DNA of 55,143 nt, from the NCBI GenBank assembly GCA_019429105.1, contig JAHYJE010000024.1:1-55143 (forward strand), given 5' to 3'. The position numbers and the translations under genes were made by a program. The stretch comes from Syntrophobacterales bacterium. GTDB taxonomy: Bacteria > Desulfobacterota > Syntrophia > Syntrophales > UBA5619. The notes beneath the pieces were generated by a model. That model made no database searches, was not told where the DNA came from, and was given only the letters and a program-made list of their open reading frames with translations. The stretch's first letter is position 1; each line of letters starts with the position of its first letter. Shown here piece after piece: positions 1 to 55,143 of the stretch.

Positions 1-158
1 ATTTGGAGGCATGTTCTGCGTTTGGCCAGACTCCTGACAAGGCTCTTCAAGAGGTTCAAAAAGCCAAAGAGCTTTGGTTGCAGGCTGCCCGGGCTGAGAA
101 AAAACCGATTCCTCCTCCAAAGTACCGGCCGGTTATCTATCAAGCCGCATGCGCCTGA
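1..158 (+). CDS. HicB-family antitoxin, C-terminal part (cut by window edge)
   Basis: Reading in the frame of base 3, an open stretch runs from the left edge to a TGA at 156-158. It starts LEACSAFGQTPDKAL and continues through a helix rich in K, E, Q and W to a tail KPIPPPKYRPVIY. The small acidic-to-helical segment with a TPDKALQEV-type turn followed by a proline-rich tail is typical of HicB antitoxins, which neutralise HicA mRNA interferases. The N-terminus lies outside the window, so completeness and a partner HicA cannot be judged. About 115 bp separate it from the convergent ubiX stop. Family call is by recognition only. Confidence 0.6.
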   Translation, partial: LEACSAFGQTPDKALQEVQKAKELWLQAARAEKKPIPPPKYRPVIYQAACA

Positions 159-274
159 GAATGGTCCGGACGCTCAATATCTATGCCGAACCAGGTGCTT
201 CACCTGACGCCGACAAACTGCTGAGCTTTCGCCGATATCCGGGCGGCGCAGGTGAGCTTCGCGTTCCGCTACCG

Positions 275-841
275 TTATTCGTCGCGCCCCTGCCATCTCG
301 CAAAGAGGGAGTTGTCTATTTCGAGGATATCGAGGATCTTTCCCAGCGTGTGATTGATTAAATCGTCGATTGTCTTCGGCAGGTGGTAAAATGCGGGGAC
401 TGGGGGCAGAAGGATGCCGCCGAGATCGGCGACCCGGGCCATCAGCTCGAGGTGGCCCTTATGCAGCGGGGTTTCCCGGACAACCAGGATTAATTTGCGG
501 CGTTCCTTCAAAATGACGTCGGCGGCGCGGATCACCAAATTGTCGTTAAAGGAATTGGCGATGCCGGACAGAGTCTTGATGGTGCAGGGAACGACGACCA
601 TCCCGTCTGTCTTGAAAGAGCCGCTGGAGATCGAGGCGGCCATGTTTTTTTCATCATGAACCTTATAAGCCAGCCGCTCCACATCCTCGACGGCAAAATC
701 CGTTTCGATCAGGATATTCTTTTTCGCCGCCTCGGAAATAACCGCATGCGTTTCAACCTGCGCATCCTTGAGAACCTGCAGGAGCCGTATCCCGTAAATC
801 ACCCCGGACGCGCCGGTAATTCCTACTATAATCCGTTTCAC
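275..841 (-). CDS. ubiX: UbiX-type flavin prenyltransferase
   Basis: UbiX prenylates reduced FMN to make prenyl-FMN, the cofactor of UbiD decarboxylases. The 188-aa protein opens with a Rossmann-type GITGASG loop (residues 8-14) and carries the VPCTIKT segment (about 84-90) and the RETPLH and LPPVPAFY motifs of the family; length is normal. I chose the GTG at 839-841, which overlaps the stop of the upstream LpdD-like gene (GTGA), over an in-frame ATG 45 bp further upstream, because the family begins right before the GITGASG strand. It closes a minus-strand set with an LpdD-like chaperone, a Tm-1-like protein and ubiD, so it probably makes the cofactor for that UbiD. Confidence 0.93.
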   Translation of the reverse strand: MKRIIVGITGASGVIYGIRLLQVLKDAQVETHAVISEAAKKNILIETDFAVEDVERLAYKVHDEKNMAASISSGSFKTDGMVVVPCTIKTLSGIANSFNDNLVIRAADVILKERRKLILVVRETPLHKGHLELMARVADLGGILLPPVPAFYHLPKTIDDLINHTLGKILDILEIDNSLFARWQGRDE

Positions 842-1215
842 CGCTTGGCCGCCTCCCCAATAATCCTTTTCCCAATCGCCGCGCACATCTCAATGACAAC
901 AACAATGTCTGCTTGCGACAAGCTGTCCCAATGAATCCCTGCAACAACCGACACCACCCGGTTGAGCTTTCGGGAAAGCTCTTCCGACATGGACTTGGCA
1001 ATCACATCTTCCTTATGGCCCACAAGGGTAAAAACCGAACTGGTCGAGCCTATCCTGTTGGGGTCGCTGATGCCCGGCCGCGGCTGGGCAATCGCCACGG
1101 CGCCGATATGGGCGCGGCCGCCCGTGAGGACAACCAGCACGTCCGCACCCACAAACATCGTGCGCGCAGAAACCTCAAGGGCGCCATGTTTTTCTGAAAT
1201 ATCAAAACTATCCAT
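838..1215 (-). CDS. LpdD-like prenyl-FMN chaperone-type protein
   Basis: This 125-aa protein resembles the small third component of gallate/protocatechuate-type decarboxylase operons (LpdD/YclD family), thought to assist prenyl-FMN loading or stability of the UbiD enzyme. Visible features are a GADVLVVLTGG turn (residues about 23-33), an HIGAVAIAQPRP stretch, and a VVSVVAGIHWD segment. It sits 11 bp after the Tm-1-like gene and overlaps ubiX by four bases, so translation is probably coupled. Its presence argues that the neighbouring UbiD is a catabolic aromatic (de)carboxylase and not the ubiquinone enzyme. The family assignment is from recall of sequence style and context; a search against the LpdD-like domain would settle it. 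Confidence 0.72.
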   Translation of the reverse strand: MDSFDISEKHGALEVSARTMFVGADVLVVLTGGRAHIGAVAIAQPRPGISDPNRIGSTSSVFTLVGHKEDVIAKSMSEELSRKLNRVVSVVAGIHWDSLSQADIVVVIEMCAAIGKRIIGEAAKR

Positions 1216-1226
1216 ATTGCTGCCGA

Positions 1227-2498
1227 TTATGCCTCCATATCCCGGATGGCCTGATCCAGGGCGGCAACAACTGCCCGGGCAAACTCAGGCGTATTGAAAT
1301 GGGTATCTACCTCAATCACCTCTATTTGGGAAGAGAGATTCTTTTTCAGCTCGTCAATGAATGTCTGGTCGGATGCGGGGTCGAATAACGCGCCGCCTGC
1401 GACGCTCAGGGACGAAAATCCCCTCTTCGGAATCACAAATTTTACGAGTTTCGGGTTGGGGCACCGGTTGAGCTTTTCGGCAACAGCTTCGGCAATCAGC
1501 TTCATTTCTTCCGGGTTTGTTCGGGCCTGCACCCGGATGGAATCCTGAAGCAGCAGCTTTCTTTCCGCCAACTTCCGGGAGACCCAGAGCGGATCCTTTT
1601 CGTCCCTTCTTTGGATGGGTCCGCAACTGATCATGTCAAAACCGCACGGAGAGAGGATGTAGGGCTTTCCCTGACGGCAGCCCGCATCTAAGCGATCCGG
1701 TCCCGCCGCCCTGTTTCCGCCCAGCAGATATTCGCTGAATCCGCCCGGCACCAAATCGATAAAGGCCTCGAAAAGCCCCTGCCCGACCAGGTCGCCTGCC
1801 GCCTTTTCTCCCATCCCGGTTGCGTGGAAGGAGATTATATCGAAATGATCCTCGAGTAATTCACGTACATAGTGGGCGCCCTTGTCGGCAAAGCCAAATT
1901 CGGTGATGGCAATCGCCGGTCTTCCTTCCTTCAGACGAGGCTCATACGATTCCACCATGCCGCAGATCGCGCCGGCGCCGTTGATCATCAGGTTTCGCAC
2001 CAGCGGGTTGAGGCCGACCGTATCAACCACGCTGTGCATGACAGTAATGTCCCGGACGCCGAAAAATTCGGCAAGTTTTTTGGCATAGGCAGGCATGGCC
2101 GCCACACTGGAGATCATCAGTTTGGGCAATCCAAATGGCAGCATTTTCATCGCCGAAAGACTAATAAATGTACCCGTCATGCCGCCCACGGCAATAACGC
2201 CTTGGAGATCGCCCGCCGCCAGCATCCCCATGAGTTTTTTCCCCAGCGCCGCGGCAACAGTGGAAGTGGCTTTATCCCGCTCCTTGGCCAGCATGCCGGC
2301 AATTGCCTCAACCGTTGTTCCACCGAGCCGGGCCAGCTCTTCATTGGCGACATCGGCTTTCAGGGCGGACTTGATGGCCCCGGTGCCGATGCTGATATCG
2401 ATCAGCGCAATTTTGTGGCCCCTTTTTTCAATGGTTTTCTTGATCAGGGCCAGGCCCGCTTCCCTTTCATCCAGCATGCCGATTACTGCAATAGTCAT
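1227..2498 (-). CDS. Tm-1-like ATP-binding (UPF0261) protein, paralog 1
   Basis: A 423-aa member of the Tm-1-like/UPF0261 family, whose bacterial function is not established. The N-terminal domain starts TIAVIGMLDERE and has a glycine-rich GVIAVGGMTGTF loop (about 105-115), PFGLPKLMIS, and MHSVVDTVGLN; the second half contains FHATGMGEKAAGDL and VIPKRGFSSL. The start is the ATG at 2496-2498 with GGAGG nearby, in preference to an in-frame start 18 bp upstream. It lies between ubiD and the lpdD-like gene, and a second full-length paralog lies at 5436-6650 in the ppsAB-like operon. The repeated linkage suggests a partner role in the aromatic pathway, but the reaction is unknown. Confidence 0.85.
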   Translation of the reverse strand: MTIAVIGMLDEREAGLALIKKTIEKRGHKIALIDISIGTGAIKSALKADVANEELARLGGTTVEAIAGMLAKERDKATSTVAAALGKKLMGMLAAGDLQGVIAVGGMTGTFISLSAMKMLPFGLPKLMISSVAAMPAYAKKLAEFFGVRDITVMHSVVDTVGLNPLVRNLMINGAGAICGMVESYEPRLKEGRPAIAITEFGFADKGAHYVRELLEDHFDIISFHATGMGEKAAGDLVGQGLFEAFIDLVPGGFSEYLLGGNRAAGPDRLDAGCRQGKPYILSPCGFDMISCGPIQRRDEKDPLWVSRKLAERKLLLQDSIRVQARTNPEEMKLIAEAVAEKLNRCPNPKLVKFVIPKRGFSSLSVAGGALFDPASDQTFIDELKKNLSSQIEVIEVDTHFNTPEFARAVVAALDQAIRDMEA

Positions 2499-2627
2499 CT
2501 TCCGCCTCCGCTGCAAGTCGTCCGGCCGGGATGGAAAGTGAGGCCGGATGCCAAAAATCAGGCCCCTCGCCGGGGGATATTAGTTCTTCCGAAGGGAGGG
2601 GGCATGCGTTTAACTTAACACCATGAA

Positions 2628-4031
2628 CTACGCCAAACCCAACTCCGACCATCGCTCCTTTACCTTTTTGAGGACGTCGGGATCAAGCTCGACCGGGATC
2701 GGCTTTTCCTTCCATTCATACGGGATCGTCGCGTCAATGAGCAAGCGCCCCGTGATCCACCGGGCGTCAATCGGCAGCGAGGGGTCAAGCGGCGTCGAGC
2801 GGCCGCGCTTGATAACCTGCGAGCGGTTGGGCTGGAAGCGGAAAGCCAATGCATAAAGGACCCTGGGGATGTCCCAGGGATCGATATCGTCATCGACCAC
2901 AATGACGGTTTTAAGACCATAGGCGCCCATTTCCGTAGAGATGGCCGCCGTGGCAACCTGATCGGCATGTCCGGGGTACATCTGCTTGACGGAGATTATA
3001 GCTATGAACCTCCCCGCGGCTTCCGGAGGGCAGTAAACGGCCTTGAGACCGGGAATCCTCATGGCTACGAGCTGCTGCCACAGAGTGGCCCCGTATGTCA
3101 AGGACAGGGTCATGTGGGTATCGGTTACAGCCTTGCCGACGGTAGTTCCCCAGAAAATGGGATTGTTCCGGTGGGTAATGCAGTTGACCTTGATAAAATT
3201 ACGGGGGTCTGTTCCCACCCCGGAATAATAGCCGGTATATTCGCCGAAAGGCCCTTCTTCCATAAACGCCTCGGGATCCACCTCGCCCTCGACAACGATT
3301 TCCGCATGCGCGGGGATAGGCAAATCAACCGTTTCGCCCTTGATAACCTCCACCGGCTCCTCGCGCAAGGCGCCGGCCAAATCATATTCGGAATCGAATG
3401 CCGACAAACGGGCCCCGCCCATCAGAAAGAGCAGCGGATCGCTCCCAATGATCGAGGCAACCGGCATGGATTGTTTTCTCGCCGCATACTTTTTCAGCAT
3501 GATGTCCGCATGCTTGCCTTTGATAAACTGGACGCCCAGGTGATTCTTGTTGAGAAGCTGCGCCCGGTATGTCCCGAGGTTGACCCACCCCGTATCCGGG
3601 TCTTTAGAAACAATATAGTGGGCTGTGCCGTAATAGCGGCCGCCATCCAGCGGATAAAACTTGGGAACCGGGAACTTGAACAGATCAATATCATCGCCCT
3701 TGAGGATATTCTCTTTACAGGGCGCCTTATCCACCCACCTGGGGGGGATCTTGATTCCCCCTTTTTCCACCCATTTCCGCATCAGATCGACCAAGGTCGA
3801 GCCGATAGGCATTCCCATGACCAGGGACAAGCGCTCGGTCGTGCCAAAGGCGCTCATCAGAACCGGGGTATTGTAACCTTTGACGTTTTCAAAAAGGAGC
3901 GCCGGGCCGCCCTGCTCTTCGTTGACCTTCGCGATCGTCGAAAGCTCCAGATTCCAATCAACCTCGGCTGTAATCCGCTTCAAGATTCCTTCTTTTTCGC
4001 ATAACGCTATAAAATCTCTCATGTCTTTCAT
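2628..4031 (-). CDS. UbiD-family prenyl-FMN (de)carboxylase
   Basis: UbiD enzymes reversibly decarboxylate unsaturated or aromatic acids with prenyl-FMN. The 467-aa protein matches the family throughout: the GGRYYGTAHYIVSKDPDTG cofactor segment near residue 130, the EGPFGEYTGYYS motif with the acidic catalytic region near 256, and the VVDDDIDPWD stretch near 385. I prefer the ATG at 4029-4031 over the in-frame TTG nine bases upstream because the AGGAGG is too close to the TTG. Context (UbiX, LpdD-like protein, Tm-1-like proteins, PpsAB-like operon) suggests carboxylation or decarboxylation of a phenolic compound such as phenylphosphate or a hydroxybenzoate. Substrate cannot be read from sequence. 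Only one UbiD is present, whereas Thauera phenylphosphate carboxylase has two. Confidence 0.93.
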   Translation of the reverse strand: MKDMRDFIALCEKEGILKRITAEVDWNLELSTIAKVNEEQGGPALLFENVKGYNTPVLMSAFGTTERLSLVMGMPIGSTLVDLMRKWVEKGGIKIPPRWVDKAPCKENILKGDDIDLFKFPVPKFYPLDGGRYYGTAHYIVSKDPDTGWVNLGTYRAQLLNKNHLGVQFIKGKHADIMLKKYAARKQSMPVASIIGSDPLLFLMGGARLSAFDSEYDLAGALREEPVEVIKGETVDLPIPAHAEIVVEGEVDPEAFMEEGPFGEYTGYYSGVGTDPRNFIKVNCITHRNNPIFWGTTVGKAVTDTHMTLSLTYGATLWQQLVAMRIPGLKAVYCPPEAAGRFIAIISVKQMYPGHADQVATAAISTEMGAYGLKTVIVVDDDIDPWDIPRVLYALAFRFQPNRSQVIKRGRSTPLDPSLPIDARWITGRLLIDATIPYEWKEKPIPVELDPDVLKKVKERWSELGLA

Positions 4032-4233
4032 CGCAATCAATACCTCCTTTGAATGGGTTCAATCTGCCAATATGCGCACAAAACCTCTTGTCGCCGGGAC
4101 CGACATCATTAATTCGGGTGCAAATAATCGTTACAGAAAAGCATACATTGGTGTTGATCTTTGCCGCTTATTCAGTTTTTTCCATGTGGCTGACAGATTA
4201 CCGATTTAAAAAAAATTGTCAATTTCGATTTTT

Positions 4234-4254
4234 TTATGCTATCCATAAGCATAA
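4234..4254. promoter_or_regulatory. Candidate LysR-type operator
   Basis: TTATGC and GCATAA form perfect six-base arms separated by nine bases. The inner bases include ATCCATAAG, a nonamer seen again near 10036 and 10191. It lies between the divergent ubiD and lysR genes, where LysR regulators usually bind. Binding is inferred, not shown. Confidence 0.4.
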
Positions 4255-4266
4255 ATTATAAATAAG

Positions 4267-4439
4267 GAGCCAATTGCAAAACTATTTGTCATTCCCGAAA
4301 GCGGAGCTTAATGTACACAATGCTTCTATCGGGAATACGGTTTTTCAAGCAGTTAGAACCAGATTATGAACATTAAACTTCGTTTTCCCGCTTAAAATCA
4401 TTGCGGGAATGACAGAATTGGGAGTTTTGCAATTGGCTC
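4267..4439. mobile_element. MITE-like element, copy 1 (173 bp)
   Basis: The ends are 17-bp perfect terminal inverted repeats (GAGCCAATTGCAAAACT at 4267-4283 and its complement at 4423-4439), flanked by a four-base direct repeat TAAG (4263-4266 and 4440-4443). Subterminal TGTCATTCCCG / CGGGAATGACA arms extend the symmetry. There is no coding sequence, so it would move in trans if at all. A shorter copy lies at 34316-34447. Relative to that copy it has two extra blocks of about 20 bp that are largely complementary to each other. It separates the candidate operator from lysR. Confidence 0.85.
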
Positions 4440-4455
4440 TAAGGACTGATCAATT

Positions 4456-5424
4456 ATGCTTAATTTTAATCAGCTCCGGGTATTCTATCACGCTGCCAGA
4501 ACTTTGAGTTTTACCCTCGCGGCCAAGGAACTTTTTATTACCCAGCCGGCCGTGACTGCCCAGGTAAAATCCCTTGAAGACTGTTGCGGCATAAAATTAT
4601 TCAAGAGAAAAGGCCGGGGGCTGTGCCTGACCGATGAAGGAAAAACCCTTTATGTGTGCGCCCTCCGGGTTTTCGAGTATGAAAAGGAGATTGAAAATGT
4701 CATCCAGGACATGCGGCAATTAAAGAGGGGCGTCCTGAGGGTGGGGGCGTCAAAGGCATACACTCTATATGCCATGCCCTTTCTTATCCATGCCTTTCAT
4801 CTGCAGCACCCCCTGATCAAGATCAATGTAAACGAAGGGAACTCAACCGATCTTATCCAGAGCCTGCACGACCTGCAGATCGAAGTTGGTTTGATTGCCA
4901 CGCCTGAAAACAGAACTGATCTGACATTAATCCCCTTTGCCCGTGAAGAAATAATGCTCATCATGGCCCCCGACCACCATCTGGCGAAAAAAGAATGCAT
5001 AACCCTGAACGACATCAGCCAGGAGCCAATAATCATGAAGCATGGCGGTTCCGGCACAAGGCGCGTGCTCGACAGGTTTTTCTCTGAACATCAATTCAGT
5101 CCCAATATTCTTATGGAGACAAGCAATGATGGGCTAATAATCGAGATGGTAAAAAGGGGCGAAGGGATTTCTTTTTTGGTAAAACCCTTGCTCGCCGCGG
5201 AACTTGAGAATGGCCAAATTGTTACAGCCCCGATAGGCGGTACCAAACTTTGGATGAATATCAGCATTGCCTATCTCCGAGACCAATCCCTTTCCAAGGC
5301 GGCTCAGGCGTTCATCGACATGCTGGTTGACATGACCCCCGCGAACACGGCATCCACTGATATCACCGATATTATGAGCAGACTCCGCGCGCAGCCAAGA
5401 TATTATCCAACAACCAGGGATTAA
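4456..5424 (+). CDS. LysR-family transcriptional regulator
   Basis: A 322-aa LysR-type regulator. The N-terminal winged helix-turn-helix (about residues 3-62) has the family pattern NQLRVFYHAARTLSFTLAA and ITQPAVTAQVKSLE, followed by a substrate-binding-protein-like effector domain with GVLRVGASKAYTLY (about 93-106). It stands alone on the plus strand between two minus-strand aromatic operons and converges with the second Tm-1-like gene, so it is the obvious candidate regulator of both. The inducer is unknown; an aromatic acid or CoA ester is plausible. The start is supported by AAGGA 14 bases upstream, supplied by the right flank of the inserted element. Its C-terminal 20 residues are variable and uninformative. 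Confidence 0.93.
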   Translation: MLNFNQLRVFYHAARTLSFTLAAKELFITQPAVTAQVKSLEDCCGIKLFKRKGRGLCLTDEGKTLYVCALRVFEYEKEIENVIQDMRQLKRGVLRVGASKAYTLYAMPFLIHAFHLQHPLIKINVNEGNSTDLIQSLHDLQIEVGLIATPENRTDLTLIPFAREEIMLIMAPDHHLAKKECITLNDISQEPIIMKHGGSGTRRVLDRFFSEHQFSPNILMETSNDGLIIEMVKRGEGISFLVKPLLAAELENGQIVTAPIGGTKLWMNISIAYLRDQSLSKAAQAFIDMLVDMTPANTASTDITDIMSRLRAQPRYYPTTRD

Positions 5425-5435
5425 CTCACAGAAGC

Positions 5436-6650
5436 TCAGATGCGGACGGACTGCTGAACCATGCCGTGCATTACTTCCGCCGCCTGCCTGCCAAAGGAGG
5501 GATCGTTAATATGGCGGTCAGACTCAATCAAGCTGATATCGGAACGCAGCCCCTGCCTGATTGCGCCCACAAAGGATTGGCTGACCTCGGGATCCCATAA
5601 GGGGCAGGCTTCGCCGTCAGCTTCGGACCAGCCTCGACTGGGAATAAGCACCTTGACTAAAGACTTGCCGGCATTCAGTTTTTCGATCAGTTGGGCGGCT
5701 ATCTGCCCGGTCTCCTGATAGTCCAAGCGAATTGCGGAACGAAAATCGTAAAAAAACAGCTTCCGCCCGGCAAATTCAGCGGGGATCGTCTCGCGGGTAA
5801 ACTCGAAGACCGCGCAATCCAACCCCCCGGGAATCACCAGGCGCGGGATGCCTTTACCATTGTTTGACATCAGCCTGTTCGGTTTGATTCCCTTGCAGTA
5901 TCCGCCCATCAGCTCGTCGGCCAGCTCGTGCGTGGCGAGATCCAGGATACCCGCAAAGCAGCCCTCGGCGGCCAGCTCTTCCATTGCCGTTCCACCTGTG
6001 CCATTGGCATGAAACGGGATAACCTCATATCCCTGCGACTCCAGATGACCCCGGATATTCTCGGCGGCACGCGTGACAAATCCAAAAAAAGACATGGCAA
6101 TGCGAGGCTTTGCACAAGCGGGGCGCCACGTCCTTGCGGCCATCCCGCAGACGGCGCCGGCTGCCATATCCAGAATCATGCCCGAAATGCTGTTGACGCC
6201 CAAAATATCCACCACGCTGTGAATCATCGTGATGTCCTTGGTGCCGACAGTCTTCGCCATATCGCGGGATGCCACGGTAGAAACCATCACCTTGGGGACT
6301 CCTATGGGGAGCTGACGCATCAGGGCAGTGCTGATATACGTTCCGGTGCCTCCGCCGGCCGATATCAGTCCGCAAATGCGTCCCTGAGAGTGCAGCTTGC
6401 TGATTAGCGGCCCGGCATGGTCAATGACCAGTTCAATTGCCTCATCCCGGCTGATATTTTTTCGCGGATTCGGGGCGATAACGTCCGCGTACAGGTCATA
6501 GTCGGCCTTAAAGGACGACGGCCCCTTTGTCCCCAGGTGGACCATTGCTGTTTTAAAACCCCGCCCTTGAATGGCGTCCCTCAGAAACAGATGTTCTTCC
6601 GCCTTGGAATCAAATGTTCCGATGACGGCAATTACCCGCTCCTCTTCCAT
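5436..6650 (-). CDS. Tm-1-like ATP-binding (UPF0261) protein, paralog 2
   Basis: A 404-aa protein paralogous to that at 1227-2498. It keeps the same landmarks: VIAVIGTFDSKAEEH at the N-terminus, GLISAGGGTGTYIS near residue 110, PIGVPKVMVSTVA, MIHSVVDILGVN, FHANGTGGTAMEEL and LIPSRGWSEADG. The start has AGGAG seven bases upstream. It is the last gene of the ppsA-ppsB-like operon (33-bp gap) and converges on lysR with an 11-bp gap. Family function in bacteria is not established; the N-terminal part is annotated as ATP-binding by analogy with the plant Tm-1 protein. Having one paralog in each of the two linked operons points to a heteromer or two pathway steps, which is inference. Confidence 0.87.
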   Translation of the reverse strand: MEEERVIAVIGTFDSKAEEHLFLRDAIQGRGFKTAMVHLGTKGPSSFKADYDLYADVIAPNPRKNISRDEAIELVIDHAGPLISKLHSQGRICGLISAGGGTGTYISTALMRQLPIGVPKVMVSTVASRDMAKTVGTKDITMIHSVVDILGVNSISGMILDMAAGAVCGMAARTWRPACAKPRIAMSFFGFVTRAAENIRGHLESQGYEVIPFHANGTGGTAMEELAAEGCFAGILDLATHELADELMGGYCKGIKPNRLMSNNGKGIPRLVIPGGLDCAVFEFTRETIPAEFAGRKLFFYDFRSAIRLDYQETGQIAAQLIEKLNAGKSLVKVLIPSRGWSEADGEACPLWDPEVSQSFVGAIRQGLRSDISLIESDRHINDPSFGRQAAEVMHGMVQQSVRI

Positions 6651-6683
6651 CGCCTCTCCTGATCAAATACCCTTGTTAAAGCT

Positions 6684-7766
6684 CTAAATGCCTACATTAT
6701 TAACTTTAGTCGGGGTGACAGCCTTTTCCAGCAGCAACTCCAACCCGGTCTTTTTACCAAGCACGGAACCCCTCTTTTTCTTGCCCCACACGCTCTCCGG
6801 ACGAGCCTGCACCAGAAAGATATTATCCGGGAAGGGAAGGCTTCTCGAGATAGACCACTCTGTATCCTGGGGGCAGCCGAAATGCGCTTCAACCCTTTTG
6901 GCTATCCTCGTAAGCTCGATAACTTCTCTATCTTCCAAACACTGAGCCTTCCTTTGCTCCAGAGGCAGCTCCGCATATTCCATTTCTCTGGTCTCCGGGT
7001 TATAGACAAATTCACTTCCCTTATCGGAAATTATCTTTTCTTCAATCTCCAAACTAACTTTATCAACCAGATACCTGTCAGGCGTTACATTCCCGGAAAC
7101 CACAGCTTCGCCGAAACCGAAGCTCCCCTCTATCGCTACCTTCAATACATCGCCATTAACAGGGTTGATCGTAAACATAACCCCTGCCGCCTTTGCATCA
7201 ACCATTGTCAATACCGCCACTCCTATCGGGTCATAATGCAACGGCAAATTGAGCCTTGCCCTTGCTATTATGGAGCGTGCATTGAACGTGCTCGACCAGA
7301 CGCGCACCACATTGGCAACAACATCATCTGCCCCGCTTACATTCAAATATGTCTCATACTGACCGGGATGGCTTGCCGGCCCTGCAGAACGGGTAGCTAC
7401 ATATATATTTTCACATCCCGCAATTTTGCACAATTCCCCGTAGTAGCTTTTTACGGTCTCCTCCATATCAGGAGGCATTTTTATCCCTTCCACAATTTCC
7501 CTTATATCCTGGGCCGCCTTTTCGTATTTCAGGGTCTCGGCCAAATCGTTGGGATCGGCCTTAAAGTCCTCTAAATACTTCAATACAAGTTTTGAGGCGT
7601 CCGTCTCTTTCATAAACCTGCTGTACGCGTCCACGCTCAGAGCATAGCCAGGAGGGACGTTAAACCCCGCCCTCGTCAACTCTCCCAGGTTGGCGCATTT
7701 TTTACCAATAATATCGTTGTGGTCCTGGCAAACATCTTTTAGCCAGTAACTCCATTTTTCCGCCAT
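6684..7766 (-). CDS. PpsB-like phenylphosphate synthase ATP-binding subunit (PEP-synthase N-terminal type)
   Basis: The 360-aa protein matches only the N-terminal ATP-grasp part of PEP synthase/pyruvate phosphate dikinase. Visible are KKCANLGELTRAG near residue 20, VATRSAGPASHPGQYETYLN near 125, GVMFTINPVNGD near 195 and GFGEAVVSGNVTPDRYLVDK near 215. A stand-alone N-terminal half of this size next to a separate His-domain subunit is the arrangement of phenylphosphate synthase of Thauera (about 40 kDa plus 70 kDa), which phosphorylates phenol with ATP. The ATG at 7764-7766 follows GGGGGAATTAAG; an in-frame start 90 bp upstream has no such site. No CBS-domain third subunit was seen. It could instead act on another phenol or be an alternative PEP synthase. 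Confidence 0.7.
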   Translation of the reverse strand: MAEKWSYWLKDVCQDHNDIIGKKCANLGELTRAGFNVPPGYALSVDAYSRFMKETDASKLVLKYLEDFKADPNDLAETLKYEKAAQDIREIVEGIKMPPDMEETVKSYYGELCKIAGCENIYVATRSAGPASHPGQYETYLNVSGADDVVANVVRVWSSTFNARSIIARARLNLPLHYDPIGVAVLTMVDAKAAGVMFTINPVNGDVLKVAIEGSFGFGEAVVSGNVTPDRYLVDKVSLEIEEKIISDKGSEFVYNPETREMEYAELPLEQRKAQCLEDREVIELTRIAKRVEAHFGCPQDTEWSISRSLPFPDNIFLVQARPESVWGKKKRGSVLGKKTGLELLLEKAVTPTKVNNVGI

Positions 7767-7800
7767 CTTAATTCCCCCTTTATTTTGTTGAGTACAGTAG

Positions 7801-7831
7801 GGAAGTGCGGCCGCACGGCGACCGCACTTCC
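7801..7831 (-). promoter_or_regulatory. Intercistronic hairpin between ppsA-like and ppsB-like genes
   Basis: GGAAGTGCGG and CCGCACTTCC are perfect ten-base arms around an 11-base loop in the 100-bp gap between the two subunit genes. No T-run follows on the minus strand, so it looks like an mRNA processing or stability hairpin and not a terminator. Confidence 0.6.
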
Positions 7832-7866
7832 GGGTTGTTTTGATTTCAGGGCGCAAGCCCCTTTAA

Positions 7867-9711
7867 TTATCCGCAAGCCCTTTTCACGATTGTGACAATC
7901 CCATTGCCGCCATCAACCCTTAGTATGTCGCCTGTCTTGATTATCGAGGTTGCAACTCCAGTGCCCGTGACAGAGGGCAAGCCATACTCGCGCGAGACTA
8001 TGGAAGCGTGACAGGTAAGTCCGCCAATGTCGGTCACGGCAGCCTTTATCTTTGTAAAGACCGGCGCCCATGATGGATTGGTGGATGGACAAACCAGAAT
8101 CTCGCCGGGTTTGAGTTCGACAATATTTTGAGAAAGTTTGATTACCCGGGCCGGTCCTTCAACAACCCCTGACGATGATGCAAATCCTTTTATTTCGTTT
8201 GCCGATAAATCAGCGCCTTTGAGCCACTCTTCCACCTTGTCGCTGGTTATGCCCCAAAGCATTACGGTAAATGGCTCCGACACCTCTTCCGGCGGCACTC
8301 CCAGTCCGGGAACAGGCGCCCATTCTCTTGCAGCGGCAAGTATCTTTTCTCTCTTTTCTGCCTTCTCCATCCAGTATTTGCTTCTCGTAGGGGCGCCCAC
8401 GCCCAATGCCCAGGCGGTCACCATATCCTCCAGCAGCATTGGCACTTCAAATCTATTGAAGAGAAAGATATCGTCCGTCTTCTTCAATACATTATACTTT
8501 ACCAGCAGATTTCCAAACTTCCTTACCTTATCGAACCATATCGTATGGAACCAGTTCTCTACCCAGAAGATGTGGTTTTCGGTGAACTGATATATTGTTC
8601 TGACCGCATTATAGGCATCTTCAAAGGACTTCCTGTCATCCTCAGCCATTATGAGCTTTTTGTACTCTTCAACAAGGCCTTCCCTCTCTTTTTCGATGGC
8701 CTTAAGCGACCGCTCGATCTTTTCCCCTTTCTCAAGCCTTTCAACGTAGCTCTGCATATAGCTGAACGGCACATCCGGCTTGTTTACCCAACTGCCTTCA
8801 TAGTGAAACCAGCCGCTTGCACAGGATACAAAGAACCATGGATCCTTTATCTTCTCAAGCTCCTCCAGCCAGGCCCGGCCCTCCTGCGTGCCCTGCAATT
8901 CTTTCATCTTCTCGTCAGCCGATATATTCTTTTTAAGAATGTCGCCAACCGGCCGCTGCGCCACAGCCAATCTGCTCAATCTGCACAACTCTTCATCCGG
9001 ACGGAACATGGCTGCATCAACGCCGGCAACCATTTTCATAACCGCGCCGTCTTTTATACCCGGGAATAATTTTTTGGCCGTATCCACAAACATCAGGTAG
9101 GCAAGGTAAGCGAGGTTCAGATACTCAAAGTGGTATTGCCACCCTAAAAATATCTGATTTACCAATGTATTGAACGCCGCCATCACTTCATACGCCGGGG
9201 TATATCCCTTTGTCACAGGGAAAATATCCTCATCCGGCACATACTTGGGCAGTTCTTCCGGCACCTTGACATTTTGCATATCCCTTCCGAGAGTCTGGAA
9301 CTTCTCAAGCCATTTTTGCCATAACATATCGTAATTCTGCAGGACGTAGGGCAGCCTTTTCCCGAAAACCTCCGCCTTTTCTCCAATAACCTCGGGCGGC
9401 GGCGGTTCAACAGCCGATATATACATATAGCAGCCTAACATCCGCTGCTGCACCCCCTGGGCAGGAGGAATGCAGAAAACCCTCGTGGTATATTGGGAAA
9501 GAGAAATCTGCCATGCCTCATTGAAGATATCATCGAGCGGATACAGCGCTTCCGGATCATGGATCTTATCCTGATACCAGAAATGCCGCTTCTCCCAATC
9601 ATCCCTATCCTTGCTGAATAAACGATGCGGCGGGTACATTTCCTCCCAACCTGCCATTGCCGGCGGGAACTTTACCTCTTCTGCATAAGGAAACTTTTTT
9701 TCTTCTGCCAT
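7867..9711 (-). CDS. PpsA-like phenylphosphate synthase catalytic-His subunit (PEP-utilising enzyme)
   Basis: A 614-aa protein whose C-terminus carries the swivelling phosphohistidine domain of PEP-utilising enzymes: GGLTCHASIVSREYG with the phosphorylatable histidine at about residue 568, then LPSVTGTG and GDILRVDGGNG. The long first part (W-, E- and K-rich, about residues 1-500) resembles the 70-kDa phenylphosphate synthase subunit and not PEP synthase itself. In that enzyme the subunit takes phosphate from ATP through its partner and passes it to phenol. It is first in its operon, with AAGGAGG before ATG and the promoter at 9987-10016. The substrate here is inferred; a rifampicin-phosphotransferase-like or other dikinase role is a less likely alternative. 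Confidence 0.72.
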   Translation of the reverse strand: MAEEKKFPYAEEVKFPPAMAGWEEMYPPHRLFSKDRDDWEKRHFWYQDKIHDPEALYPLDDIFNEAWQISLSQYTTRVFCIPPAQGVQQRMLGCYMYISAVEPPPPEVIGEKAEVFGKRLPYVLQNYDMLWQKWLEKFQTLGRDMQNVKVPEELPKYVPDEDIFPVTKGYTPAYEVMAAFNTLVNQIFLGWQYHFEYLNLAYLAYLMFVDTAKKLFPGIKDGAVMKMVAGVDAAMFRPDEELCRLSRLAVAQRPVGDILKKNISADEKMKELQGTQEGRAWLEELEKIKDPWFFVSCASGWFHYEGSWVNKPDVPFSYMQSYVERLEKGEKIERSLKAIEKEREGLVEEYKKLIMAEDDRKSFEDAYNAVRTIYQFTENHIFWVENWFHTIWFDKVRKFGNLLVKYNVLKKTDDIFLFNRFEVPMLLEDMVTAWALGVGAPTRSKYWMEKAEKREKILAAAREWAPVPGLGVPPEEVSEPFTVMLWGITSDKVEEWLKGADLSANEIKGFASSSGVVEGPARVIKLSQNIVELKPGEILVCPSTNPSWAPVFTKIKAAVTDIGGLTCHASIVSREYGLPSVTGTGVATSIIKTGDILRVDGGNGIVTIVKRACG

Positions 9712-9986
9712 AATAAACCCCTCCTTTTTATAAAAAATCGTTCCGGTCTCCTGAATTACACGCTACGCGGCCAGCATAATTGCCCCGTCTTCCCCCTCCT
9801 TCCCCGACTAATGGTCAGATAATTGTAATTTCCAATCATCAACATGCTGAAATGCTTATTCAACATCATCCATTGCGAAAAGGCCACGCATGCTTTATGA
9901 CCCGTAAATGGCATCCGCGGAAAATCATCTTCTGTTGTTGTAAAGTGGCAGTTCTTGAGATGTGAGGATATCCCTCTATGGCCGGG

Positions 9987-10016
9987 CTTATATTATAGGG
10001 AAAATCCCCTTGTCAA
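9987..10016 (-). promoter_or_regulatory. Predicted sigma70 promoter of the ppsAB-like operon
   Basis: On the minus strand TTGACA (10011-10016) is followed 17-18 bases later by ATATAA/TATAAG (9987-9993). It would give a 5' leader of roughly 270 nt before ppsA. The palindrome at 10038-10054 lies 21 bp upstream of the -35, a typical LysR activator position. Confidence 0.6.
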
Positions 10017-10037
10017 CGCTATTATTTTTATAATATC

Positions 10038-10054
10038 CATAAGATAAACTTATG
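10038..10054. promoter_or_regulatory. Candidate LysR-type activator site upstream of ppsA
   Basis: CATAAG and CTTATG are perfect six-base arms around ATAAA. The site is just upstream of the predicted -35 at 10011-10016 and shares the ATCCATAAG half with the palindrome between ubiD and lysR. Role inferred from position and symmetry. Confidence 0.5.
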
Positions 10055-10329
10055 AAATATGCACACCCGAACTGGACTTCCGGCAGGCCGTAACAGTTGC
10101 GCTGATATGCGTCTGCAAATTCCCGTCATCGGGCTCAGTGGGAGTCAACATCCTGAACGAAAAAAGCTCTTGACAAGGAGGAAAAATTTATCCATAAGTT
10201 TCGGCGTTGAGCTTATCCATGGCTATAAAATGATCATGCATTCAGCACCTACCAGGGAGAAAGCATTAGCGATTTCATCTGAGAACGCACCTCTCCACTT
10301 ACCCGGAATTTACGGGAAATTGTTCACTG

Positions 10330-10552
10330 AATTATGCATGTTCTCATCATTCGTTGTCCAATATTGAAAATGTCATTAGTAATCAAGCGAAGCGACAGGA
10401 AAAGACAACCTATGTCAGAGCGGGGCTAAAGATGCAGGTCTAATCAATGCCATACAGTAGATAGCGGGCATGAATTTATCGTCCCCCTTGAACCTCAAAT
10501 CATGGCGGCTTATGGAGCGGCCATCATAGCTGAAGAGAACGTTGCTTAAAAT
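10330..10552 (+). pseudogene. Remnant C-terminus of a BadF/HgdC-type acyl-CoA dehydratase/reductase activase
   Basis: No long open frame survives, but pieces in different frames match the end of the ATP-dependent activase family. One frame near 10418-10455 reads SGAKDAGLINAIQ and then stops. Another, from about 10457 to the TAA at 10550-10552, reads FIVPLEPQIMAAYGAAII and ends EENVA. Both are the order and wording expected at the family C-terminus, where a GG(V)AKN-type motif precedes a P-x-x-P-E/Q-I-M-G-A-x-G-A-A end. At least one frameshift separates them and upstream parts are unrecognisable. Family members activate benzoyl-CoA reductase-like or 2-hydroxyacyl-CoA dehydratase enzymes, so loss of a complete copy next to iorA is notable. 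Confidence 0.65.
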
Positions 10553-10573
10553 ATAAAAAAGGAGAAAGCTAAC

Positions 10574-12424
10574 ATGAACGAGTTATTGCTGGATAGTCCA
10601 GGGGAAAAAATGCTGATGCTCGGCAATGAAGCCATTGTCCGGGGCGCAATCGAGGCGGGCGCGGCGGTTGCAACCTGCTACCCCGGAACCCCCTCTTCGG
10701 AGATCGGGGACACCTTTTTCAAAATCCAGAAGGAGTCCGGCATCTATTTCGAATACGCCATCAACGAAATGGTCGCCCTGGAGGTTGCCGCTGCGGCGGC
10801 CATCGCAGGGGTACGGGCGATGTGCAGCATGAAGCATGTCGGCGTGAATGTTGCCGCCGATTTTCTGATGTCGCTTGCCTACGAGGGGGTGAAGGGCGGC
10901 TTTGTCCTTGTCTCGGCAGACGACCCCTCCATGTTTTCCAGCCAAAACGAACAGGATAACCGCATGTACGGCAAGTTCTCCGGCCTGCCGGTTCTGGAGC
11001 CGTCCTCAATTGCCGAAGCCAAAGAGATGGCCCGCTATGCCTTTGATCTTTCCGAAATGCTTAAGGAACCGGTTATCCTGAGAACCACCACGCGCATTAA
11101 CCATTCCACCGGGGTTATTTCGCTGGGGCCGATCGCCGGGAAAAATTCCCAGGGCTCTTTTCCGAAGGAACCCTTGCGAAACACTCTCATTCCGAGTGTT
11201 TCGACGAAATTGCACAAGCTCCTGCTCGCCAATTGGGAAAAGGCCGCCGGGGAATCCGACCAATCCCCGTACAACTTTGTTTCCGGCGAGGGCAAGTTGG
11301 GGATAATCACCAGCGGCGTAAGCTTCAATTATGTGAGCGACGCCCTGCAGGATCTCGCGCTGACATCACGCGTAAGCGTCCTGCGCATCGGTTTTTCCCA
11401 TCCGCTGCCGGACAGGCTGATCAAGGATTTTATCGCCAAATGTGAGAAAATTCTGGTCGTTGAAGAGCTGGAACCCTATCTGGAAGAGGGGGTGAAGGTT
11501 AAAGCCCAGGAAATCGGCAGCGTCATCCCGATCAAAGGCAAGGGCGACGGTCTTTTTTCCCGGGCCTATGAATTCAGCCCCAGCATGGTGCGCAAGGTTA
11601 TCGCTTCCTACTTTGGGGTAACGTGCCCGACGAAGGAGGCGGTAAACATCGACATCCCCAATATTCCCCAGCGGCCCCCCAACCTGTGCGCCGGCTGCCC
11701 CCATCGGGCAACCTATGCCGCAATGCGTCAGGCCTGCGGAGACGAACCGATTTACACAAACGATATCGGCTGTTACACGCTGGGGGTGCTTCCCCCCCTA
11801 AGCATGTCGGATTTGTCCGTCTGTATGGGGGCCAGCATCGGCATGGGCTCCGGCATGGGTACGGCAACGGGCAGAAAGGTCGTCTCCTTTATCGGGGACT
11901 CCACCTTCTTTCATGCGGGAATCCCGGGGCTGATAAACGCCCTGCATAACGGCCACAACCAGACGGTGGTCATCATGGACAACGGGACAACCTCGATGAC
12001 CGGCTTTCAGCCTGATCCCGGCACAGCCATGGAAAATATGGGCTTCAACAACCTGAGCGTCTCGATCGAAGCCTTGGTGAACGGCATCGGGGTCAAGCAT
12101 GTGACCGTCGTCAAACCGTTCAAGTTCAAAAAGACGGTGGAGCAAATCAAGGAGGCCATCGCCTTCCCGGGGCTTTCCGTAATCATTTCCCGCGAAATAT
12201 GCCCCATGTACGAAAAGACCTTCAAAAAACAGGAAAAACGGTCATACTTTGTTGACCACAGCAAGTGCAAGAATCATCGGGTTTGCCTCAATACGCTGGC
12301 CTGCCCGGCTTTCTATCTGGAAGGGGAGCAGGTGGAAATTGATGAAGCAAGCTGCATCGGCTGTACGCTCTGCGTTCAGGTCTGCCCGGAAAATGCCATA
12401 AGACTCAAGAAGATAGGAGAATAA
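10574..12424 (+). CDS. iorA: Indolepyruvate:ferredoxin oxidoreductase, alpha subunit
   Basis: IorA oxidatively decarboxylates aryl pyruvates to aryl-acetyl-CoA with reduction of ferredoxin. The 616-aa protein has the expected layout: N-terminal pyrimidine-binding domain (GNEAIVRGAIEAGAAVATCYPGTP-type segment, about 16-40), central domain, TPP-binding domain with GDSTFFHAGIPGL near residue 440 and a DN pair about 25 residues on, and a C-terminal ferredoxin-like tail. The last four-cysteine motif is complete (CIGCTLCVQVCP). The first reads CKNHRVC before LACP, with His where most members have the second Cys. RBS is AAGGAG. It is followed two bases later by iorB. Substrates may be indolepyruvate, phenylpyruvate or 4-hydroxyphenylpyruvate. 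Confidence 0.93.
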   Translation: MNELLLDSPGEKMLMLGNEAIVRGAIEAGAAVATCYPGTPSSEIGDTFFKIQKESGIYFEYAINEMVALEVAAAAAIAGVRAMCSMKHVGVNVAADFLMSLAYEGVKGGFVLVSADDPSMFSSQNEQDNRMYGKFSGLPVLEPSSIAEAKEMARYAFDLSEMLKEPVILRTTTRINHSTGVISLGPIAGKNSQGSFPKEPLRNTLIPSVSTKLHKLLLANWEKAAGESDQSPYNFVSGEGKLGIITSGVSFNYVSDALQDLALTSRVSVLRIGFSHPLPDRLIKDFIAKCEKILVVEELEPYLEEGVKVKAQEIGSVIPIKGKGDGLFSRAYEFSPSMVRKVIASYFGVTCPTKEAVNIDIPNIPQRPPNLCAGCPHRATYAAMRQACGDEPIYTNDIGCYTLGVLPPLSMSDLSVCMGASIGMGSGMGTATGRKVVSFIGDSTFFHAGIPGLINALHNGHNQTVVIMDNGTTSMTGFQPDPGTAMENMGFNNLSVSIEALVNGIGVKHVTVVKPFKFKKTVEQIKEAIAFPGLSVIISREICPMYEKTFKKQEKRSYFVDHSKCKNHRVCLNTLACPAFYLEGEQVEIDEASCIGCTLCVQVCPENAIRLKKIGE

Positions 12425-12426
12425 TA

Positions 12427-13026
12427 ATGGATATGATAAGAATTGTCATTGTTGCCGTGGGCGGCCAGGGGAACCTCCTTGCCTCTCACCTGTTGGGAGA
12501 AGCGGCCCTGGCGCACGAGGTGCCTGTGCAGATCAGCGAAATTCACGGGATGGCGCAAAGGGGCGGGGTTGTAGAATCCTCCATCCTGCTGGGCAAGGCG
12601 CAAAGCAATATAATCTCCCCGGGCGAAGCGGATATCCTCGTTGGCTTTGAACCGCTGGAAACCCTCAGAGCCATTGGAAAATGCAATAAAGATTCCATAG
12701 TCCTTTCCAACACCGCTCCTTTGCCCCCCTTCACCGTGGCAATCGGCATGGGCGTCTATCCGCCGGTTGAGGAAACGATGAACCTGATCGGGGCGCAGGT
12801 TAGGAAAAACATCGCCTTCGACGCCTCGAGTCTGGCTCGCCAGGCGGGAACCTTATTGAGTCTTAACATGGTGATGCTGGGCGCTCTGGCCGGAACCGGG
12901 CTAATCCCCATCTCGGCGGACATGCTGAAACAGACGATCAGCGAAAAAACAAAGAAGGCCTTTCTGGAAATGAACATAAAGGCCTTTGACCTGGGATATG
13001 CCGTAAGCGCCGGCGCTGTTCATTAA
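12427..13026 (+). CDS. iorB: Indolepyruvate:ferredoxin oxidoreductase, beta subunit
   Basis: The 199-aa beta subunit has the gamma-type CoA-linked domain of 2-oxoacid:ferredoxin oxidoreductases: VAVGGQGNLLASHLLGEAA at the N-terminus, EIHGMAQRGGVVESSI near residue 38, and DILVGFEPLETLRA near 68. It begins three bases after the iorA stop, so the two are co-translated partners of one heteromeric enzyme. The product aryl-acetyl-CoA would be a natural substrate for the reverse direction of the acyl-CoA ligase encoded next, yielding ATP or the free acid. Length is normal and no key motif is missing. Confidence 0.95.
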   Translation: MDMIRIVIVAVGGQGNLLASHLLGEAALAHEVPVQISEIHGMAQRGGVVESSILLGKAQSNIISPGEADILVGFEPLETLRAIGKCNKDSIVLSNTAPLPPFTVAIGMGVYPPVEETMNLIGAQVRKNIAFDASSLARQAGTLLSLNMVMLGALAGTGLIPISADMLKQTISEKTKKAFLEMNIKAFDLGYAVSAGAVH

Positions 13027-13045
13027 CGACATATTATAAAATGCC

Positions 13046-13068
13046 GAGGCGGGCCTCACGCCCGCCTC
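13046..13068 (+). promoter_or_regulatory. Intercistronic hairpin between iorB and the ligase gene
   Basis: GAGGCGGGC and GCCCGCCTC are perfect nine-base arms around CTCAC. No T-run follows. It probably affects transcript stability or partial termination between iorB and the ligase. Confidence 0.6.
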
Positions 13069-13090
13069 TACTGATAAGGGAGGAACGACA

Positions 13091-14689
13091 TTGAATCTTG
13101 CAACGTTTTCAGGATTGAACGCGAGTAAATTTCCGGAAAGAGAATTCATTATCGAGAGTTACCCTTCCCGGAATTTCCGGAGAAGCTTCACCTGGCGGCA
13201 GTACAACGGGCATGCCAACCGGATTGCCAATTACCTGCTGAAAAACTGCGGCATTAAAAAAGGCGACATCGTCCTGCACCTGATGATGAACTCGATAGAA
13301 TGGCACGCAAGCTACATCGGGGTATTAAAGACAGGAACGACGGTGACCCCTTTGAACTTCCGCTTCGCGAGCGGCGATATCAAGTATGCCGCCGACGTCG
13401 CCAAATGCAAGGTCTTCATCTTCGATGAGGTTTTCCTGCCGAAAATTCAACCCATCATGAAGGAAATGGACTACTGCAAATATTTCATCTGCCTCGGCGA
13501 CAACGTCCCCCCGGGGATGATCTCCTATCGGGAGATAGCGGAAAAGGGCGACAGCACGGAGATTTGCGTGGAGACGGCCGACGACGACATGGCGGAGCTG
13601 ATGTTTACCTCCGGCACCACCGGGGCGCCGAAGCCGGTCTCCCATACCCATAAAAGCCTTTTCTTTACAGGGATAGGCAACGGCCTTTCCTTAAACGACG
13701 GATATTACAGCATTTATCTTACGCCTCATCCTTTCTACCACAGCGGTTCGCTCTTCCATTCCTTTCCCTCTTACATCGCCGCCGGCAAGATCCTGATGCC
13801 GATGGAGTTTAAACCGGAGTATTACATAAGAACCCTGGCTGAGGAGAAATGCACGGGGGGATTCAATACCGTTCCCACCTGGTCGGACCTGATTAATGCC
13901 ATCAAGGCGGGAAAGATTGACCTCAAGGATTATGATCTTTCGGCATTGAAACATATAGAGCTGGGCGCCCAGCCGGTGCCCCACGTGCTTCTGGAAGATT
14001 CCAAGCGAATATTCCCCAAGATCAAGTTTGGCATTACCTATGGGATCACCGAAGGGGGCGGAGGGTTCACTGCCCTCTGCCAGGACGAGCATCTTTTGGA
14101 GAAGCCGGGCTCTATCGGCAAGGCTACCGCCTTTATGGAGATCAGAATCGTTGACAGCAACGACAAGGAGGTTTTGCCGGGGGTAATCGGCGAACTGCTC
14201 CTCAAGGGGCCCCGACTGATGAAGGAATACGCCTTCAACCCCGAGATGACGGCCAAGACCATTGTTGACGGCTGGCTCCATACCGGCGATCTGGCCTACA
14301 AGGACGAGGAGGGGTTCATTTTCTTTGCCGACCGGGCCAAGGATCTCATCATCCGGGGGGGGGAAAACATCTTTCCCGTCGAGATCGAGGATTTTCTGAG
14401 AAGGCATCCGAAGGTGCGGGACGTGGCAGTGATGGGCTTCCCCCATGTCCGGCTCGTGGAAATTGTCTTTGCCGTAATCGAGGCCAAGGAAGGCGAAACG
14501 CTGAACGAAGGCGAGATCCTCGATTTCTGCAAAAAGAGTGATTTTGCGAAATACAAATGGCCGGAAAAAATCATCTTTGCCCCTGTTCCCCGCAACCCCT
14601 CGGGCAAGATTGAAAAACCCAAACTACGGGATTTTTACGTAAAACCGGCAAAAGAGGCGTTGGCGGCGGAATATAAAAAAAGGACTTGA
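13091..14689 (+). CDS. AMP-forming acyl-CoA synthetase/ligase
   Basis: The 532-aa protein is a full-length adenylate-forming ligase that joins a carboxylic acid to CoA through an acyl-AMP. Landmarks are the phosphate loop FTSGTTGAPKPVSHTH near residue 170, the YGITEGGGG acid-binding turn near 318, GWLHTGDLAYKDEEGF near 398, the hinge RAKDLIIRGGENI near 415 and the C-terminal catalytic lysine in NPSGKIEK near 501. It starts at a TTG preceded by GGGAGG, 64 bp after iorB, so it likely belongs to the ior transcription unit. Aryl-acetates are the contextual guess; fatty or other aromatic acids remain possible. The usual second glycine-rich YGxTE motif is conserved. Confidence 0.9.
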   Translation: MNLATFSGLNASKFPEREFIIESYPSRNFRRSFTWRQYNGHANRIANYLLKNCGIKKGDIVLHLMMNSIEWHASYIGVLKTGTTVTPLNFRFASGDIKYAADVAKCKVFIFDEVFLPKIQPIMKEMDYCKYFICLGDNVPPGMISYREIAEKGDSTEICVETADDDMAELMFTSGTTGAPKPVSHTHKSLFFTGIGNGLSLNDGYYSIYLTPHPFYHSGSLFHSFPSYIAAGKILMPMEFKPEYYIRTLAEEKCTGGFNTVPTWSDLINAIKAGKIDLKDYDLSALKHIELGAQPVPHVLLEDSKRIFPKIKFGITYGITEGGGGFTALCQDEHLLEKPGSIGKATAFMEIRIVDSNDKEVLPGVIGELLLKGPRLMKEYAFNPEMTAKTIVDGWLHTGDLAYKDEEGFIFFADRAKDLIIRGGENIFPVEIEDFLRRHPKVRDVAVMGFPHVRLVEIVFAVIEAKEGETLNEGEILDFCKKSDFAKYKWPEKIIFAPVPRNPSGKIEKPKLRDFYVKPAKEALAAEYKKRT

Positions 14690-14798
14690 ATTTCGGGAAT
14701 CTGCATTTTTTGATGTAATTGCGCAATGCTCTGGGCGGACATGGCGAGCACAAGCTGTTAGCTTGAGGGGACAGCTTGGTTTTGAGGAATTTCAGCCC

Positions 14799-15702
14799 AT
14801 GAAAAAATATTTTTTAATTGGGTTCGCTTTAATTATCGTCTCAGGGATTGCGGATGCTTCCGCACGGGTACTTCCCCGGATGATTATCTCTGTTGAAAAT
14901 ACGGATGACCACTTTCAAAGCGTTGCCGTCAAGAGTTTTGCCGATGAATTAAAGGAAAAACTTGCCGGACGGATTGATGTTCAATTTTTTTCCAACGCCC
15001 GTCTCTTCAGGGATAAAGATGTTGTCCAGGCCTTGGCTCAGGAAAAGCTTGAGATGGCTGTGCCCGGAACCTGGAATGTCACTCAATTCGAACCGAATGT
15101 CGGAGTTTTTTTGCTTTCGGTTTTCTATGGCAGACCGGCCGAGGCCAATTACAGGGTTCTGGAAAGCGCTGTCGGAAAAAGCATCAACCGGGAGCTGGAA
15201 AACCATCTCCCGATAAAGGTGCTGGGCCGGTGGCTTGATCTTGGCCATGCCCATATTTTCGGAATCAACAAGAAAATTTCCAAACACTGAGGATATTGAA
15301 GGTCTCCGGGTGAGGGTGGCTGGCGGCGCCGCCAATGAATTGAGGATAAAGGCATTGGGCGGAAAGCCGCTGATTGTGCCATGGCCGGATCTTCCCGAAT
15401 ATATGGAGCGAGGCCGGGTGGATGCGGTATTGACCAGTTATGAAACGATCCAGAGCGCCCGGCTCTGGGAACGGGGGATCAAGTTCGCGTTTGAAGACAA
15501 TGAATATTTTCCCCAATATATACCCATGATCCGTTTATCTTTCTGGAACAAATTATCACCGGCTCTCCAACAAATTGTAACAGAAACATGGGAGAAGCAC
15601 ATCGGCGCGTCCCGCAAACAGGCAGCGGAAGCCCAAATCAGGGCTAAAGGCCTGCTTGTCCAAAATGGTGTTGAAGTTGCCATCTTTCGAAGAACACCGT
15701 GA
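14799..15702 (+). pseudogene. DctP-like TRAP solute-binding domain, frameshifted
   Basis: From ATG 14799 a lipophilic signal peptide (KKYFLIGFALIIVSGIADAS) is followed by a DctP-type periplasmic binding domain (FADELKEKLAGRIDVQFF, ALAQEKLEMAVPGTWN). This frame ends at 15290. The homologous remainder continues in the next frame from about 15275 (TEDIEGLRVRVAGG, then WPDLPEYMERGRVDAV) to 15702. One extra base near 15272-15285 explains the break. TRAP binding proteins deliver acids to DctQM permeases, but no dctQ or dctM is adjacent. The frame breaks again at 15650-15700 into a sensor-like segment, so the chain may once have been one polypeptide. Pseudogene or assembly error cannot be told apart here. 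Confidence 0.75.
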
Positions 15703-16565
15703 TTCCTGGGTGGATTTTTCTATCGGCGCTGTCTTTGCCGCCAATAAGGAGGCAAAAATTCTGATAAGTCAGCGGGTGGAAAATCAGGATGCCGAATTTG
15801 CCGGCGTTCTGGCGGCTTTTTTGGACCCAATTGTTTTCTATAATCAGTACGCCGACTATCTCAATATCGATGTTGATGCGATTGCGCTGTTCGACATGCA
15901 AGGAACGACCATTACAAGCTGGATCAACCACAATAATGTTTCACAAAAATTCCTCGGGACAGACATTCGCACCATCCCGCTCTTCTCGGCGTTAAGGCAA
16001 AACGTTGCAAGCGGCGGTGGGCGTAGAACCCACGAAGACGCCGAGACGATTATTTCTACGTTTCAATTATCCGGATTTCCTTTTCAAATTGCCGTTTCGT
16101 ACAGCAAAAAAAAATGTCCTCCAAAAATGGCGTCGGGAAACAATCCGCTACCTTATGATAATTGGCGCAACCATTTTCATAGTGATATTCACGATCGCCT
16201 TAAGCTTTCAGCAAAGAAAACGGCGACGAAAGGCTGAGTTAGAGATTGTCCAATATCATGAGCGCCTGGAAGAAACCGTTGGAAAACGGACTCAGGAACT
16301 ATCGGAAACAAATAAAGCGCTGCAGCAAACAAAAGATGAACTCAACAAAGCGCTTATTGAAGTCAAAACATTGAGCGGCATGCTGCCGATCTGCTCCTAC
16401 TGCAAAAAAATCAGGGATGACAAGGGCTATTGGAACCAGCTCGAAGCTTACATTCATGATCACTCGGAGGCTCAATTCAGCCACGGCATCTGTCCGGAAT
16501 GCGCCCGAAAATACTTCCCGGAGATTTACGGCAAGGACAAAGACCATTCCGGAGACAGTGCGTAG
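15656..16565 (+). pseudogene. Sensor-like segment: extracytoplasmic domain, TM helix, coiled coil, Cys-rich tail (frameshifted)
   Basis: One frame (15656-16237) encodes a probable extracytoplasmic sensing domain: HRDSWVDFSIGAVFAANKEA, then an FLDPIVFYNQYADYLN stretch. A run of nine A residues at about 16106 shifts the frame. The homologous continuation runs to 16565 with one membrane helix (MIIGATIFIVIFTIALSF), a basic exit, a coiled coil (EETVGKRTQELSETNKALQQ) and the C-terminal motif LPICSYCKKIRDDKGYW ... FSHGICPECARKYFPE, common at the end of Desulfobacterota signalling proteins. There is no kinase, GGDEF or methyl-accepting domain. The N-terminal membrane anchor is missing, so this was either fused to the upstream DctP-like part or is truncated. 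Confidence 0.7.
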
Positions 16566-16616
16566 AACTCCGAGATTGCCGCTCCCTGGCGGCAATCCCC
16601 GGACAACTTGAAAATA

Positions 16617-16771
16617 TTTAAAAGTAGCTTATTTCCTTAAATCCATGTCTGATTTCAGATCGACGGGATCGTCGTCGAGGACGATTACGTGGGCGGATTT
16701 GCGCCCGATGACAACCGGGATGATCGTTTTGTTGCGACCGGCAAACTCGCGCAGGCCAAAATAGCGGTCGG
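16617..16771 (-). pseudogene. Displaced 3' end of kup
   Basis: On the minus strand this piece reads the last about 45 codons of Kup in frame, down to VDLKS and then DMDLRK and a TAA at 16637-16639. It is identical to the resident kup 3' end except for one base (16737), up to the point where the resident gene instead ends TGAD. It has no upstream part of kup. It is best read as the original kup terminus left behind when the neighbouring element inserted. Confidence 0.8.
16650..16771. repeat. Left 122-bp direct repeat (att-like)
   Basis: Bases 16650-16771 match 34800-34921 in the same orientation with a single mismatch (A at 16737, C at 34887). Similarity stops abruptly on both sides. The pair bounds an 18-kb block and behaves like attachment-site duplicates at the 3' end of kup. 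Confidence 0.9.
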
Positions 16772-17292
16772 TCGGGAAAGAAAACACCGCACCAAGCTCA
16801 GCAAAGGCTGTGCCGAGCCACAGGGCAGAGGGAAGGGCCGACGCCGTCCCTAGCCGAACGCGGAAGGGAAAGATGCAGGCGGCGTGACCGGGCTGGAGCA
16901 GAGGACTTTGTCATGTTCGCCCGTCAACTCCCTGCCCTTTTGGGGTTTGGCGCTGCCGCGTGGCAGGTCGAGCTTCAAGAAAATACTGAACCATTAACGC
17001 CTACGCATAACGGGGTTAAACGAATATTTACAAAAAATATTTCAGAAGTGCTTGAATCGCCATGGGAAAAGTTGTACAAGAATGCGCGAAATTTGTGGGT
17101 GCGCCTTCAAGGAAGAGGAAGGCAGACAGCAAAAACCCGTCGAGATTCCGGGGAAACTCTTTCACAAATCCACAAGCGTAGTATATCCGGCGGTTCTGTG
17201 TCCCGCCTGCAAGAAAGATTACGGCATACTCAGCCGGATGGGTCTTGGCACATAACGTTTCTTGTCAGTTCTCAGGGGGAATAAAATCATTA

Positions 17293-20154
17293 ATGAATAT
17301 TCCTGTTCTCGCCCCCGGCGCACGGGTTCTGATCAGAGACGCCGAATGGCTTGTCCGCAAGGTGGATCGCACAGCCAACGGCAGTCAGGCTGTATCTGTG
17401 GTTGGGCTCTCCCAGATCGTCAAGGACCGGGAGGCCATTTTCCTGGAGGAGATCGACCGGATCGAACCCCTCAATCCCGCCGATACGGATCTCGTCGCCG
17501 ACACCTCCAGCTATTACCGCGATTCTCTCCTCTTCATGGAAAGCCTGCTCCGGCAGACCCCTCCAACCGATGAGTATCTCTACATCGGCCATCGGGGCGC
17601 CATGGATATCGTCCCCTATCAACTCGATCCGGCCATCCAGGCCCTGAAGCAGCCCCGGCAGCGCATCCTGATCGCCGACGCCGTCGGCCTCGGCAAGACC
17701 ATCGAGGCGGGCATCCTCCTGTCCGAGCTAATCCGTCGTGGAAAGGGAAAGCGCATCCTGGTCCTCACGGTAAAAAGCATGCTCACCCAGTTTCAGAAGG
17801 AACTCTGGAGCCGCTTCACCATTCCCCTTACGCGCCTCGATTCAGTCGGCCTTCAGCGGGTCCGTTCCCGCATCCCGACGAACCACAACCCCTTTTACTA
17901 CTTTGATCGGGCGATCATCTCCATAGATACCCTCAAGCAGGACGCCGAATATCGAACTTACCTGGAAAAATGCTACTGGGATGTGATCGTTATCGACGAG
18001 GCCCACAACGTGGCCGCCCGGGGAACCGATTCCGCCTCCCTTTCCATGCGCTATCGCCTGGCGAACCTCCTGAAGCACCGATCGGACGCCCTGATCATGC
18101 TCTCGGCCACGCCCCATGACGGCAAGCCCCGGGCTTTCGCGAGCCTGATGAACATGCTCAACCCGACAGCTATCGCCGATCCGGAAGACTACGGCCCCGA
18201 GGATATCAAGGGACTCTTCATCCGCCGCTTCAAAAAAGACATCAAGGACCAGGTCGCCAAATCCTTCAAGGAGAGGAAGATCGCCGTGGCAAAGTGCCAG
18301 GCGTCTCCTGCGGAAGAAAAAGCCTTCGACGTTTTTACCCAGATGACCTTTACCCGTCTGGACCAGCGGCATACGGCCGGCAAGCTCTTCAAGACCACCC
18401 TGGAAAAGGCCCTCTTTTCCAGCCCGGCGGCCTGCCTCCAGACCATTGAAAACCGGATCTCGCACCTGCAAAAGGAAGACGGAGACAATGCGGTCAAGGA
18501 TATCCAGGCGTTGCAAACCTTGGCCGAGGCACTTCAGCCCGTGGGGCCGAAAAACTTCAGCAAATATCAGAAGCTCCTCTCCGTCATCCGGGATCCCTTT
18601 CACGGTTTTGACTGGACCGGGAGAGATACCAAGGACCGTCTGGTGATCTTCACCGAACGGATCGATACCCTGGGTTTTCTCGCCGAACATCTGCCCGGCG
18701 ATCTGGGTCTCAAAGAGGACCAAATTGCCATCCTGCATGGCAGCCTTTCCGACGTAGATCAACAGCAGATCGTCGAGGACTTCGGCCGCGAGGAGGCGCC
18801 TGTCCGGCTTCTCCTCGCTTCGGATGTGGCCTCCGAGGGGATTAACCTCCATTTTCTCTGCCATCGGATGATCCATTTCGACATCCCCTGGTCCTTCATG
18901 TGTTTTCAGCAACGCAACGGCCGGATCGACCGATACGGCCAGGAGCGGGAGCCCTGGATAGTCTATCTGATGACGGAAAGCGTCAGCGAGAAGATCAAGG
19001 GAGACAACCGCATCCTGGAACTGCTGATCACGAAAGACGAGCAGGCCGTAAAGAACATCGGCGATCCCTCGGCCCTGATGGGCGTCTATGACATGGAAGA
19101 GGAAGAGCGGATCACCGCCGCCGCAATCGAGGCGGGGGCCGGCGCAGCCGACTTCGAGAACCTCCTGCAGAAGGCGCCCAAGGACCCCCTCGGCCTGCTT
19201 ATGGGAAACGAGATCATCCCAACGGGCGAAGGAGCGCCAAGTGCCCAGAAGCAAATGCCCTCGTTCTTTGCGGACGATTTTTCCTTCTTCCGCGAGGCGC
19301 TCGAATACCTGAAGAGCTTTCAGCCCCTGCAAATGGTCTTTGATGTCCCCGCCCGGACGGTCAACTTCGCCCTCCCCCTGAACCTGAAGCATGAGTTGGA
19401 GCAGCGGTTCCGCTTCCTTCCACCGGAGATCTGGCCGGAAAGCGGGGAGTTCATCCTTTCTGCCGACCGCAATCAGATCATGGATGAGATTCGCCGGACC
19501 CGCAAGAAGGAGGCGACCTGGCCGAAGATGCATCTCCTCTGGGACCTTCATCCCCTGATGCGCTGGCTCAACGACAAACTCCTGGCTGTCTTTGGCCGCC
19601 ATCAGGCCCCCGTCCTGACCCTGCCGGGGAAACTGGAAGCGAGGGAAGTCCTCTTTATCCTCTCCGGGATCATCCCCAACCGGAAAAGCCAGCCCCTGAT
19701 CGCCTCCTGGATCGGGGTCCGTTTTCTGGGCGGCCGGTTTGACGCCGTCGTTGATTTCCCGGCCATCCTGGTGCGGACAGGACTGGACGGTGAGAAAGTT
19801 CCCAACCAAGGCAAACTGTTCGACAAAGAGGCCCTCAAAAAGATGCTCCCCGAGGCCATTGTCAAGGCCGGGGAATGGATGCACCAGCGGCGCAAAGAGT
19901 TTGAAACCATGACGGATGCCAAGCTCAACGCTCAGATGGCCGAATTGGATCGCCTCAAACAGAAGCGGTATCGGCAATTGGAGTTTGAGTTCGCCAAGGC
20001 GGCGCCGACCACCCGCGCCCAGGAGCGCAAGGAGCGGGACCAGCGAGAGATCGACCGCATCTTTGCTGAATACCTGTCGTGGATCGAAAATTCCATCCTT
20101 ACAGAGGATGTCCCCTATATCCGGGTGGTCGCCGTGCTGAAAGGAGAGGCGTGA
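17293..20154 (+). CDS. SNF2-family helicase, DrmD-like (DISARM-type defence)
   Basis: A 953-aa SWI2/SNF2 ATPase. The N-terminal beta-rich segment (PGARVLIRDAEWLVRKVDRT) precedes the Walker A loop DAVGLGKTIEA near residue 128, a DEAH box (VIDEAHNVA) near 233, LSATPHDG near 270, and helicase motifs V-VI (SDVASEGINLHF ... QRNGRIDRYGQ) near 505-550. The charged, helical C-terminus is about 400 residues. This size and N-terminal wording match the DrmD helicase of class 1 DISARM systems, which accompany an adenine methyltransferase, exactly as here. ATG 17293 is favoured over an upstream start because the domain begins at NIPVLAPG. The stop overlaps the next start (TGATG). Confidence 0.85.
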   Translation: MNIPVLAPGARVLIRDAEWLVRKVDRTANGSQAVSVVGLSQIVKDREAIFLEEIDRIEPLNPADTDLVADTSSYYRDSLLFMESLLRQTPPTDEYLYIGHRGAMDIVPYQLDPAIQALKQPRQRILIADAVGLGKTIEAGILLSELIRRGKGKRILVLTVKSMLTQFQKELWSRFTIPLTRLDSVGLQRVRSRIPTNHNPFYYFDRAIISIDTLKQDAEYRTYLEKCYWDVIVIDEAHNVAARGTDSASLSMRYRLANLLKHRSDALIMLSATPHDGKPRAFASLMNMLNPTAIADPEDYGPEDIKGLFIRRFKKDIKDQVAKSFKERKIAVAKCQASPAEEKAFDVFTQMTFTRLDQRHTAGKLFKTTLEKALFSSPAACLQTIENRISHLQKEDGDNAVKDIQALQTLAEALQPVGPKNFSKYQKLLSVIRDPFHGFDWTGRDTKDRLVIFTERIDTLGFLAEHLPGDLGLKEDQIAILHGSLSDVDQQQIVEDFGREEAPVRLLLASDVASEGINLHFLCHRMIHFDIPWSFMCFQQRNGRIDRYGQEREPWIVYLMTESVSEKIKGDNRILELLITKDEQAVKNIGDPSALMGVYDMEEEERITAAAIEAGAGAADFENLLQKAPKDPLGLLMGNEIIPTGEGAPSAQKQMPSFFADDFSFFREALEYLKSFQPLQMVFDVPARTVNFALPLNLKHELEQRFRFLPPEIWPESGEFILSADRNQIMDEIRRTRKKEATWPKMHLLWDLHPLMRWLNDKLLAVFGRHQAPVLTLPGKLEAREVLFILSGIIPNRKSQPLIASWIGVRFLGGRFDAVVDFPAILVRTGLDGEKVPNQGKLFDKEALKKMLPEAIVKAGEWMHQRRKEFETMTDAKLNAQMAELDRLKQKRYRQLEFEFAKAAPTTRAQERKERDQREIDRIFAEYLSWIENSILTEDVPYIRVVAVLKGEA

Positions 20155-23100
20155 TGGCCCTCGATCTCACCGGCATCGCGAACGAAAACGAATTCTACAC
20201 CCACCATTACCTGACGGTTCTGCTGGAAAACGACCTCAAGGGGCTCTTTACCGCCTGGGAGGAGCGAGAGACAAGGGAGGGTGTCAAACCGCCCCAGGAT
20301 CAACTTGCCCGTCACAATAGGAATTATTTCACCCTTCGCAAGACGATGGAACGGCTCCGTACAATAGAGGAGATCCTTCCCTGTCAGCGGGAGTTCTTCC
20401 CCACCCTTCTGGAGAGCCTGGGTTATACCTACGAACCGGCCCTTAAAGAATTGGATTCGGGCGCCCTCTTCCCCGTCATTGGCGAAATCCGCAAGAAGGA
20501 CGGCGCGCCGGAACTCTGGATCGTCGAGGCGGCCGCCCCCCTGTCGGATGACCCCGACCCGCTGGACCTGCCCCTGACGGCAGCCCACTACGGGGAGGCA
20601 GACGCAGCCCAGATGCTCTTGGAGATCCCCCTTTCGGACCTCATGACAAAACAGGTCTTTACCCAGACGGAGCCGCCCCGCTGGGTCCTCATCTTGAGCA
20701 TTTCCCACATCATCCTTCTTGACCGGAGCAAGTGGAACGAGAGGCGCTACCTCCGCTTCGACCTGCCGGAGATTCTGGGTCGGCGGGCGCCATCCACCCT
20801 GAAGGCGACAGCGGCCCTCCTCCATCGGCAGAGTATCTGCCCGGAAGACGGCATCAGCCTCCTCGATACCCTGGATGAGAATTCCCACAAGCACGCCTTC
20901 GCCGTCTCCGAGGACCTCAAGTATTCTGCCCGGGAGGCCGTGGAACTCCTCGGCAATGAGGCCATCTTCTACATCCGGCAGAAGCGCAAGGAGGGCGTCT
21001 TCGGGGACCGAGGCGGCGAAGCCCTGGACGCGGATAAGCTGACGCGGGAGTGCCTGCGCTACCTCTACCGGCTCCTGTTTCTCTTCTACATCGAGGCCCG
21101 GCCGGAGCTGGGCTACGCCCCCATGAATAGCGAGGAGTACCGCACCGGCTACAGCCTCGATGCCCTGCGGGACCTGGAATTGAATCTCCTTTCGGAGGAA
21201 TCGTCGCGGGAGGGCTATTTCATCAATGACTCACTCCAGACCCTCTTTCCCCTCATCTTCGAAGGGTTCAATTACGAACGGACGACAGCCGTTCTCACCT
21301 TCGAGGAACAGCGCCCCGTATTCCGTCTCTACCCTCTGAATTGCCATCTCTTCGATCCGGCCCGGACCCCGCTTCTCAACGGCGTAAAATTCCGCAACGG
21401 CATCCTCCAGAAGGTAATCGAGCTTCTCTCCCTCTCCCGCGCCGGGAATGGCCGACATCGTCGTGGCCGCATCAGCTACGCCCAACTCGGGATCAACCAG
21501 CTCGGAGCCGTTTACGAGGGGCTCCTCTCCTACACCGGCTTTTTTGCCGAAACGGATCTCTATGAAGTCAAAAAGGCGGGAACAGAGGTCAACGAGCTGG
21601 AGGCCGCCTTTTTCGTCAATGCCGAAGATTTCCCGCAGTATGAGGAGTCCGAGCGGGTTTACAACACCGATGGGACGCATCGGATCTATCCCCGCGGGAC
21701 ATTCATTTACCGCTTGGCGGGCCGGAATCGGGAGAAGACCGCCTCCTACTACACCCCTGAGGTCCTCACCCGCTGCCTTGTCAAATACGCCCTGAAGGAA
21801 CTCCTCAAGGACAAGACGGCGGACGACATCCTGAAGCTGACCGTCTGCGAGCTGGCCATGGGGAGCGCCGCCTTCCTCAACGAGGCAATCAACCAGTTGG
21901 CCGATGCCTATCTGGAGAGAAAACAGAAGGAAACGGGTGAAACGATCGGCCATGACGACTACGGCCGGGAGAAGCAGAAGGTCAAGGCCTTCCTGGCCGA
22001 CAACAACGTCTTCGGCGTGGACCTGAACCCCGTGGCAGTGGAACTGGCCGAGGTTTCCCTCTGGCTCAACGCCATTTATGTGGGCCAGGACGGCGAAACA
22101 CCCATTATCCCCTGGTTCGGGAACCAACTCGTCTGTGGCAACTCCCTTGTCGGCGCCCGGCGCCAGGTCTTTGATGCCGAACTCCTGGAAGAAAACCGCA
22201 AGGGAAAGGAAACCTGGCTGGATGTCGTCCCGGATCGGGTCCCACTGGGCAAGCCCCGGCCGCCGAAATCGGTTTACCATTTTCTCCTGCCCGATGCGGG
22301 CATGGCCAACTACACCGACCGGGTCGTCCGTGGAATGGCCAGGAAGGAAACGGAGACGATCAAGGCCTGGCGAAAGGATTTCATCCGGCCGTTTAATGCC
22401 GGCGAGATCGAGACCTTGCAGCGGCTCTCCGACGCCGTGGACAAACTCTGGCACCGGCATGTGGCACAATCCGCCCAGATCCGTTTCCAAACCAGGTCCG
22501 CTTATAAATTCTTCGGCTATGACGATGAAAATATCTACAAGCAGTCCCTGACGACGAAACAGAAAGATGACCTCTTCAACCGGGAGCTTCTTTCGGAGAA
22601 TATCGCCAACTCCAGCCCCTTCCGCCGTCTCAAGCTCGTCATGGACTACTGGTGCGCCCTCTGGTTCTGGCCGATCCAGGAAGCGGAAAAGCTCCCTTCC
22701 AGGGACGAGTTCCTCATGGATCTGACCCTGATCCTCGAAGGGTCGGTCTATGAAACCGTTCCAGCCGCGGGAGAGCAGTTGTCGCTTCTTCCCGACAACC
22801 GCCCAACGCAGCAGGACTTGGCTCTGACGAACGAATTCGGCCATGTGAACGTTGATTCCCTTTGCCAAAACATTGAGCGACTCGCTCTGGTCCGTGCCCT
22901 GGCAGATAAACATAATTTCCATCATTGGGAACTCGTCTTCGCCGACATTTTCGCCGATCACGGCGGCTTCGATCTCAATGTCGGAAACCCGCCGTGGATC
23001 AAGATCGAATGGAATGAAGGAGGGCTTCTTGGCGATTACGATCCGCTGTTCGTCATTCGGAACACCTCAGCACCCCAAATGGCCAACCTGAGGGAGAAGG

Positions 23101-24884
23101 CCATTGAGAAGCGGAGCATCCGCGGCGAATACCTCAATGAATATATAGGATTTCAAGGGACACAAAACTTCCTGAATGCCTATCAGAATTATCCGGTCTT
23201 GAAAGGGACGCAATCAAACCTCTACAAGTGTTTCCTTCCCCAAGCCTGGATGATCGGAACAAGTCAGGGTGTATCAGGATTTCTGCATCCTGAGGGGGTC
23301 TATGATGATCCCAATGGGGGAAAGTTGCGAGAGGAGATCTACCGTCGTCTCCAGTATCATTTCCAGTTTGTCAATGTGAAAAAACTTTTTTCAGAGATTC
23401 TTCATTGGGTTACATATTCAATCAACGTATACAGGAAGCGGGTTGACAGGATTTCTTTCTCCACCATGTCCAATTTGTTCGTCCCTCAAACCATAGATGC
23501 ATCCTTTCTGAATACGGGAACAGGGAAAGCAGCTGGAATCAAGGGTGATGCTGGGAGTTGGAACACTACCGGACATAAAGATAGGATTATTTCTGTTGAT
23601 GAAACGGCTCTGCAGCAATTCGCCGAATTATACGACGAACATGGCACACCTATCCTACATGCTCGCCTTCCTGCCCTGCATACCCGACAGATCGCCGACG
23701 TATTGAAAAAATTTTCGGCCCAAGAACAACGCCTTGGAGATCTGAGAAGTGAATATTTTTCAACAGTTATGTTTGATGAAACTAACGCTCCAAAGCTTGG
23801 TACGATTATAAGAGCAACCCAGTTTGCAGACACGCCGGGAAACTGGATACTCTCCGGTCCACATTTCTATGTGGCTAATCCTTTTTATAAAACGCCAAAT
23901 GCGGTATGTGATAAGCATCATGAATATGAATGCATTGATCTGTCAGAACTCCCCGACGATTACCTGCCCAGGACCAATTATGTGCCCGCCTGCGATCCCG
24001 CAGCATATCGGGAGAAGACACCAAAGGTCACTTGGGATCAGTACCATTCGGCCACAGATTATTATCGGGTGGTTTATCGTAGTATGCTGTCGCAATCAGG
24101 CGAAAGAACGCTGGTCAGCGCAATCATTCCCCCAGGGACTGCGCATATAAATGGCGCACAGACTGCAGCATTCAAAGATATTTCTGCCCTTCTAACAAGC
24201 GCTTTCATAGCAACCTCTTTAGTCAGTGACTTTTACATTAAGTCCACCGGAAGGAGCAATCTGCACCATATTTGGGAGAACCTTCCACTCTTTGATATAA
24301 TGCCCTCTGGTAAAATACGAATTCTCTTACTTAACTGCCTAACCAATCATTACACCGGTCTCTGGAAAGAATGCTGGAACGAGGCCTTCCGTCAGGAGTG
24401 CTGGACAAAGAGCGATCCCCGCCTCGACAAGGAGAAATTCGCCAAACTGACCCTGAAATGGCAACGCAACTGTGCCCTCCGGATGGATTATGAACGGCGG
24501 CAGGCCCTCGTGGAGATTGACGTCTTAGCGGCAATGGCCCTCGGCCTCACCCTGGACGAACTCTGCACGATCTACCGGATCCAGTTCCCCGTCCTGCGGC
24601 AGAACGAGAACGACACCTGGTACGAACAAAACGGCCGGATCGTTTTCACGTGCAGCAAGGGCCTCCCCGGTGTCGGTTTCTCACGTGCGGAGTGGAACGA
24701 GATCAAAGATGTCGCATCGGGAACCATCACCCGGACCATAGTGGACGACACCCTCCCCGGCGGTCCCCGGGAGCGCACCATCACCTATGCCGCCCCCTTC
24801 GACCGCTGCGACCGTGAAGCCGACTACGCTACCGCCTGGGCAGCCTTTGAAAAGCTGGGGATGGGAGCTAATCGGTCAAAATGA
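20154..24884 (+). CDS. Large N6-adenine DNA methyltransferase (Eco57I/PglX/DrmMI-like)
   Basis: A 1576-aa DNA methyltransferase of the gamma type. The SAM-binding motif I is ELAMGSAAFL near residue 565, VFGVDLNPVAVELAEVSLWLN follows near 618, and the catalytic motif IV is NPPW near 944. About 560 residues of N-terminal helical domain precede it. A C-terminal region of about 600 residues should hold target recognition. Bases about 23,090-24,340 (residues about 980-1395) are visibly more AT-rich than the rest, as expected for an exchanged recognition domain. Translation is coupled to the SNF2 gene. It probably methylates host DNA to mark self for the system, though a restriction role is possible. 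The last codons lie in a 35-bp repeat. Confidence 0.88.
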   Translation: MALDLTGIANENEFYTHHYLTVLLENDLKGLFTAWEERETREGVKPPQDQLARHNRNYFTLRKTMERLRTIEEILPCQREFFPTLLESLGYTYEPALKELDSGALFPVIGEIRKKDGAPELWIVEAAAPLSDDPDPLDLPLTAAHYGEADAAQMLLEIPLSDLMTKQVFTQTEPPRWVLILSISHIILLDRSKWNERRYLRFDLPEILGRRAPSTLKATAALLHRQSICPEDGISLLDTLDENSHKHAFAVSEDLKYSAREAVELLGNEAIFYIRQKRKEGVFGDRGGEALDADKLTRECLRYLYRLLFLFYIEARPELGYAPMNSEEYRTGYSLDALRDLELNLLSEESSREGYFINDSLQTLFPLIFEGFNYERTTAVLTFEEQRPVFRLYPLNCHLFDPARTPLLNGVKFRNGILQKVIELLSLSRAGNGRHRRGRISYAQLGINQLGAVYEGLLSYTGFFAETDLYEVKKAGTEVNELEAAFFVNAEDFPQYEESERVYNTDGTHRIYPRGTFIYRLAGRNREKTASYYTPEVLTRCLVKYALKELLKDKTADDILKLTVCELAMGSAAFLNEAINQLADAYLERKQKETGETIGHDDYGREKQKVKAFLADNNVFGVDLNPVAVELAEVSLWLNAIYVGQDGETPIIPWFGNQLVCGNSLVGARRQVFDAELLEENRKGKETWLDVVPDRVPLGKPRPPKSVYHFLLPDAGMANYTDRVVRGMARKETETIKAWRKDFIRPFNAGEIETLQRLSDAVDKLWHRHVAQSAQIRFQTRSAYKFFGYDDENIYKQSLTTKQKDDLFNRELLSENIANSSPFRRLKLVMDYWCALWFWPIQEAEKLPSRDEFLMDLTLILEGSVYETVPAAGEQLSLLPDNRPTQQDLALTNEFGHVNVDSLCQNIERLALVRALADKHNFHHWELVFADIFADHGGFDLNVGNPPWIKIEWNEGGLLGDYDPLFVIRNTSAPQMANLREKAIEKRSIRGEYLNEYIGFQGTQNFLNAYQNYPVLKGTQSNLYKCFLPQAWMIGTSQGVSGFLHPEGVYDDPNGGKLREEIYRRLQYHFQFVNVKKLFSEILHWVTYSINVYRKRVDRISFSTMSNLFVPQTIDASFLNTGTGKAAGIKGDAGSWNTTGHKDRIISVDETALQQFAELYDEHGTPILHARLPALHTRQIADVLKKFSAQEQRLGDLRSEYFSTVMFDETNAPKLGTIIRATQFADTPGNWILSGPHFYVANPFYKTPNAVCDKHHEYECIDLSELPDDYLPRTNYVPACDPAAYREKTPKVTWDQYHSATDYYRVVYRSMLSQSGERTLVSAIIPPGTAHINGAQTAAFKDISALLTSAFIATSLVSDFYIKSTGRSNLHHIWENLPLFDIMPSGKIRILLLNCLTNHYTGLWKECWNEAFRQECWTKSDPRLDKEKFAKLTLKWQRNCALRMDYERRQALVEIDVLAAMALGLTLDELCTIYRIQFPVLRQNENDTWYEQNGRIVFTCSKGLPGVGFSRAEWNEIKDVASGTITRTIVDDTLPGGPRERTITYAAPFDRCDREADYATAWAAFEKLGMGANRSK

Positions 24885-24909
24885 ATCGTCACTGATTGAT
24901 CATTCCAGG
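24875..24909. repeat. 35-bp direct repeat, copy 1
   Basis: Identical to 24945-24979, with a 70-bp start-to-start distance. The stop codon of the methyltransferase (24882-24884) falls inside this copy, so the repeat sets the protein's last residues. Origin unknown. Confidence 0.9.
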
Positions 24910-24944
24910 CCGGCGCCGATGCCGGAAAGATTAATACCGAGTTT

Positions 24945-24979
24945 GTCAAAATGAATCGTCACTGATTGATCATTCCAGG
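24945..24979. repeat. 35-bp direct repeat, copy 2
   Basis: Second identical copy, 65 bp upstream of the higB start. Each copy contains imperfectly palindromic AATGAATC ... GATTGATCATT. It may be an element end or a binding site for the HigA antitoxin; the sequence alone does not decide. Confidence 0.85.
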
Positions 24980-25044
24980 GGCTTTACGCTGGTTCCCATT
25001 TAAGGAACTTTTGCCTTGACAGTGGCCGTAAAATGAGGTAGCTA

Positions 25045-25344
25045 ATGCACATAGTATCACGGAAGACGTTGAAATCATTTTATGAAGGATCGGATTATTG
25101 CGATGCTAAAGGTCCCCTGGAATCGTGGTTTCACGAAGTTTGTAATGAAGAATGGAAGACGCCTTCCGACGTCAAAGTAAAATACAGGTCAGCCAGTTTC
25201 TTGAAGGACAACCGCATCGTGTTCAATATCGGCGGCAATAAGTATCGTTTGGTGGTTAAAGTGAATTATTCGTTGAAAATAGTGTTCATACGCTTTGTGG
25301 GCGCCCACGCGGAATATGACAAGATTGACGCGGAGGTGGTCTGA
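25045..25344 (+). CDS. HigB-type toxin (RelE-superfamily mRNA interferase)
   Basis: The 99-aa protein matches the HigB toxin family: N-terminal MHIVSRKTLKSFYE, a helix with PLESWFHEV, ADVKV-like strand region, then NIGGNKYRLVVKVNY and the C-terminal strand IVFIRFVGAHAEYDKID. HigB toxins cut mRNA on the ribosome. The ATG has GAGGT upstream. The stop overlaps the ATG of the antitoxin gene (TGATG), the usual toxin-first order of higBA. It lies inside the defence cluster, between the methyltransferase and the large helicase, where it may stabilise the island or act as an abortive arm. Family call is strong; a role in the defence system is inference. Confidence 0.88.
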   Translation: MHIVSRKTLKSFYEGSDYCDAKGPLESWFHEVCNEEWKTPSDVKVKYRSASFLKDNRIVFNIGGNKYRLVVKVNYSLKIVFIRFVGAHAEYDKIDAEVV

Positions 25345-25766
25345 TGATTTCCAGGGTGATCAAGACAGAAGACGATTATCAAAAGGCGCTGGCCCGAATC
25401 GAAGAACTTATGGAGGCCGAAGCCGGCACGCCGGAAGGGGATGAGTTGGAACTGCTTTCCGCATTGGTTGGATTATACGAGGAAAAGCAATATCCGATTT
25501 CCTTGCCCGATCCGCTGGAGGCCATCAAGTTTCGCATGGAGCAGATGGGGCTGCGACAGAAGGATATGGTAAGCTACCTGGGCAGCAAGAGCAAGGCGTC
25601 GGAGATCCTAAACGGCAAGAAACATCTAACCCTCAGAATGATGCGGGCCTTGCACAGGGATTTGGGCATCCCGGCGGATGTTCTCCTGCATTCAAGACAA
25701 CCCCAATTCCCTATTGCGGTTCCGGCAACGCCGGAAACCAATTTGGGAAGACAAGAGGTTAGATAA
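25344..25766 (+). CDS. HigA-type antitoxin (HTH)
   Basis: A 140-aa antitoxin. An N-terminal helical part (about 1-50, EDDYQKALARIEELMEAEAG) is followed by a Cro/C1-type helix-turn-helix at about 65-115, with IKFRMEQMGLRQKDMVSYLG and ASEILNGKKHLTLRMMRALH. It ends in a short proline-rich tail. It overlaps higB and would bind both the toxin and the operon promoter. The antitoxin is slightly longer than typical E. coli HigA but normal for this group. No other regulator is present in the island, so it could also influence the downstream helicase genes, 79 bp away. That last point is speculation. Confidence 0.9.
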   Translation: MISRVIKTEDDYQKALARIEELMEAEAGTPEGDELELLSALVGLYEEKQYPISLPDPLEAIKFRMEQMGLRQKDMVSYLGSKSKASEILNGKKHLTLRMMRALHRDLGIPADVLLHSRQPQFPIAVPATPETNLGRQEVR

Positions 25767-25845
25767 GCAGTTATATCCCTGAGTACCTTTGAACGAAATG
25801 GAACTTCTCAGCATTTGCTGAAAGGCAATTGAAAAACGAGGGAAG

Positions 25846-28800
25846 ATGATCCCATCCGTCCTGTCGAGTCAGATTCAGAGAGGCATTGAGGACTTTCTCA
25901 AGACGACCTTCCCGGTTTCCACGCCTTTTTTCCATGGCGTGATGGACCGCTTTCTGAACGAGGATGGCGGCATTTTCAAGGGGCCTTATCTTTCGATCAG
26001 GCTTCCCTACCGAACAGCGGCCATCGGGCAGGACTACTTCCCCGGCATCCCCCTTCATTTTACGCCCTACCTCCATCAGGAACAGGCCTTTCGCAGGCTT
26101 TCCGGGGAACGGCCTTTATCCACCATCATCGCCACGGGAACCGGTTCGGGAAAGACGGAGTCTTTTCTCTATCCCATTCTGGATTACTGCTGGCGACACC
26201 GGGGCGAACCGGGCATTAAGGCGATCATCATCTACCCCATGAATGCCTTGGCCACGGACCAGGCCAAACGCATCGCCCGGTTGATTGATGACAACCCGAA
26301 TCTGAAGAACCAGCTCAAAGCGGGTCTCTATATTGGTGGTCAGCAGGGCGAAAAGGCATCACAGGTCATGGGGCATGAGCAGCTCATCACCGATCGTGAG
26401 ACCCTGCGTCTTAAGCCCCCGGACATCCTGCTTACGAACTACAAGATGCTCGATTATCTGCTGATCCGGCCGCGTGACTTGCCCCTGTGGAAGGAAAACC
26501 GGCCGGAAACCATGAAATATCTGGTGGTCGATGAGATTCATACCTTTGACGGCGCCCAGGGAACGGATCTGGCCTGCCTGATCCGGCGCTTGAAAAGCAG
26601 GCTGAAGATGGAGAAGGGCCACCTTTGCTGCGTGGGGACCTCCGCCACTTTGGGCGAAGGGAATGACAGGCGGGTGGGCCTGTATGCGGAAAAGGTGTTT
26701 GGCGAGACCTTTCCCCCTGAAGCCATCATCACGGAGTCCCTCGTCACGGCGGAGGAGTTTCTGGCAGACAGTCCAATGGAGCGCAGCCTGGTGATTCCGC
26801 CGGAACAGATGGCGGCTTTGAACCCGGACAGCTATGAGAATGACCAGGCGTACCTCAAGGCCCAGTACGAGCTTTGGTTTGGGGAAAAGCCGATTAACAA
26901 TGAGACCTGGCCTGTTCAGGTGGCGGAGAAGCTGGGGAATCACGGTTTTTTCGGAAAACTCGTTCTGGCACTTAACGGCAGGATCGTACCCATCGATGAG
27001 CTGACCCTGCTGTTCGAGCGGTTCACGCCCGAATTTGCCGCTGCGCCCGCTGAGTATAAGCGTCTGGTCATGGACAGCATGATCGCCCTGATCTCGGCGG
27101 CCAGGGTCGTAATGGGAAACGGACTGTCACCCTTCCTTAACGTCCGTTTGCAGCTCTGGCTCCGGGAACTCCGCCGGATCGTCGGCAACGTCGGAGAGCC
27201 GCCGGCACTCCGCTTTTCCGATGACCTTCGAGGCGAGGACCAGTGCCGGCATCTCCCCGTCCTCCACTGTCGAGAGTGTGGCGCCATGGGATGGGGCGGA
27301 ACGAAACGCGAGCAGGATCAAAATATCAATCCGGACCTGCAACATTTCTACGCCTCCTTCTTCCATTATAGTCCGACGGTGGTGGCCCTTTTCCCCGTCG
27401 AAGGAACGTCGGAGGGCGCGCAGCAAGAATTCGGCTGGGTGGTGTGCGGTGACTGTCTGCACGTGGCCCTGGGGGAAAACGTCAAAGACGCCGCCTGTCC
27501 GGCGTGCGGCGCCAGGAATCGCCTGATTCCGGTCTTCATGCCGAACCAGAGGAGAAAAGAAAGGGACGCCGTGAAAGGCAGCCATGACTGTCCCTATTGC
27601 CAGGGTTACAACAGCCTGACCATCCTTGGTTCGCGGGCGGCAAGCCTGACAAGCGTGGCCATCAGTCAGCTTTATGCCTCAAAATTCAACAATGACAAGA
27701 AACTCCTGACCTTTTCCGACTCCGTGCAAGATGCTGCTCACCGGGCCGGTTTTTTCGCTGCCCGGACGTACCGGTTCAATCTCCGGGGAGCGATTCAGAA
27801 GTTTTTAATCGAACAGGCGACCGAACAGCTTCTGACAAAAATCCCTGCTGGTTTTGTCCGGTACTGGCAAAAAAAGCTGGGAGAGGAAACTTTCATTGCC
27901 ACGTTCCTGCCGCCGGACATGGCCTGGCTCACCGATTACGAAGTGCTGGTGGAGTCGGGAAAGTTGCCCCCGGAATCGACTCTCCTGGAGGAATTGGCAA
28001 AAAGGATCGATTGGGAAATCATCAGTGAGTACGGCTTCAACAGCCGGATCGGCCGGACCCTGGAAAAGACAAGTTCTTCCGTGGCCTGCGTGGAACCCGC
28101 TCGACTCCGGGATGCAGCAGATGCGCTTTGCGAAACCCTGCGCAATGAAATAGGGCTGCTGCGGGACCTCGACGGAGAGACGGTCGCACGGTTCCTGGTC
28201 GGATTTTTGACCCAGTTGCGGACAAAGGGCGCCCTGTGCCATCCGGCCCTTCAAACGTACGTCGATAATTGGGGAAGTTGCTTTTTAACCAATAAAATAA
28301 GATGGATGCCAAGCTTCGGCCGTTTTTCCCGGACGCCGGCTTTCCTGACCACCAAACGCGGTGTCCGCTTCGACACCCTCATGAGCGGAGGGAAATCCCG
28401 ACCCACCTGGTACGAAGACTGGCTTCGAAAATGCTTTGGTTCCATCCATCCCCAGATCGGCGAATACGGAGAAGCCATCTTCCCGCTTGTGGTCCAGGCA
28501 CTCGTGAAGAAAGGGATATGCCGGGAAAGGCAAGTCCAGGGAAGCCCCGTCTGGGGAATAGACGCGGATCATTTAAGCGTCACCCGCAGGGTGGTTCAGT
28601 TCCGGTGTCAGACGTGCAGCCATAATGTTTCCGTTGCTGCCGGCGAAGAAGCCCTGTGGCAGGATAATGCCTGCCTGCGCTACACCTGCCAGGGGCGGTA
28701 CGACAGGGAGGCGCCGGCAGAGGACTATTATGGGCACCTTTATGCAACCGGCGATGTGCAGCGACTTTTTGCCGCCGAACACACCGGGCTTCTCAAGAGA

Positions 28801-31800
28801 GAGAAAAGGGAAACCATAGAGAAGCGGTTCATGGCCGATGATTCCCCTTCCGGTTCTCCTAACCTCCTGTCCTGTACGCCAACCCTGGAACTGGGGATCG
28901 ACATCGGCGATCTTTCCTCCGTCATTCTCTGCTCCGTACCACCCGCTCAGGCCAATTACATGCAGCGTATCGGTCGTTCCGGACGGAAGAACGGAAACTC
29001 CTTCAATTTGACCGTCGCCAACGGCCGACCCCACGATCTGTATTTTTATGCCGAACCCAAGGCAATGCTTGCCGGCGGGATGGAGCCTCCGGGCTGTTTT
29101 ATCGACGCGCCGGCTGTTCTGGAGCGACAGATGACGGCCTTTTGCTTTGACCGCTGGATCGAGTCTGGCATTCCCGTGACGGCCATTCCCGAAAAACTGG
29201 GCCAGGTTCTGGGGCAATTGGGGGGCCATGGGAATAACAAGAAATTTCCGTTCAACCTGATCCAGTATGTGGAACACCATCGCAGTCAACTGCTGGCCGA
29301 CTTTATATCGCTGTTCGAAGACGCCTTGACAGCATCCTCAAAGGAGCATATCCGCGGGTTCATTTATGGCAACGCCGAGGGAATAAAGAGCCTGACCTAT
29401 CGGATCATCGAACGGCTCACCGGCCTTGACAAGGAACGCGCCAGTCTCCGCAAAAGGGTTCAGAAGCTGAATCAATTCATCAAGGAAAAAGAAGCCAATC
29501 CGATTCGTGATCAAAACTATGCGGACCACATGGATGATCTCCTCCGGGAAAAGGCGGCCCTCAACAGCATCATTCGCCGGATGAATGAAAAGGAAATCTA
29601 CAATTTCTTTACCGATGAGGGGCTCTTGCCCAACTATGCCTTTCCGGAAGCCGGCATCATGTTGCAGTCGATCATCTATAAAAAGAAGGCCAAACCCGAC
29701 AAAGAGGGATCATACAAGACGACGACCTATGAATACGAACGCCCTGCCGCTTCTGCAATCCATGAACTGGCGCCGGACAACCATTTCTATGCGGAAGGGC
29801 GAAAGGTCAAGGTGGATCAGGTCAATTTGACCCTTTCCGAAAGCGAGGAATGGCGCTTTTGCGACAGTTGTTCCCATATGGAGCTGGCAGCGACGGGCGA
29901 TACTACAGCCACATGCCCTTCCTGCGGCAGTGTCATGTGGAGCGATGACGGCCAGAAACGGCGGATGATCCGCATGCGACAGGTGATGGCGACCACATCC
30001 GATCGAGACAGTCGCATTCAGGATGATCATGATGAGCGTGAGCCTGAATTCTTTCACAAACAGCTCCTTCTGGACATGGATGAATCTTCCGTAGAATCGG
30101 CATTCAAAATCAGCGATGAGGATTTCCCCTTCGGGATGGAATTCGTCCGCAAGGTCACATTCCGGGAGATGAATTTCGGCAAGCGGGACAATGGGAGTGA
30201 GACCATCCTGATTGCCGGCAAAGAATACCCGAAAGACGGCTTCGCCATCTGCCGCGTGTGCGGGAAGGTTCAGGGAAACAAGGAACCAAGGCATACCCTG
30301 GCCTGTCCCCAGAAGGATGCCGACCCGAAAAAGAACATTCTCGATTTCCTCTATTTTTACCGTGAATTTTCATCCCAGGCATTACGGATTCTTCTGCCGG
30401 CAAAACCCCTTTCCTCGCAGGACAGAACCCTTTCTTCATTCACCGCGGCCCTCTATCTGGGGTTGAAAAAGAAATTCGAAGGGAATATCGATCACCTGAG
30501 AACAACCATCCATGAAGAACCCTCACCTGATCATCACTACCGGAAACGATACCTGGTCCTGTATGACATGGTCCCCGGCGGAACGGGGTATCTGAAGGAG
30601 CTCATGCAAAACGAACAGCCGCTCATGGATGTTTTTCAGATGGCTCTGGACACCTTAAAGGCCTGCGTTTGTCATCAGGATTCTGAAAAGGATGGCTGCT
30701 ATCGCTGTCTCTATGCTTACAGGAATAACTTTGAGCGGAACAATACTTCCCGTGATACGGCCATCGAGCTCTTGTCTGAAATCCTCAAGCGCCGGGAACA
30801 CCTGGTCAAAACCGACTCCCTGAAAAACATGTCGGGCAATCCCCTTCTGGACAGCGAATTGGAGGAGCGCTTCATCGAGGCTTTGCGATCCTATGCGGCG
30901 AAGGATATCAAAGTGACCCTTCGCCAGGAGATCGTCAACCAAAAACCCGGCTGGTACCTTAAAGTGAATGACAGGGCCTATTACATTGTTCCGCAGGTCG
31001 AACTGGGGGCTGCGGACGGCGTTGCCGTTCCATCCCGGGCGGATTTTGTCTTTTACCCGGTGCGGCATAACGAAGGCAAGCCCATCGCCGTCTTCACGGA
31101 CGGCTTCATGTATCACGCCGGGAAGGGCGATCAGAATCGCATCGGCAAGGACATGTCGCAAAGAATGGCCATCGTCCGGAGCAAACGATACCGAGTTTGG
31201 TCACTGTCTTGGGACGATGTGGAAAACAGTCTCCAAAAAAAAGGCGGCCATTATGACAATTTCCTGAGCGATCGGAAAGAGAGGGTCAATGCACTGCACG
31301 CCCAATATGACGATCTCTTCCGCGTCCAGCGATTGGCGGGGCTCCGTGATCAATCAGGTTTTGATATGCTTATGGCCTGGCTTGCCGATCCGGAACCGCG
31401 GATGTGGGAGATGCATGCCCTCATCCATGGGCTGGTTCATCTGGATTGCAGTTGCCGCGCGGAGGAGGGCCGGTCAATCGCCGATGGCTTGTGGCAAGAC
31501 GCCCCTTGGTCCGAAGTACGCTGTGAAATCAAGACAGACACGGCGGGCAATGCCCTGGCCGGCCTCTATCGGAAAGATCTTGGAGAGCTGCCCCTGATCA
31601 GGCTCATCGCCTGTTTGGCGAAGGAAGATTACGCGGAGAACCGGTTTCACAAGAACGCCATTATCTGCAGGTTTTTCGATGATGACGATCTTGCCGAAAC
31701 GCCCCATTTCAAGGCGGCGTGGAACGGTTTCATCCGGATGTACAACATCTATCAATTCATTCCGAATGCTATCTTCATCACCTCGAAAGGGATCGCCGAG

Positions 31801-32148
31801 GGACAATATCTGTGGCTGGAGACGGCAAATGATGGGGCTGTAAAGAAACCCGAATCGGTCTCGACAGCCCTTTCGAAATTGATGGAGGTAACGGATCTTA
31901 CGCTTCATGAACTGCTCTTGTTTTTGGCGAAGCATACTCTCCCCCTTCCCGAGGCCGGGTTTGAGCTTTGTAACGATAAGGATGAAGTCGTCGCTTCAGG
32001 AGAACTTTGCTGGCCGGAGAAAAAAATCGCGCTGCTCAGGGGTGATGAAATGTGGTTTGCAGGGGTATTTACCTCCCGGGGCTGGCGAACAGCGCCCCTT
32101 GACGATCTGGTGAGGGAACCGTTCAAATGCCTTGAATTACTCCAATAA
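25846..32148 (+). CDS. Giant DEAD/DEAH helicase with DUF1998-type C-terminus (DruE-like)
   Basis: A 2100-aa protein. Helicase domain 1 has ATGTGSGKTES near residue 96 and the DEIH box near 228, with GTSATLGEG near 265. A large insertion with Cys pairs follows (CRECG near 478, CPACG near 550, CPYCQ near 580). Helicase domain 2 has PTLELGIDIGDLSS near 1014 and QRIGRSGRKNG near 1040. The DUF1998-like part has CDSC ... CPSCGS near 1340 and CYRCLYAYRNN near 1615. Residues about 1660-1790 resemble a Vsr/PD-(D/E)XK fold (LEERFIEAL, RADFVFY, FTDGFMYH). The size and order match DruE of Druantia systems; fused DrmA/DrmB is the alternative. RBS GAGGGA precedes ATG. Confidence 0.82.
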   Translation: MIPSVLSSQIQRGIEDFLKTTFPVSTPFFHGVMDRFLNEDGGIFKGPYLSIRLPYRTAAIGQDYFPGIPLHFTPYLHQEQAFRRLSGERPLSTIIATGTGSGKTESFLYPILDYCWRHRGEPGIKAIIIYPMNALATDQAKRIARLIDDNPNLKNQLKAGLYIGGQQGEKASQVMGHEQLITDRETLRLKPPDILLTNYKMLDYLLIRPRDLPLWKENRPETMKYLVVDEIHTFDGAQGTDLACLIRRLKSRLKMEKGHLCCVGTSATLGEGNDRRVGLYAEKVFGETFPPEAIITESLVTAEEFLADSPMERSLVIPPEQMAALNPDSYENDQAYLKAQYELWFGEKPINNETWPVQVAEKLGNHGFFGKLVLALNGRIVPIDELTLLFERFTPEFAAAPAEYKRLVMDSMIALISAARVVMGNGLSPFLNVRLQLWLRELRRIVGNVGEPPALRFSDDLRGEDQCRHLPVLHCRECGAMGWGGTKREQDQNINPDLQHFYASFFHYSPTVVALFPVEGTSEGAQQEFGWVVCGDCLHVALGENVKDAACPACGARNRLIPVFMPNQRRKERDAVKGSHDCPYCQGYNSLTILGSRAASLTSVAISQLYASKFNNDKKLLTFSDSVQDAAHRAGFFAARTYRFNLRGAIQKFLIEQATEQLLTKIPAGFVRYWQKKLGEETFIATFLPPDMAWLTDYEVLVESGKLPPESTLLEELAKRIDWEIISEYGFNSRIGRTLEKTSSSVACVEPARLRDAADALCETLRNEIGLLRDLDGETVARFLVGFLTQLRTKGALCHPALQTYVDNWGSCFLTNKIRWMPSFGRFSRTPAFLTTKRGVRFDTLMSGGKSRPTWYEDWLRKCFGSIHPQIGEYGEAIFPLVVQALVKKGICRERQVQGSPVWGIDADHLSVTRRVVQFRCQTCSHNVSVAAGEEALWQDNACLRYTCQGRYDREAPAEDYYGHLYATGDVQRLFAAEHTGLLKREKRETIEKRFMADDSPSGSPNLLSCTPTLELGIDIGDLSSVILCSVPPAQANYMQRIGRSGRKNGNSFNLTVANGRPHDLYFYAEPKAMLAGGMEPPGCFIDAPAVLERQMTAFCFDRWIESGIPVTAIPEKLGQVLGQLGGHGNNKKFPFNLIQYVEHHRSQLLADFISLFEDALTASSKEHIRGFIYGNAEGIKSLTYRIIERLTGLDKERASLRKRVQKLNQFIKEKEANPIRDQNYADHMDDLLREKAALNSIIRRMNEKEIYNFFTDEGLLPNYAFPEAGIMLQSIIYKKKAKPDKEGSYKTTTYEYERPAASAIHELAPDNHFYAEGRKVKVDQVNLTLSESEEWRFCDSCSHMELAATGDTTATCPSCGSVMWSDDGQKRRMIRMRQVMATTSDRDSRIQDDHDEREPEFFHKQLLLDMDESSVESAFKISDEDFPFGMEFVRKVTFREMNFGKRDNGSETILIAGKEYPKDGFAICRVCGKVQGNKEPRHTLACPQKDADPKKNILDFLYFYREFSSQALRILLPAKPLSSQDRTLSSFTAALYLGLKKKFEGNIDHLRTTIHEEPSPDHHYRKRYLVLYDMVPGGTGYLKELMQNEQPLMDVFQMALDTLKACVCHQDSEKDGCYRCLYAYRNNFERNNTSRDTAIELLSEILKRREHLVKTDSLKNMSGNPLLDSELEERFIEALRSYAAKDIKVTLRQEIVNQKPGWYLKVNDRAYYIVPQVELGAADGVAVPSRADFVFYPVRHNEGKPIAVFTDGFMYHAGKGDQNRIGKDMSQRMAIVRSKRYRVWSLSWDDVENSLQKKGGHYDNFLSDRKERVNALHAQYDDLFRVQRLAGLRDQSGFDMLMAWLADPEPRMWEMHALIHGLVHLDCSCRAEEGRSIADGLWQDAPWSEVRCEIKTDTAGNALAGLYRKDLGELPLIRLIACLAKEDYAENRFHKNAIICRFFDDDDLAETPHFKAAWNGFIRMYNIYQFIPNAIFITSKGIAEGQYLWLETANDGAVKKPESVSTALSKLMEVTDLTLHELLLFLAKHTLPLPEAGFELCNDKDEVVASGELCWPEKKIALLRGDEMWFAGVFTSRGWRTAPLDDLVREPFKCLELLQ

Positions 32149-32158
32149 GGAGATGAAA

Positions 32159-34303
32159 ATGTCCAAGCCGATACAGAAGATCACCGTTGCGATATCAGAC
32201 GATTTCTTGAAGTCCTTTTCCGCCATTCCCAAAAAACAGCAATCCAAGGTTCGGGAGTTCGTGGAGAAATTCCGCGTGAATCCTGCATCGCCTGCCATTA
32301 ATTACGAGAAGATTCAGATGGCCAAGGATCAAAACCTTCGGTCTGTTCGCATCGATCAGGATTATCGAGGAATTGTTTTAAAACCGGCTTCCGGCAACGT
32401 GTATATGCTCCTCTGGGTTGATCATCATGACGATGCCTATGCATGGGCGTCAAATCGTGTTTATTCGGTTCACGCAGATACGGGCAGTCTCCAGGTTGTG
32501 AAAGTCGAACAACAAACCGCTTTGCAAACTGCTGACGGCCCCCAGAAATCGGAGCATGCAGAACAGATGCTCTTTGATGCCTTTGGAGATGTCGAGCTCC
32601 TGCAACTCGGCGTACCAGTTCTCTTGCTGCCTCTGGTTCGCCGGATTGGGAATCAGACGGCCTTGGATGCGCTGGAGAGTCAACTTCCCCAAGAGGCCTT
32701 CGAGGCGCTTTTCTTCCTTGCCGAGGGGTTTTCCCTGGAAGAGGTCCTCAAGGAGACGCTCAAGGAACAGCCGCCGGCCAAGGTGGATACCGCAGATTTC
32801 GTTACCGCCCTTGAGAAGCCGGACAGCAAAAGGCGTTTCCATGTGGTGGAGGGGGCGTTGGAACTGGCGGAAATACTGAATTCACCTTTGGAGCTGTGGC
32901 GAATATTCCTCCATCCTTCCCAGAGAAGCATTGTGGAAAAGGATTTCAATGGACCCGTTCGCGTTCTTGGCGGGGCAGGAACCGGCAAGACCGTGGTGGC
33001 GATGCATCGGGCGAAATGGCTTGCGGAGAAGGTCTTTATGGGGGAAAGCGAGCGAATCTTGTTTACGACCTTCACCAAGAATCTGGCGGCGGATATCCAG
33101 GGGAACCTTCGCAAGCTGTGCCCGGCGGATGTGATGAAACGAATTGACGTCGTCAATCTGGATGCCTGGGTCATCCAGTTCCTGAAAAAGCATGGCTATC
33201 ATTATGGGTTGATCTTCCAGGGCGAGACGGGATCATATTGGCAAAATGCGCTCAATCTTGCACCCGCGGGTCTGAATATCGATGAATCATTTTATCTTCA
33301 GGAATGGACGCAGGTGATCCAGGCTCAGGGCATTAAGACGGTCGATGAATACCTGAAGGCTTCGAGAGTCGGGCGACAAAAGAAACTGACCCGCCCAATG
33401 AAGCAGGCCATCTGGACTGTTTTTGAGGAATATCGCGCGCAGTTGAATGCAAAGGGCTTGAAGGAAATAACCGATGCCGTCAGAGACGCCCGCATCATCC
33501 TGCAAAACAAGGGGGACATTTTGCCTTACAGGACCATCCTTGTGGATGAGGCCCAGGACATCGGTCCGGAAGCATTCAAGTTCATCCGACAGATGATTCC
33601 GGAATCCCGCGGAGAGTTGAAAAATGATCTTTTCATCGTGGGGGATGCCCATCAGAGAATCTATCGCAACAGAGTCGTTTTGAGCCGCTGCGGCATAAAT
33701 ATCAAGGGGCGGAGCAAAAAACTCAAAATCAATTACCGTACAACCGAGGAGACGAGAAAGTGGGCTGTCCGGTTGCTGGAGGGGAAAGCCGTTGACGATC
33801 TTGATGGAGAACTGGACTCGCAAAAAGGGTACAAATCCTTGCTCCACGGAGACTCTCCAGAGGCCCGATGCTTTCATTCCTTTGCCGAGGAAGTGCAGTT
33901 CATTGACGGTTATCTGAAGCAACTGGCAAAGGCCGGGATTGATGTGAATACGGTCTGCCTTGTGGCAAGAACCAATGGACTGTTGAAGCAATATGAAGCG
34001 GCACTGCAGGAAAAGGGCTTGAAAACCTATCTGATTAAACGAAGTGTCGCGGAAGACAGGGGAGCGCCGGGTTTGCGCTTGGCGACCATGCATCGTGTCA
34101 AAGGCTTGGAATTTGATGAGGTGATCATTGCCAGCGTCAACGAGGGTGTCGTGCCCCTGCAATTACCTTCCATGAATGATCAATCTGCGAGCCAGGCAGA
34201 AGAAAACGAAAGTTTGGAACGCGCCCTGCTTTACGTTTCCGCGACACGGGCAAAAAAAAAGGTGCTGATGACCAGTTGTGGAGTGAAGAGCCGATTCTTG
34301 TAA
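32159..34303 (+). CDS. UvrD/Rep-type helicase with N-terminal RelE-like domain
   Basis: A 714-aa protein. Residues about 1-95 have a RelE-toxin-like fold signature (ISDDFLKSFSAIPKKQQSKV, then LRSVRIDQDYRGIVL and MLLWVDHHDDAYAWA). Residues about 255-714 form a superfamily 1 helicase: LGGAGTGKTVVAMHRA near 268, VDEAQDIGPEAF near 462, KINYRTTEETRKWA near 520, LATMHRVKGLEFDEV near 640 and LYVSATRAKKK near 700. The ATG at 32159-32161 follows AAGGAG; an in-frame start 27 bp upstream overlaps the previous gene and lacks a site. It ends the defence operon, ten bases after the DruE-like stop. It may act on DNA ends or R-loops formed by the other helicases. Confidence 0.85.
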   Translation: MSKPIQKITVAISDDFLKSFSAIPKKQQSKVREFVEKFRVNPASPAINYEKIQMAKDQNLRSVRIDQDYRGIVLKPASGNVYMLLWVDHHDDAYAWASNRVYSVHADTGSLQVVKVEQQTALQTADGPQKSEHAEQMLFDAFGDVELLQLGVPVLLLPLVRRIGNQTALDALESQLPQEAFEALFFLAEGFSLEEVLKETLKEQPPAKVDTADFVTALEKPDSKRRFHVVEGALELAEILNSPLELWRIFLHPSQRSIVEKDFNGPVRVLGGAGTGKTVVAMHRAKWLAEKVFMGESERILFTTFTKNLAADIQGNLRKLCPADVMKRIDVVNLDAWVIQFLKKHGYHYGLIFQGETGSYWQNALNLAPAGLNIDESFYLQEWTQVIQAQGIKTVDEYLKASRVGRQKKLTRPMKQAIWTVFEEYRAQLNAKGLKEITDAVRDARIILQNKGDILPYRTILVDEAQDIGPEAFKFIRQMIPESRGELKNDLFIVGDAHQRIYRNRVVLSRCGINIKGRSKKLKINYRTTEETRKWAVRLLEGKAVDDLDGELDSQKGYKSLLHGDSPEARCFHSFAEEVQFIDGYLKQLAKAGIDVNTVCLVARTNGLLKQYEAALQEKGLKTYLIKRSVAEDRGAPGLRLATMHRVKGLEFDEVIIASVNEGVVPLQLPSMNDQSASQAEENESLERALLYVSATRAKKKVLMTSCGVKSRFL

Positions 34304-34315
34304 ATTTACAGGTCC

Positions 34316-34447
34316 GAGATAATTGCAAAACTATTTGTCATTCCCGAATGCTTCTATCGGGAATACGGTTTTTCAAGCAGTTAGAACCAGATTCCCGCTT
34401 AAAATCATTGCGGGAATGACAGAATGTGAGAGTTTTGCAATTGGCTC
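34316..34447. mobile_element. MITE-like element, copy 2 (132 bp)
   Basis: This has the same ends as the element at 4267-4439: GAGATAATTGCAAAACT on the left (two mismatches to copy 1) and its family complement at 34431-34447. It is flanked by a four-base direct repeat GTCC (34312-34315 and 34448-34451), different from the TAAG of copy 1. Inside are two hairpins, ATTCCCGA/TCGGGAAT and CCCGC/GCGGG. Relative to copy 1 two mutually complementary blocks are missing. It follows the UvrD-like gene by 12 bp and may work as a transcript end. Confidence 0.85.
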
Positions 34448-34486
34448 GTCCTCATAAATATTGGTTGGGCAGCATAGGGTAGAAGG

Positions 34487-34723
34487 ATGGATCGTTCAGA
34501 ACAGGTTGTATTTGAATGCTTGTCGCATCGCTGGTTCCGCGATGTCGTGTACGAGCCGAACGGCAATATACCGCCTGACGTCCTCAAGACGTCCTCAAGA
34601 AAAACAAACTTGACAGGGGAACATGCCGTTGTTTTGTTTGCGGATGACCGTATCGCGTTTTCCCGGGCGAATAGGAAGCGGATATCTTCGGGATTGAGGT
34701 TAAGGCGCAACGCTAAGTATTGA
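34487..34723 (+). pseudogene. Possible N-terminal fragment of a conserved hypothetical protein
   Basis: A 78-aa frame starts MDRSEQVVFECLSHRWFRD and continues VVYEPNGNIPPDVL, wording I recognise from small conserved hypothetical proteins in which a PPDFLVDGRIAVEVRRL-like segment follows. Here the match ends at about residue 33, where an 11-12 bp tandem duplication (GACGTCCTCAA twice, 34578-34600) disrupts it. After that the frame reads a basic, unconvincing tail. Probably a broken gene carried at the right end of the insertion. Low certainty. Confidence 0.35.
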
Positions 34724-34784
34724 AGAGTTTGCAAAATAATTGGCCTGGACGGGGAAAAAGTGCGCTGAAAGCAGCCCCGCTTCT

Positions 34785-36842
34785 CTAATCCGCGCCAGTT
34801 GATTTCAGATCGACGGGATCGTCGTCGAGGACGATTACGTGGGCGGATTTGCGCCCGATGACAACCGGGATGATCGTTTTGTTGCGCCCGGCAAACTCGC
34901 GCAGGCCAAAATAGCGGTCGGCGGAATTGGTAAAGCGCATGATCGTCAGGAAAAATCTCAACATCAGCCGCCGGAAAAGCCGTAAAGAGGAGTCGAGCAA
35001 TATCTCCTCCTCGCCAACCTGAATGGTCCAGCGCCTCTCATTGATCCGTAAGAGCCCTTTCCTCTTGAGCGTCCGCAGCAGAACAGGAACATCCGGTTTC
35101 TGCGTGTAGCCATAGCGCGCGTTGACAGCTACGGTATTCACGCCGAGCGAAATCACGTCAAAGCGCTCCGTGTCGGGAACGACCGGCCTGCTCAACTGGG
35201 CAACGTTCAGCAGGATGATGTGTTTGGGTATTGCGCCGTTACGCCGGATATAGATGCGCAGGCCAATTGGGCAGGGGTCGTCGGGCGACAGGACGGGCCT
35301 TGAGGTCATAAAAACGATGGCCCGCTCGACCTGGGCTATGCTGCGCATGCCAAACTGGGTGCGCAGGTGCGGGCTTTCGGTCATCTGCTGCTTCAACTCC
35401 AGGTAGCGCTGGAGGGGAACATTCAGAAACTCGGAAAAGGCGAAGGCCAATTGCGCCCTCCCCCACTGCCAGGTCTTCATCAGGTAAAAGAGGAACAGGG
35501 CGATCACGATCGGAACGAAACCGCCAGCAAAAAACTTCAGCGTATTTGCGGAAAAGAAGGAAATATCCAGCAGCAGAAAAAAGAGGCATGCCGGGCCGAT
35601 CAGGTACCACTTCCATCCCCAGCCCCGCGCCACGAAATAAAAGATAAACGATGTGATGGCCATCGTCCCAGTAACCGCGATACCGTAAGCTGCCGCAAGC
35701 GAACTCGAGGTCTTGAAACCTATCACCAGAAGCAGGCAGCCGGCCAAAAGAATCCAGTTCACCGCGGGGATATAAATCTGCCCTTCGATTTCTGCCGACG
35801 TGAAGACAATTTTGATGCGGGGGAAAAACCCCAGGGCAATTCCCTGCCTCGTCATGCTGAAGGCGCCCGAAATCAGCGCCTGCGAGGCGATCACCGTGGC
35901 CATTGTCGCCAACGCAACGACCAGATAGATGACCGGGTCGTACTGCGGAAAGAGGGCATAGAAGAGATTGTTGTTGAGAACAGGAGCACTGTCGAGCAGC
36001 CGCGCACCCTGACCGAAATAGTTTAAAAGCAGGCAGGGAAAAACGAACGAGTACCAGGAAAACTGGATCGCCCTACGCCCGAAATGCCCCAAATCGGCAA
36101 AGAGGGCCTCGACCCCGGTGATGGCAAGCACTACCGCCCCGAGAACGAAGACTACCCGGAGGCCGTGGGTGTGGAGAAATTGGACTGCATACAGCGGATT
36201 GACCGCCTTAAGCACGACGGGATGAGCAATAATCCAGACCAGACCGGCGACGCCGAGGGTGATGAACCAGACGATCATGATCGGGCCGAAAATCCCGCCA
36301 ACGCGCGCCGTGCCGCGGCTCTGGAACAGAAAAAGCAGCAGGAGGGTGATCACCGTCAGCCAGATGACGGCGGGCTGGAAGGCGGACGTTATCACCTCCA
36401 GCCCCTCATAAGCCGAAAGCACCGAGATCGCCGGGGTAATGATGCCCTCGCCATAAAGAGAGGCTGCGCCGATCATAACGGCAGTGGTAACTGCCCACAT
36501 AAACCCTTTGGATCTTACTTTTCTGGTATTTTGCTCTCTGATGATCCCCAGCAAGGCAAAAATGCCCCCTTCGCCGTGAAAATCGGCGCGCAGCACCAAA
36601 AGGACGTACTTGATACCCACAATAAGCAGCAACGTCCAGAAAACCAGCGACAGAACGCCCAGGACATTTTCCAGGTTGCGCGCCAGCGGGTGCGCCCCGA
36701 AGAAGGTTTGTTTCATTGCGTAGAGGGGGCTCGTACCGATATCGCCGTACACCACCCCCAGCGCGGCAATGCCCAGCGCCAGCAAGCTCGTCTTTTTGGA
36801 AACGCCGCACTCAACATTTTTTGCTGTGGGAGAAGAACTCAA
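34785..36842 (-). CDS. kup: Kup-family potassium uptake transporter
   Basis: Kup proteins are proton-coupled potassium importers in the inner membrane. The 685-aa protein has the family start (LALGIAALGVVYGDIGTSPLYAMKQTF, about 21-47), the next helix and GEGGIFALLGIIRE near 92, about twelve hydrophobic segments in total up to residue 460, and a cytoplasmic C-terminal domain. The gene has its own strong promoter at 36886-36914. Its last codons (TGAD) differ from those on the displaced copy at 16650-16771 (DMDLRK), so the C-terminus seems to have been replaced when the adjacent element inserted. That should not impair transport, because this tail is poorly conserved. Confidence 0.95.
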   Translation of the reverse strand: MSSSPTAKNVECGVSKKTSLLALGIAALGVVYGDIGTSPLYAMKQTFFGAHPLARNLENVLGVLSLVFWTLLLIVGIKYVLLVLRADFHGEGGIFALLGIIREQNTRKVRSKGFMWAVTTAVMIGAASLYGEGIITPAISVLSAYEGLEVITSAFQPAVIWLTVITLLLLFLFQSRGTARVGGIFGPIMIVWFITLGVAGLVWIIAHPVVLKAVNPLYAVQFLHTHGLRVVFVLGAVVLAITGVEALFADLGHFGRRAIQFSWYSFVFPCLLLNYFGQGARLLDSAPVLNNNLFYALFPQYDPVIYLVVALATMATVIASQALISGAFSMTRQGIALGFFPRIKIVFTSAEIEGQIYIPAVNWILLAGCLLLVIGFKTSSSLAAAYGIAVTGTMAITSFIFYFVARGWGWKWYLIGPACLFFLLLDISFFSANTLKFFAGGFVPIVIALFLFYLMKTWQWGRAQLAFAFSEFLNVPLQRYLELKQQMTESPHLRTQFGMRSIAQVERAIVFMTSRPVLSPDDPCPIGLRIYIRRNGAIPKHIILLNVAQLSRPVVPDTERFDVISLGVNTVAVNARYGYTQKPDVPVLLRTLKRKGLLRINERRWTIQVGEEEILLDSSLRLFRRLMLRFFLTIMRFTNSADRYFGLREFAGRNKTIIPVVIGRKSAHVIVLDDDPVDLKSTGAD
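34800..34921. repeat. Right 122-bp direct repeat within kup
   Basis: The in-gene partner of 16650-16771, covering the last about 40 codons of kup except its final four. One mismatch (34887). It marks the right boundary of the 18-kb insertion. Confidence 0.9.
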
Positions 36843-36885
36843 ATCAATAACCTTTCTTCATGCCTGATCTTTTTCAGGCCGGGCA

Positions 36886-36914
36886 GTTATAGAAAGACGA
36901 CCGGGATGTGTCAA
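36886..36914 (-). promoter_or_regulatory. Predicted sigma70 promoter of kup
   Basis: Minus strand TTGACA (36909-36914), a 17-base spacer and TATAAC (36886-36891), starting 12 bp after the mtnA stop. The predicted transcript begins near 36879 with a hairpin (GCCTGA ... TCAGGC, 36861-36879) in the leader, about 20 bp before the kup start codon. Confidence 0.7.
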
Positions 36915-36926
36915 GCGAAAGTCGAA

Positions 36927-38069
36927 TTATTCTGCGGACGGCTGATGGAGTGATTTTATGCCGGCGTCAAAGGGCGGACGGATTACGCCTTTTTCGGTGA
37001 TGATCGCGGTTATGAGGTCTGCCGGGGTAACGTCGAAGGCGGGATTCCAGACGCAGACTCCTGCCGGGGCGGTCTGGACGCCGCCGCAGTGAGTTACCTC
37101 GGCGTGCTCCCGCTCCTCGATAGGAATCTGGCTGCCAGCGGCGAGGGAGGTATCGATTGTCGAGAGGGGGGCAGCGACATAGAGGGGGAGTCCGTGGGCG
37201 AAAGCAAGGACTGCAAGGCCGTAAGTACCAATCTTGTTTGCAGTATCGCCATTCGCGGCGATGCGGTCGGCCCCAACGAGCACCAGATCGACCTGCCTTT
37301 GTTTCATCAGAAAAGCCGCCATATTGTCGGTAATCAGGGTGCAGGGGATGCCTTCGCGGGTCAGTTCCCAGGCGGTAAGCCTTGCCCCCTGGAGAACGGG
37401 GCGCGTTTCGTCGGCGTAAACGTGGAGTTTTTTGCCTTTTTCCCAGGCCGCCCGAACGACGCCGAGGGCCGTTCCGTAGCCGGCGGTGGCGAGCGCCCCG
37501 GCGTTGCAGTGGGTAAGTATCCGGGCGCCGTCGGGTATGAAATCACTGCCGTTTTGACCGAGGCGGATGTTGATCGCGATATCCTCCTCGCATATCTGAA
37601 TGGCCTCGGCGATCAGGATCTTCTGAATAACCGCGAGCTCCGCTGCACTGATTGACCGGGGAGGACTGGCCGGGGATAAATAATTGTGATTTTCAAAACT
37701 TTGACCGTTTTTTGACAACTGCTTCAGGGCTTCGTTAAAACGGCCGCGCATTCGCTCTATCCCCCAGAACAGGTTCCGGGCGGTCGGGCGGGAGACCGAG
37801 AATTGACTGCATATTTCGTCAAAATCATGCTCTATCTGGAGGGGTGACTCGCCAAAGAGGGTAAGGGCGCCGAGGGCAATTCCCATTGCCGCCGCGACGC
37901 CGATGGCCGGAGCGCCGCGGACCGTCAGGTTTTTGATCGCAGCGACCACCTGCCGGTAATCGGAGCAGACAAGGTAGTTTTCCTCGATCGGCAAGGCCCG
38001 TTGATCGAGCATGACCACGGCGTTATCTTTCCAGAAAAGCGTCCGGATCGGGTCCTTCATGGGATTCAT
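36927..38069 (-). CDS. mtnA: S-methyl-5-thioribose-1-phosphate isomerase
   Basis: MtnA converts methylthioribose 1-phosphate to methylthioribulose 1-phosphate in methionine salvage. The 380-aa protein is eIF2B-related. It shows RGAPAIGVAAAMGIALG near residue 52, ILTHCNAGALATAGYGTALGVVRAA near 185, ETRPVLQGARLTAWEL near 222, DLVLVGADRIAANGDTANKIGTYGLAVLA near 258, and VYVAAPLSTID-like and NPAFDVTPADLITAIITEKG motifs toward the end. The start overlaps the gatB stop (TAATG), so it is translated from the gat transcript. No other methionine-salvage gene is nearby, which is common. Some relatives act on other sugar phosphates, a small uncertainty. Confidence 0.93.
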   Translation of the reverse strand: MNPMKDPIRTLFWKDNAVVMLDQRALPIEENYLVCSDYRQVVAAIKNLTVRGAPAIGVAAAMGIALGALTLFGESPLQIEHDFDEICSQFSVSRPTARNLFWGIERMRGRFNEALKQLSKNGQSFENHNYLSPASPPRSISAAELAVIQKILIAEAIQICEEDIAINIRLGQNGSDFIPDGARILTHCNAGALATAGYGTALGVVRAAWEKGKKLHVYADETRPVLQGARLTAWELTREGIPCTLITDNMAAFLMKQRQVDLVLVGADRIAANGDTANKIGTYGLAVLAFAHGLPLYVAAPLSTIDTSLAAGSQIPIEEREHAEVTHCGGVQTAPAGVCVWNPAFDVTPADLITAIITEKGVIRPPFDAGIKSLHQPSAE

Positions 38070-39502
38070 TAATGTTTTGCCAGCATTTTTTGCAGCAGGT
38101 CGTTAAGCATCCGGGGGTTGGCCTTGCCGCCCGTCGCCTTCATCGCCTGGCCGACAAAGAAACCGAAGAGCTTTTCCTTTCCGGACTGATACTGGGCAAC
38201 CTGGTCGGGGTTTTTTGCCAGAATTTCGGAAAGCGCAGCAGTCAGGGCATCCCCGTCGGTGATCTGGACGAGCCCCTTTTCCCTGATGATCTCCTCCGGT
38301 GTCCCGCCGGTTTTGTACATCGCCTCGCTGATATCCTTGGCCATCTTGCCGCTGATCGTCCCTGCCTGAATCAGGCTGATCATCGCGGCGAGATTGGCCG
38401 GGGCAACCGGGCACTCCCCGACGGTTTTCTTCTCGTCGTTCAAAAATCTCAGGATATCTCCCGTCACCCAGTTCGCGGCGGCCTTCGGCTGGCCGGAAAG
38501 GCGGGCAACCTCCTCAAAATAGTCGGCAAGCGCCCGGCTTTGGGTAAGCACCCCGGCGTCATAGGCGGAAAGCTGGTATTCGCTGGAAAAACGCTCCCGC
38601 TTTTCCAGGGGCAACTCCGGCAGGGCGCGGCGGATTTCGTCTTGCCATTCGTCGTCAACCACTATGGGGACAAGATCAGGTTCGGGGAAGTAGCGGTAGT
38701 CGTGGGCCTCCTCCTTGCTCCGCATCGCTTTGGTCACCCCCGCAGCATCGTCCCACAGACGGGTTTCCTGGACCACCACACCGCCGCTTTCGAGCAGGTA
38801 TTGCTGACGTTTGAGCTCGTATTCGAGGGCACGCTGAACATTCCGGAAGGAATTCATGTTCTTGAGCTCGGTCCTGGTGCCGAATTCCTTCTGCCCAACC
38901 GGACGCAGGGAGATATTCGCGTCGCAGCGGAAGCTCCCCTCCTCCATGTTGCCGTCGCAGATCTCCAAATAAACAAGGATTTCGTGAATCCGCCGGAGAT
39001 AAGCCGCCGCTTCCTCGGCGCTGCGCAGGTCAGGATCGCCGACAATCTCGATCAGGGGCACCCCGGTGCGGTTCAGATCGACATAGCTTACCGGGCTGTT
39101 TTCGTCGTGAATCAGCTTGCCGGCATCCTCTTCCATGTGGATCCGGGTTATCCCGATCCGCTTTTTGCCGCCCTCGGTTTCGATTTCGATCCAGCCATGT
39201 TCAACGGGCGGCTCGGCGTATTGGGATATCTGGTAGCCCTTCGGAAGATCTGGATAAAAATAGTTTTTTCGGGCGAAACTCGATTCCCGGTTGATCTGGC
39301 AATTGGTTGCCATCGCCATTTTCAGCAGAAAATCGACGACCTTTTTGTTCAGCACCGGCAGCACCCCGGGCATCCCGAGGCAAACCGGACAGGTATGGCT
39401 GTTCGGCTCCGCGCCGAATTTGGTGGAGCAGCCGCAGAAGATCTTCGTATCAGTCAAAAGCTGGGCGTGCACCTCCAGCCCGATTACAGGTTCAAAATTC
39501 AT
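38069..39502 (-). CDS. gatB: Aspartyl/glutamyl-tRNA(Asn/Gln) amidotransferase subunit B
   Basis: GatB is the kinase-like subunit that activates misacylated Glu-tRNA(Gln) or Asp-tRNA(Asn) for amidation. The 477-aa protein starts with [19 protein letters not shown] and has the zinc site CGCS ... CPVCLGMPG near residue 23-45, the [13 protein letters not shown] segment near 88, [15 protein letters not shown] near 150 and the tail-domain YqeY-like end. It lies one base from gatA and overlaps mtnA, in the order gatC-gatA-gatB-mtnA on the minus strand. Length and motifs are normal. The organism therefore probably makes at least one amide aminoacyl-tRNA indirectly. Confidence 0.97.
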
Positions 39503-40959
39503 TAGAGATTCGGTCTCCTTTTCTCGATTTGGGCGTATTTTTCATAGGCCGAGGCGATCTGGAGCAAACGGCCCTCCTGGAAGTGCCCCGCCAGAAACTG
39601 CACCCCGATCGGCAGGCTGGAGGCGCTGTAGCCGCAGGGGACTGATATACCAGGAATTCCCGCAAGATTTGTCGAAATGGTAAAAAGATCGGAAAGATAC
39701 ATCTGCATCGGGTCATCCGTTTTTTCGCCGATGCGAAAGGCCGGGGTCGGCGTTGTCGGCGTCAGAAGCGCATCGCAGGTCTGGAATGCCAGGTCGAAAT
39801 CCCGTTTGATCAGCGAGCGCACCTGAGAGGCCTTCTTGTAATAGGCGTCATAATACCCCGATGAAAGCGCATAAGTACCGATCATAATGCGCCTTTTTAC
39901 CTCGTTTCCAAACCCCGCCGAACGGGTCTTTTTATACGTGTCGAGCAAGTCGCGCCCCTGCGGAAAGCGGAAACCGTATTTAACTCCGTCGTAGCGGGCC
40001 AGATTCGAGGAGGCCTCCGCCGGCGCCACGATATAGTAAACGGCGAGACAGTATTCGGTATGGGGAAGCGAAATCTCCACGCATTGGGCGCCGGCTTCCT
40101 CGATGGTTTTGATTGCCCCGCGGACCGCCTTCTCAACCTCGGGGTCGAGCCCGCCGACAAAATACTCCTTCGGAATGCCAACTTTCCAGCCAGCGATTCC
40201 CTTGCCGAGAAACTGCCGGTAATCGGGCACTTCCTGATCAGCCGACGTGGAATCGCGATTGTCGTAACCGGCAAGCACGTTCATCATGAGCGCGCAATCC
40301 TCGACGTCCTTCGTGAACGGGCCGATCTGGTCGAGAGAAGAGGCAAAGGCAATGAGCCCATACCGGGAAACCCGGCCGTAGGTGGGCTTCATTCCGACGA
40401 TGCCGCAGAGAGCCGCCGGCTGACGGATCGAACCGCCCGTATCGGAGCCGATTGCGGCAATGCACTCGTCGGCCGCGACCGCCGCAGCCGAGCCGCCGCT
40501 GGAGCCACCGGGAATTCTCGAAAGATCCCAAGGGTTTCTGGATGTTCCGTAATAAGATGTCTCGGTGGAGGAACCCATTGCAAATTCATCCATGTTGGTC
40601 TTGCCGATGAATACCGCCCCCGCCGCGCGCAGTTTCTCGATGACGGCCGCGTCGTACGGCGGCACGAAATTGGCAAGCATCCGGGAGCCGCAGGTCGTAA
40701 GGGTTCCTTTTGTACAGGCGATGTCCTTCAGCGCGATCGGGATGCCGGACAAAAGCCCGCCTTCGCCTTTTTTAATCGCCGCGTCAGCCCGCTTCGCCTC
40801 GGCAAAGGCCGTTTCTTTCATCAGCGTGATATACGCATGGACATCCTTTTCCACCGCCTCAATTCGGGCAAAGGATGAGGCCGTTATCTCCTCGGCGGTG
40901 GTCGCGCCGGAACGGAGTTTTTCTTTAAGTTCGTGAATTGTCAGTTGATTCAATTCCAT
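39502..40959 (-). CDS. gatA: Aspartyl/glutamyl-tRNA(Asn/Gln) amidotransferase subunit A
   Basis: GatA is the amidase-signature subunit that releases ammonia from glutamine or asparagine. The 485-aa protein has the catalytic lysine in [12 protein letters not shown] near residue 77, and the Ser-cis-Ser-Lys region [14 protein letters not shown] near 150 with the nucleophile in [16 protein letters not shown] near 176. I start it at the ATG at 40957-40959 ([15 protein letters not shown]), which fits the family, and not at an in-frame start 66 bp upstream. It overlaps the gatB start by one base. All catalytic features are present. Confidence 0.97.
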
Positions 40960-41056
40960 AAAGCATTTCTCTTTCTTCTCTTGATGGGGAACAACCTTTG
41001 ATATCCCGTGAGCTCCGCTTTGCACCGGCGTGACGCTTTGTCGCGATTTCTCCTCG

Positions 41057-41353
41057 TTATTCGATTATCTTCGGCACCTGGAAAAAACCGCCGCGCGTCT
41101 CCGGCGCATTGGCAAGCGACTGCTCCGGGGGAAGGGACTCTCCGACGACGTCCGTCCGGAAGGCGTTCTTGCGCAGAGTCGCGTTGGCCAGCGGCGTCAC
41201 CCCGGCCGTATCCACCTCGGAGAGCTTATCCATATAACTGAGGATATCGTTCATCTGGGCGGTGAATTTTTCCGTTTCCTCTTCCTTGAATTCGAGCCTT
41301 GCCAAATGGGCCACCCAGGCGACTTGATCCTTGCTAATTTTGATATTATCCAA
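41057..41353 (-). CDS. gatC: Aspartyl/glutamyl-tRNA(Asn/Gln) amidotransferase subunit C
   Basis: The 98-aa GatC wraps around GatA and links it to GatB. The N-terminal helix pattern ISKDQVAWVAHLARLEFKEEE and the C-terminal LRKNAFRTDVVGESLPPEQ and ETRGGFFQVPKII are family hallmarks. It uses a TTG start with GAGGTGA seven bases upstream; no ATG fits. It heads the gatCAB-mtnA run, with about 97 bp before gatA. Confidence 0.96.
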   Translation of the reverse strand: MDNIKISKDQVAWVAHLARLEFKEEETEKFTAQMNDILSYMDKLSEVDTAGVTPLANATLRKNAFRTDVVGESLPPEQSLANAPETRGGFFQVPKIIE

Positions 41354-41592
41354 TTAAATCACCTCGTTTTTCAATTATCCAACGGCGAAACCGCGCCGCC
41401 AACTTACCCATATAATGTTCGGGAGTAATATTTCTTTCAGCCGTGAAAATCAAGCCGTTTTTACCGCATGGTGTCCAAACGGGTCAGGTTTTAAAATAAT
41501 TTTTATTCGGGCGAGCTACATCAATACCTCGGCGGCAAAGATGCACACGGCAGCGTCAAGTTTTTCATTTTCTGTTAGAGATATTTAAGCAA

Positions 41593-42021
41593 TTAAAGCC
41601 ACCCCGCCGGCAGGCCTTCGGCCAGATTGTGAGAAATGGCCTCGGAGGCGATCAGGCGATGAGCACGCGCATCGAAGGTGAGCCAGATGCCTCCCAACTG
41701 GCGGGCAAGCGCCGCGTAACACGCGTCGTAACCGGTGAGCCCGTCCGCCACGAAGTTTGCCGCATCGCTGGCCAGTTGCTCGGTCATTGGCTGCCGGAGG
41801 ACTCCCCCCTGAATCATCGGCAGAACGCCCTCAACGAAAACTTCACGCCCGCGGGGATGAATGCGACAAAGAACGGAAAACACCTCAAAACAGAACAGTT
41901 CCGGAATCGCAAAAAATTCCGGCTGATCGATCCAGCGCTCCAATACGGCATCGGCAGGGGAATTGCGCTCTTCTGCAAGAAACCACTTCACGGTAACGGA
42001 GGCGTCCACGATCCAGATCAT
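41593..42021 (-). CDS. VapC-like PIN-domain toxin
   Basis: A 142-aa PIN-domain ribonuclease. The first acidic site is in IVDASVTVKWFL (D6), the second in the helix with EVFSVL, and the third in DACYAALARQLGGIWLTFDARAH, where D residues at about 116 and 133 complete the metal site. VapC toxins cut tRNA or other RNA. It overlaps the antitoxin gene by four bases (ATGA), the usual antitoxin-first order. It lies between the gat operon and a cytochrome gene with no other link. Intact length suggests a functional pair. Confidence 0.9.
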   Translation of the reverse strand: MIWIVDASVTVKWFLAEERNSPADAVLERWIDQPEFFAIPELFCFEVFSVLCRIHPRGREVFVEGVLPMIQGGVLRQPMTEQLASDAANFVADGLTGYDACYAALARQLGGIWLTFDARAHRLIASEAISHNLAEGLPAGWL

Positions 42022-42290
42022 ACTTCATACCCTCTTAACTCTCGCAGCACATCCGTGCTGCCTTTTCCCCCGATTCGCCCGGCCCGAAGGGATTCTATCT
42101 TCTCAAGAAGCTTCCGCTTTTTTTCTTCCGTCTGAAAATCGAGAAACCGTCTTTCAAACTGTTCGGGGGTAACCAACACGGCCTGAACCTTTCGTCCCTT
42201 GCTGATAAGTACCGGCTCTCCGGTTTCGCTGAGTTCCTCCAAGATTGCGCCTAACTGATTTCTTATCTTCAACGCGTTAACATTTTTCAT
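42018..42290 (-). CDS. Phd/YefM-type antitoxin
   Basis: A 90-aa antitoxin with the family start MKNVNALKIRNQLGAILEEL, then SETGEPVLISKGRKVQAVLV and a charged C-terminal helix that should bind the PIN toxin. It precedes and overlaps the vapC-like gene. A palindrome at 42357-42380 about 67 bp upstream is a likely autoregulatory site. Confidence 0.87.
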   Translation of the reverse strand: MKNVNALKIRNQLGAILEELSETGEPVLISKGRKVQAVLVTPEQFERRFLDFQTEEKKRKLLEKIESLRAGRIGGKGSTDVLRELRGYEV

Positions 42291-42356
42291 GATTTGTTCC
42301 CTCAGCCCTTTCTCTTATAGAGGTTTAACGATCATAAAAAGCAGACCATACACTTC

Positions 42357-42380
42357 ATGTGTAGATGTATATATACACAT
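42357..42380. promoter_or_regulatory. Candidate operator of the VapBC-type pair
   Basis: ATGTGTA and TACACAT form seven-base arms around a ten-base AT-rich centre, flanked outside by CTTCA/TGAAG. It lies upstream of the antitoxin gene, where antitoxin-toxin complexes repress their own promoter. Inferred from position and symmetry. Confidence 0.45.
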
Positions 42381-42520
42381 TTCTGAAGACAATGCAATTG
42401 GCTATAGAGCAAAGGGTTCTGATTTTCTGATAATGCCATCAAAAAGGAATCGCTGTACTTACAACATGCAAGAGAAGGGGGGAGCCCACTTCAATCAACC
42501 GAATATTCAACGCTTAAAAA

Positions 42521-43741
42521 CTACCTGGGTGCATCGGGCGAGGATTTATCGAGCTGGATGATTCCCAGCAGTTGCTCAAACTCTTCGGGTGCAAGCCGTA
42601 CCGGCGGCATCATGGCGTTTATCCTGATATCACGAGGATTTTCCAGCCATTTCTTCAGCCTGTCGGGATTCCACGATTCCGCGTCACGATATGTCCGGGG
42701 ATAAAATTCGGAAAAGAGACCGGAGAGGTTCGGGCCAATATAGCCGCTCCCCAGTCCGCCCGCTCGTTCGCTGAGGATTTTGTGGCACTTGCCGCATTGT
42801 CCGGCAAATACGTTCTTTCGGATATTTTTCACGTCCTGAAAATGAACTGCGAGGGCGGTTTCTCCCGTCGGCGGCTTTGCAAATTTTACACGCGCCAGGA
42901 TGGCATTCACCAGATCGGCAATCTGGACGTCGCTTGCATGGAAGTTCGGCATAAAGAGCACCGGCGCCCTGATTGACTCGTAGATATCACGGGCCTTTCC
43001 CGTCGCTCCCGTCACATCGAGACTGCCCGCCAGCCGATTTCCCTTTTCCTCGTAACGATGACAGCGCCGACAGGAGAGTCGCTCCAGAAGTTTTTTCCCC
43101 CGGTCCTTCCGGATACGGTAAAAATGGAGGCCGGAAAGAGAGAGCACCGAAAGCGGCAGCAGCACGATGTGCAGTATGTAAAAGCGCAGCAGCGACAGCG
43201 GCTGGCCGACTCCGTCGGGCACGAGGATCCCCCGCACCGGGGGCCCCAGAAACGTTGTCCCGACCAGCTCCATCCCCGTCTGGGTCGCCCACAGGCTGAG
43301 CTGGTCCAGCGGCAGCAGATAGCCGGTGTAAGCATCGAAAATCGTAATGCAGAGGAGTGAAAACCCGATCACCCAGTTGAGCTCGCGCGGCTTGCGGTAG
43401 GCCCCGGTAAGAATGACCCGCAGGGTGTGGAGAAAAATGAGGACGAGAAAAAGGTGGGAAGAAAGCCGGTGCAGACTCCTCAGATACCGCCCCCCCAGAC
43501 AGATTCTTCCAGAAACAGGATGGATTGAAACGCCCGTTCCGGCGCGGGCTGCTAATAGAAAAGGAGCAGCAACCCGGAGGCGATAAGCAGTAAAAACGAG
43601 GTAAAGGCCGGCCCGCCCAGGCAGAAGGTATAGGTTAACCGCAGATTGCCCAGCAGTACAATCCGGGGGAATATGTGTTTCAAAAAATCCTTGAACAAAA
43701 AAATCGTCTCCCCACTGAGAAATTGCCGTCAAAATTGGCAA
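42521..43741 (-). pseudogene. Cytochrome b/diheme cytochrome c fusion, N-terminal part frame-disrupted
   Basis: A TTG-started frame of 406 aa. From about residue 75 it matches a b6-type cytochrome (RYLRSLHRLSSHLFLVLIFLH with the paired heme histidines, ELNWVIGF, TGYLLPLDQLSLWA, LLRFYILHIVLLP), then a cytochrome c part with two CXXCH sites (CRRCH, CGKCH) and MMPP. Residues about 24-70 do not match. The right text (GNLRLTYTFCLGGPAFTSFLL, then QPAPERAFQSILFLEESVWGG) appears in another frame between a five-C run near 43,663 and a seven-C run at 43490-43496, but that frame contains a TAG near 43,554. Damaged gene or several sequence errors. It likely took electrons from a quinol when intact. Confidence 0.75.
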
Positions 43742-43781
43742 ATGTTTCCGCTTCCTGTCGCTGTCGATCCATAATTACGGT

Positions 43782-44099
43782 TTATCTCTTCAGCCCCTCC
43801 AATTGCTTCTCCACCTTGTTTTGAACAACGGCCGTCGCACACGAAAAGAAATTCGCCACACACGGCACTTCGAGTCTGTAGATCATTTCCCTGCCGACTT
43901 TCCGTGAAGAAATGATGCCTGATTCTTTCAGAACAAGCAGATGTTTGGAAATAGTGGATTTATCCAAATTGAATAATTTAAATATTTCGGAAAAGGAGCG
44001 TTCACCATCCAGGATAAATCCGATGACCATCATCCGCACGGGATGGCCCATCGCCTTAACAACCTTAGCCCTCAATTCCGCTTCGGAAAATGTTATCAA
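43782..44099 (-). CDS. ArsR-family transcriptional regulator
   Basis: A 105-aa winged-helix repressor. Residues about 12-75 form the family core (KAMGHPVRMMVIGFIL, FSEIFKLFNLDKSTISKHLLVLKESGIISSRKVGREMIYRL). The C-terminal end carries VPCVANFFSCATAV, a CX6C pair that could bind metal or sense redox state. TTG start with AAGGAG upstream and a strong promoter at 44133-44161. It lies 40 bp before the disrupted cytochrome gene on the same strand and probably controls it. Ligand unknown. Confidence 0.9.
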   Translation of the reverse strand: MITFSEAELRAKVVKAMGHPVRMMVIGFILDGERSFSEIFKLFNLDKSTISKHLLVLKESGIISSRKVGREMIYRLEVPCVANFFSCATAVVQNKVEKQLEGLKR

Positions 44100-44132
44100 A
44101 TACTTGCTCCTTCAAATCGCTAAGCTGCTGTT

Positions 44133-44161
44133 CATATGCCTTCCAACCAATCTTTTGTCAA
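44133..44161 (-). promoter_or_regulatory. Predicted sigma70 promoter of the arsR-like gene
   Basis: Minus strand TTGACA (44156-44161), a 17-base spacer and CATATG (44133-44138). The -10 is a moderate match (four of six). It lies about 30 bp upstream of the TTG start. Confidence 0.5.
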
Positions 44162-44280
44162 GGTAAATTTATTGGCGATACGACAAACTGATCAAGCGAT
44201 TGCGGCGCCGCTGCCGAAGGCTTCCCAATCTTCTGCTGCCCCGTGAAAACCCGGATTGCCGGGATGAGACATTGATGGCG

Positions 44281-45342
44281 TTATCCCTTTAAAATCGGCC
44301 AATAGGCCGCTTGCAGCTTCCGCACTTTTTCTATTGCCGGTTCGTTATCCAAATTGGCCTTGCCCGCCAGACGCGCCACCGCTTCGGGCGTGGTCCGGGT
44401 TTCTCCGAGAAACTCCAGCAAAACCGCCCGCACGCATTTTACCAAACCCTGAACATTATACCCGCCTTCCAGCGCCGCAACAATGCGACCACCGCAAACT
44501 TCTTCCGCAAGATCGAGCAGCAGGCGGGCCAGGCAGGCAAAGCCCGCGGGCGTCACCCTCATCTCCCCGAGCGGATCGCCTTCATAAGGGTCGAACCCTG
44601 CCGAAACCAGGATAAGCTCCGGGCGGAATTTATGGGCTACCGGCAGAAGAATATCTTGGAAAACTCTTATGTATGCGGCATCGCCCGCACCGGGCCGCAG
44701 GGGAACGTTGATCGTATAGCCGGCGCCCTCCCCCTGCCCGATTTCCTCCGGGCGGCCCGTCCCCGGGTAGGCGGGAGACTGATGCGTCGAAAAATACAGC
44801 ACCTGTTTATCATCATAAAAGGCATTCTGCGTGCCGTTGCCATGATGGAGATCCCAATCAACGATCAAAACGCGCTTCATCCCCAGCCGGGCCATGGCGT
44901 GCATGGCCCCGATGGCTATGTTGTTGAAGATGCAAAAACCCGCCGCATCCTTTCCCTGCGCATGATGACCAGGCGGTCGCACCAGGGCGAAGGCGTTGTC
45001 CGTCTCCCCGGAAACAACGCTGTCAATGGCGGCAATAACCCCGCCTGCGGCCAGCCTTGCCGTAGCGAACGTTTCGGAAGTTGCGGCGGTGTCGGGATCG
45101 AGCATCGTCAGGGTCTTTCCCGTCGTAGCAGCGACAGCCTCGATATACGCGGGGAGGTGCACCCGCTCCAATTCGTTTTGCAGGGCGTATCTCGCCTCGA
45201 TATTGCTGAATTTCCACGACATATCGGGATTTTCGAGCATCTCGTAGATCGCCGTCAACCGCTCGGGAGACTCGGGCGGGCTGAAGACGCCGCCGTGCCG
45301 CACATATTGAGCATTTTTAACAATTCCGGTATTTTTTGCCAT
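44281..45342 (-). CDS. Histone-deacetylase-family hydrolase (AcuC/acetylpolyamine amidohydrolase-like)
   Basis: A 353-aa metal-dependent deacetylase of the arginase/HDAC fold. The catalytic dyad is in RPPGHHAQGKDAAGFC near residue 122; the zinc ligands are in VLIVDWDLHHGNGTQ near 170 and LILVSAGFDPYEGDPLGEM near 243; a GGYN follows near 296. Bacterial relatives remove acetyl groups from acetyl-CoA synthetase, polyamines or other small molecules. A class-II-like synthetase-regulating role would fit an organism using acyl-CoA ligases, but that is inference. Single gene, no clear operon partner. Confidence 0.9.
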   Translation of the reverse strand: MAKNTGIVKNAQYVRHGGVFSPPESPERLTAIYEMLENPDMSWKFSNIEARYALQNELERVHLPAYIEAVAATTGKTLTMLDPDTAATSETFATARLAAGGVIAAIDSVVSGETDNAFALVRPPGHHAQGKDAAGFCIFNNIAIGAMHAMARLGMKRVLIVDWDLHHGNGTQNAFYDDKQVLYFSTHQSPAYPGTGRPEEIGQGEGAGYTINVPLRPGAGDAAYIRVFQDILLPVAHKFRPELILVSAGFDPYEGDPLGEMRVTPAGFACLARLLLDLAEEVCGGRIVAALEGGYNVQGLVKCVRAVLLEFLGETRTTPEAVARLAGKANLDNEPAIEKVRKLQAAYWPILKG

Positions 45343-45742
45343 CTCTTTCCTGTATCATTGATGAAGGGCAAACGTTCCGGGAGCCGCTGCATCCAGGGAA
45401 GCGCCTTCGCAATGTCTCCATAATCGGGAATATCACGGGAAATCAGCGATATCCTCGTTCCGCTGGTGTAGTCGCGATCACAATCGTCAAGGGAGAAAAG
45501 ATCGTTTTCCCCGCTGCTTCCCCAGCGGGACTTTGGTTGTTACTAATATGTGAGGCTGGCCGCTGTCAAACTCTTTTATGCGATGCCTGTCCGGGCAGCC
45601 CCGTCCCCCGGAAAAACCGGCAACCCCGGAAAAGCTATTGACAAAATTTCCCTCATGCGGTTATAAGCGGCAAGGAAAATGCACTCGGGAATCTCCAGAA
45701 ACCCGAAAGAATTGAACGTTTGATTCGTTATAGGTGTGGGTC
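45343..45742. other. Intergenic region upstream of the tat genes
   Basis: About 400 bp without a gene. It contains a GC-rich hairpin (CCCGCTG/CAGCGGG near 45,511-45,531) and the sigma70 promoter at 45638-45666. Nothing else was recognised. Confidence 0.6.
45638..45666 (+). promoter_or_regulatory. Predicted sigma70 promoter of the tatA-tatC-pbp-dap run
   Basis: TTGACA (45638-45643), exactly 17 bases, then TTATAA (45661-45666), about 77 bp before the tatA start. It is the only strong plus-strand promoter seen ahead of the closely spaced genes through 52042. Confidence 0.7.
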
Positions 45743-46057
45743 ATGTTTGGTATTGGTATGCCGGAGTTGTTGGTAATCGCGGTAGTCGCATTGCTTGTGG
45801 TGGGCCCCAAGAAGCTGCCTGATATTGCCAAAGCATTGGGCAAGGGACTTTCTGAATTCCGCAGGGCGGCCGACGGCGCCACGGAAACGATCAAGGAAAC
45901 TCTGAAAACCGACGAGTTGAAAAAGGACATGGACGGCATAAAAGAGGCCCTGCTTCATGGCGGCAAGGAAGAGACAAAAAACGCCGCTTCCGATTCTACC
46001 GCGGCCGAGGATAAAAAGAATTCCCCCAAAGACGCCGAACCCAAACCTCATGAATAG
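45743..46057 (+). CDS. tatA: Twin-arginine translocase TatA/TatB-type subunit
   Basis: A 104-aa membrane subunit of the twin-arginine exporter of folded proteins. The N-terminal helix MPELLVIAVVALLVVGPKK (about 5-23) has the glutamate, the hydrophobic span and the GPKKLP hinge of the family, followed by an amphipathic helix (DIAKALGKGLSEFRRAADGA) and a charged tail ending at residue 104. GP-x-x-LP fits both TatA and TatB; the length and the long tail leave TatB possible. The ATG at 45743 is chosen because the helix starts there. tatC follows 42 bp on. Confidence 0.9.
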   Translation: MFGIGMPELLVIAVVALLVVGPKKLPDIAKALGKGLSEFRRAADGATETIKETLKTDELKKDMDGIKEALLHGGKEETKNAASDSTAAEDKKNSPKDAEPKPHE

Positions 46058-46099
46058 CCTTCCGCAGGCGCCTCTAAACATTTTTTTACCGATAAATCT

Positions 46100-46882
46100 A
46101 TGGAAACGGAAAATTCAGAAGAAGAAGAAAAACTGCCCCTGACCTCGCACCTTGAAGAGTTGAAGGCGCGTCTGATCAGGGTGCTGATCGTAATCGGCGT
46201 CGGCTTCGGGGTCTGCTATCTGTTTAAGGACTGGTCCTTCAGGGTAATCACCAAACCGCTGGTAGAGGCGCTGCCGGCGCAAAGTTCGATGATCTTCACG
46301 GGCCTTCCGGAGGCTTTTTTCATTCACATGAAGATTGCCTTTTTCGCTTCCATTTTGCTGACGGCCCCTTACACCCTGTTCGAGATCTGGCGCTTCGTCT
46401 CTCCCGGGCTTTACAAAAAGGAAAAACGGACAGTCGTTCCGTTTGTCTTTTTCTCCTCCCTCCTTTTTGCCGGCGGGGTGCTGTTCGGTTATTTTATCGC
46501 GCTGCCGCCGGCCTTTCGTTTTTTTGTCAGCTTTTCAACCGACTTTTTAAAGCCGATGATCTCGTTTCGTGAATATTTGAGTTTGACGCTTAAATTTCTG
46601 CTCGCCTTCGGTCTCAGTTTCGAGATGCCGGTATTCATGTTTTTTCTTGCCAAGATCGGGGTCGTCAACTCAAAGATGCTGGCAAAGCAGCGGCGCTACG
46701 CAATTCTGATTATTTTTATCGCCGCCGCCATTCTCACCCCGTCCCCGGATGCCATCAGCCAGATTCTGATGGCGGGTCCGCTCCTGGTTCTCTATGAGGT
46801 CAGCATTGTTCTGACAAAATTCGCCGGCAAGAAAAAAACATCCCCCGAAGAAGCCGAAAACGAGGAAGCCGACCAATCATGA
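46100..46882 (+). CDS. tatC: Sec-independent translocase TatC
   Basis: The 260-aa TatC recognises twin-arginine signal peptides. It starts with acidic residues and LPLTSHLEELKARLIRVLIVIG near residue 11, the signature HLEELR-type motif, and has six hydrophobic spans. The FEIWRFVSPGLYKKEKRTV loop near 95 and a C-terminal LTPSPDAISQILMAGPLLVLYEVSI stretch are conserved. The stop overlaps the next ATG (ATGA). Tat export would serve metalloenzymes and Fe-S proteins. Confidence 0.96.
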   Translation: METENSEEEEKLPLTSHLEELKARLIRVLIVIGVGFGVCYLFKDWSFRVITKPLVEALPAQSSMIFTGLPEAFFIHMKIAFFASILLTAPYTLFEIWRFVSPGLYKKEKRTVVPFVFFSSLLFAGGVLFGYFIALPPAFRFFVSFSTDFLKPMISFREYLSLTLKFLLAFGLSFEMPVFMFFLAKIGVVNSKMLAKQRRYAILIIFIAAAILTPSPDAISQILMAGPLLVLYEVSIVLTKFAGKKKTSPEEAENEEADQS

Positions 46883-48933
46883 CGCTTAGACATTACACCC
46901 CGGTAAAGAAGAGGCGATCATCCCGCCGCTCCCTTCTGGGGATCGCCGTTATTGCTTTTATAGTGCTTTTTGTCGGCGCCGCCCTCGCGGGAAGCAGTCT
47001 GGTATATTTCGCGCTGCTGCAGGAGCTGCCCAGTATTGCAGCCCTGAAGGATTACCGCCCGAGCATCACGACCAGGGTCTATGCGGACAACAACGAACTG
47101 ATTGACGAGTTTTTTCTCGAAAACCGCAAGGTTGTCAAGTACGAGGATATCCCGAAGATGGCCATCCAGGCCTTTATCGCCGCCGAAGACTCGCGTTTTT
47201 TCCAGCACGGCGGCTTCGACACGCAGAGCCTGTTTCGGGCCTTTTTCAAGAATGTCCGGGCGGGGCACATCGTCCAGGGGGGAAGCACTATTACCCAGCA
47301 GGTGGCAAAACTGCTTTACCTCTCCCCGGAGAAGAGCTACACGCGCAAGATCAAAGAGGCGCTCCTCGCCCTCAAGATTGAAAAATATCTGACCAAAGAG
47401 GAGATTATCACCCTCTATCTGAACCATATCTATCTCGGCCACGGAACCTACGGGATCGAGGCGGCCTCCCAGGGATATTTCGGGAAAAGCGTAAAAGAGC
47501 TGACGCTGGGCGAAATCGCGATTTTGGCCGGACTTCCAAAGGCGCCCAGCGCTTATTCCCCCTACCTGCACCCTGACAAATCCTACCAGAGGCAAAACTA
47601 CGTCCTCACCAGGATGCTGGAGGATGGATACATAACGGCCAAAGAGCGGGACCGGGCGCTGGCGACAAGGGTGCGGTTGCGCTCGATAAAGCCAAAAGAC
47701 AAGATCGCCGCTTATTTCATTGAAAACATTCGCCGCTACATCCTGGGAAAATACGGCGGAGACGTCCTTTACAAGGAAGGTCTGGAGGTTTACACAACGC
47801 TCGACATCAAGATGCAGCTGGCGGCGCGGGATGCCGTTGAACGCGGTGTAAGTGAAGTAGAAGAGCGGGAAGGCTACAAAAAAGGGGAGCTTCAGGGTTC
47901 CCTGTACGTGATGAATCCGAAAACAGGCGCCGTGCTGGCGATGGTGGGAGGACGTAATTTCCAACACAGCGAGTTCAACCGGGCGACTCAGTCCCGGCGC
48001 CAGCCGGGTTCGGCTTTTAAACCGCTGATCTACACCGCCGCCTTCGACAAGGGAATGACGCCCTCCACGGTTATCATTGATTCCCCGATCGTCTATCCCG
48101 ATCCCCAGCAGCCGGACGGGGTGTGGACGCCTCAAAATTTTGACCGGAAATTCCTCGGACCGACGACGCTGCACAATGGCCTGATCCATTCCCGGAACAT
48201 CATCTCGATCAAGATTCTGGAAGAAATAGGGGTGGATTACGCGATTTCCTATGCTAAAAACATGGGAATAACCTCGCCTTTGGTACGCAACCTCTCTTTG
48301 GCCCTCGGCACCGCCGGCGTTACCCTGCAGGAACTTGTCCAGGCTTACGGGGTGCTTGCCAACGGGGGGCAGCGGGTTCAGCCCTTCTTCATCAAAAAGA
48401 TCGTCGATCGCACCGGACATATCTTTGAAGAGACCCAGCCCAGGTCTGAACAGGTGATGGACCCGCGGATCGCGTTTGTGACGACATGGGTCATGCAGGA
48501 TGTCGTGGAAAGCGGCACGGCGCAGATGATAAAGAAGCTCGGAAGACCGGTGGCCGGGAAAACCGGGACAACTGACGATACCCGCGACGCCTGGTTCCTC
48601 GGTTTCACCCCGTCGCTGGTTGCGGGGGCATGGGTGGGATTCGACCAGGAAAGATCGATGGGACGACAGGAGGTGGGTGGCCGGGCGGCGGCGCCGATCT
48701 GGCTCTATTTTGCACAAAAGGCTTTGGAAGAAACGCCTGCCGAGCAATTTCCCGCCCCGGAGGGAATCGTTTTCGTCAAGGTCAGGCAAAAAACCGGTGT
48801 GCCGGATCAGGGATCGGGCAAGGATGTGATCTATGAATGTTTTCTCGAAGGAACAACCCCCGATGGCGTCGAGACGATCCTCCCGGAAAATCTGCCCACG
48901 GCAATCCCGAGAGCGGAAGTGGAGTCGGATTGA
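46879..48933 (+). CDS. Class A penicillin-binding protein (PBP1a-type)
   Basis: A 684-aa bifunctional peptidoglycan synthase. After a membrane anchor (SLLGIAVIAFIVLFVGAALAG, about 18-40), the glycosyltransferase domain shows EDSRFFQHGGFD near residue 99 with the catalytic Glu, then GGSTITQQVAKLLY near 135. The transpeptidase domain has the nucleophile motif SAFK near 376, SRN near 440 and KTGTTDDTRDAW near 560. The protein lies in the inner membrane and polymerises and cross-links murein. It follows tatC with overlap and precedes dapF, so a cell-wall set is grouped here. No signs of truncation. Confidence 0.95.
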   Translation: MTLRHYTPVKKRRSSRRSLLGIAVIAFIVLFVGAALAGSSLVYFALLQELPSIAALKDYRPSITTRVYADNNELIDEFFLENRKVVKYEDIPKMAIQAFIAAEDSRFFQHGGFDTQSLFRAFFKNVRAGHIVQGGSTITQQVAKLLYLSPEKSYTRKIKEALLALKIEKYLTKEEIITLYLNHIYLGHGTYGIEAASQGYFGKSVKELTLGEIAILAGLPKAPSAYSPYLHPDKSYQRQNYVLTRMLEDGYITAKERDRALATRVRLRSIKPKDKIAAYFIENIRRYILGKYGGDVLYKEGLEVYTTLDIKMQLAARDAVERGVSEVEEREGYKKGELQGSLYVMNPKTGAVLAMVGGRNFQHSEFNRATQSRRQPGSAFKPLIYTAAFDKGMTPSTVIIDSPIVYPDPQQPDGVWTPQNFDRKFLGPTTLHNGLIHSRNIISIKILEEIGVDYAISYAKNMGITSPLVRNLSLALGTAGVTLQELVQAYGVLANGGQRVQPFFIKKIVDRTGHIFEETQPRSEQVMDPRIAFVTTWVMQDVVESGTAQMIKKLGRPVAGKTGTTDDTRDAWFLGFTPSLVAGAWVGFDQERSMGRQEVGGRAAAPIWLYFAQKALEETPAEQFPAPEGIVFVKVRQKTGVPDQGSGKDVIYECFLEGTTPDGVETILPENLPTAIPRAEVESD

Positions 48934-48981
48934 TCGTTTGGGTAGGGACGGTTCACGAACCGCTCGTACAGAAAGGTTCTT

Positions 48982-49809
48982 ATGATTGAATTTTATAAGC
49001 TAAGCGGCAGCGGCAATGATTTCATATTCATCGACAATATGGACAGAAATCTTCAAGTCGGAGACCTGGCTTCCTTTGCAAAAACCGTCTGTGCGCGGCA
49101 GGTTTCCGTTGGAGCGGACGGCCTTATTGTGATTGAACCTTCCGCCAAGGTTGATTTCCGTTGGCGTTTTTTCAACGCCGATGGTTCGGAAGCGGCGATG
49201 TGCGGCAACGGAGGGCGCTGCGCCGCGCGCTTTGCCTTCCTTAAGGGAATTGCCGGACCGCGGATGTCCTTTGAAACGATTGCAGGCGTCATCGATGCCG
49301 AGATAAAAGACGATGTCGCAAAGATCCATATGACCGCCCCGCACAGCCTTGCTCTGGACGACCAAATCAGGGTCGGGGGAAGGGACATTGCCGTTCACAG
49401 CGTGGATACCGGAGTCCCCCATGCAATTCATTTTATAGAAGATATTGATCAGTTCGACGTCTTTCATGTCGGACGGGAAATACGTCGGCATGCCCATTAC
49501 CAGCCAGCCGGAACCAACGCGAATTTTGTCCTGGTTGTTGACGACCACACGCTTCGGGTACGGACTTACGAGCGGGGCGTCGAGGATGAAACCCTCGCCT
49601 GTGGAACCGGCTCCGTCGCCTCGGCCCTGCTCGCCGCCTGCAAGGGTTTCGTCCAGTCGCCGGTTGCGGTCCACGTAAAAAGCGGCGAAATACTGACAAT
49701 ATACTTTAAAAAGACGAACGACGGCTTTACCGATGTTTATTTAGAGGGAAAGGTCGCTGTCGTATATCAGGGAAAACTGTGGGATGAAGCATGGAGGAAG
49801 GGGGAATGA
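48982..49809 (+). CDS. dapF: Diaminopimelate epimerase
   Basis: DapF converts LL- to meso-diaminopimelate for lysine and peptidoglycan synthesis. The 275-aa protein has both catalytic cysteines: MCGNGGRC near residue 74 and ACGTGSVASALLA near 210, plus the N-terminal SGSGNDFIFIDN-like substrate loop. RBS AAAGG lies near the ATG. The stop overlaps the dapL start (ATGA). Together with DapL it completes the aminotransferase route to meso-DAP. Confidence 0.97.
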   Translation: MIEFYKLSGSGNDFIFIDNMDRNLQVGDLASFAKTVCARQVSVGADGLIVIEPSAKVDFRWRFFNADGSEAAMCGNGGRCAARFAFLKGIAGPRMSFETIAGVIDAEIKDDVAKIHMTAPHSLALDDQIRVGGRDIAVHSVDTGVPHAIHFIEDIDQFDVFHVGREIRRHAHYQPAGTNANFVLVVDDHTLRVRTYERGVEDETLACGTGSVASALLAACKGFVQSPVAVHVKSGEILTIYFKKTNDGFTDVYLEGKVAVVYQGKLWDEAWRKGE

Positions 49810-50975
49810 GCGTGCAGATTGCCGAGCGTTTGACAAAAATACCGCCTTATCTGTTTATGGAATTGAGGAAAAAGATCGCCGCCGCCAGGGCGGCCGGCGT
49901 TGACGTGATCAGTCTCGCGATCGGGGACCCGGTCGAGCCGACCCCGGAGGCGATCATCGCGGAGCTCTGCCTTCAGGCCCGCGACCCGGAAAACCACCGC
50001 TATCCGACGGACGAGGAGAAGGGGATGTTCGCCTTTCGCCAGGAGGTCGCCTCCTGGTACAAGAAGCGATATGAGGTCAGCCTTGACCCGGCGACTGAGA
50101 TACTTGGTCTCATCGGTTCCAAGGAGGGTTGTCGCCATTTTATCACGGCCTGCATCAACCCCGGGGACATTGTGCTGATGACCGACCCCGGTTACCCGGC
50201 TTACCGGGCAAGCATCCTGCTGGGGGGCGGCATTCCCTGGAGTGTTCCGATCCGGCCGGAAAATGGATATCTGCCCGTCTTTGAGGAAATACCCAAAGAT
50301 GTGCTGCAAAAGGCCCGGGGGATGTTTTTGAACTATCCGAATAACCCGACAGGGGCCTGCGCGACCCGTGACTTTTTTGATAAGCTGGTCATCTTCGCGA
50401 AGAAAAACAACATCGCCGTTTGCTACGACAACCCTTACAGCGAGGTTGTCTTCCCAGGCCAGGAGCGATTGAGCTTCATGTCCGCCGCGGGGGCGAAGGA
50501 GGTGGGCGTTGAGCTGAACTCCCTTTCCAAACCTTACAACATGACCGGCTGGCGGATCGGCATGGCCATCGGCAACAGGGAGCTGATTGCCGCGATGAGC
50601 AAGGTCAAGGAAAACACCGACTCCGGCATCTTCAACCCGATCCAGTTCGCCGGGATTCGAGCGCTGCGAAACGAAGACGGAAACATAGACCGCATGCTTC
50701 AGATTTACGCTGCCCGCCGCAAAAGGGTTTTACAGACGCTCGCCAAGATCGGGATAGACTTCAATCCGCCCAAGGGTACTTTCTACCTGTGGATTCCGAC
50801 CCCGCAGGGGATGAGTTCCCTGGAATTCACCAACCACCTGTTCGAGAAGGCGGCTGTTGTCGTGGCATCAGGCACCGCCTATGGGCAGTACGGCGAAGGA
50901 TTTGTCCGCATCTCGCTGACTGTGCCGGATAAACGGCTGGAAGAGGCTATGGCCCGTATTGAAAGCGCAGCGTAA
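49806..50975 (+). CDS. dapL: LL-diaminopimelate aminotransferase
   Basis: A 389-aa fold-type I PLP aminotransferase. The PLP lysine is in NSLSKPYNMTGWRIGMAIG near residue 237, with the conserved NYPNNPTGA near 178 and YDNPYSEV near 206. The wording matches the DapL branch, which makes LL-DAP directly from tetrahydrodipicolinate and bypasses succinyl intermediates, as is common in Desulfobacterota. Adjacent dapF supports this. I choose ATG 49806, which overlaps the dapF stop and begins MSVQIAERLTKIPPYLF, over one 15 bp upstream. A generic alanine/aspartate aminotransferase is a lesser possibility. Confidence 0.93.
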   Translation: MSVQIAERLTKIPPYLFMELRKKIAAARAAGVDVISLAIGDPVEPTPEAIIAELCLQARDPENHRYPTDEEKGMFAFRQEVASWYKKRYEVSLDPATEILGLIGSKEGCRHFITACINPGDIVLMTDPGYPAYRASILLGGGIPWSVPIRPENGYLPVFEEIPKDVLQKARGMFLNYPNNPTGACATRDFFDKLVIFAKKNNIAVCYDNPYSEVVFPGQERLSFMSAAGAKEVGVELNSLSKPYNMTGWRIGMAIGNRELIAAMSKVKENTDSGIFNPIQFAGIRALRNEDGNIDRMLQIYAARRKRVLQTLAKIGIDFNPPKGTFYLWIPTPQGMSSLEFTNHLFEKAAVVVASGTAYGQYGEGFVRISLTVPDKRLEEAMARIESAA

Positions 50976-51010
50976 TCTTCATAAAAGGCCTTTGCCTGAG
51001 GAAACAATAA

Positions 51011-52042
51011 ATGGAAATTGGAATTATCGGCCTGCCGCAAAGCGGGAAAAGCTCCCTGTTTGAGATTATGACCGGCGTCAAGAGCCGTGACCTGCACGGT
51101 GAGATCTGCGTGCGAGGGCTCGCGGCCGTGCCCGACCCCCGCTTCGAGAGGCTGGTTGAAATCTTCGCGCCGGCCAAGGTCTCGCCCGCCAGAATTCCCT
51201 TCAGCGATGTTAACGCCGCAGGGGAAAAGGCATGGAATGCCGTCCGTCAGAGCCTCTCCGGGGCTGACGGGCTTGTCCATATCGTTGACGCCTTCACCGC
51301 ACTTGATCTCGCGGAGGCGCTTGGCCGCTACCGCAAGCTTGAAGACGAGCTGATCCTTTCCGACCTGCTGATCGTGGAAAACCGTCTGGAACGGCTCGCC
51401 AAAACGGCAAAAAAACCGCTGCCCCCGCAGGACGCCCTGCACGCCGCGGTTCTGCCGAGGCTTCTGGAACAGCTCGAGGGCGGCAAGCCGCTACGGGGAT
51501 TGCCGCTTTCCGATGAAGAGAAGCACGGCCTGAGGAGCTTTTCCTTCTGGACAATTCGCCCGGAACTTGTGGTCGTCAATACCCCGGAGGACGATCCATC
51601 GGTCGCCAATGCCTTTTTGCAGGCATTGGGAACGGCTGTTCCCGGCATCGGCATCTGCTGTGAAATCGAGGCGGAGCTGATCGCCCTGCCCGTGGGAGAA
51701 CGCAATGAATTTCTCCAGTCGCTTGGCATCGCCGAGGCCGCCTTTGGCCGGGTGATTAAAGCCGCTTTCTCCCTCCTCGGCCAGATTTCCTACTTCACCG
51801 TCGGCGAGGACGAGGTCAAGGCCTGGGTAATCCCCGCCGGAACAAAGGCCCCGAAGGCCGCCGGGGTCATCCATAACGATTTCGAACGGGGGTTCATCAA
51901 GGCCGAGGTTATTGGCTACGAGGAGTTCATCGCCTGCGGCGGCAGCTACGCCGGGGTCAGAAGCCAGGGGAAACTCCGTCTCGAGGGCAAGGAGTATATT
52001 GTTCAGGACGGCGAGATCATCAATTTCCGGTTTAATGTGTAA
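51011..52042 (+). CDS. YchF/Obg-like translation-associated GTPase paralog
   Basis: A 343-aa protein of the YchF family of ribosome-associated P-loop ATPases. The nucleotide loop GLPQSGKSSLF is at residues 7-17. The C-terminal TGS-type domain is complete (GSYAGVRSQGKLRLEGKEY, then QDGEIINFRFNV). The central section is shorter than in classical YchF, and the region that usually reads NVDE is replaced by VVNTPED near 195, so nucleotide preference may differ. It ends the plus-strand run after dapL (35-bp gap). Classical YchF is probably encoded elsewhere. Confidence 0.85.
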   Translation: MEIGIIGLPQSGKSSLFEIMTGVKSRDLHGEICVRGLAAVPDPRFERLVEIFAPAKVSPARIPFSDVNAAGEKAWNAVRQSLSGADGLVHIVDAFTALDLAEALGRYRKLEDELILSDLLIVENRLERLAKTAKKPLPPQDALHAAVLPRLLEQLEGGKPLRGLPLSDEEKHGLRSFSFWTIRPELVVVNTPEDDPSVANAFLQALGTAVPGIGICCEIEAELIALPVGERNEFLQSLGIAEAAFGRVIKAAFSLLGQISYFTVGEDEVKAWVIPAGTKAPKAAGVIHNDFERGFIKAEVIGYEEFIACGGSYAGVRSQGKLRLEGKEYIVQDGEIINFRFNV

Positions 52043-52412
52043 ATAGCGATGCCGCACGGCGCCAATGAAAAATTGTCCCCCGGGCTTTGATTCCAGGTTT
52101 TGCTGCTGCACACAAAAAACTTGACATTATTTTTCAATTCTGTTTGTGAACCCCGACCAAGTTTGGAGTGCGGTAATGGCTCTTATGACATAAATCAGGT
52201 TTTTCCTTGGGTCGCTTTTCAAAGGGGCCGCCAGAGTGATCTTCGCTACTGAAACCATGGCATAAATATTAATGCAGCAAGGCTTTATAAATTTAACCGG
52301 CATTTAAGTCTTGGCCTTGTACAGGCAAAAGACCGTTTTGCATGAAATGCCTGATCCAGTTAGATAGGTATTCAATCTACAACGAGTTCAGGCAATCAAG
52401 AAGGGGGAGAAA
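52043..52412. other. Intergenic region upstream of the bam-type operon
   Basis: About 370 bp without a gene. A TTGACA hexamer at 52121-52126 has no good -10 at the right distance. CTTATG-A-CATAA at 52182-52193 resembles the half-sites upstream of ppsA. A sigma54-like GG-N10-GC spacing near 52311 is too weak to call. The RBS GGGGGAG lies before ATG 52413. Confidence 0.5.
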
Positions 52413-54362
52413 ATGAGGTACGGAGAGACAGGTTTTAATTTGGAGATTGATCTATCCCTGGGAAGCATTGACCGGGTGGAAACTGACCCGAAATTGACCG
52501 AGCTTCATCTGGGCGGTCAGGGCACTGCCGACAGGATACTGTGGGACAGGGTTCCTGCGGGAGTTGAACCCTTCTCCCCCGAAAATGTACTCATTTTCAG
52601 CTCCGGTCTTTTGGTGGGCACCCCCGTTCCCGGCGCCAATCGCACCGTTGTGAATACCTTTTCTTCCCAGACAAACTTGCATGCGCATTCACTATTGGGG
52701 GGATATTTTGGAGCGGAACTCAAGCATGCCGGTTATGACAAAATAGTCATCAGCGGCAGATCATCCGAACTGGTTTATTTGTGGATAAACAATGACAAGG
52801 TGGAAATACGCGATGCCAGTCATCTGCGGGGCATGGGCTGCCAGGAAACTGCCGAACAAATTAAAAGGGATTTGAAGAGCGAAAAAATTCAGGTGGCGGC
52901 CATCGGCCCGGCCGGCGAAAACAGGGTCAATATGGCCTCCATCGATCACAGCCACTCCAGCGCGGCCCGCGGCGTAGGCTCGATCATGGGCGATAAACGG
53001 CTGAAGGCGATCGCGATTCGCGGGACGAAGGACCTTAATATCGCCAGGCCGACAGAGCTTTTTGAGATGTGCCAGAACCTGCGGAAATCAATTGCGGAAA
53101 ACCCGTCTGTCGGAGACTGGATGGCAACCGACGAGGATGACAGCTTCCATCATAACAATTTTTCCTGGGGCAATGCGCGGGTGCGCAGAAGGGATTTCTG
53201 GAGCAAAGAGCTCGAGGAAAGATGGCGCAATCTCAAATATAAGTACATGAACCGGCAGACCAGTTGCTATAACTGTTCCAAGGTCTGCCACAATGTGATC
53301 TCCTTTCCAGGGAAACCAACATTCTCCTACAAATGCTACGGGAAAGACACCTATCATATGGCGGCCTTTCAAGAGTTGGACTTCAGTTATGAGATACTCG
53401 GCATTTCTCAGGAGTACGGTTTGGACTCATACTCGACGCCGCAGGTCATCGCCTTTGCCCTTGAACTGTACGAAGCCGGCATTTTGAAAGACCAGGATTT
53501 CCCGGGAATGCCGGTAAACGTCAGGGAACGATTCTTCTATCTGCTGGAAAAGATCGTCCGCCGGGAAGGGATCGGGGATATCCTGGCCAATGGCGTTTCT
53601 TTGGCGGCGCGTCAGATCGGCAACGGCGCCGAGGCGTATGATCATAATACCATCAAAAGATTTGAGCAGTTGCCGATCAAGCTGGGAAGGCTGAATCCCG
53701 TTTATTTTCTCATGTTGGCCACGGGTGAGAAGATGGCGATCACCCAGATTGAAGGCTCTTTCCCCCAGGATCCCCTTCCCACCATAGAGCAGCGAAAAGA
53801 GTTTGTAGATGGGTGGGTTTCGGTGCCTAATGAAAAGTTTAAAAAATACTTCATGGAATGGGAAAAGCGCGACACAATCTCCAATGAGGCGTCTTGCGCC
53901 ATTTGCGATTGGAACGAGGCGATGCATTACCTCGATGATGCCACCGGGATCTGCGGATTTCTGTCGTCATTCCGGGGAGGGCAGTTTGGCGGAAGGTCCG
54001 CATATCATATCCACAATATGCCGCCCTTAATCTCGCTTTCGACCGGAATAAAAATGGATGAAACCCTGCTGTGGGAGGTGTTTCAAAGAAACCGGACCTT
54101 AGTCAGAGCCCTCAATGTCCGGAGGGGTATGAGACGAATTGATGAAAAGCCTCCGGAAGACCATTGGGCAATCAGAGACCATGATTATGAGCAAAAGCTG
54201 CTTGACGATTATTATGACTTCAAGGGATGGAATAAAGACGGTATTCCTACCAAAGAGACGTTGGACAAACTGGGCTTGGACTACGTCAGCGAAGACTTCC
54301 TCCAGAAGGGAATCCTGAAGGATAACGAAGCTGCTTCGACCGAAAAAGAGAAAGAAGCGTAG
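52413..54362 (+). CDS. BamB-like tungsten/molybdenum aldehyde:ferredoxin oxidoreductase-family subunit
   Basis: A 649-aa member of the aldehyde ferredoxin oxidoreductase family. BamB is the active-site subunit of the ATP-independent class II benzoyl-CoA reductase. Visible features are the N-terminal pterin-binding domain with LGGQGTADRILWDR near residue 33, AAIGPAGENRVNMASIDHSHSSAARG near 171, GSIMGDKRLKAIAIRG near 200, and the [4Fe-4S] cysteines CYNCSKVC near 286 with a fourth candidate in SCAICDW near 495. The length and a BamC-like ferredoxin immediately downstream favour BamB over a simple aldehyde oxidoreductase. Duplicated BamB paralogs with other aromatic or alicyclic substrates are known in syntrophs, so the exact substrate is uncertain. 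Confidence 0.88.
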   Translation: MRYGETGFNLEIDLSLGSIDRVETDPKLTELHLGGQGTADRILWDRVPAGVEPFSPENVLIFSSGLLVGTPVPGANRTVVNTFSSQTNLHAHSLLGGYFGAELKHAGYDKIVISGRSSELVYLWINNDKVEIRDASHLRGMGCQETAEQIKRDLKSEKIQVAAIGPAGENRVNMASIDHSHSSAARGVGSIMGDKRLKAIAIRGTKDLNIARPTELFEMCQNLRKSIAENPSVGDWMATDEDDSFHHNNFSWGNARVRRRDFWSKELEERWRNLKYKYMNRQTSCYNCSKVCHNVISFPGKPTFSYKCYGKDTYHMAAFQELDFSYEILGISQEYGLDSYSTPQVIAFALELYEAGILKDQDFPGMPVNVRERFFYLLEKIVRREGIGDILANGVSLAARQIGNGAEAYDHNTIKRFEQLPIKLGRLNPVYFLMLATGEKMAITQIEGSFPQDPLPTIEQRKEFVDGWVSVPNEKFKKYFMEWEKRDTISNEASCAICDWNEAMHYLDDATGICGFLSSFRGGQFGGRSAYHIHNMPPLISLSTGIKMDETLLWEVFQRNRTLVRALNVRRGMRRIDEKPPEDHWAIRDHDYEQKLLDDYYDFKGWNKDGIPTKETLDKLGLDYVSEDFLQKGILKDNEAASTEKEKEA

Positions 54363-54385
54363 TTTCATGTTCATCAATAAAGTCG

Positions 54386-54958
54386 ATGGGGGTGCTAACC
54401 GTGAATGGCGGGGTAAAAAAGAGAACAGTTAAAGAAATAAAAGTTAATGTTGATAAGTGCACTGGCTGTCGGGCTTGTGAGCTTTCCTGCGCCGCTTTCC
54501 ACGCGTCGCCAAGATATAGCAGCATTAATCCGGCGAGGGCCCGGATTCGGGTTCTCATTTATGAACGGACTGATTTGTACGTTCCGGTGCGCGCCACCAA
54601 TTATACGCCCGCCGAATGCAGCGGCCGGCAATCTTATATTATCGATAAAAAAGAATACAGCCAGTGCAGCTTCTGCGGCGCTTCCTGCCCCTCCCGGGAG
54701 CACTTCAAGGAACCCGATTCCGGCCTTCCTCTAAAATGCGACATGTGTGAAGACGAACCGCCCCTGTCGGAGCCGATGTGCGTGCAGGCGTGCACTTTCG
54801 GCGCCCTGACTTATGAAGAAACTCTTGAGGAACAGGGGAAGGAAAAAGAGGCAAAGCCGGAAGATTTAAAAATAGGATTGGAATCATTGGTGAACAAATA
54901 TGGCCCGCAGAAGGTAACGGATGCCGTTACCCGGATGTCCCTGTCCCGGAAGGGCTGA
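54386..54958 (+). CDS. BamC-like ferredoxin (iron-sulfur electron-transfer subunit)
   Basis: A 190-aa iron-sulfur protein resembling BamC of class II benzoyl-CoA reductase. Cysteine clusters are CTGCRACELSC near residue 27, CSFCGASC near 97 and CDMCEDEPPLSEPMCVQAC near 118, enough for several [4Fe-4S] clusters. It begins 24 bp after the bamB-like gene. In the complex it passes electrons between BamB and the rest of the BamDEFGHI machinery. A slightly later start (VNGGVKKR) cannot be excluded. Gene order bamB-bamC-bamD is that of Geobacter and Syntrophus. Confidence 0.85.
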   Translation: MGVLTVNGGVKKRTVKEIKVNVDKCTGCRACELSCAAFHASPRYSSINPARARIRVLIYERTDLYVPVRATNYTPAECSGRQSYIIDKKEYSQCSFCGASCPSREHFKEPDSGLPLKCDMCEDEPPLSEPMCVQACTFGALTYEETLEEQGKEKEAKPEDLKIGLESLVNKYGPQKVTDAVTRMSLSRKG

Positions 54959-54986
54959 AATTATTAAGAAAAATTAAGGAAAGCAA

Positions 54987-55143
54987 ATGGAGACAGTGGC
55001 TCCTTACAGGGAGATGATAGACGTCATCAAGGAAAACGGCGGGGAGGTTTTCAAGTTCTGCTACCAATGCGGGATGTGCGACTCTGTCTGTCCGTGGAAT
55101 CGGGTGATCAAGTTCAGCATGCGCAAGCTCATCCGTCAGGCCA
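54987..55143 (+). CDS. BamD-like heterodisulfide-reductase-type Fe-S protein, N-terminal part (cut by window edge)
   Basis: An ATG at 54987 with AAGGA ten bases upstream opens a frame that reaches the right edge. The 52 visible residues read METVAPYREMIDVIKENGG and then a ferredoxin motif FCYQCGMCDSVCPWNRV. A short helix before a CX2CX2CX3CP cluster is typical of HdrD/BamD-like subunits. It lies 28 bp after the bamC-like gene. The gene continues outside the window. Confidence 0.75.
   Translation, partial: METVAPYREMIDVIKENGGEVFKFCYQCGMCDSVCPWNRVIKFSMRKLIRQA

Follow-up and report, generated by a model that had tools for sequence, protein, structure and literature searches.

Solute-binding proteins as co-receptors

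In Vibrio, the solute-binding protein (SBP) LuxP and its receptor LuxQ, which carries a dCache-like periplasmic domain, are encoded by adjacent genes; LuxP is a sugar-type SBP rather than a TRAP DctP protein, and LuxQ is a hybrid kinase. In Bacillus subtilis, DctB is a TRAP-type SBP, and the histidine kinase DctS has a single-module sensor of the CitA/DcuS type. SBPs activate sensor kinases, chemoreceptors and cyclases, and about ten of the kinases have been worked out (PMC9602780). DctB acts with DctS and DctA in C4-dicarboxylate sensing (Graf et al. 2014, as summarized in PMC6978683), and BctC acts on BctE in citrate signalling in Bordetella (PMC5812351, PMC9602780).

Here we examine a locus in a 55,143-nucleotide contig from a Syntrophobacterales bacterium (JAHYJE010000024.1, the whole of which is called the window). 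By comparison with its relatives, the locus is very probably a pseudogenised two-gene SBP–receptor signalling pair, damaged by a deletion and two small frame breaks, and not a hidden fusion protein. Like DctB–DctS, the pair would combine a dicarboxylate-binding co-receptor with a membrane sensor, and the SBP gene adjoins the sensor gene at the 15 related loci described below; however, the sensor is of the dCache type rather than a single-module kinase, and the closest relatives have no kinase. The likeness to LuxP–LuxQ lies in an SBP and a dCache-like receptor encoded side by side, the differences in the sugar-type SBP and the hybrid kinase. In BctC–BctE, an SBP for a carboxylate that comes from a secondary transporter family binds a sensor kinase at its periplasmic domain, but BctC is a TctC-family protein in a complete transporter operon, whereas the SBP here belongs to the DctP family (PF03480, found also in the B. 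subtilis control genome) and has no permease beside it. Canonical dctPQM operons (L029, L104, L106) share the DctP fold and domain, with 31–36% identity to the SBP of Desulfamplus magnetovallimortis; there, DctQ and DctM genes follow, which are absent beside the sensor-associated SBPs.

Segments and joins in the window

A first-pass annotation had read the locus as one chain broken by three single-base shifts, either a decayed gene or a novel solute-binding sensor fusion. The listing of open reading frames bears out its four segments on the plus strand, at 14799–15290, 15235–15702, 15656–16237 and 16005–16565, and the equal movement between them: the frames are 0, 1, 2 and 0 (start modulo 3), each step being +1. 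The closing stops lie at 15288, 15700, 16235 and 16563. All four segments show strong protein homology, far beyond chance, and none of the homologous stretches contains an in-frame nonsense codon. The features assigned are as follows.

14799–15287, plus strand: gene 1 remnant, N-terminal part of an orphan DctP-type TRAP SBP (PF03480 and D. magnetovallimortis homology)
about 14799–14864, plus strand: signal-peptide-like start of gene 1 (read by eye)
15284–15291, plus strand: first true frame break, in gene 1, outside any homopolymer (homology switch, stop at 15288)
15271–15684, plus strand: gene 1 remnant, C-terminal lobe in the next frame, ending ~40 residues early (PF03480 and alignment)
15675–15684, plus strand: deletion junction, where gene 1 homology ends against the interior of gene 2 (abutting homologies, overlapping by a few bases)
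15677–16108, plus strand: gene 2 remnant, later part of the periplasmic dCache domain, first ~130–140 residues missing (alignment)
16106–16114, plus strand: run of nine A, second true frame break, within gene 2 (frame-2 homology ends, frame-0 homology begins)
16115–16562, plus strand: gene 2 remnant, end of dCache domain, second membrane helix, coiled coil and CxxC...CPxC tail (D. magnetovallimortis homology)
~16143–16212, plus strand: second membrane helix of the gene 2 remnant
16392–16502, plus strand: Cys codons of the gene 2 tail

When ~85,000 genomes were scanned with the read-through chain minus its tail, one close relative emerged, D. magnetovallimortis (NZ_LT828546.1), in which the homologous region (L041:2809–5232) comprises an SBP gene (L041:2809–3882, 357 aa), 90 bp of spacer and a sensor gene (L041:3973–5232, 419 aa). 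This module and those of genomes G674, G810, G814, G796, G794 and G769 have the same two parts as the window, in the same order and with the same tail, but as two intact genes; the window copy is frame-broken and has lost the junction to a deletion. One DctP domain is split between segments 1 and 2, each of which scores above the Pfam cut-off for PF03480 (3.1e-17 over profile positions 4–128 and 1.3e-15 over 121–260), and the final ~25 profile positions are absent from the window and present in relatives. Segment 1 is 58% identical to D. magnetovallimortis SBP residues 23–185 and segment 2 is 65% identical to the same protein, its C-terminal remnant aligning with residues 180–317 of 357 (155–292 of 334 in the G674 SBP). 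Between the two segments, frame-0 homology runs up to ~15287 and frame-1 homology is back by ~15292.

Segments 3 and 4 likewise form one dCache–membrane helix–coiled-coil–CxxC protein, with 38% and 43% identity to the single D. magnetovallimortis sensor, the latter to its C-terminal part; the 15677–16108 remnant aligns with sensor residues 131–274 of 419 and with 144–286 of 429 in G674. In Pfam, segment 3 found no significant match and segment 4 none above the curated cut-off; even on the intact relatives dCache_1 scores 2e-6, below cut-off. The D. magnetovallimortis sensor nevertheless matches a putative kinase's extracellular domain (PDB 3lif) both in sequence (E 1.5e-6) and in fold (AF2 and Foldseek, E 2e-13). 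Its AF2 model places a membrane-and-stalk helix at 11–81, Cache modules at about 107–180 and 198–273 and, at 274–358, a second membrane helix that continues into the coiled coil. The intact relatives thus have a two-module Cache fold between two membrane helices, which in the window is incomplete; lacking sensor residues 1–130, the window has lost the first membrane helix (TM1), the stalk and the first strands of this model.

The middle step differs from the other two. SBP homology in frame 1 ends at 15684, at residue 317 of 357 in D. magnetovallimortis, and sensor homology in frame 2 begins at 15677, already at residue 131 of 419. Measured against D. magnetovallimortis, 120 bp of SBP, the stop, the 90-bp spacer and 390 bp of sensor are missing, about 603 bp in all; against G674, whose two genes overlap, the figure is about 514 bp. 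With L065 and L041 as references, about 0.5–0.6 kb is absent from the window: the final ~40 DctP residues, the gene junction and the first ~130–140 receptor residues. From these alignments the step at ~15680 is a deletion join, not a one-base shift. Only a few bases at the join can be assigned to either side, probably too short a match for k-mer collapse during assembly. Of the three breaks first proposed, those at ~15288 and ~16106 stand, the second in a run of nine A as had been noted, each within a gene of its own. The parts listed earlier (signal peptide, TRAP-type binding domain, sensing domain, membrane helix, coiled coil and CxxC...CPxC tail) are likewise present, but they belong to two genes rather than one. 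Set beside its intact relatives, the locus has lost the last part of gene 1 and the first part of gene 2 to the deletion, which brought together what was left; one small frame break interrupts each remnant.

A single-chain DctP–sensor fusion whose frame was broken by sequencing or assembly errors would account for segments that lie on one strand, in order, and are free of internal stops in their own frames. Such a chain would, however, be short of ~40 DctP and about 130–140 sensor residues and so hold neither a complete SBP nor a complete dCache fold. The join also cuts into a domain on either side and brings a change of frame, and all 15 related loci keep two genes. We consider this reading very improbable.

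Decay or assembly error could in principle produce the two smaller breaks. No interruption occurs in the window's 20 other open reading frames, which total 36.4 kb. That 1.8 kb should hold three lesions while 36 kb has none points to a cause specific to the locus; if lesions were spread evenly, the chance of two further ones joining the first in the same locus is about 0.002. The small frame breaks could still be assembly errors. If the deletion is real and one or both of them are such errors, a short hybrid reading frame may exist, for which the position of the 16106 break in a nine-A run and the lack of other nonsense lesions both speak. Against it, runs of eight to nine bases elsewhere in the window (nine G at 14355, nine A at 34252, eight A at 31235) lie inside intact frames, the ~15288 break is outside any homopolymer, and the hybrid would remain broken since the deletion join also shifts the frame. 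This alternative is unlikely, if less so than an intact fusion. Slippage at A9 runs is possible in replication and in transcription, and recovery of the frame by this route (phase variation) or by programmed frameshifting was considered on that ground and rejected: it would be needed three times per message, once at a deletion join, and the intact relatives examined require no frameshift. Its probability is the lowest of the three and close to nil.

We therefore return to a decayed gene pair, the half of the first-pass proposal that comparison with intact relatives supports. The absence of in-frame nonsense codons would be odd for an old pseudogene and suggests that decay is recent. The locus has a G+C content of 47.7% against 54–55% in its flanks, and a third-position G+C of 0.50–0.55 against 0.62–0.75 outside, which would fit acquisition from elsewhere followed by decay. 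The window's genome has 14 other DctP genes and no second intact copy of the pair. Almost certainly no working protein is made from the locus; the window copy itself has no mechanism and is a wreck.

The decayed pair stands at the edge of an island. Directly downstream, 17245–34303 holds a run of defence-like genes: an SNF2 helicase best matching DrmD, a 1601-aa type IIG restriction-methylase/DrmMI-like protein, a 2100-aa DruE-like DEAD/MZB helicase and a UvrD/GajB-like helicase. Within this run, a 140-aa open reading frame (25344–25766) matches only positions 4–124 of the 402-position PADLOC model PD-Lambda-2_B and is perhaps a truncated gene. In the gap after the locus, a 52-aa frame on the minus strand (16629–16787) ending FAGRNKTIIPVVIGRKSAHVIVLDDDPVDLKSDMDLRK may be the terminal part of a gene since lost.

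The gene pair in intact relatives

A search of the D. magnetovallimortis order with the sensor added G674, whose sensor has 429 aa, and five genomes whose sensors are kinases of 925–977 aa; in all six a DctP gene lies directly upstream of the sensor gene (in G530, at C472:4505–5479). An SBP profile yielded seven further loci in that order, all with a sensor downstream, and one, G331, in the wider phylum; the order and phylum searches each sampled a few hundred genomes. The resulting 15 loci have SBP and receptor genes in that order on the same strand, the receptor ending in a CxxC tail (8 loci) or a histidine kinase (6), or cut by the contig end (1). Sought as a single chain with the same domain order, the fusion found no homologue: in none of the 15 does one reading frame span DctP and sensor. 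Long DctP-matching frames in G043 and G057 were rejected as sensor fusions, being, respectively, an ordinary TRAP operon and a read-through upstream of a DctP gene. The spacing between the two genes in the 14 genomes other than D. magnetovallimortis is mostly −41 to +96 bp, with a 4-bp overlap in two; L069 is an exception, with 528 bp between the SBP gene and the listed sensor start. Among the CxxC-tail relatives of the window pair are D. magnetovallimortis, G674, G810, G814, G796, G794 and G769, and a CxxC tail without a kinase characterises the window's own sub-clade. The sensors of G810 (L097:4979–6673, 564 aa) and G814 (L099:4919–6598, 559 aa) are longer than that of D. magnetovallimortis (419 aa), the extra residues lying between second membrane helix and tail.

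Permease genes keep apart from these pairs. No DctM gene adjoins the loci of D. magnetovallimortis, G674, G530, G567, G472, G569 or G532, the closest on the same contig being 38–75 kb away, and none occurs within the window, where the SBP is therefore not part of a dctPQM operon; in L100 and L101, a dctM-like gene lies on the opposite strand about 1.5 kb past the sensor. All loci with an SBP profile E-value of 1e-105 or better adjoin a sensor, while unbroken loci scoring 1e-82 to 1e-92 have dctM as a neighbour, and in most cases dctQ as well; L103, which is frame-broken, gives 1e-90 and 1e-78 for its two SBP pieces. A maximum-likelihood tree places the window SBP inside the sensor-associated set (95/96) and groups it with two SBPs that have CxxC partners (98/99), with the SBPs of the window's own genome and of dctPQM operons outside the sensor-associated clade. 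One row of this tree (own_L007) is a wrong-strand sequence on a long branch that leaves the window's clade untouched.

Two other copies look damaged. In G832 (L103:3534–5782) the pair is frame-broken several times, in both genes and with no deletion, and in G834 (L102:1980–3948) the SBP C-terminus is absent and the sensor start intact. It seems that the pair decays repeatedly, or that the L103 and L102 assemblies are poor. Sampled relatives in the window's genus, family and order contained no such pair. Run against 395 genomes of the phylum, the sensor fragment found itself in the window and otherwise nothing but dCache kinases belonging to other proteins, one of which (G331) has an SBP adjoining. 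A plasmid search by DNA gave no match, and a search of the literature collection used here for a DctP–dCache gene pair found no paper. The combination seen in the intact relatives, a TRAP-type binding protein beside a membrane sensor, is little-described.

The cysteine tail and the proposed working of the intact pair

The window tail reads ICSYCKKIRDDKGYWNQ...FSHGICPEC and belongs to a family of 26 proteins with invariant C, C, C, C, W and H columns after the coiled coil. Modelled alone from the 26 relatives (pLDDT 85, pTM 0.46), the tail adopts a strand–helix–helix–strand–helix arrangement with the Cys pairs at strand–helix turns. A fold search of the PDB with this model returned nothing below E = 1, and no Pfam or NCBIfam model covers the tail. 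In other proteins it follows REC (9 of the 26), PAS (about 10), GAF, CHASE5, PocR or 7TM domains. The D. magnetovallimortis genome (G446) has 16 copies, a common C-terminal domain that recurs in L016–L028 and L043–L057; the window's own genome contains no other CxxC-tail protein. That the four cysteines bind a metal is a guess from the motif.

In the intact pair, gene 1 encodes an exported DctP-type SBP of the TRAP family with no TRAP permease nearby. The product of gene 2 is a membrane receptor whose dCache domain lies in the periplasm, followed by a coiled coil and, in the cytoplasm, a four-cysteine tail. To judge from the DctP family, the periplasmic ligand of the SBP is probably a small carboxylate; once loaded, the SBP would dock on the dCache receptor, and docking would alter the state of the coiled coil and its tail, or of the histidine kinase at those loci that have one instead. 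Ligand, docking and output of this kind seem somewhat more probable than not. The loci themselves display adjacency, a common strand, gene order, short spacing, no adjoining same-strand permease and co-variation of SBP clade with receptor. Intact copies probably work like DctB–DctS or LuxP–LuxQ, the SBP reporting its ligand to the receptor. The more specific proposal, a TRAP-type SBP given over wholly to signalling, with input to a dCache receptor that has nothing in the cytoplasm but a coiled coil and a probably metal-binding CxxC...CPxC domain, we hold with evenly divided confidence.

A false lead, a new fusion receptor, is thereby removed and a conserved gene pair put in its place. The CxxC tail appears as a common unnamed output domain on many types of sensor in the phylum, and its exchange for a histidine kinase behind the same SBP–dCache front end offers a handle on its function. 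With the pair recognised, an SBP can be read as a signalling co-receptor and not as part of a transporter, which changes how such 'dctP' genes are annotated in sulfate reducers.
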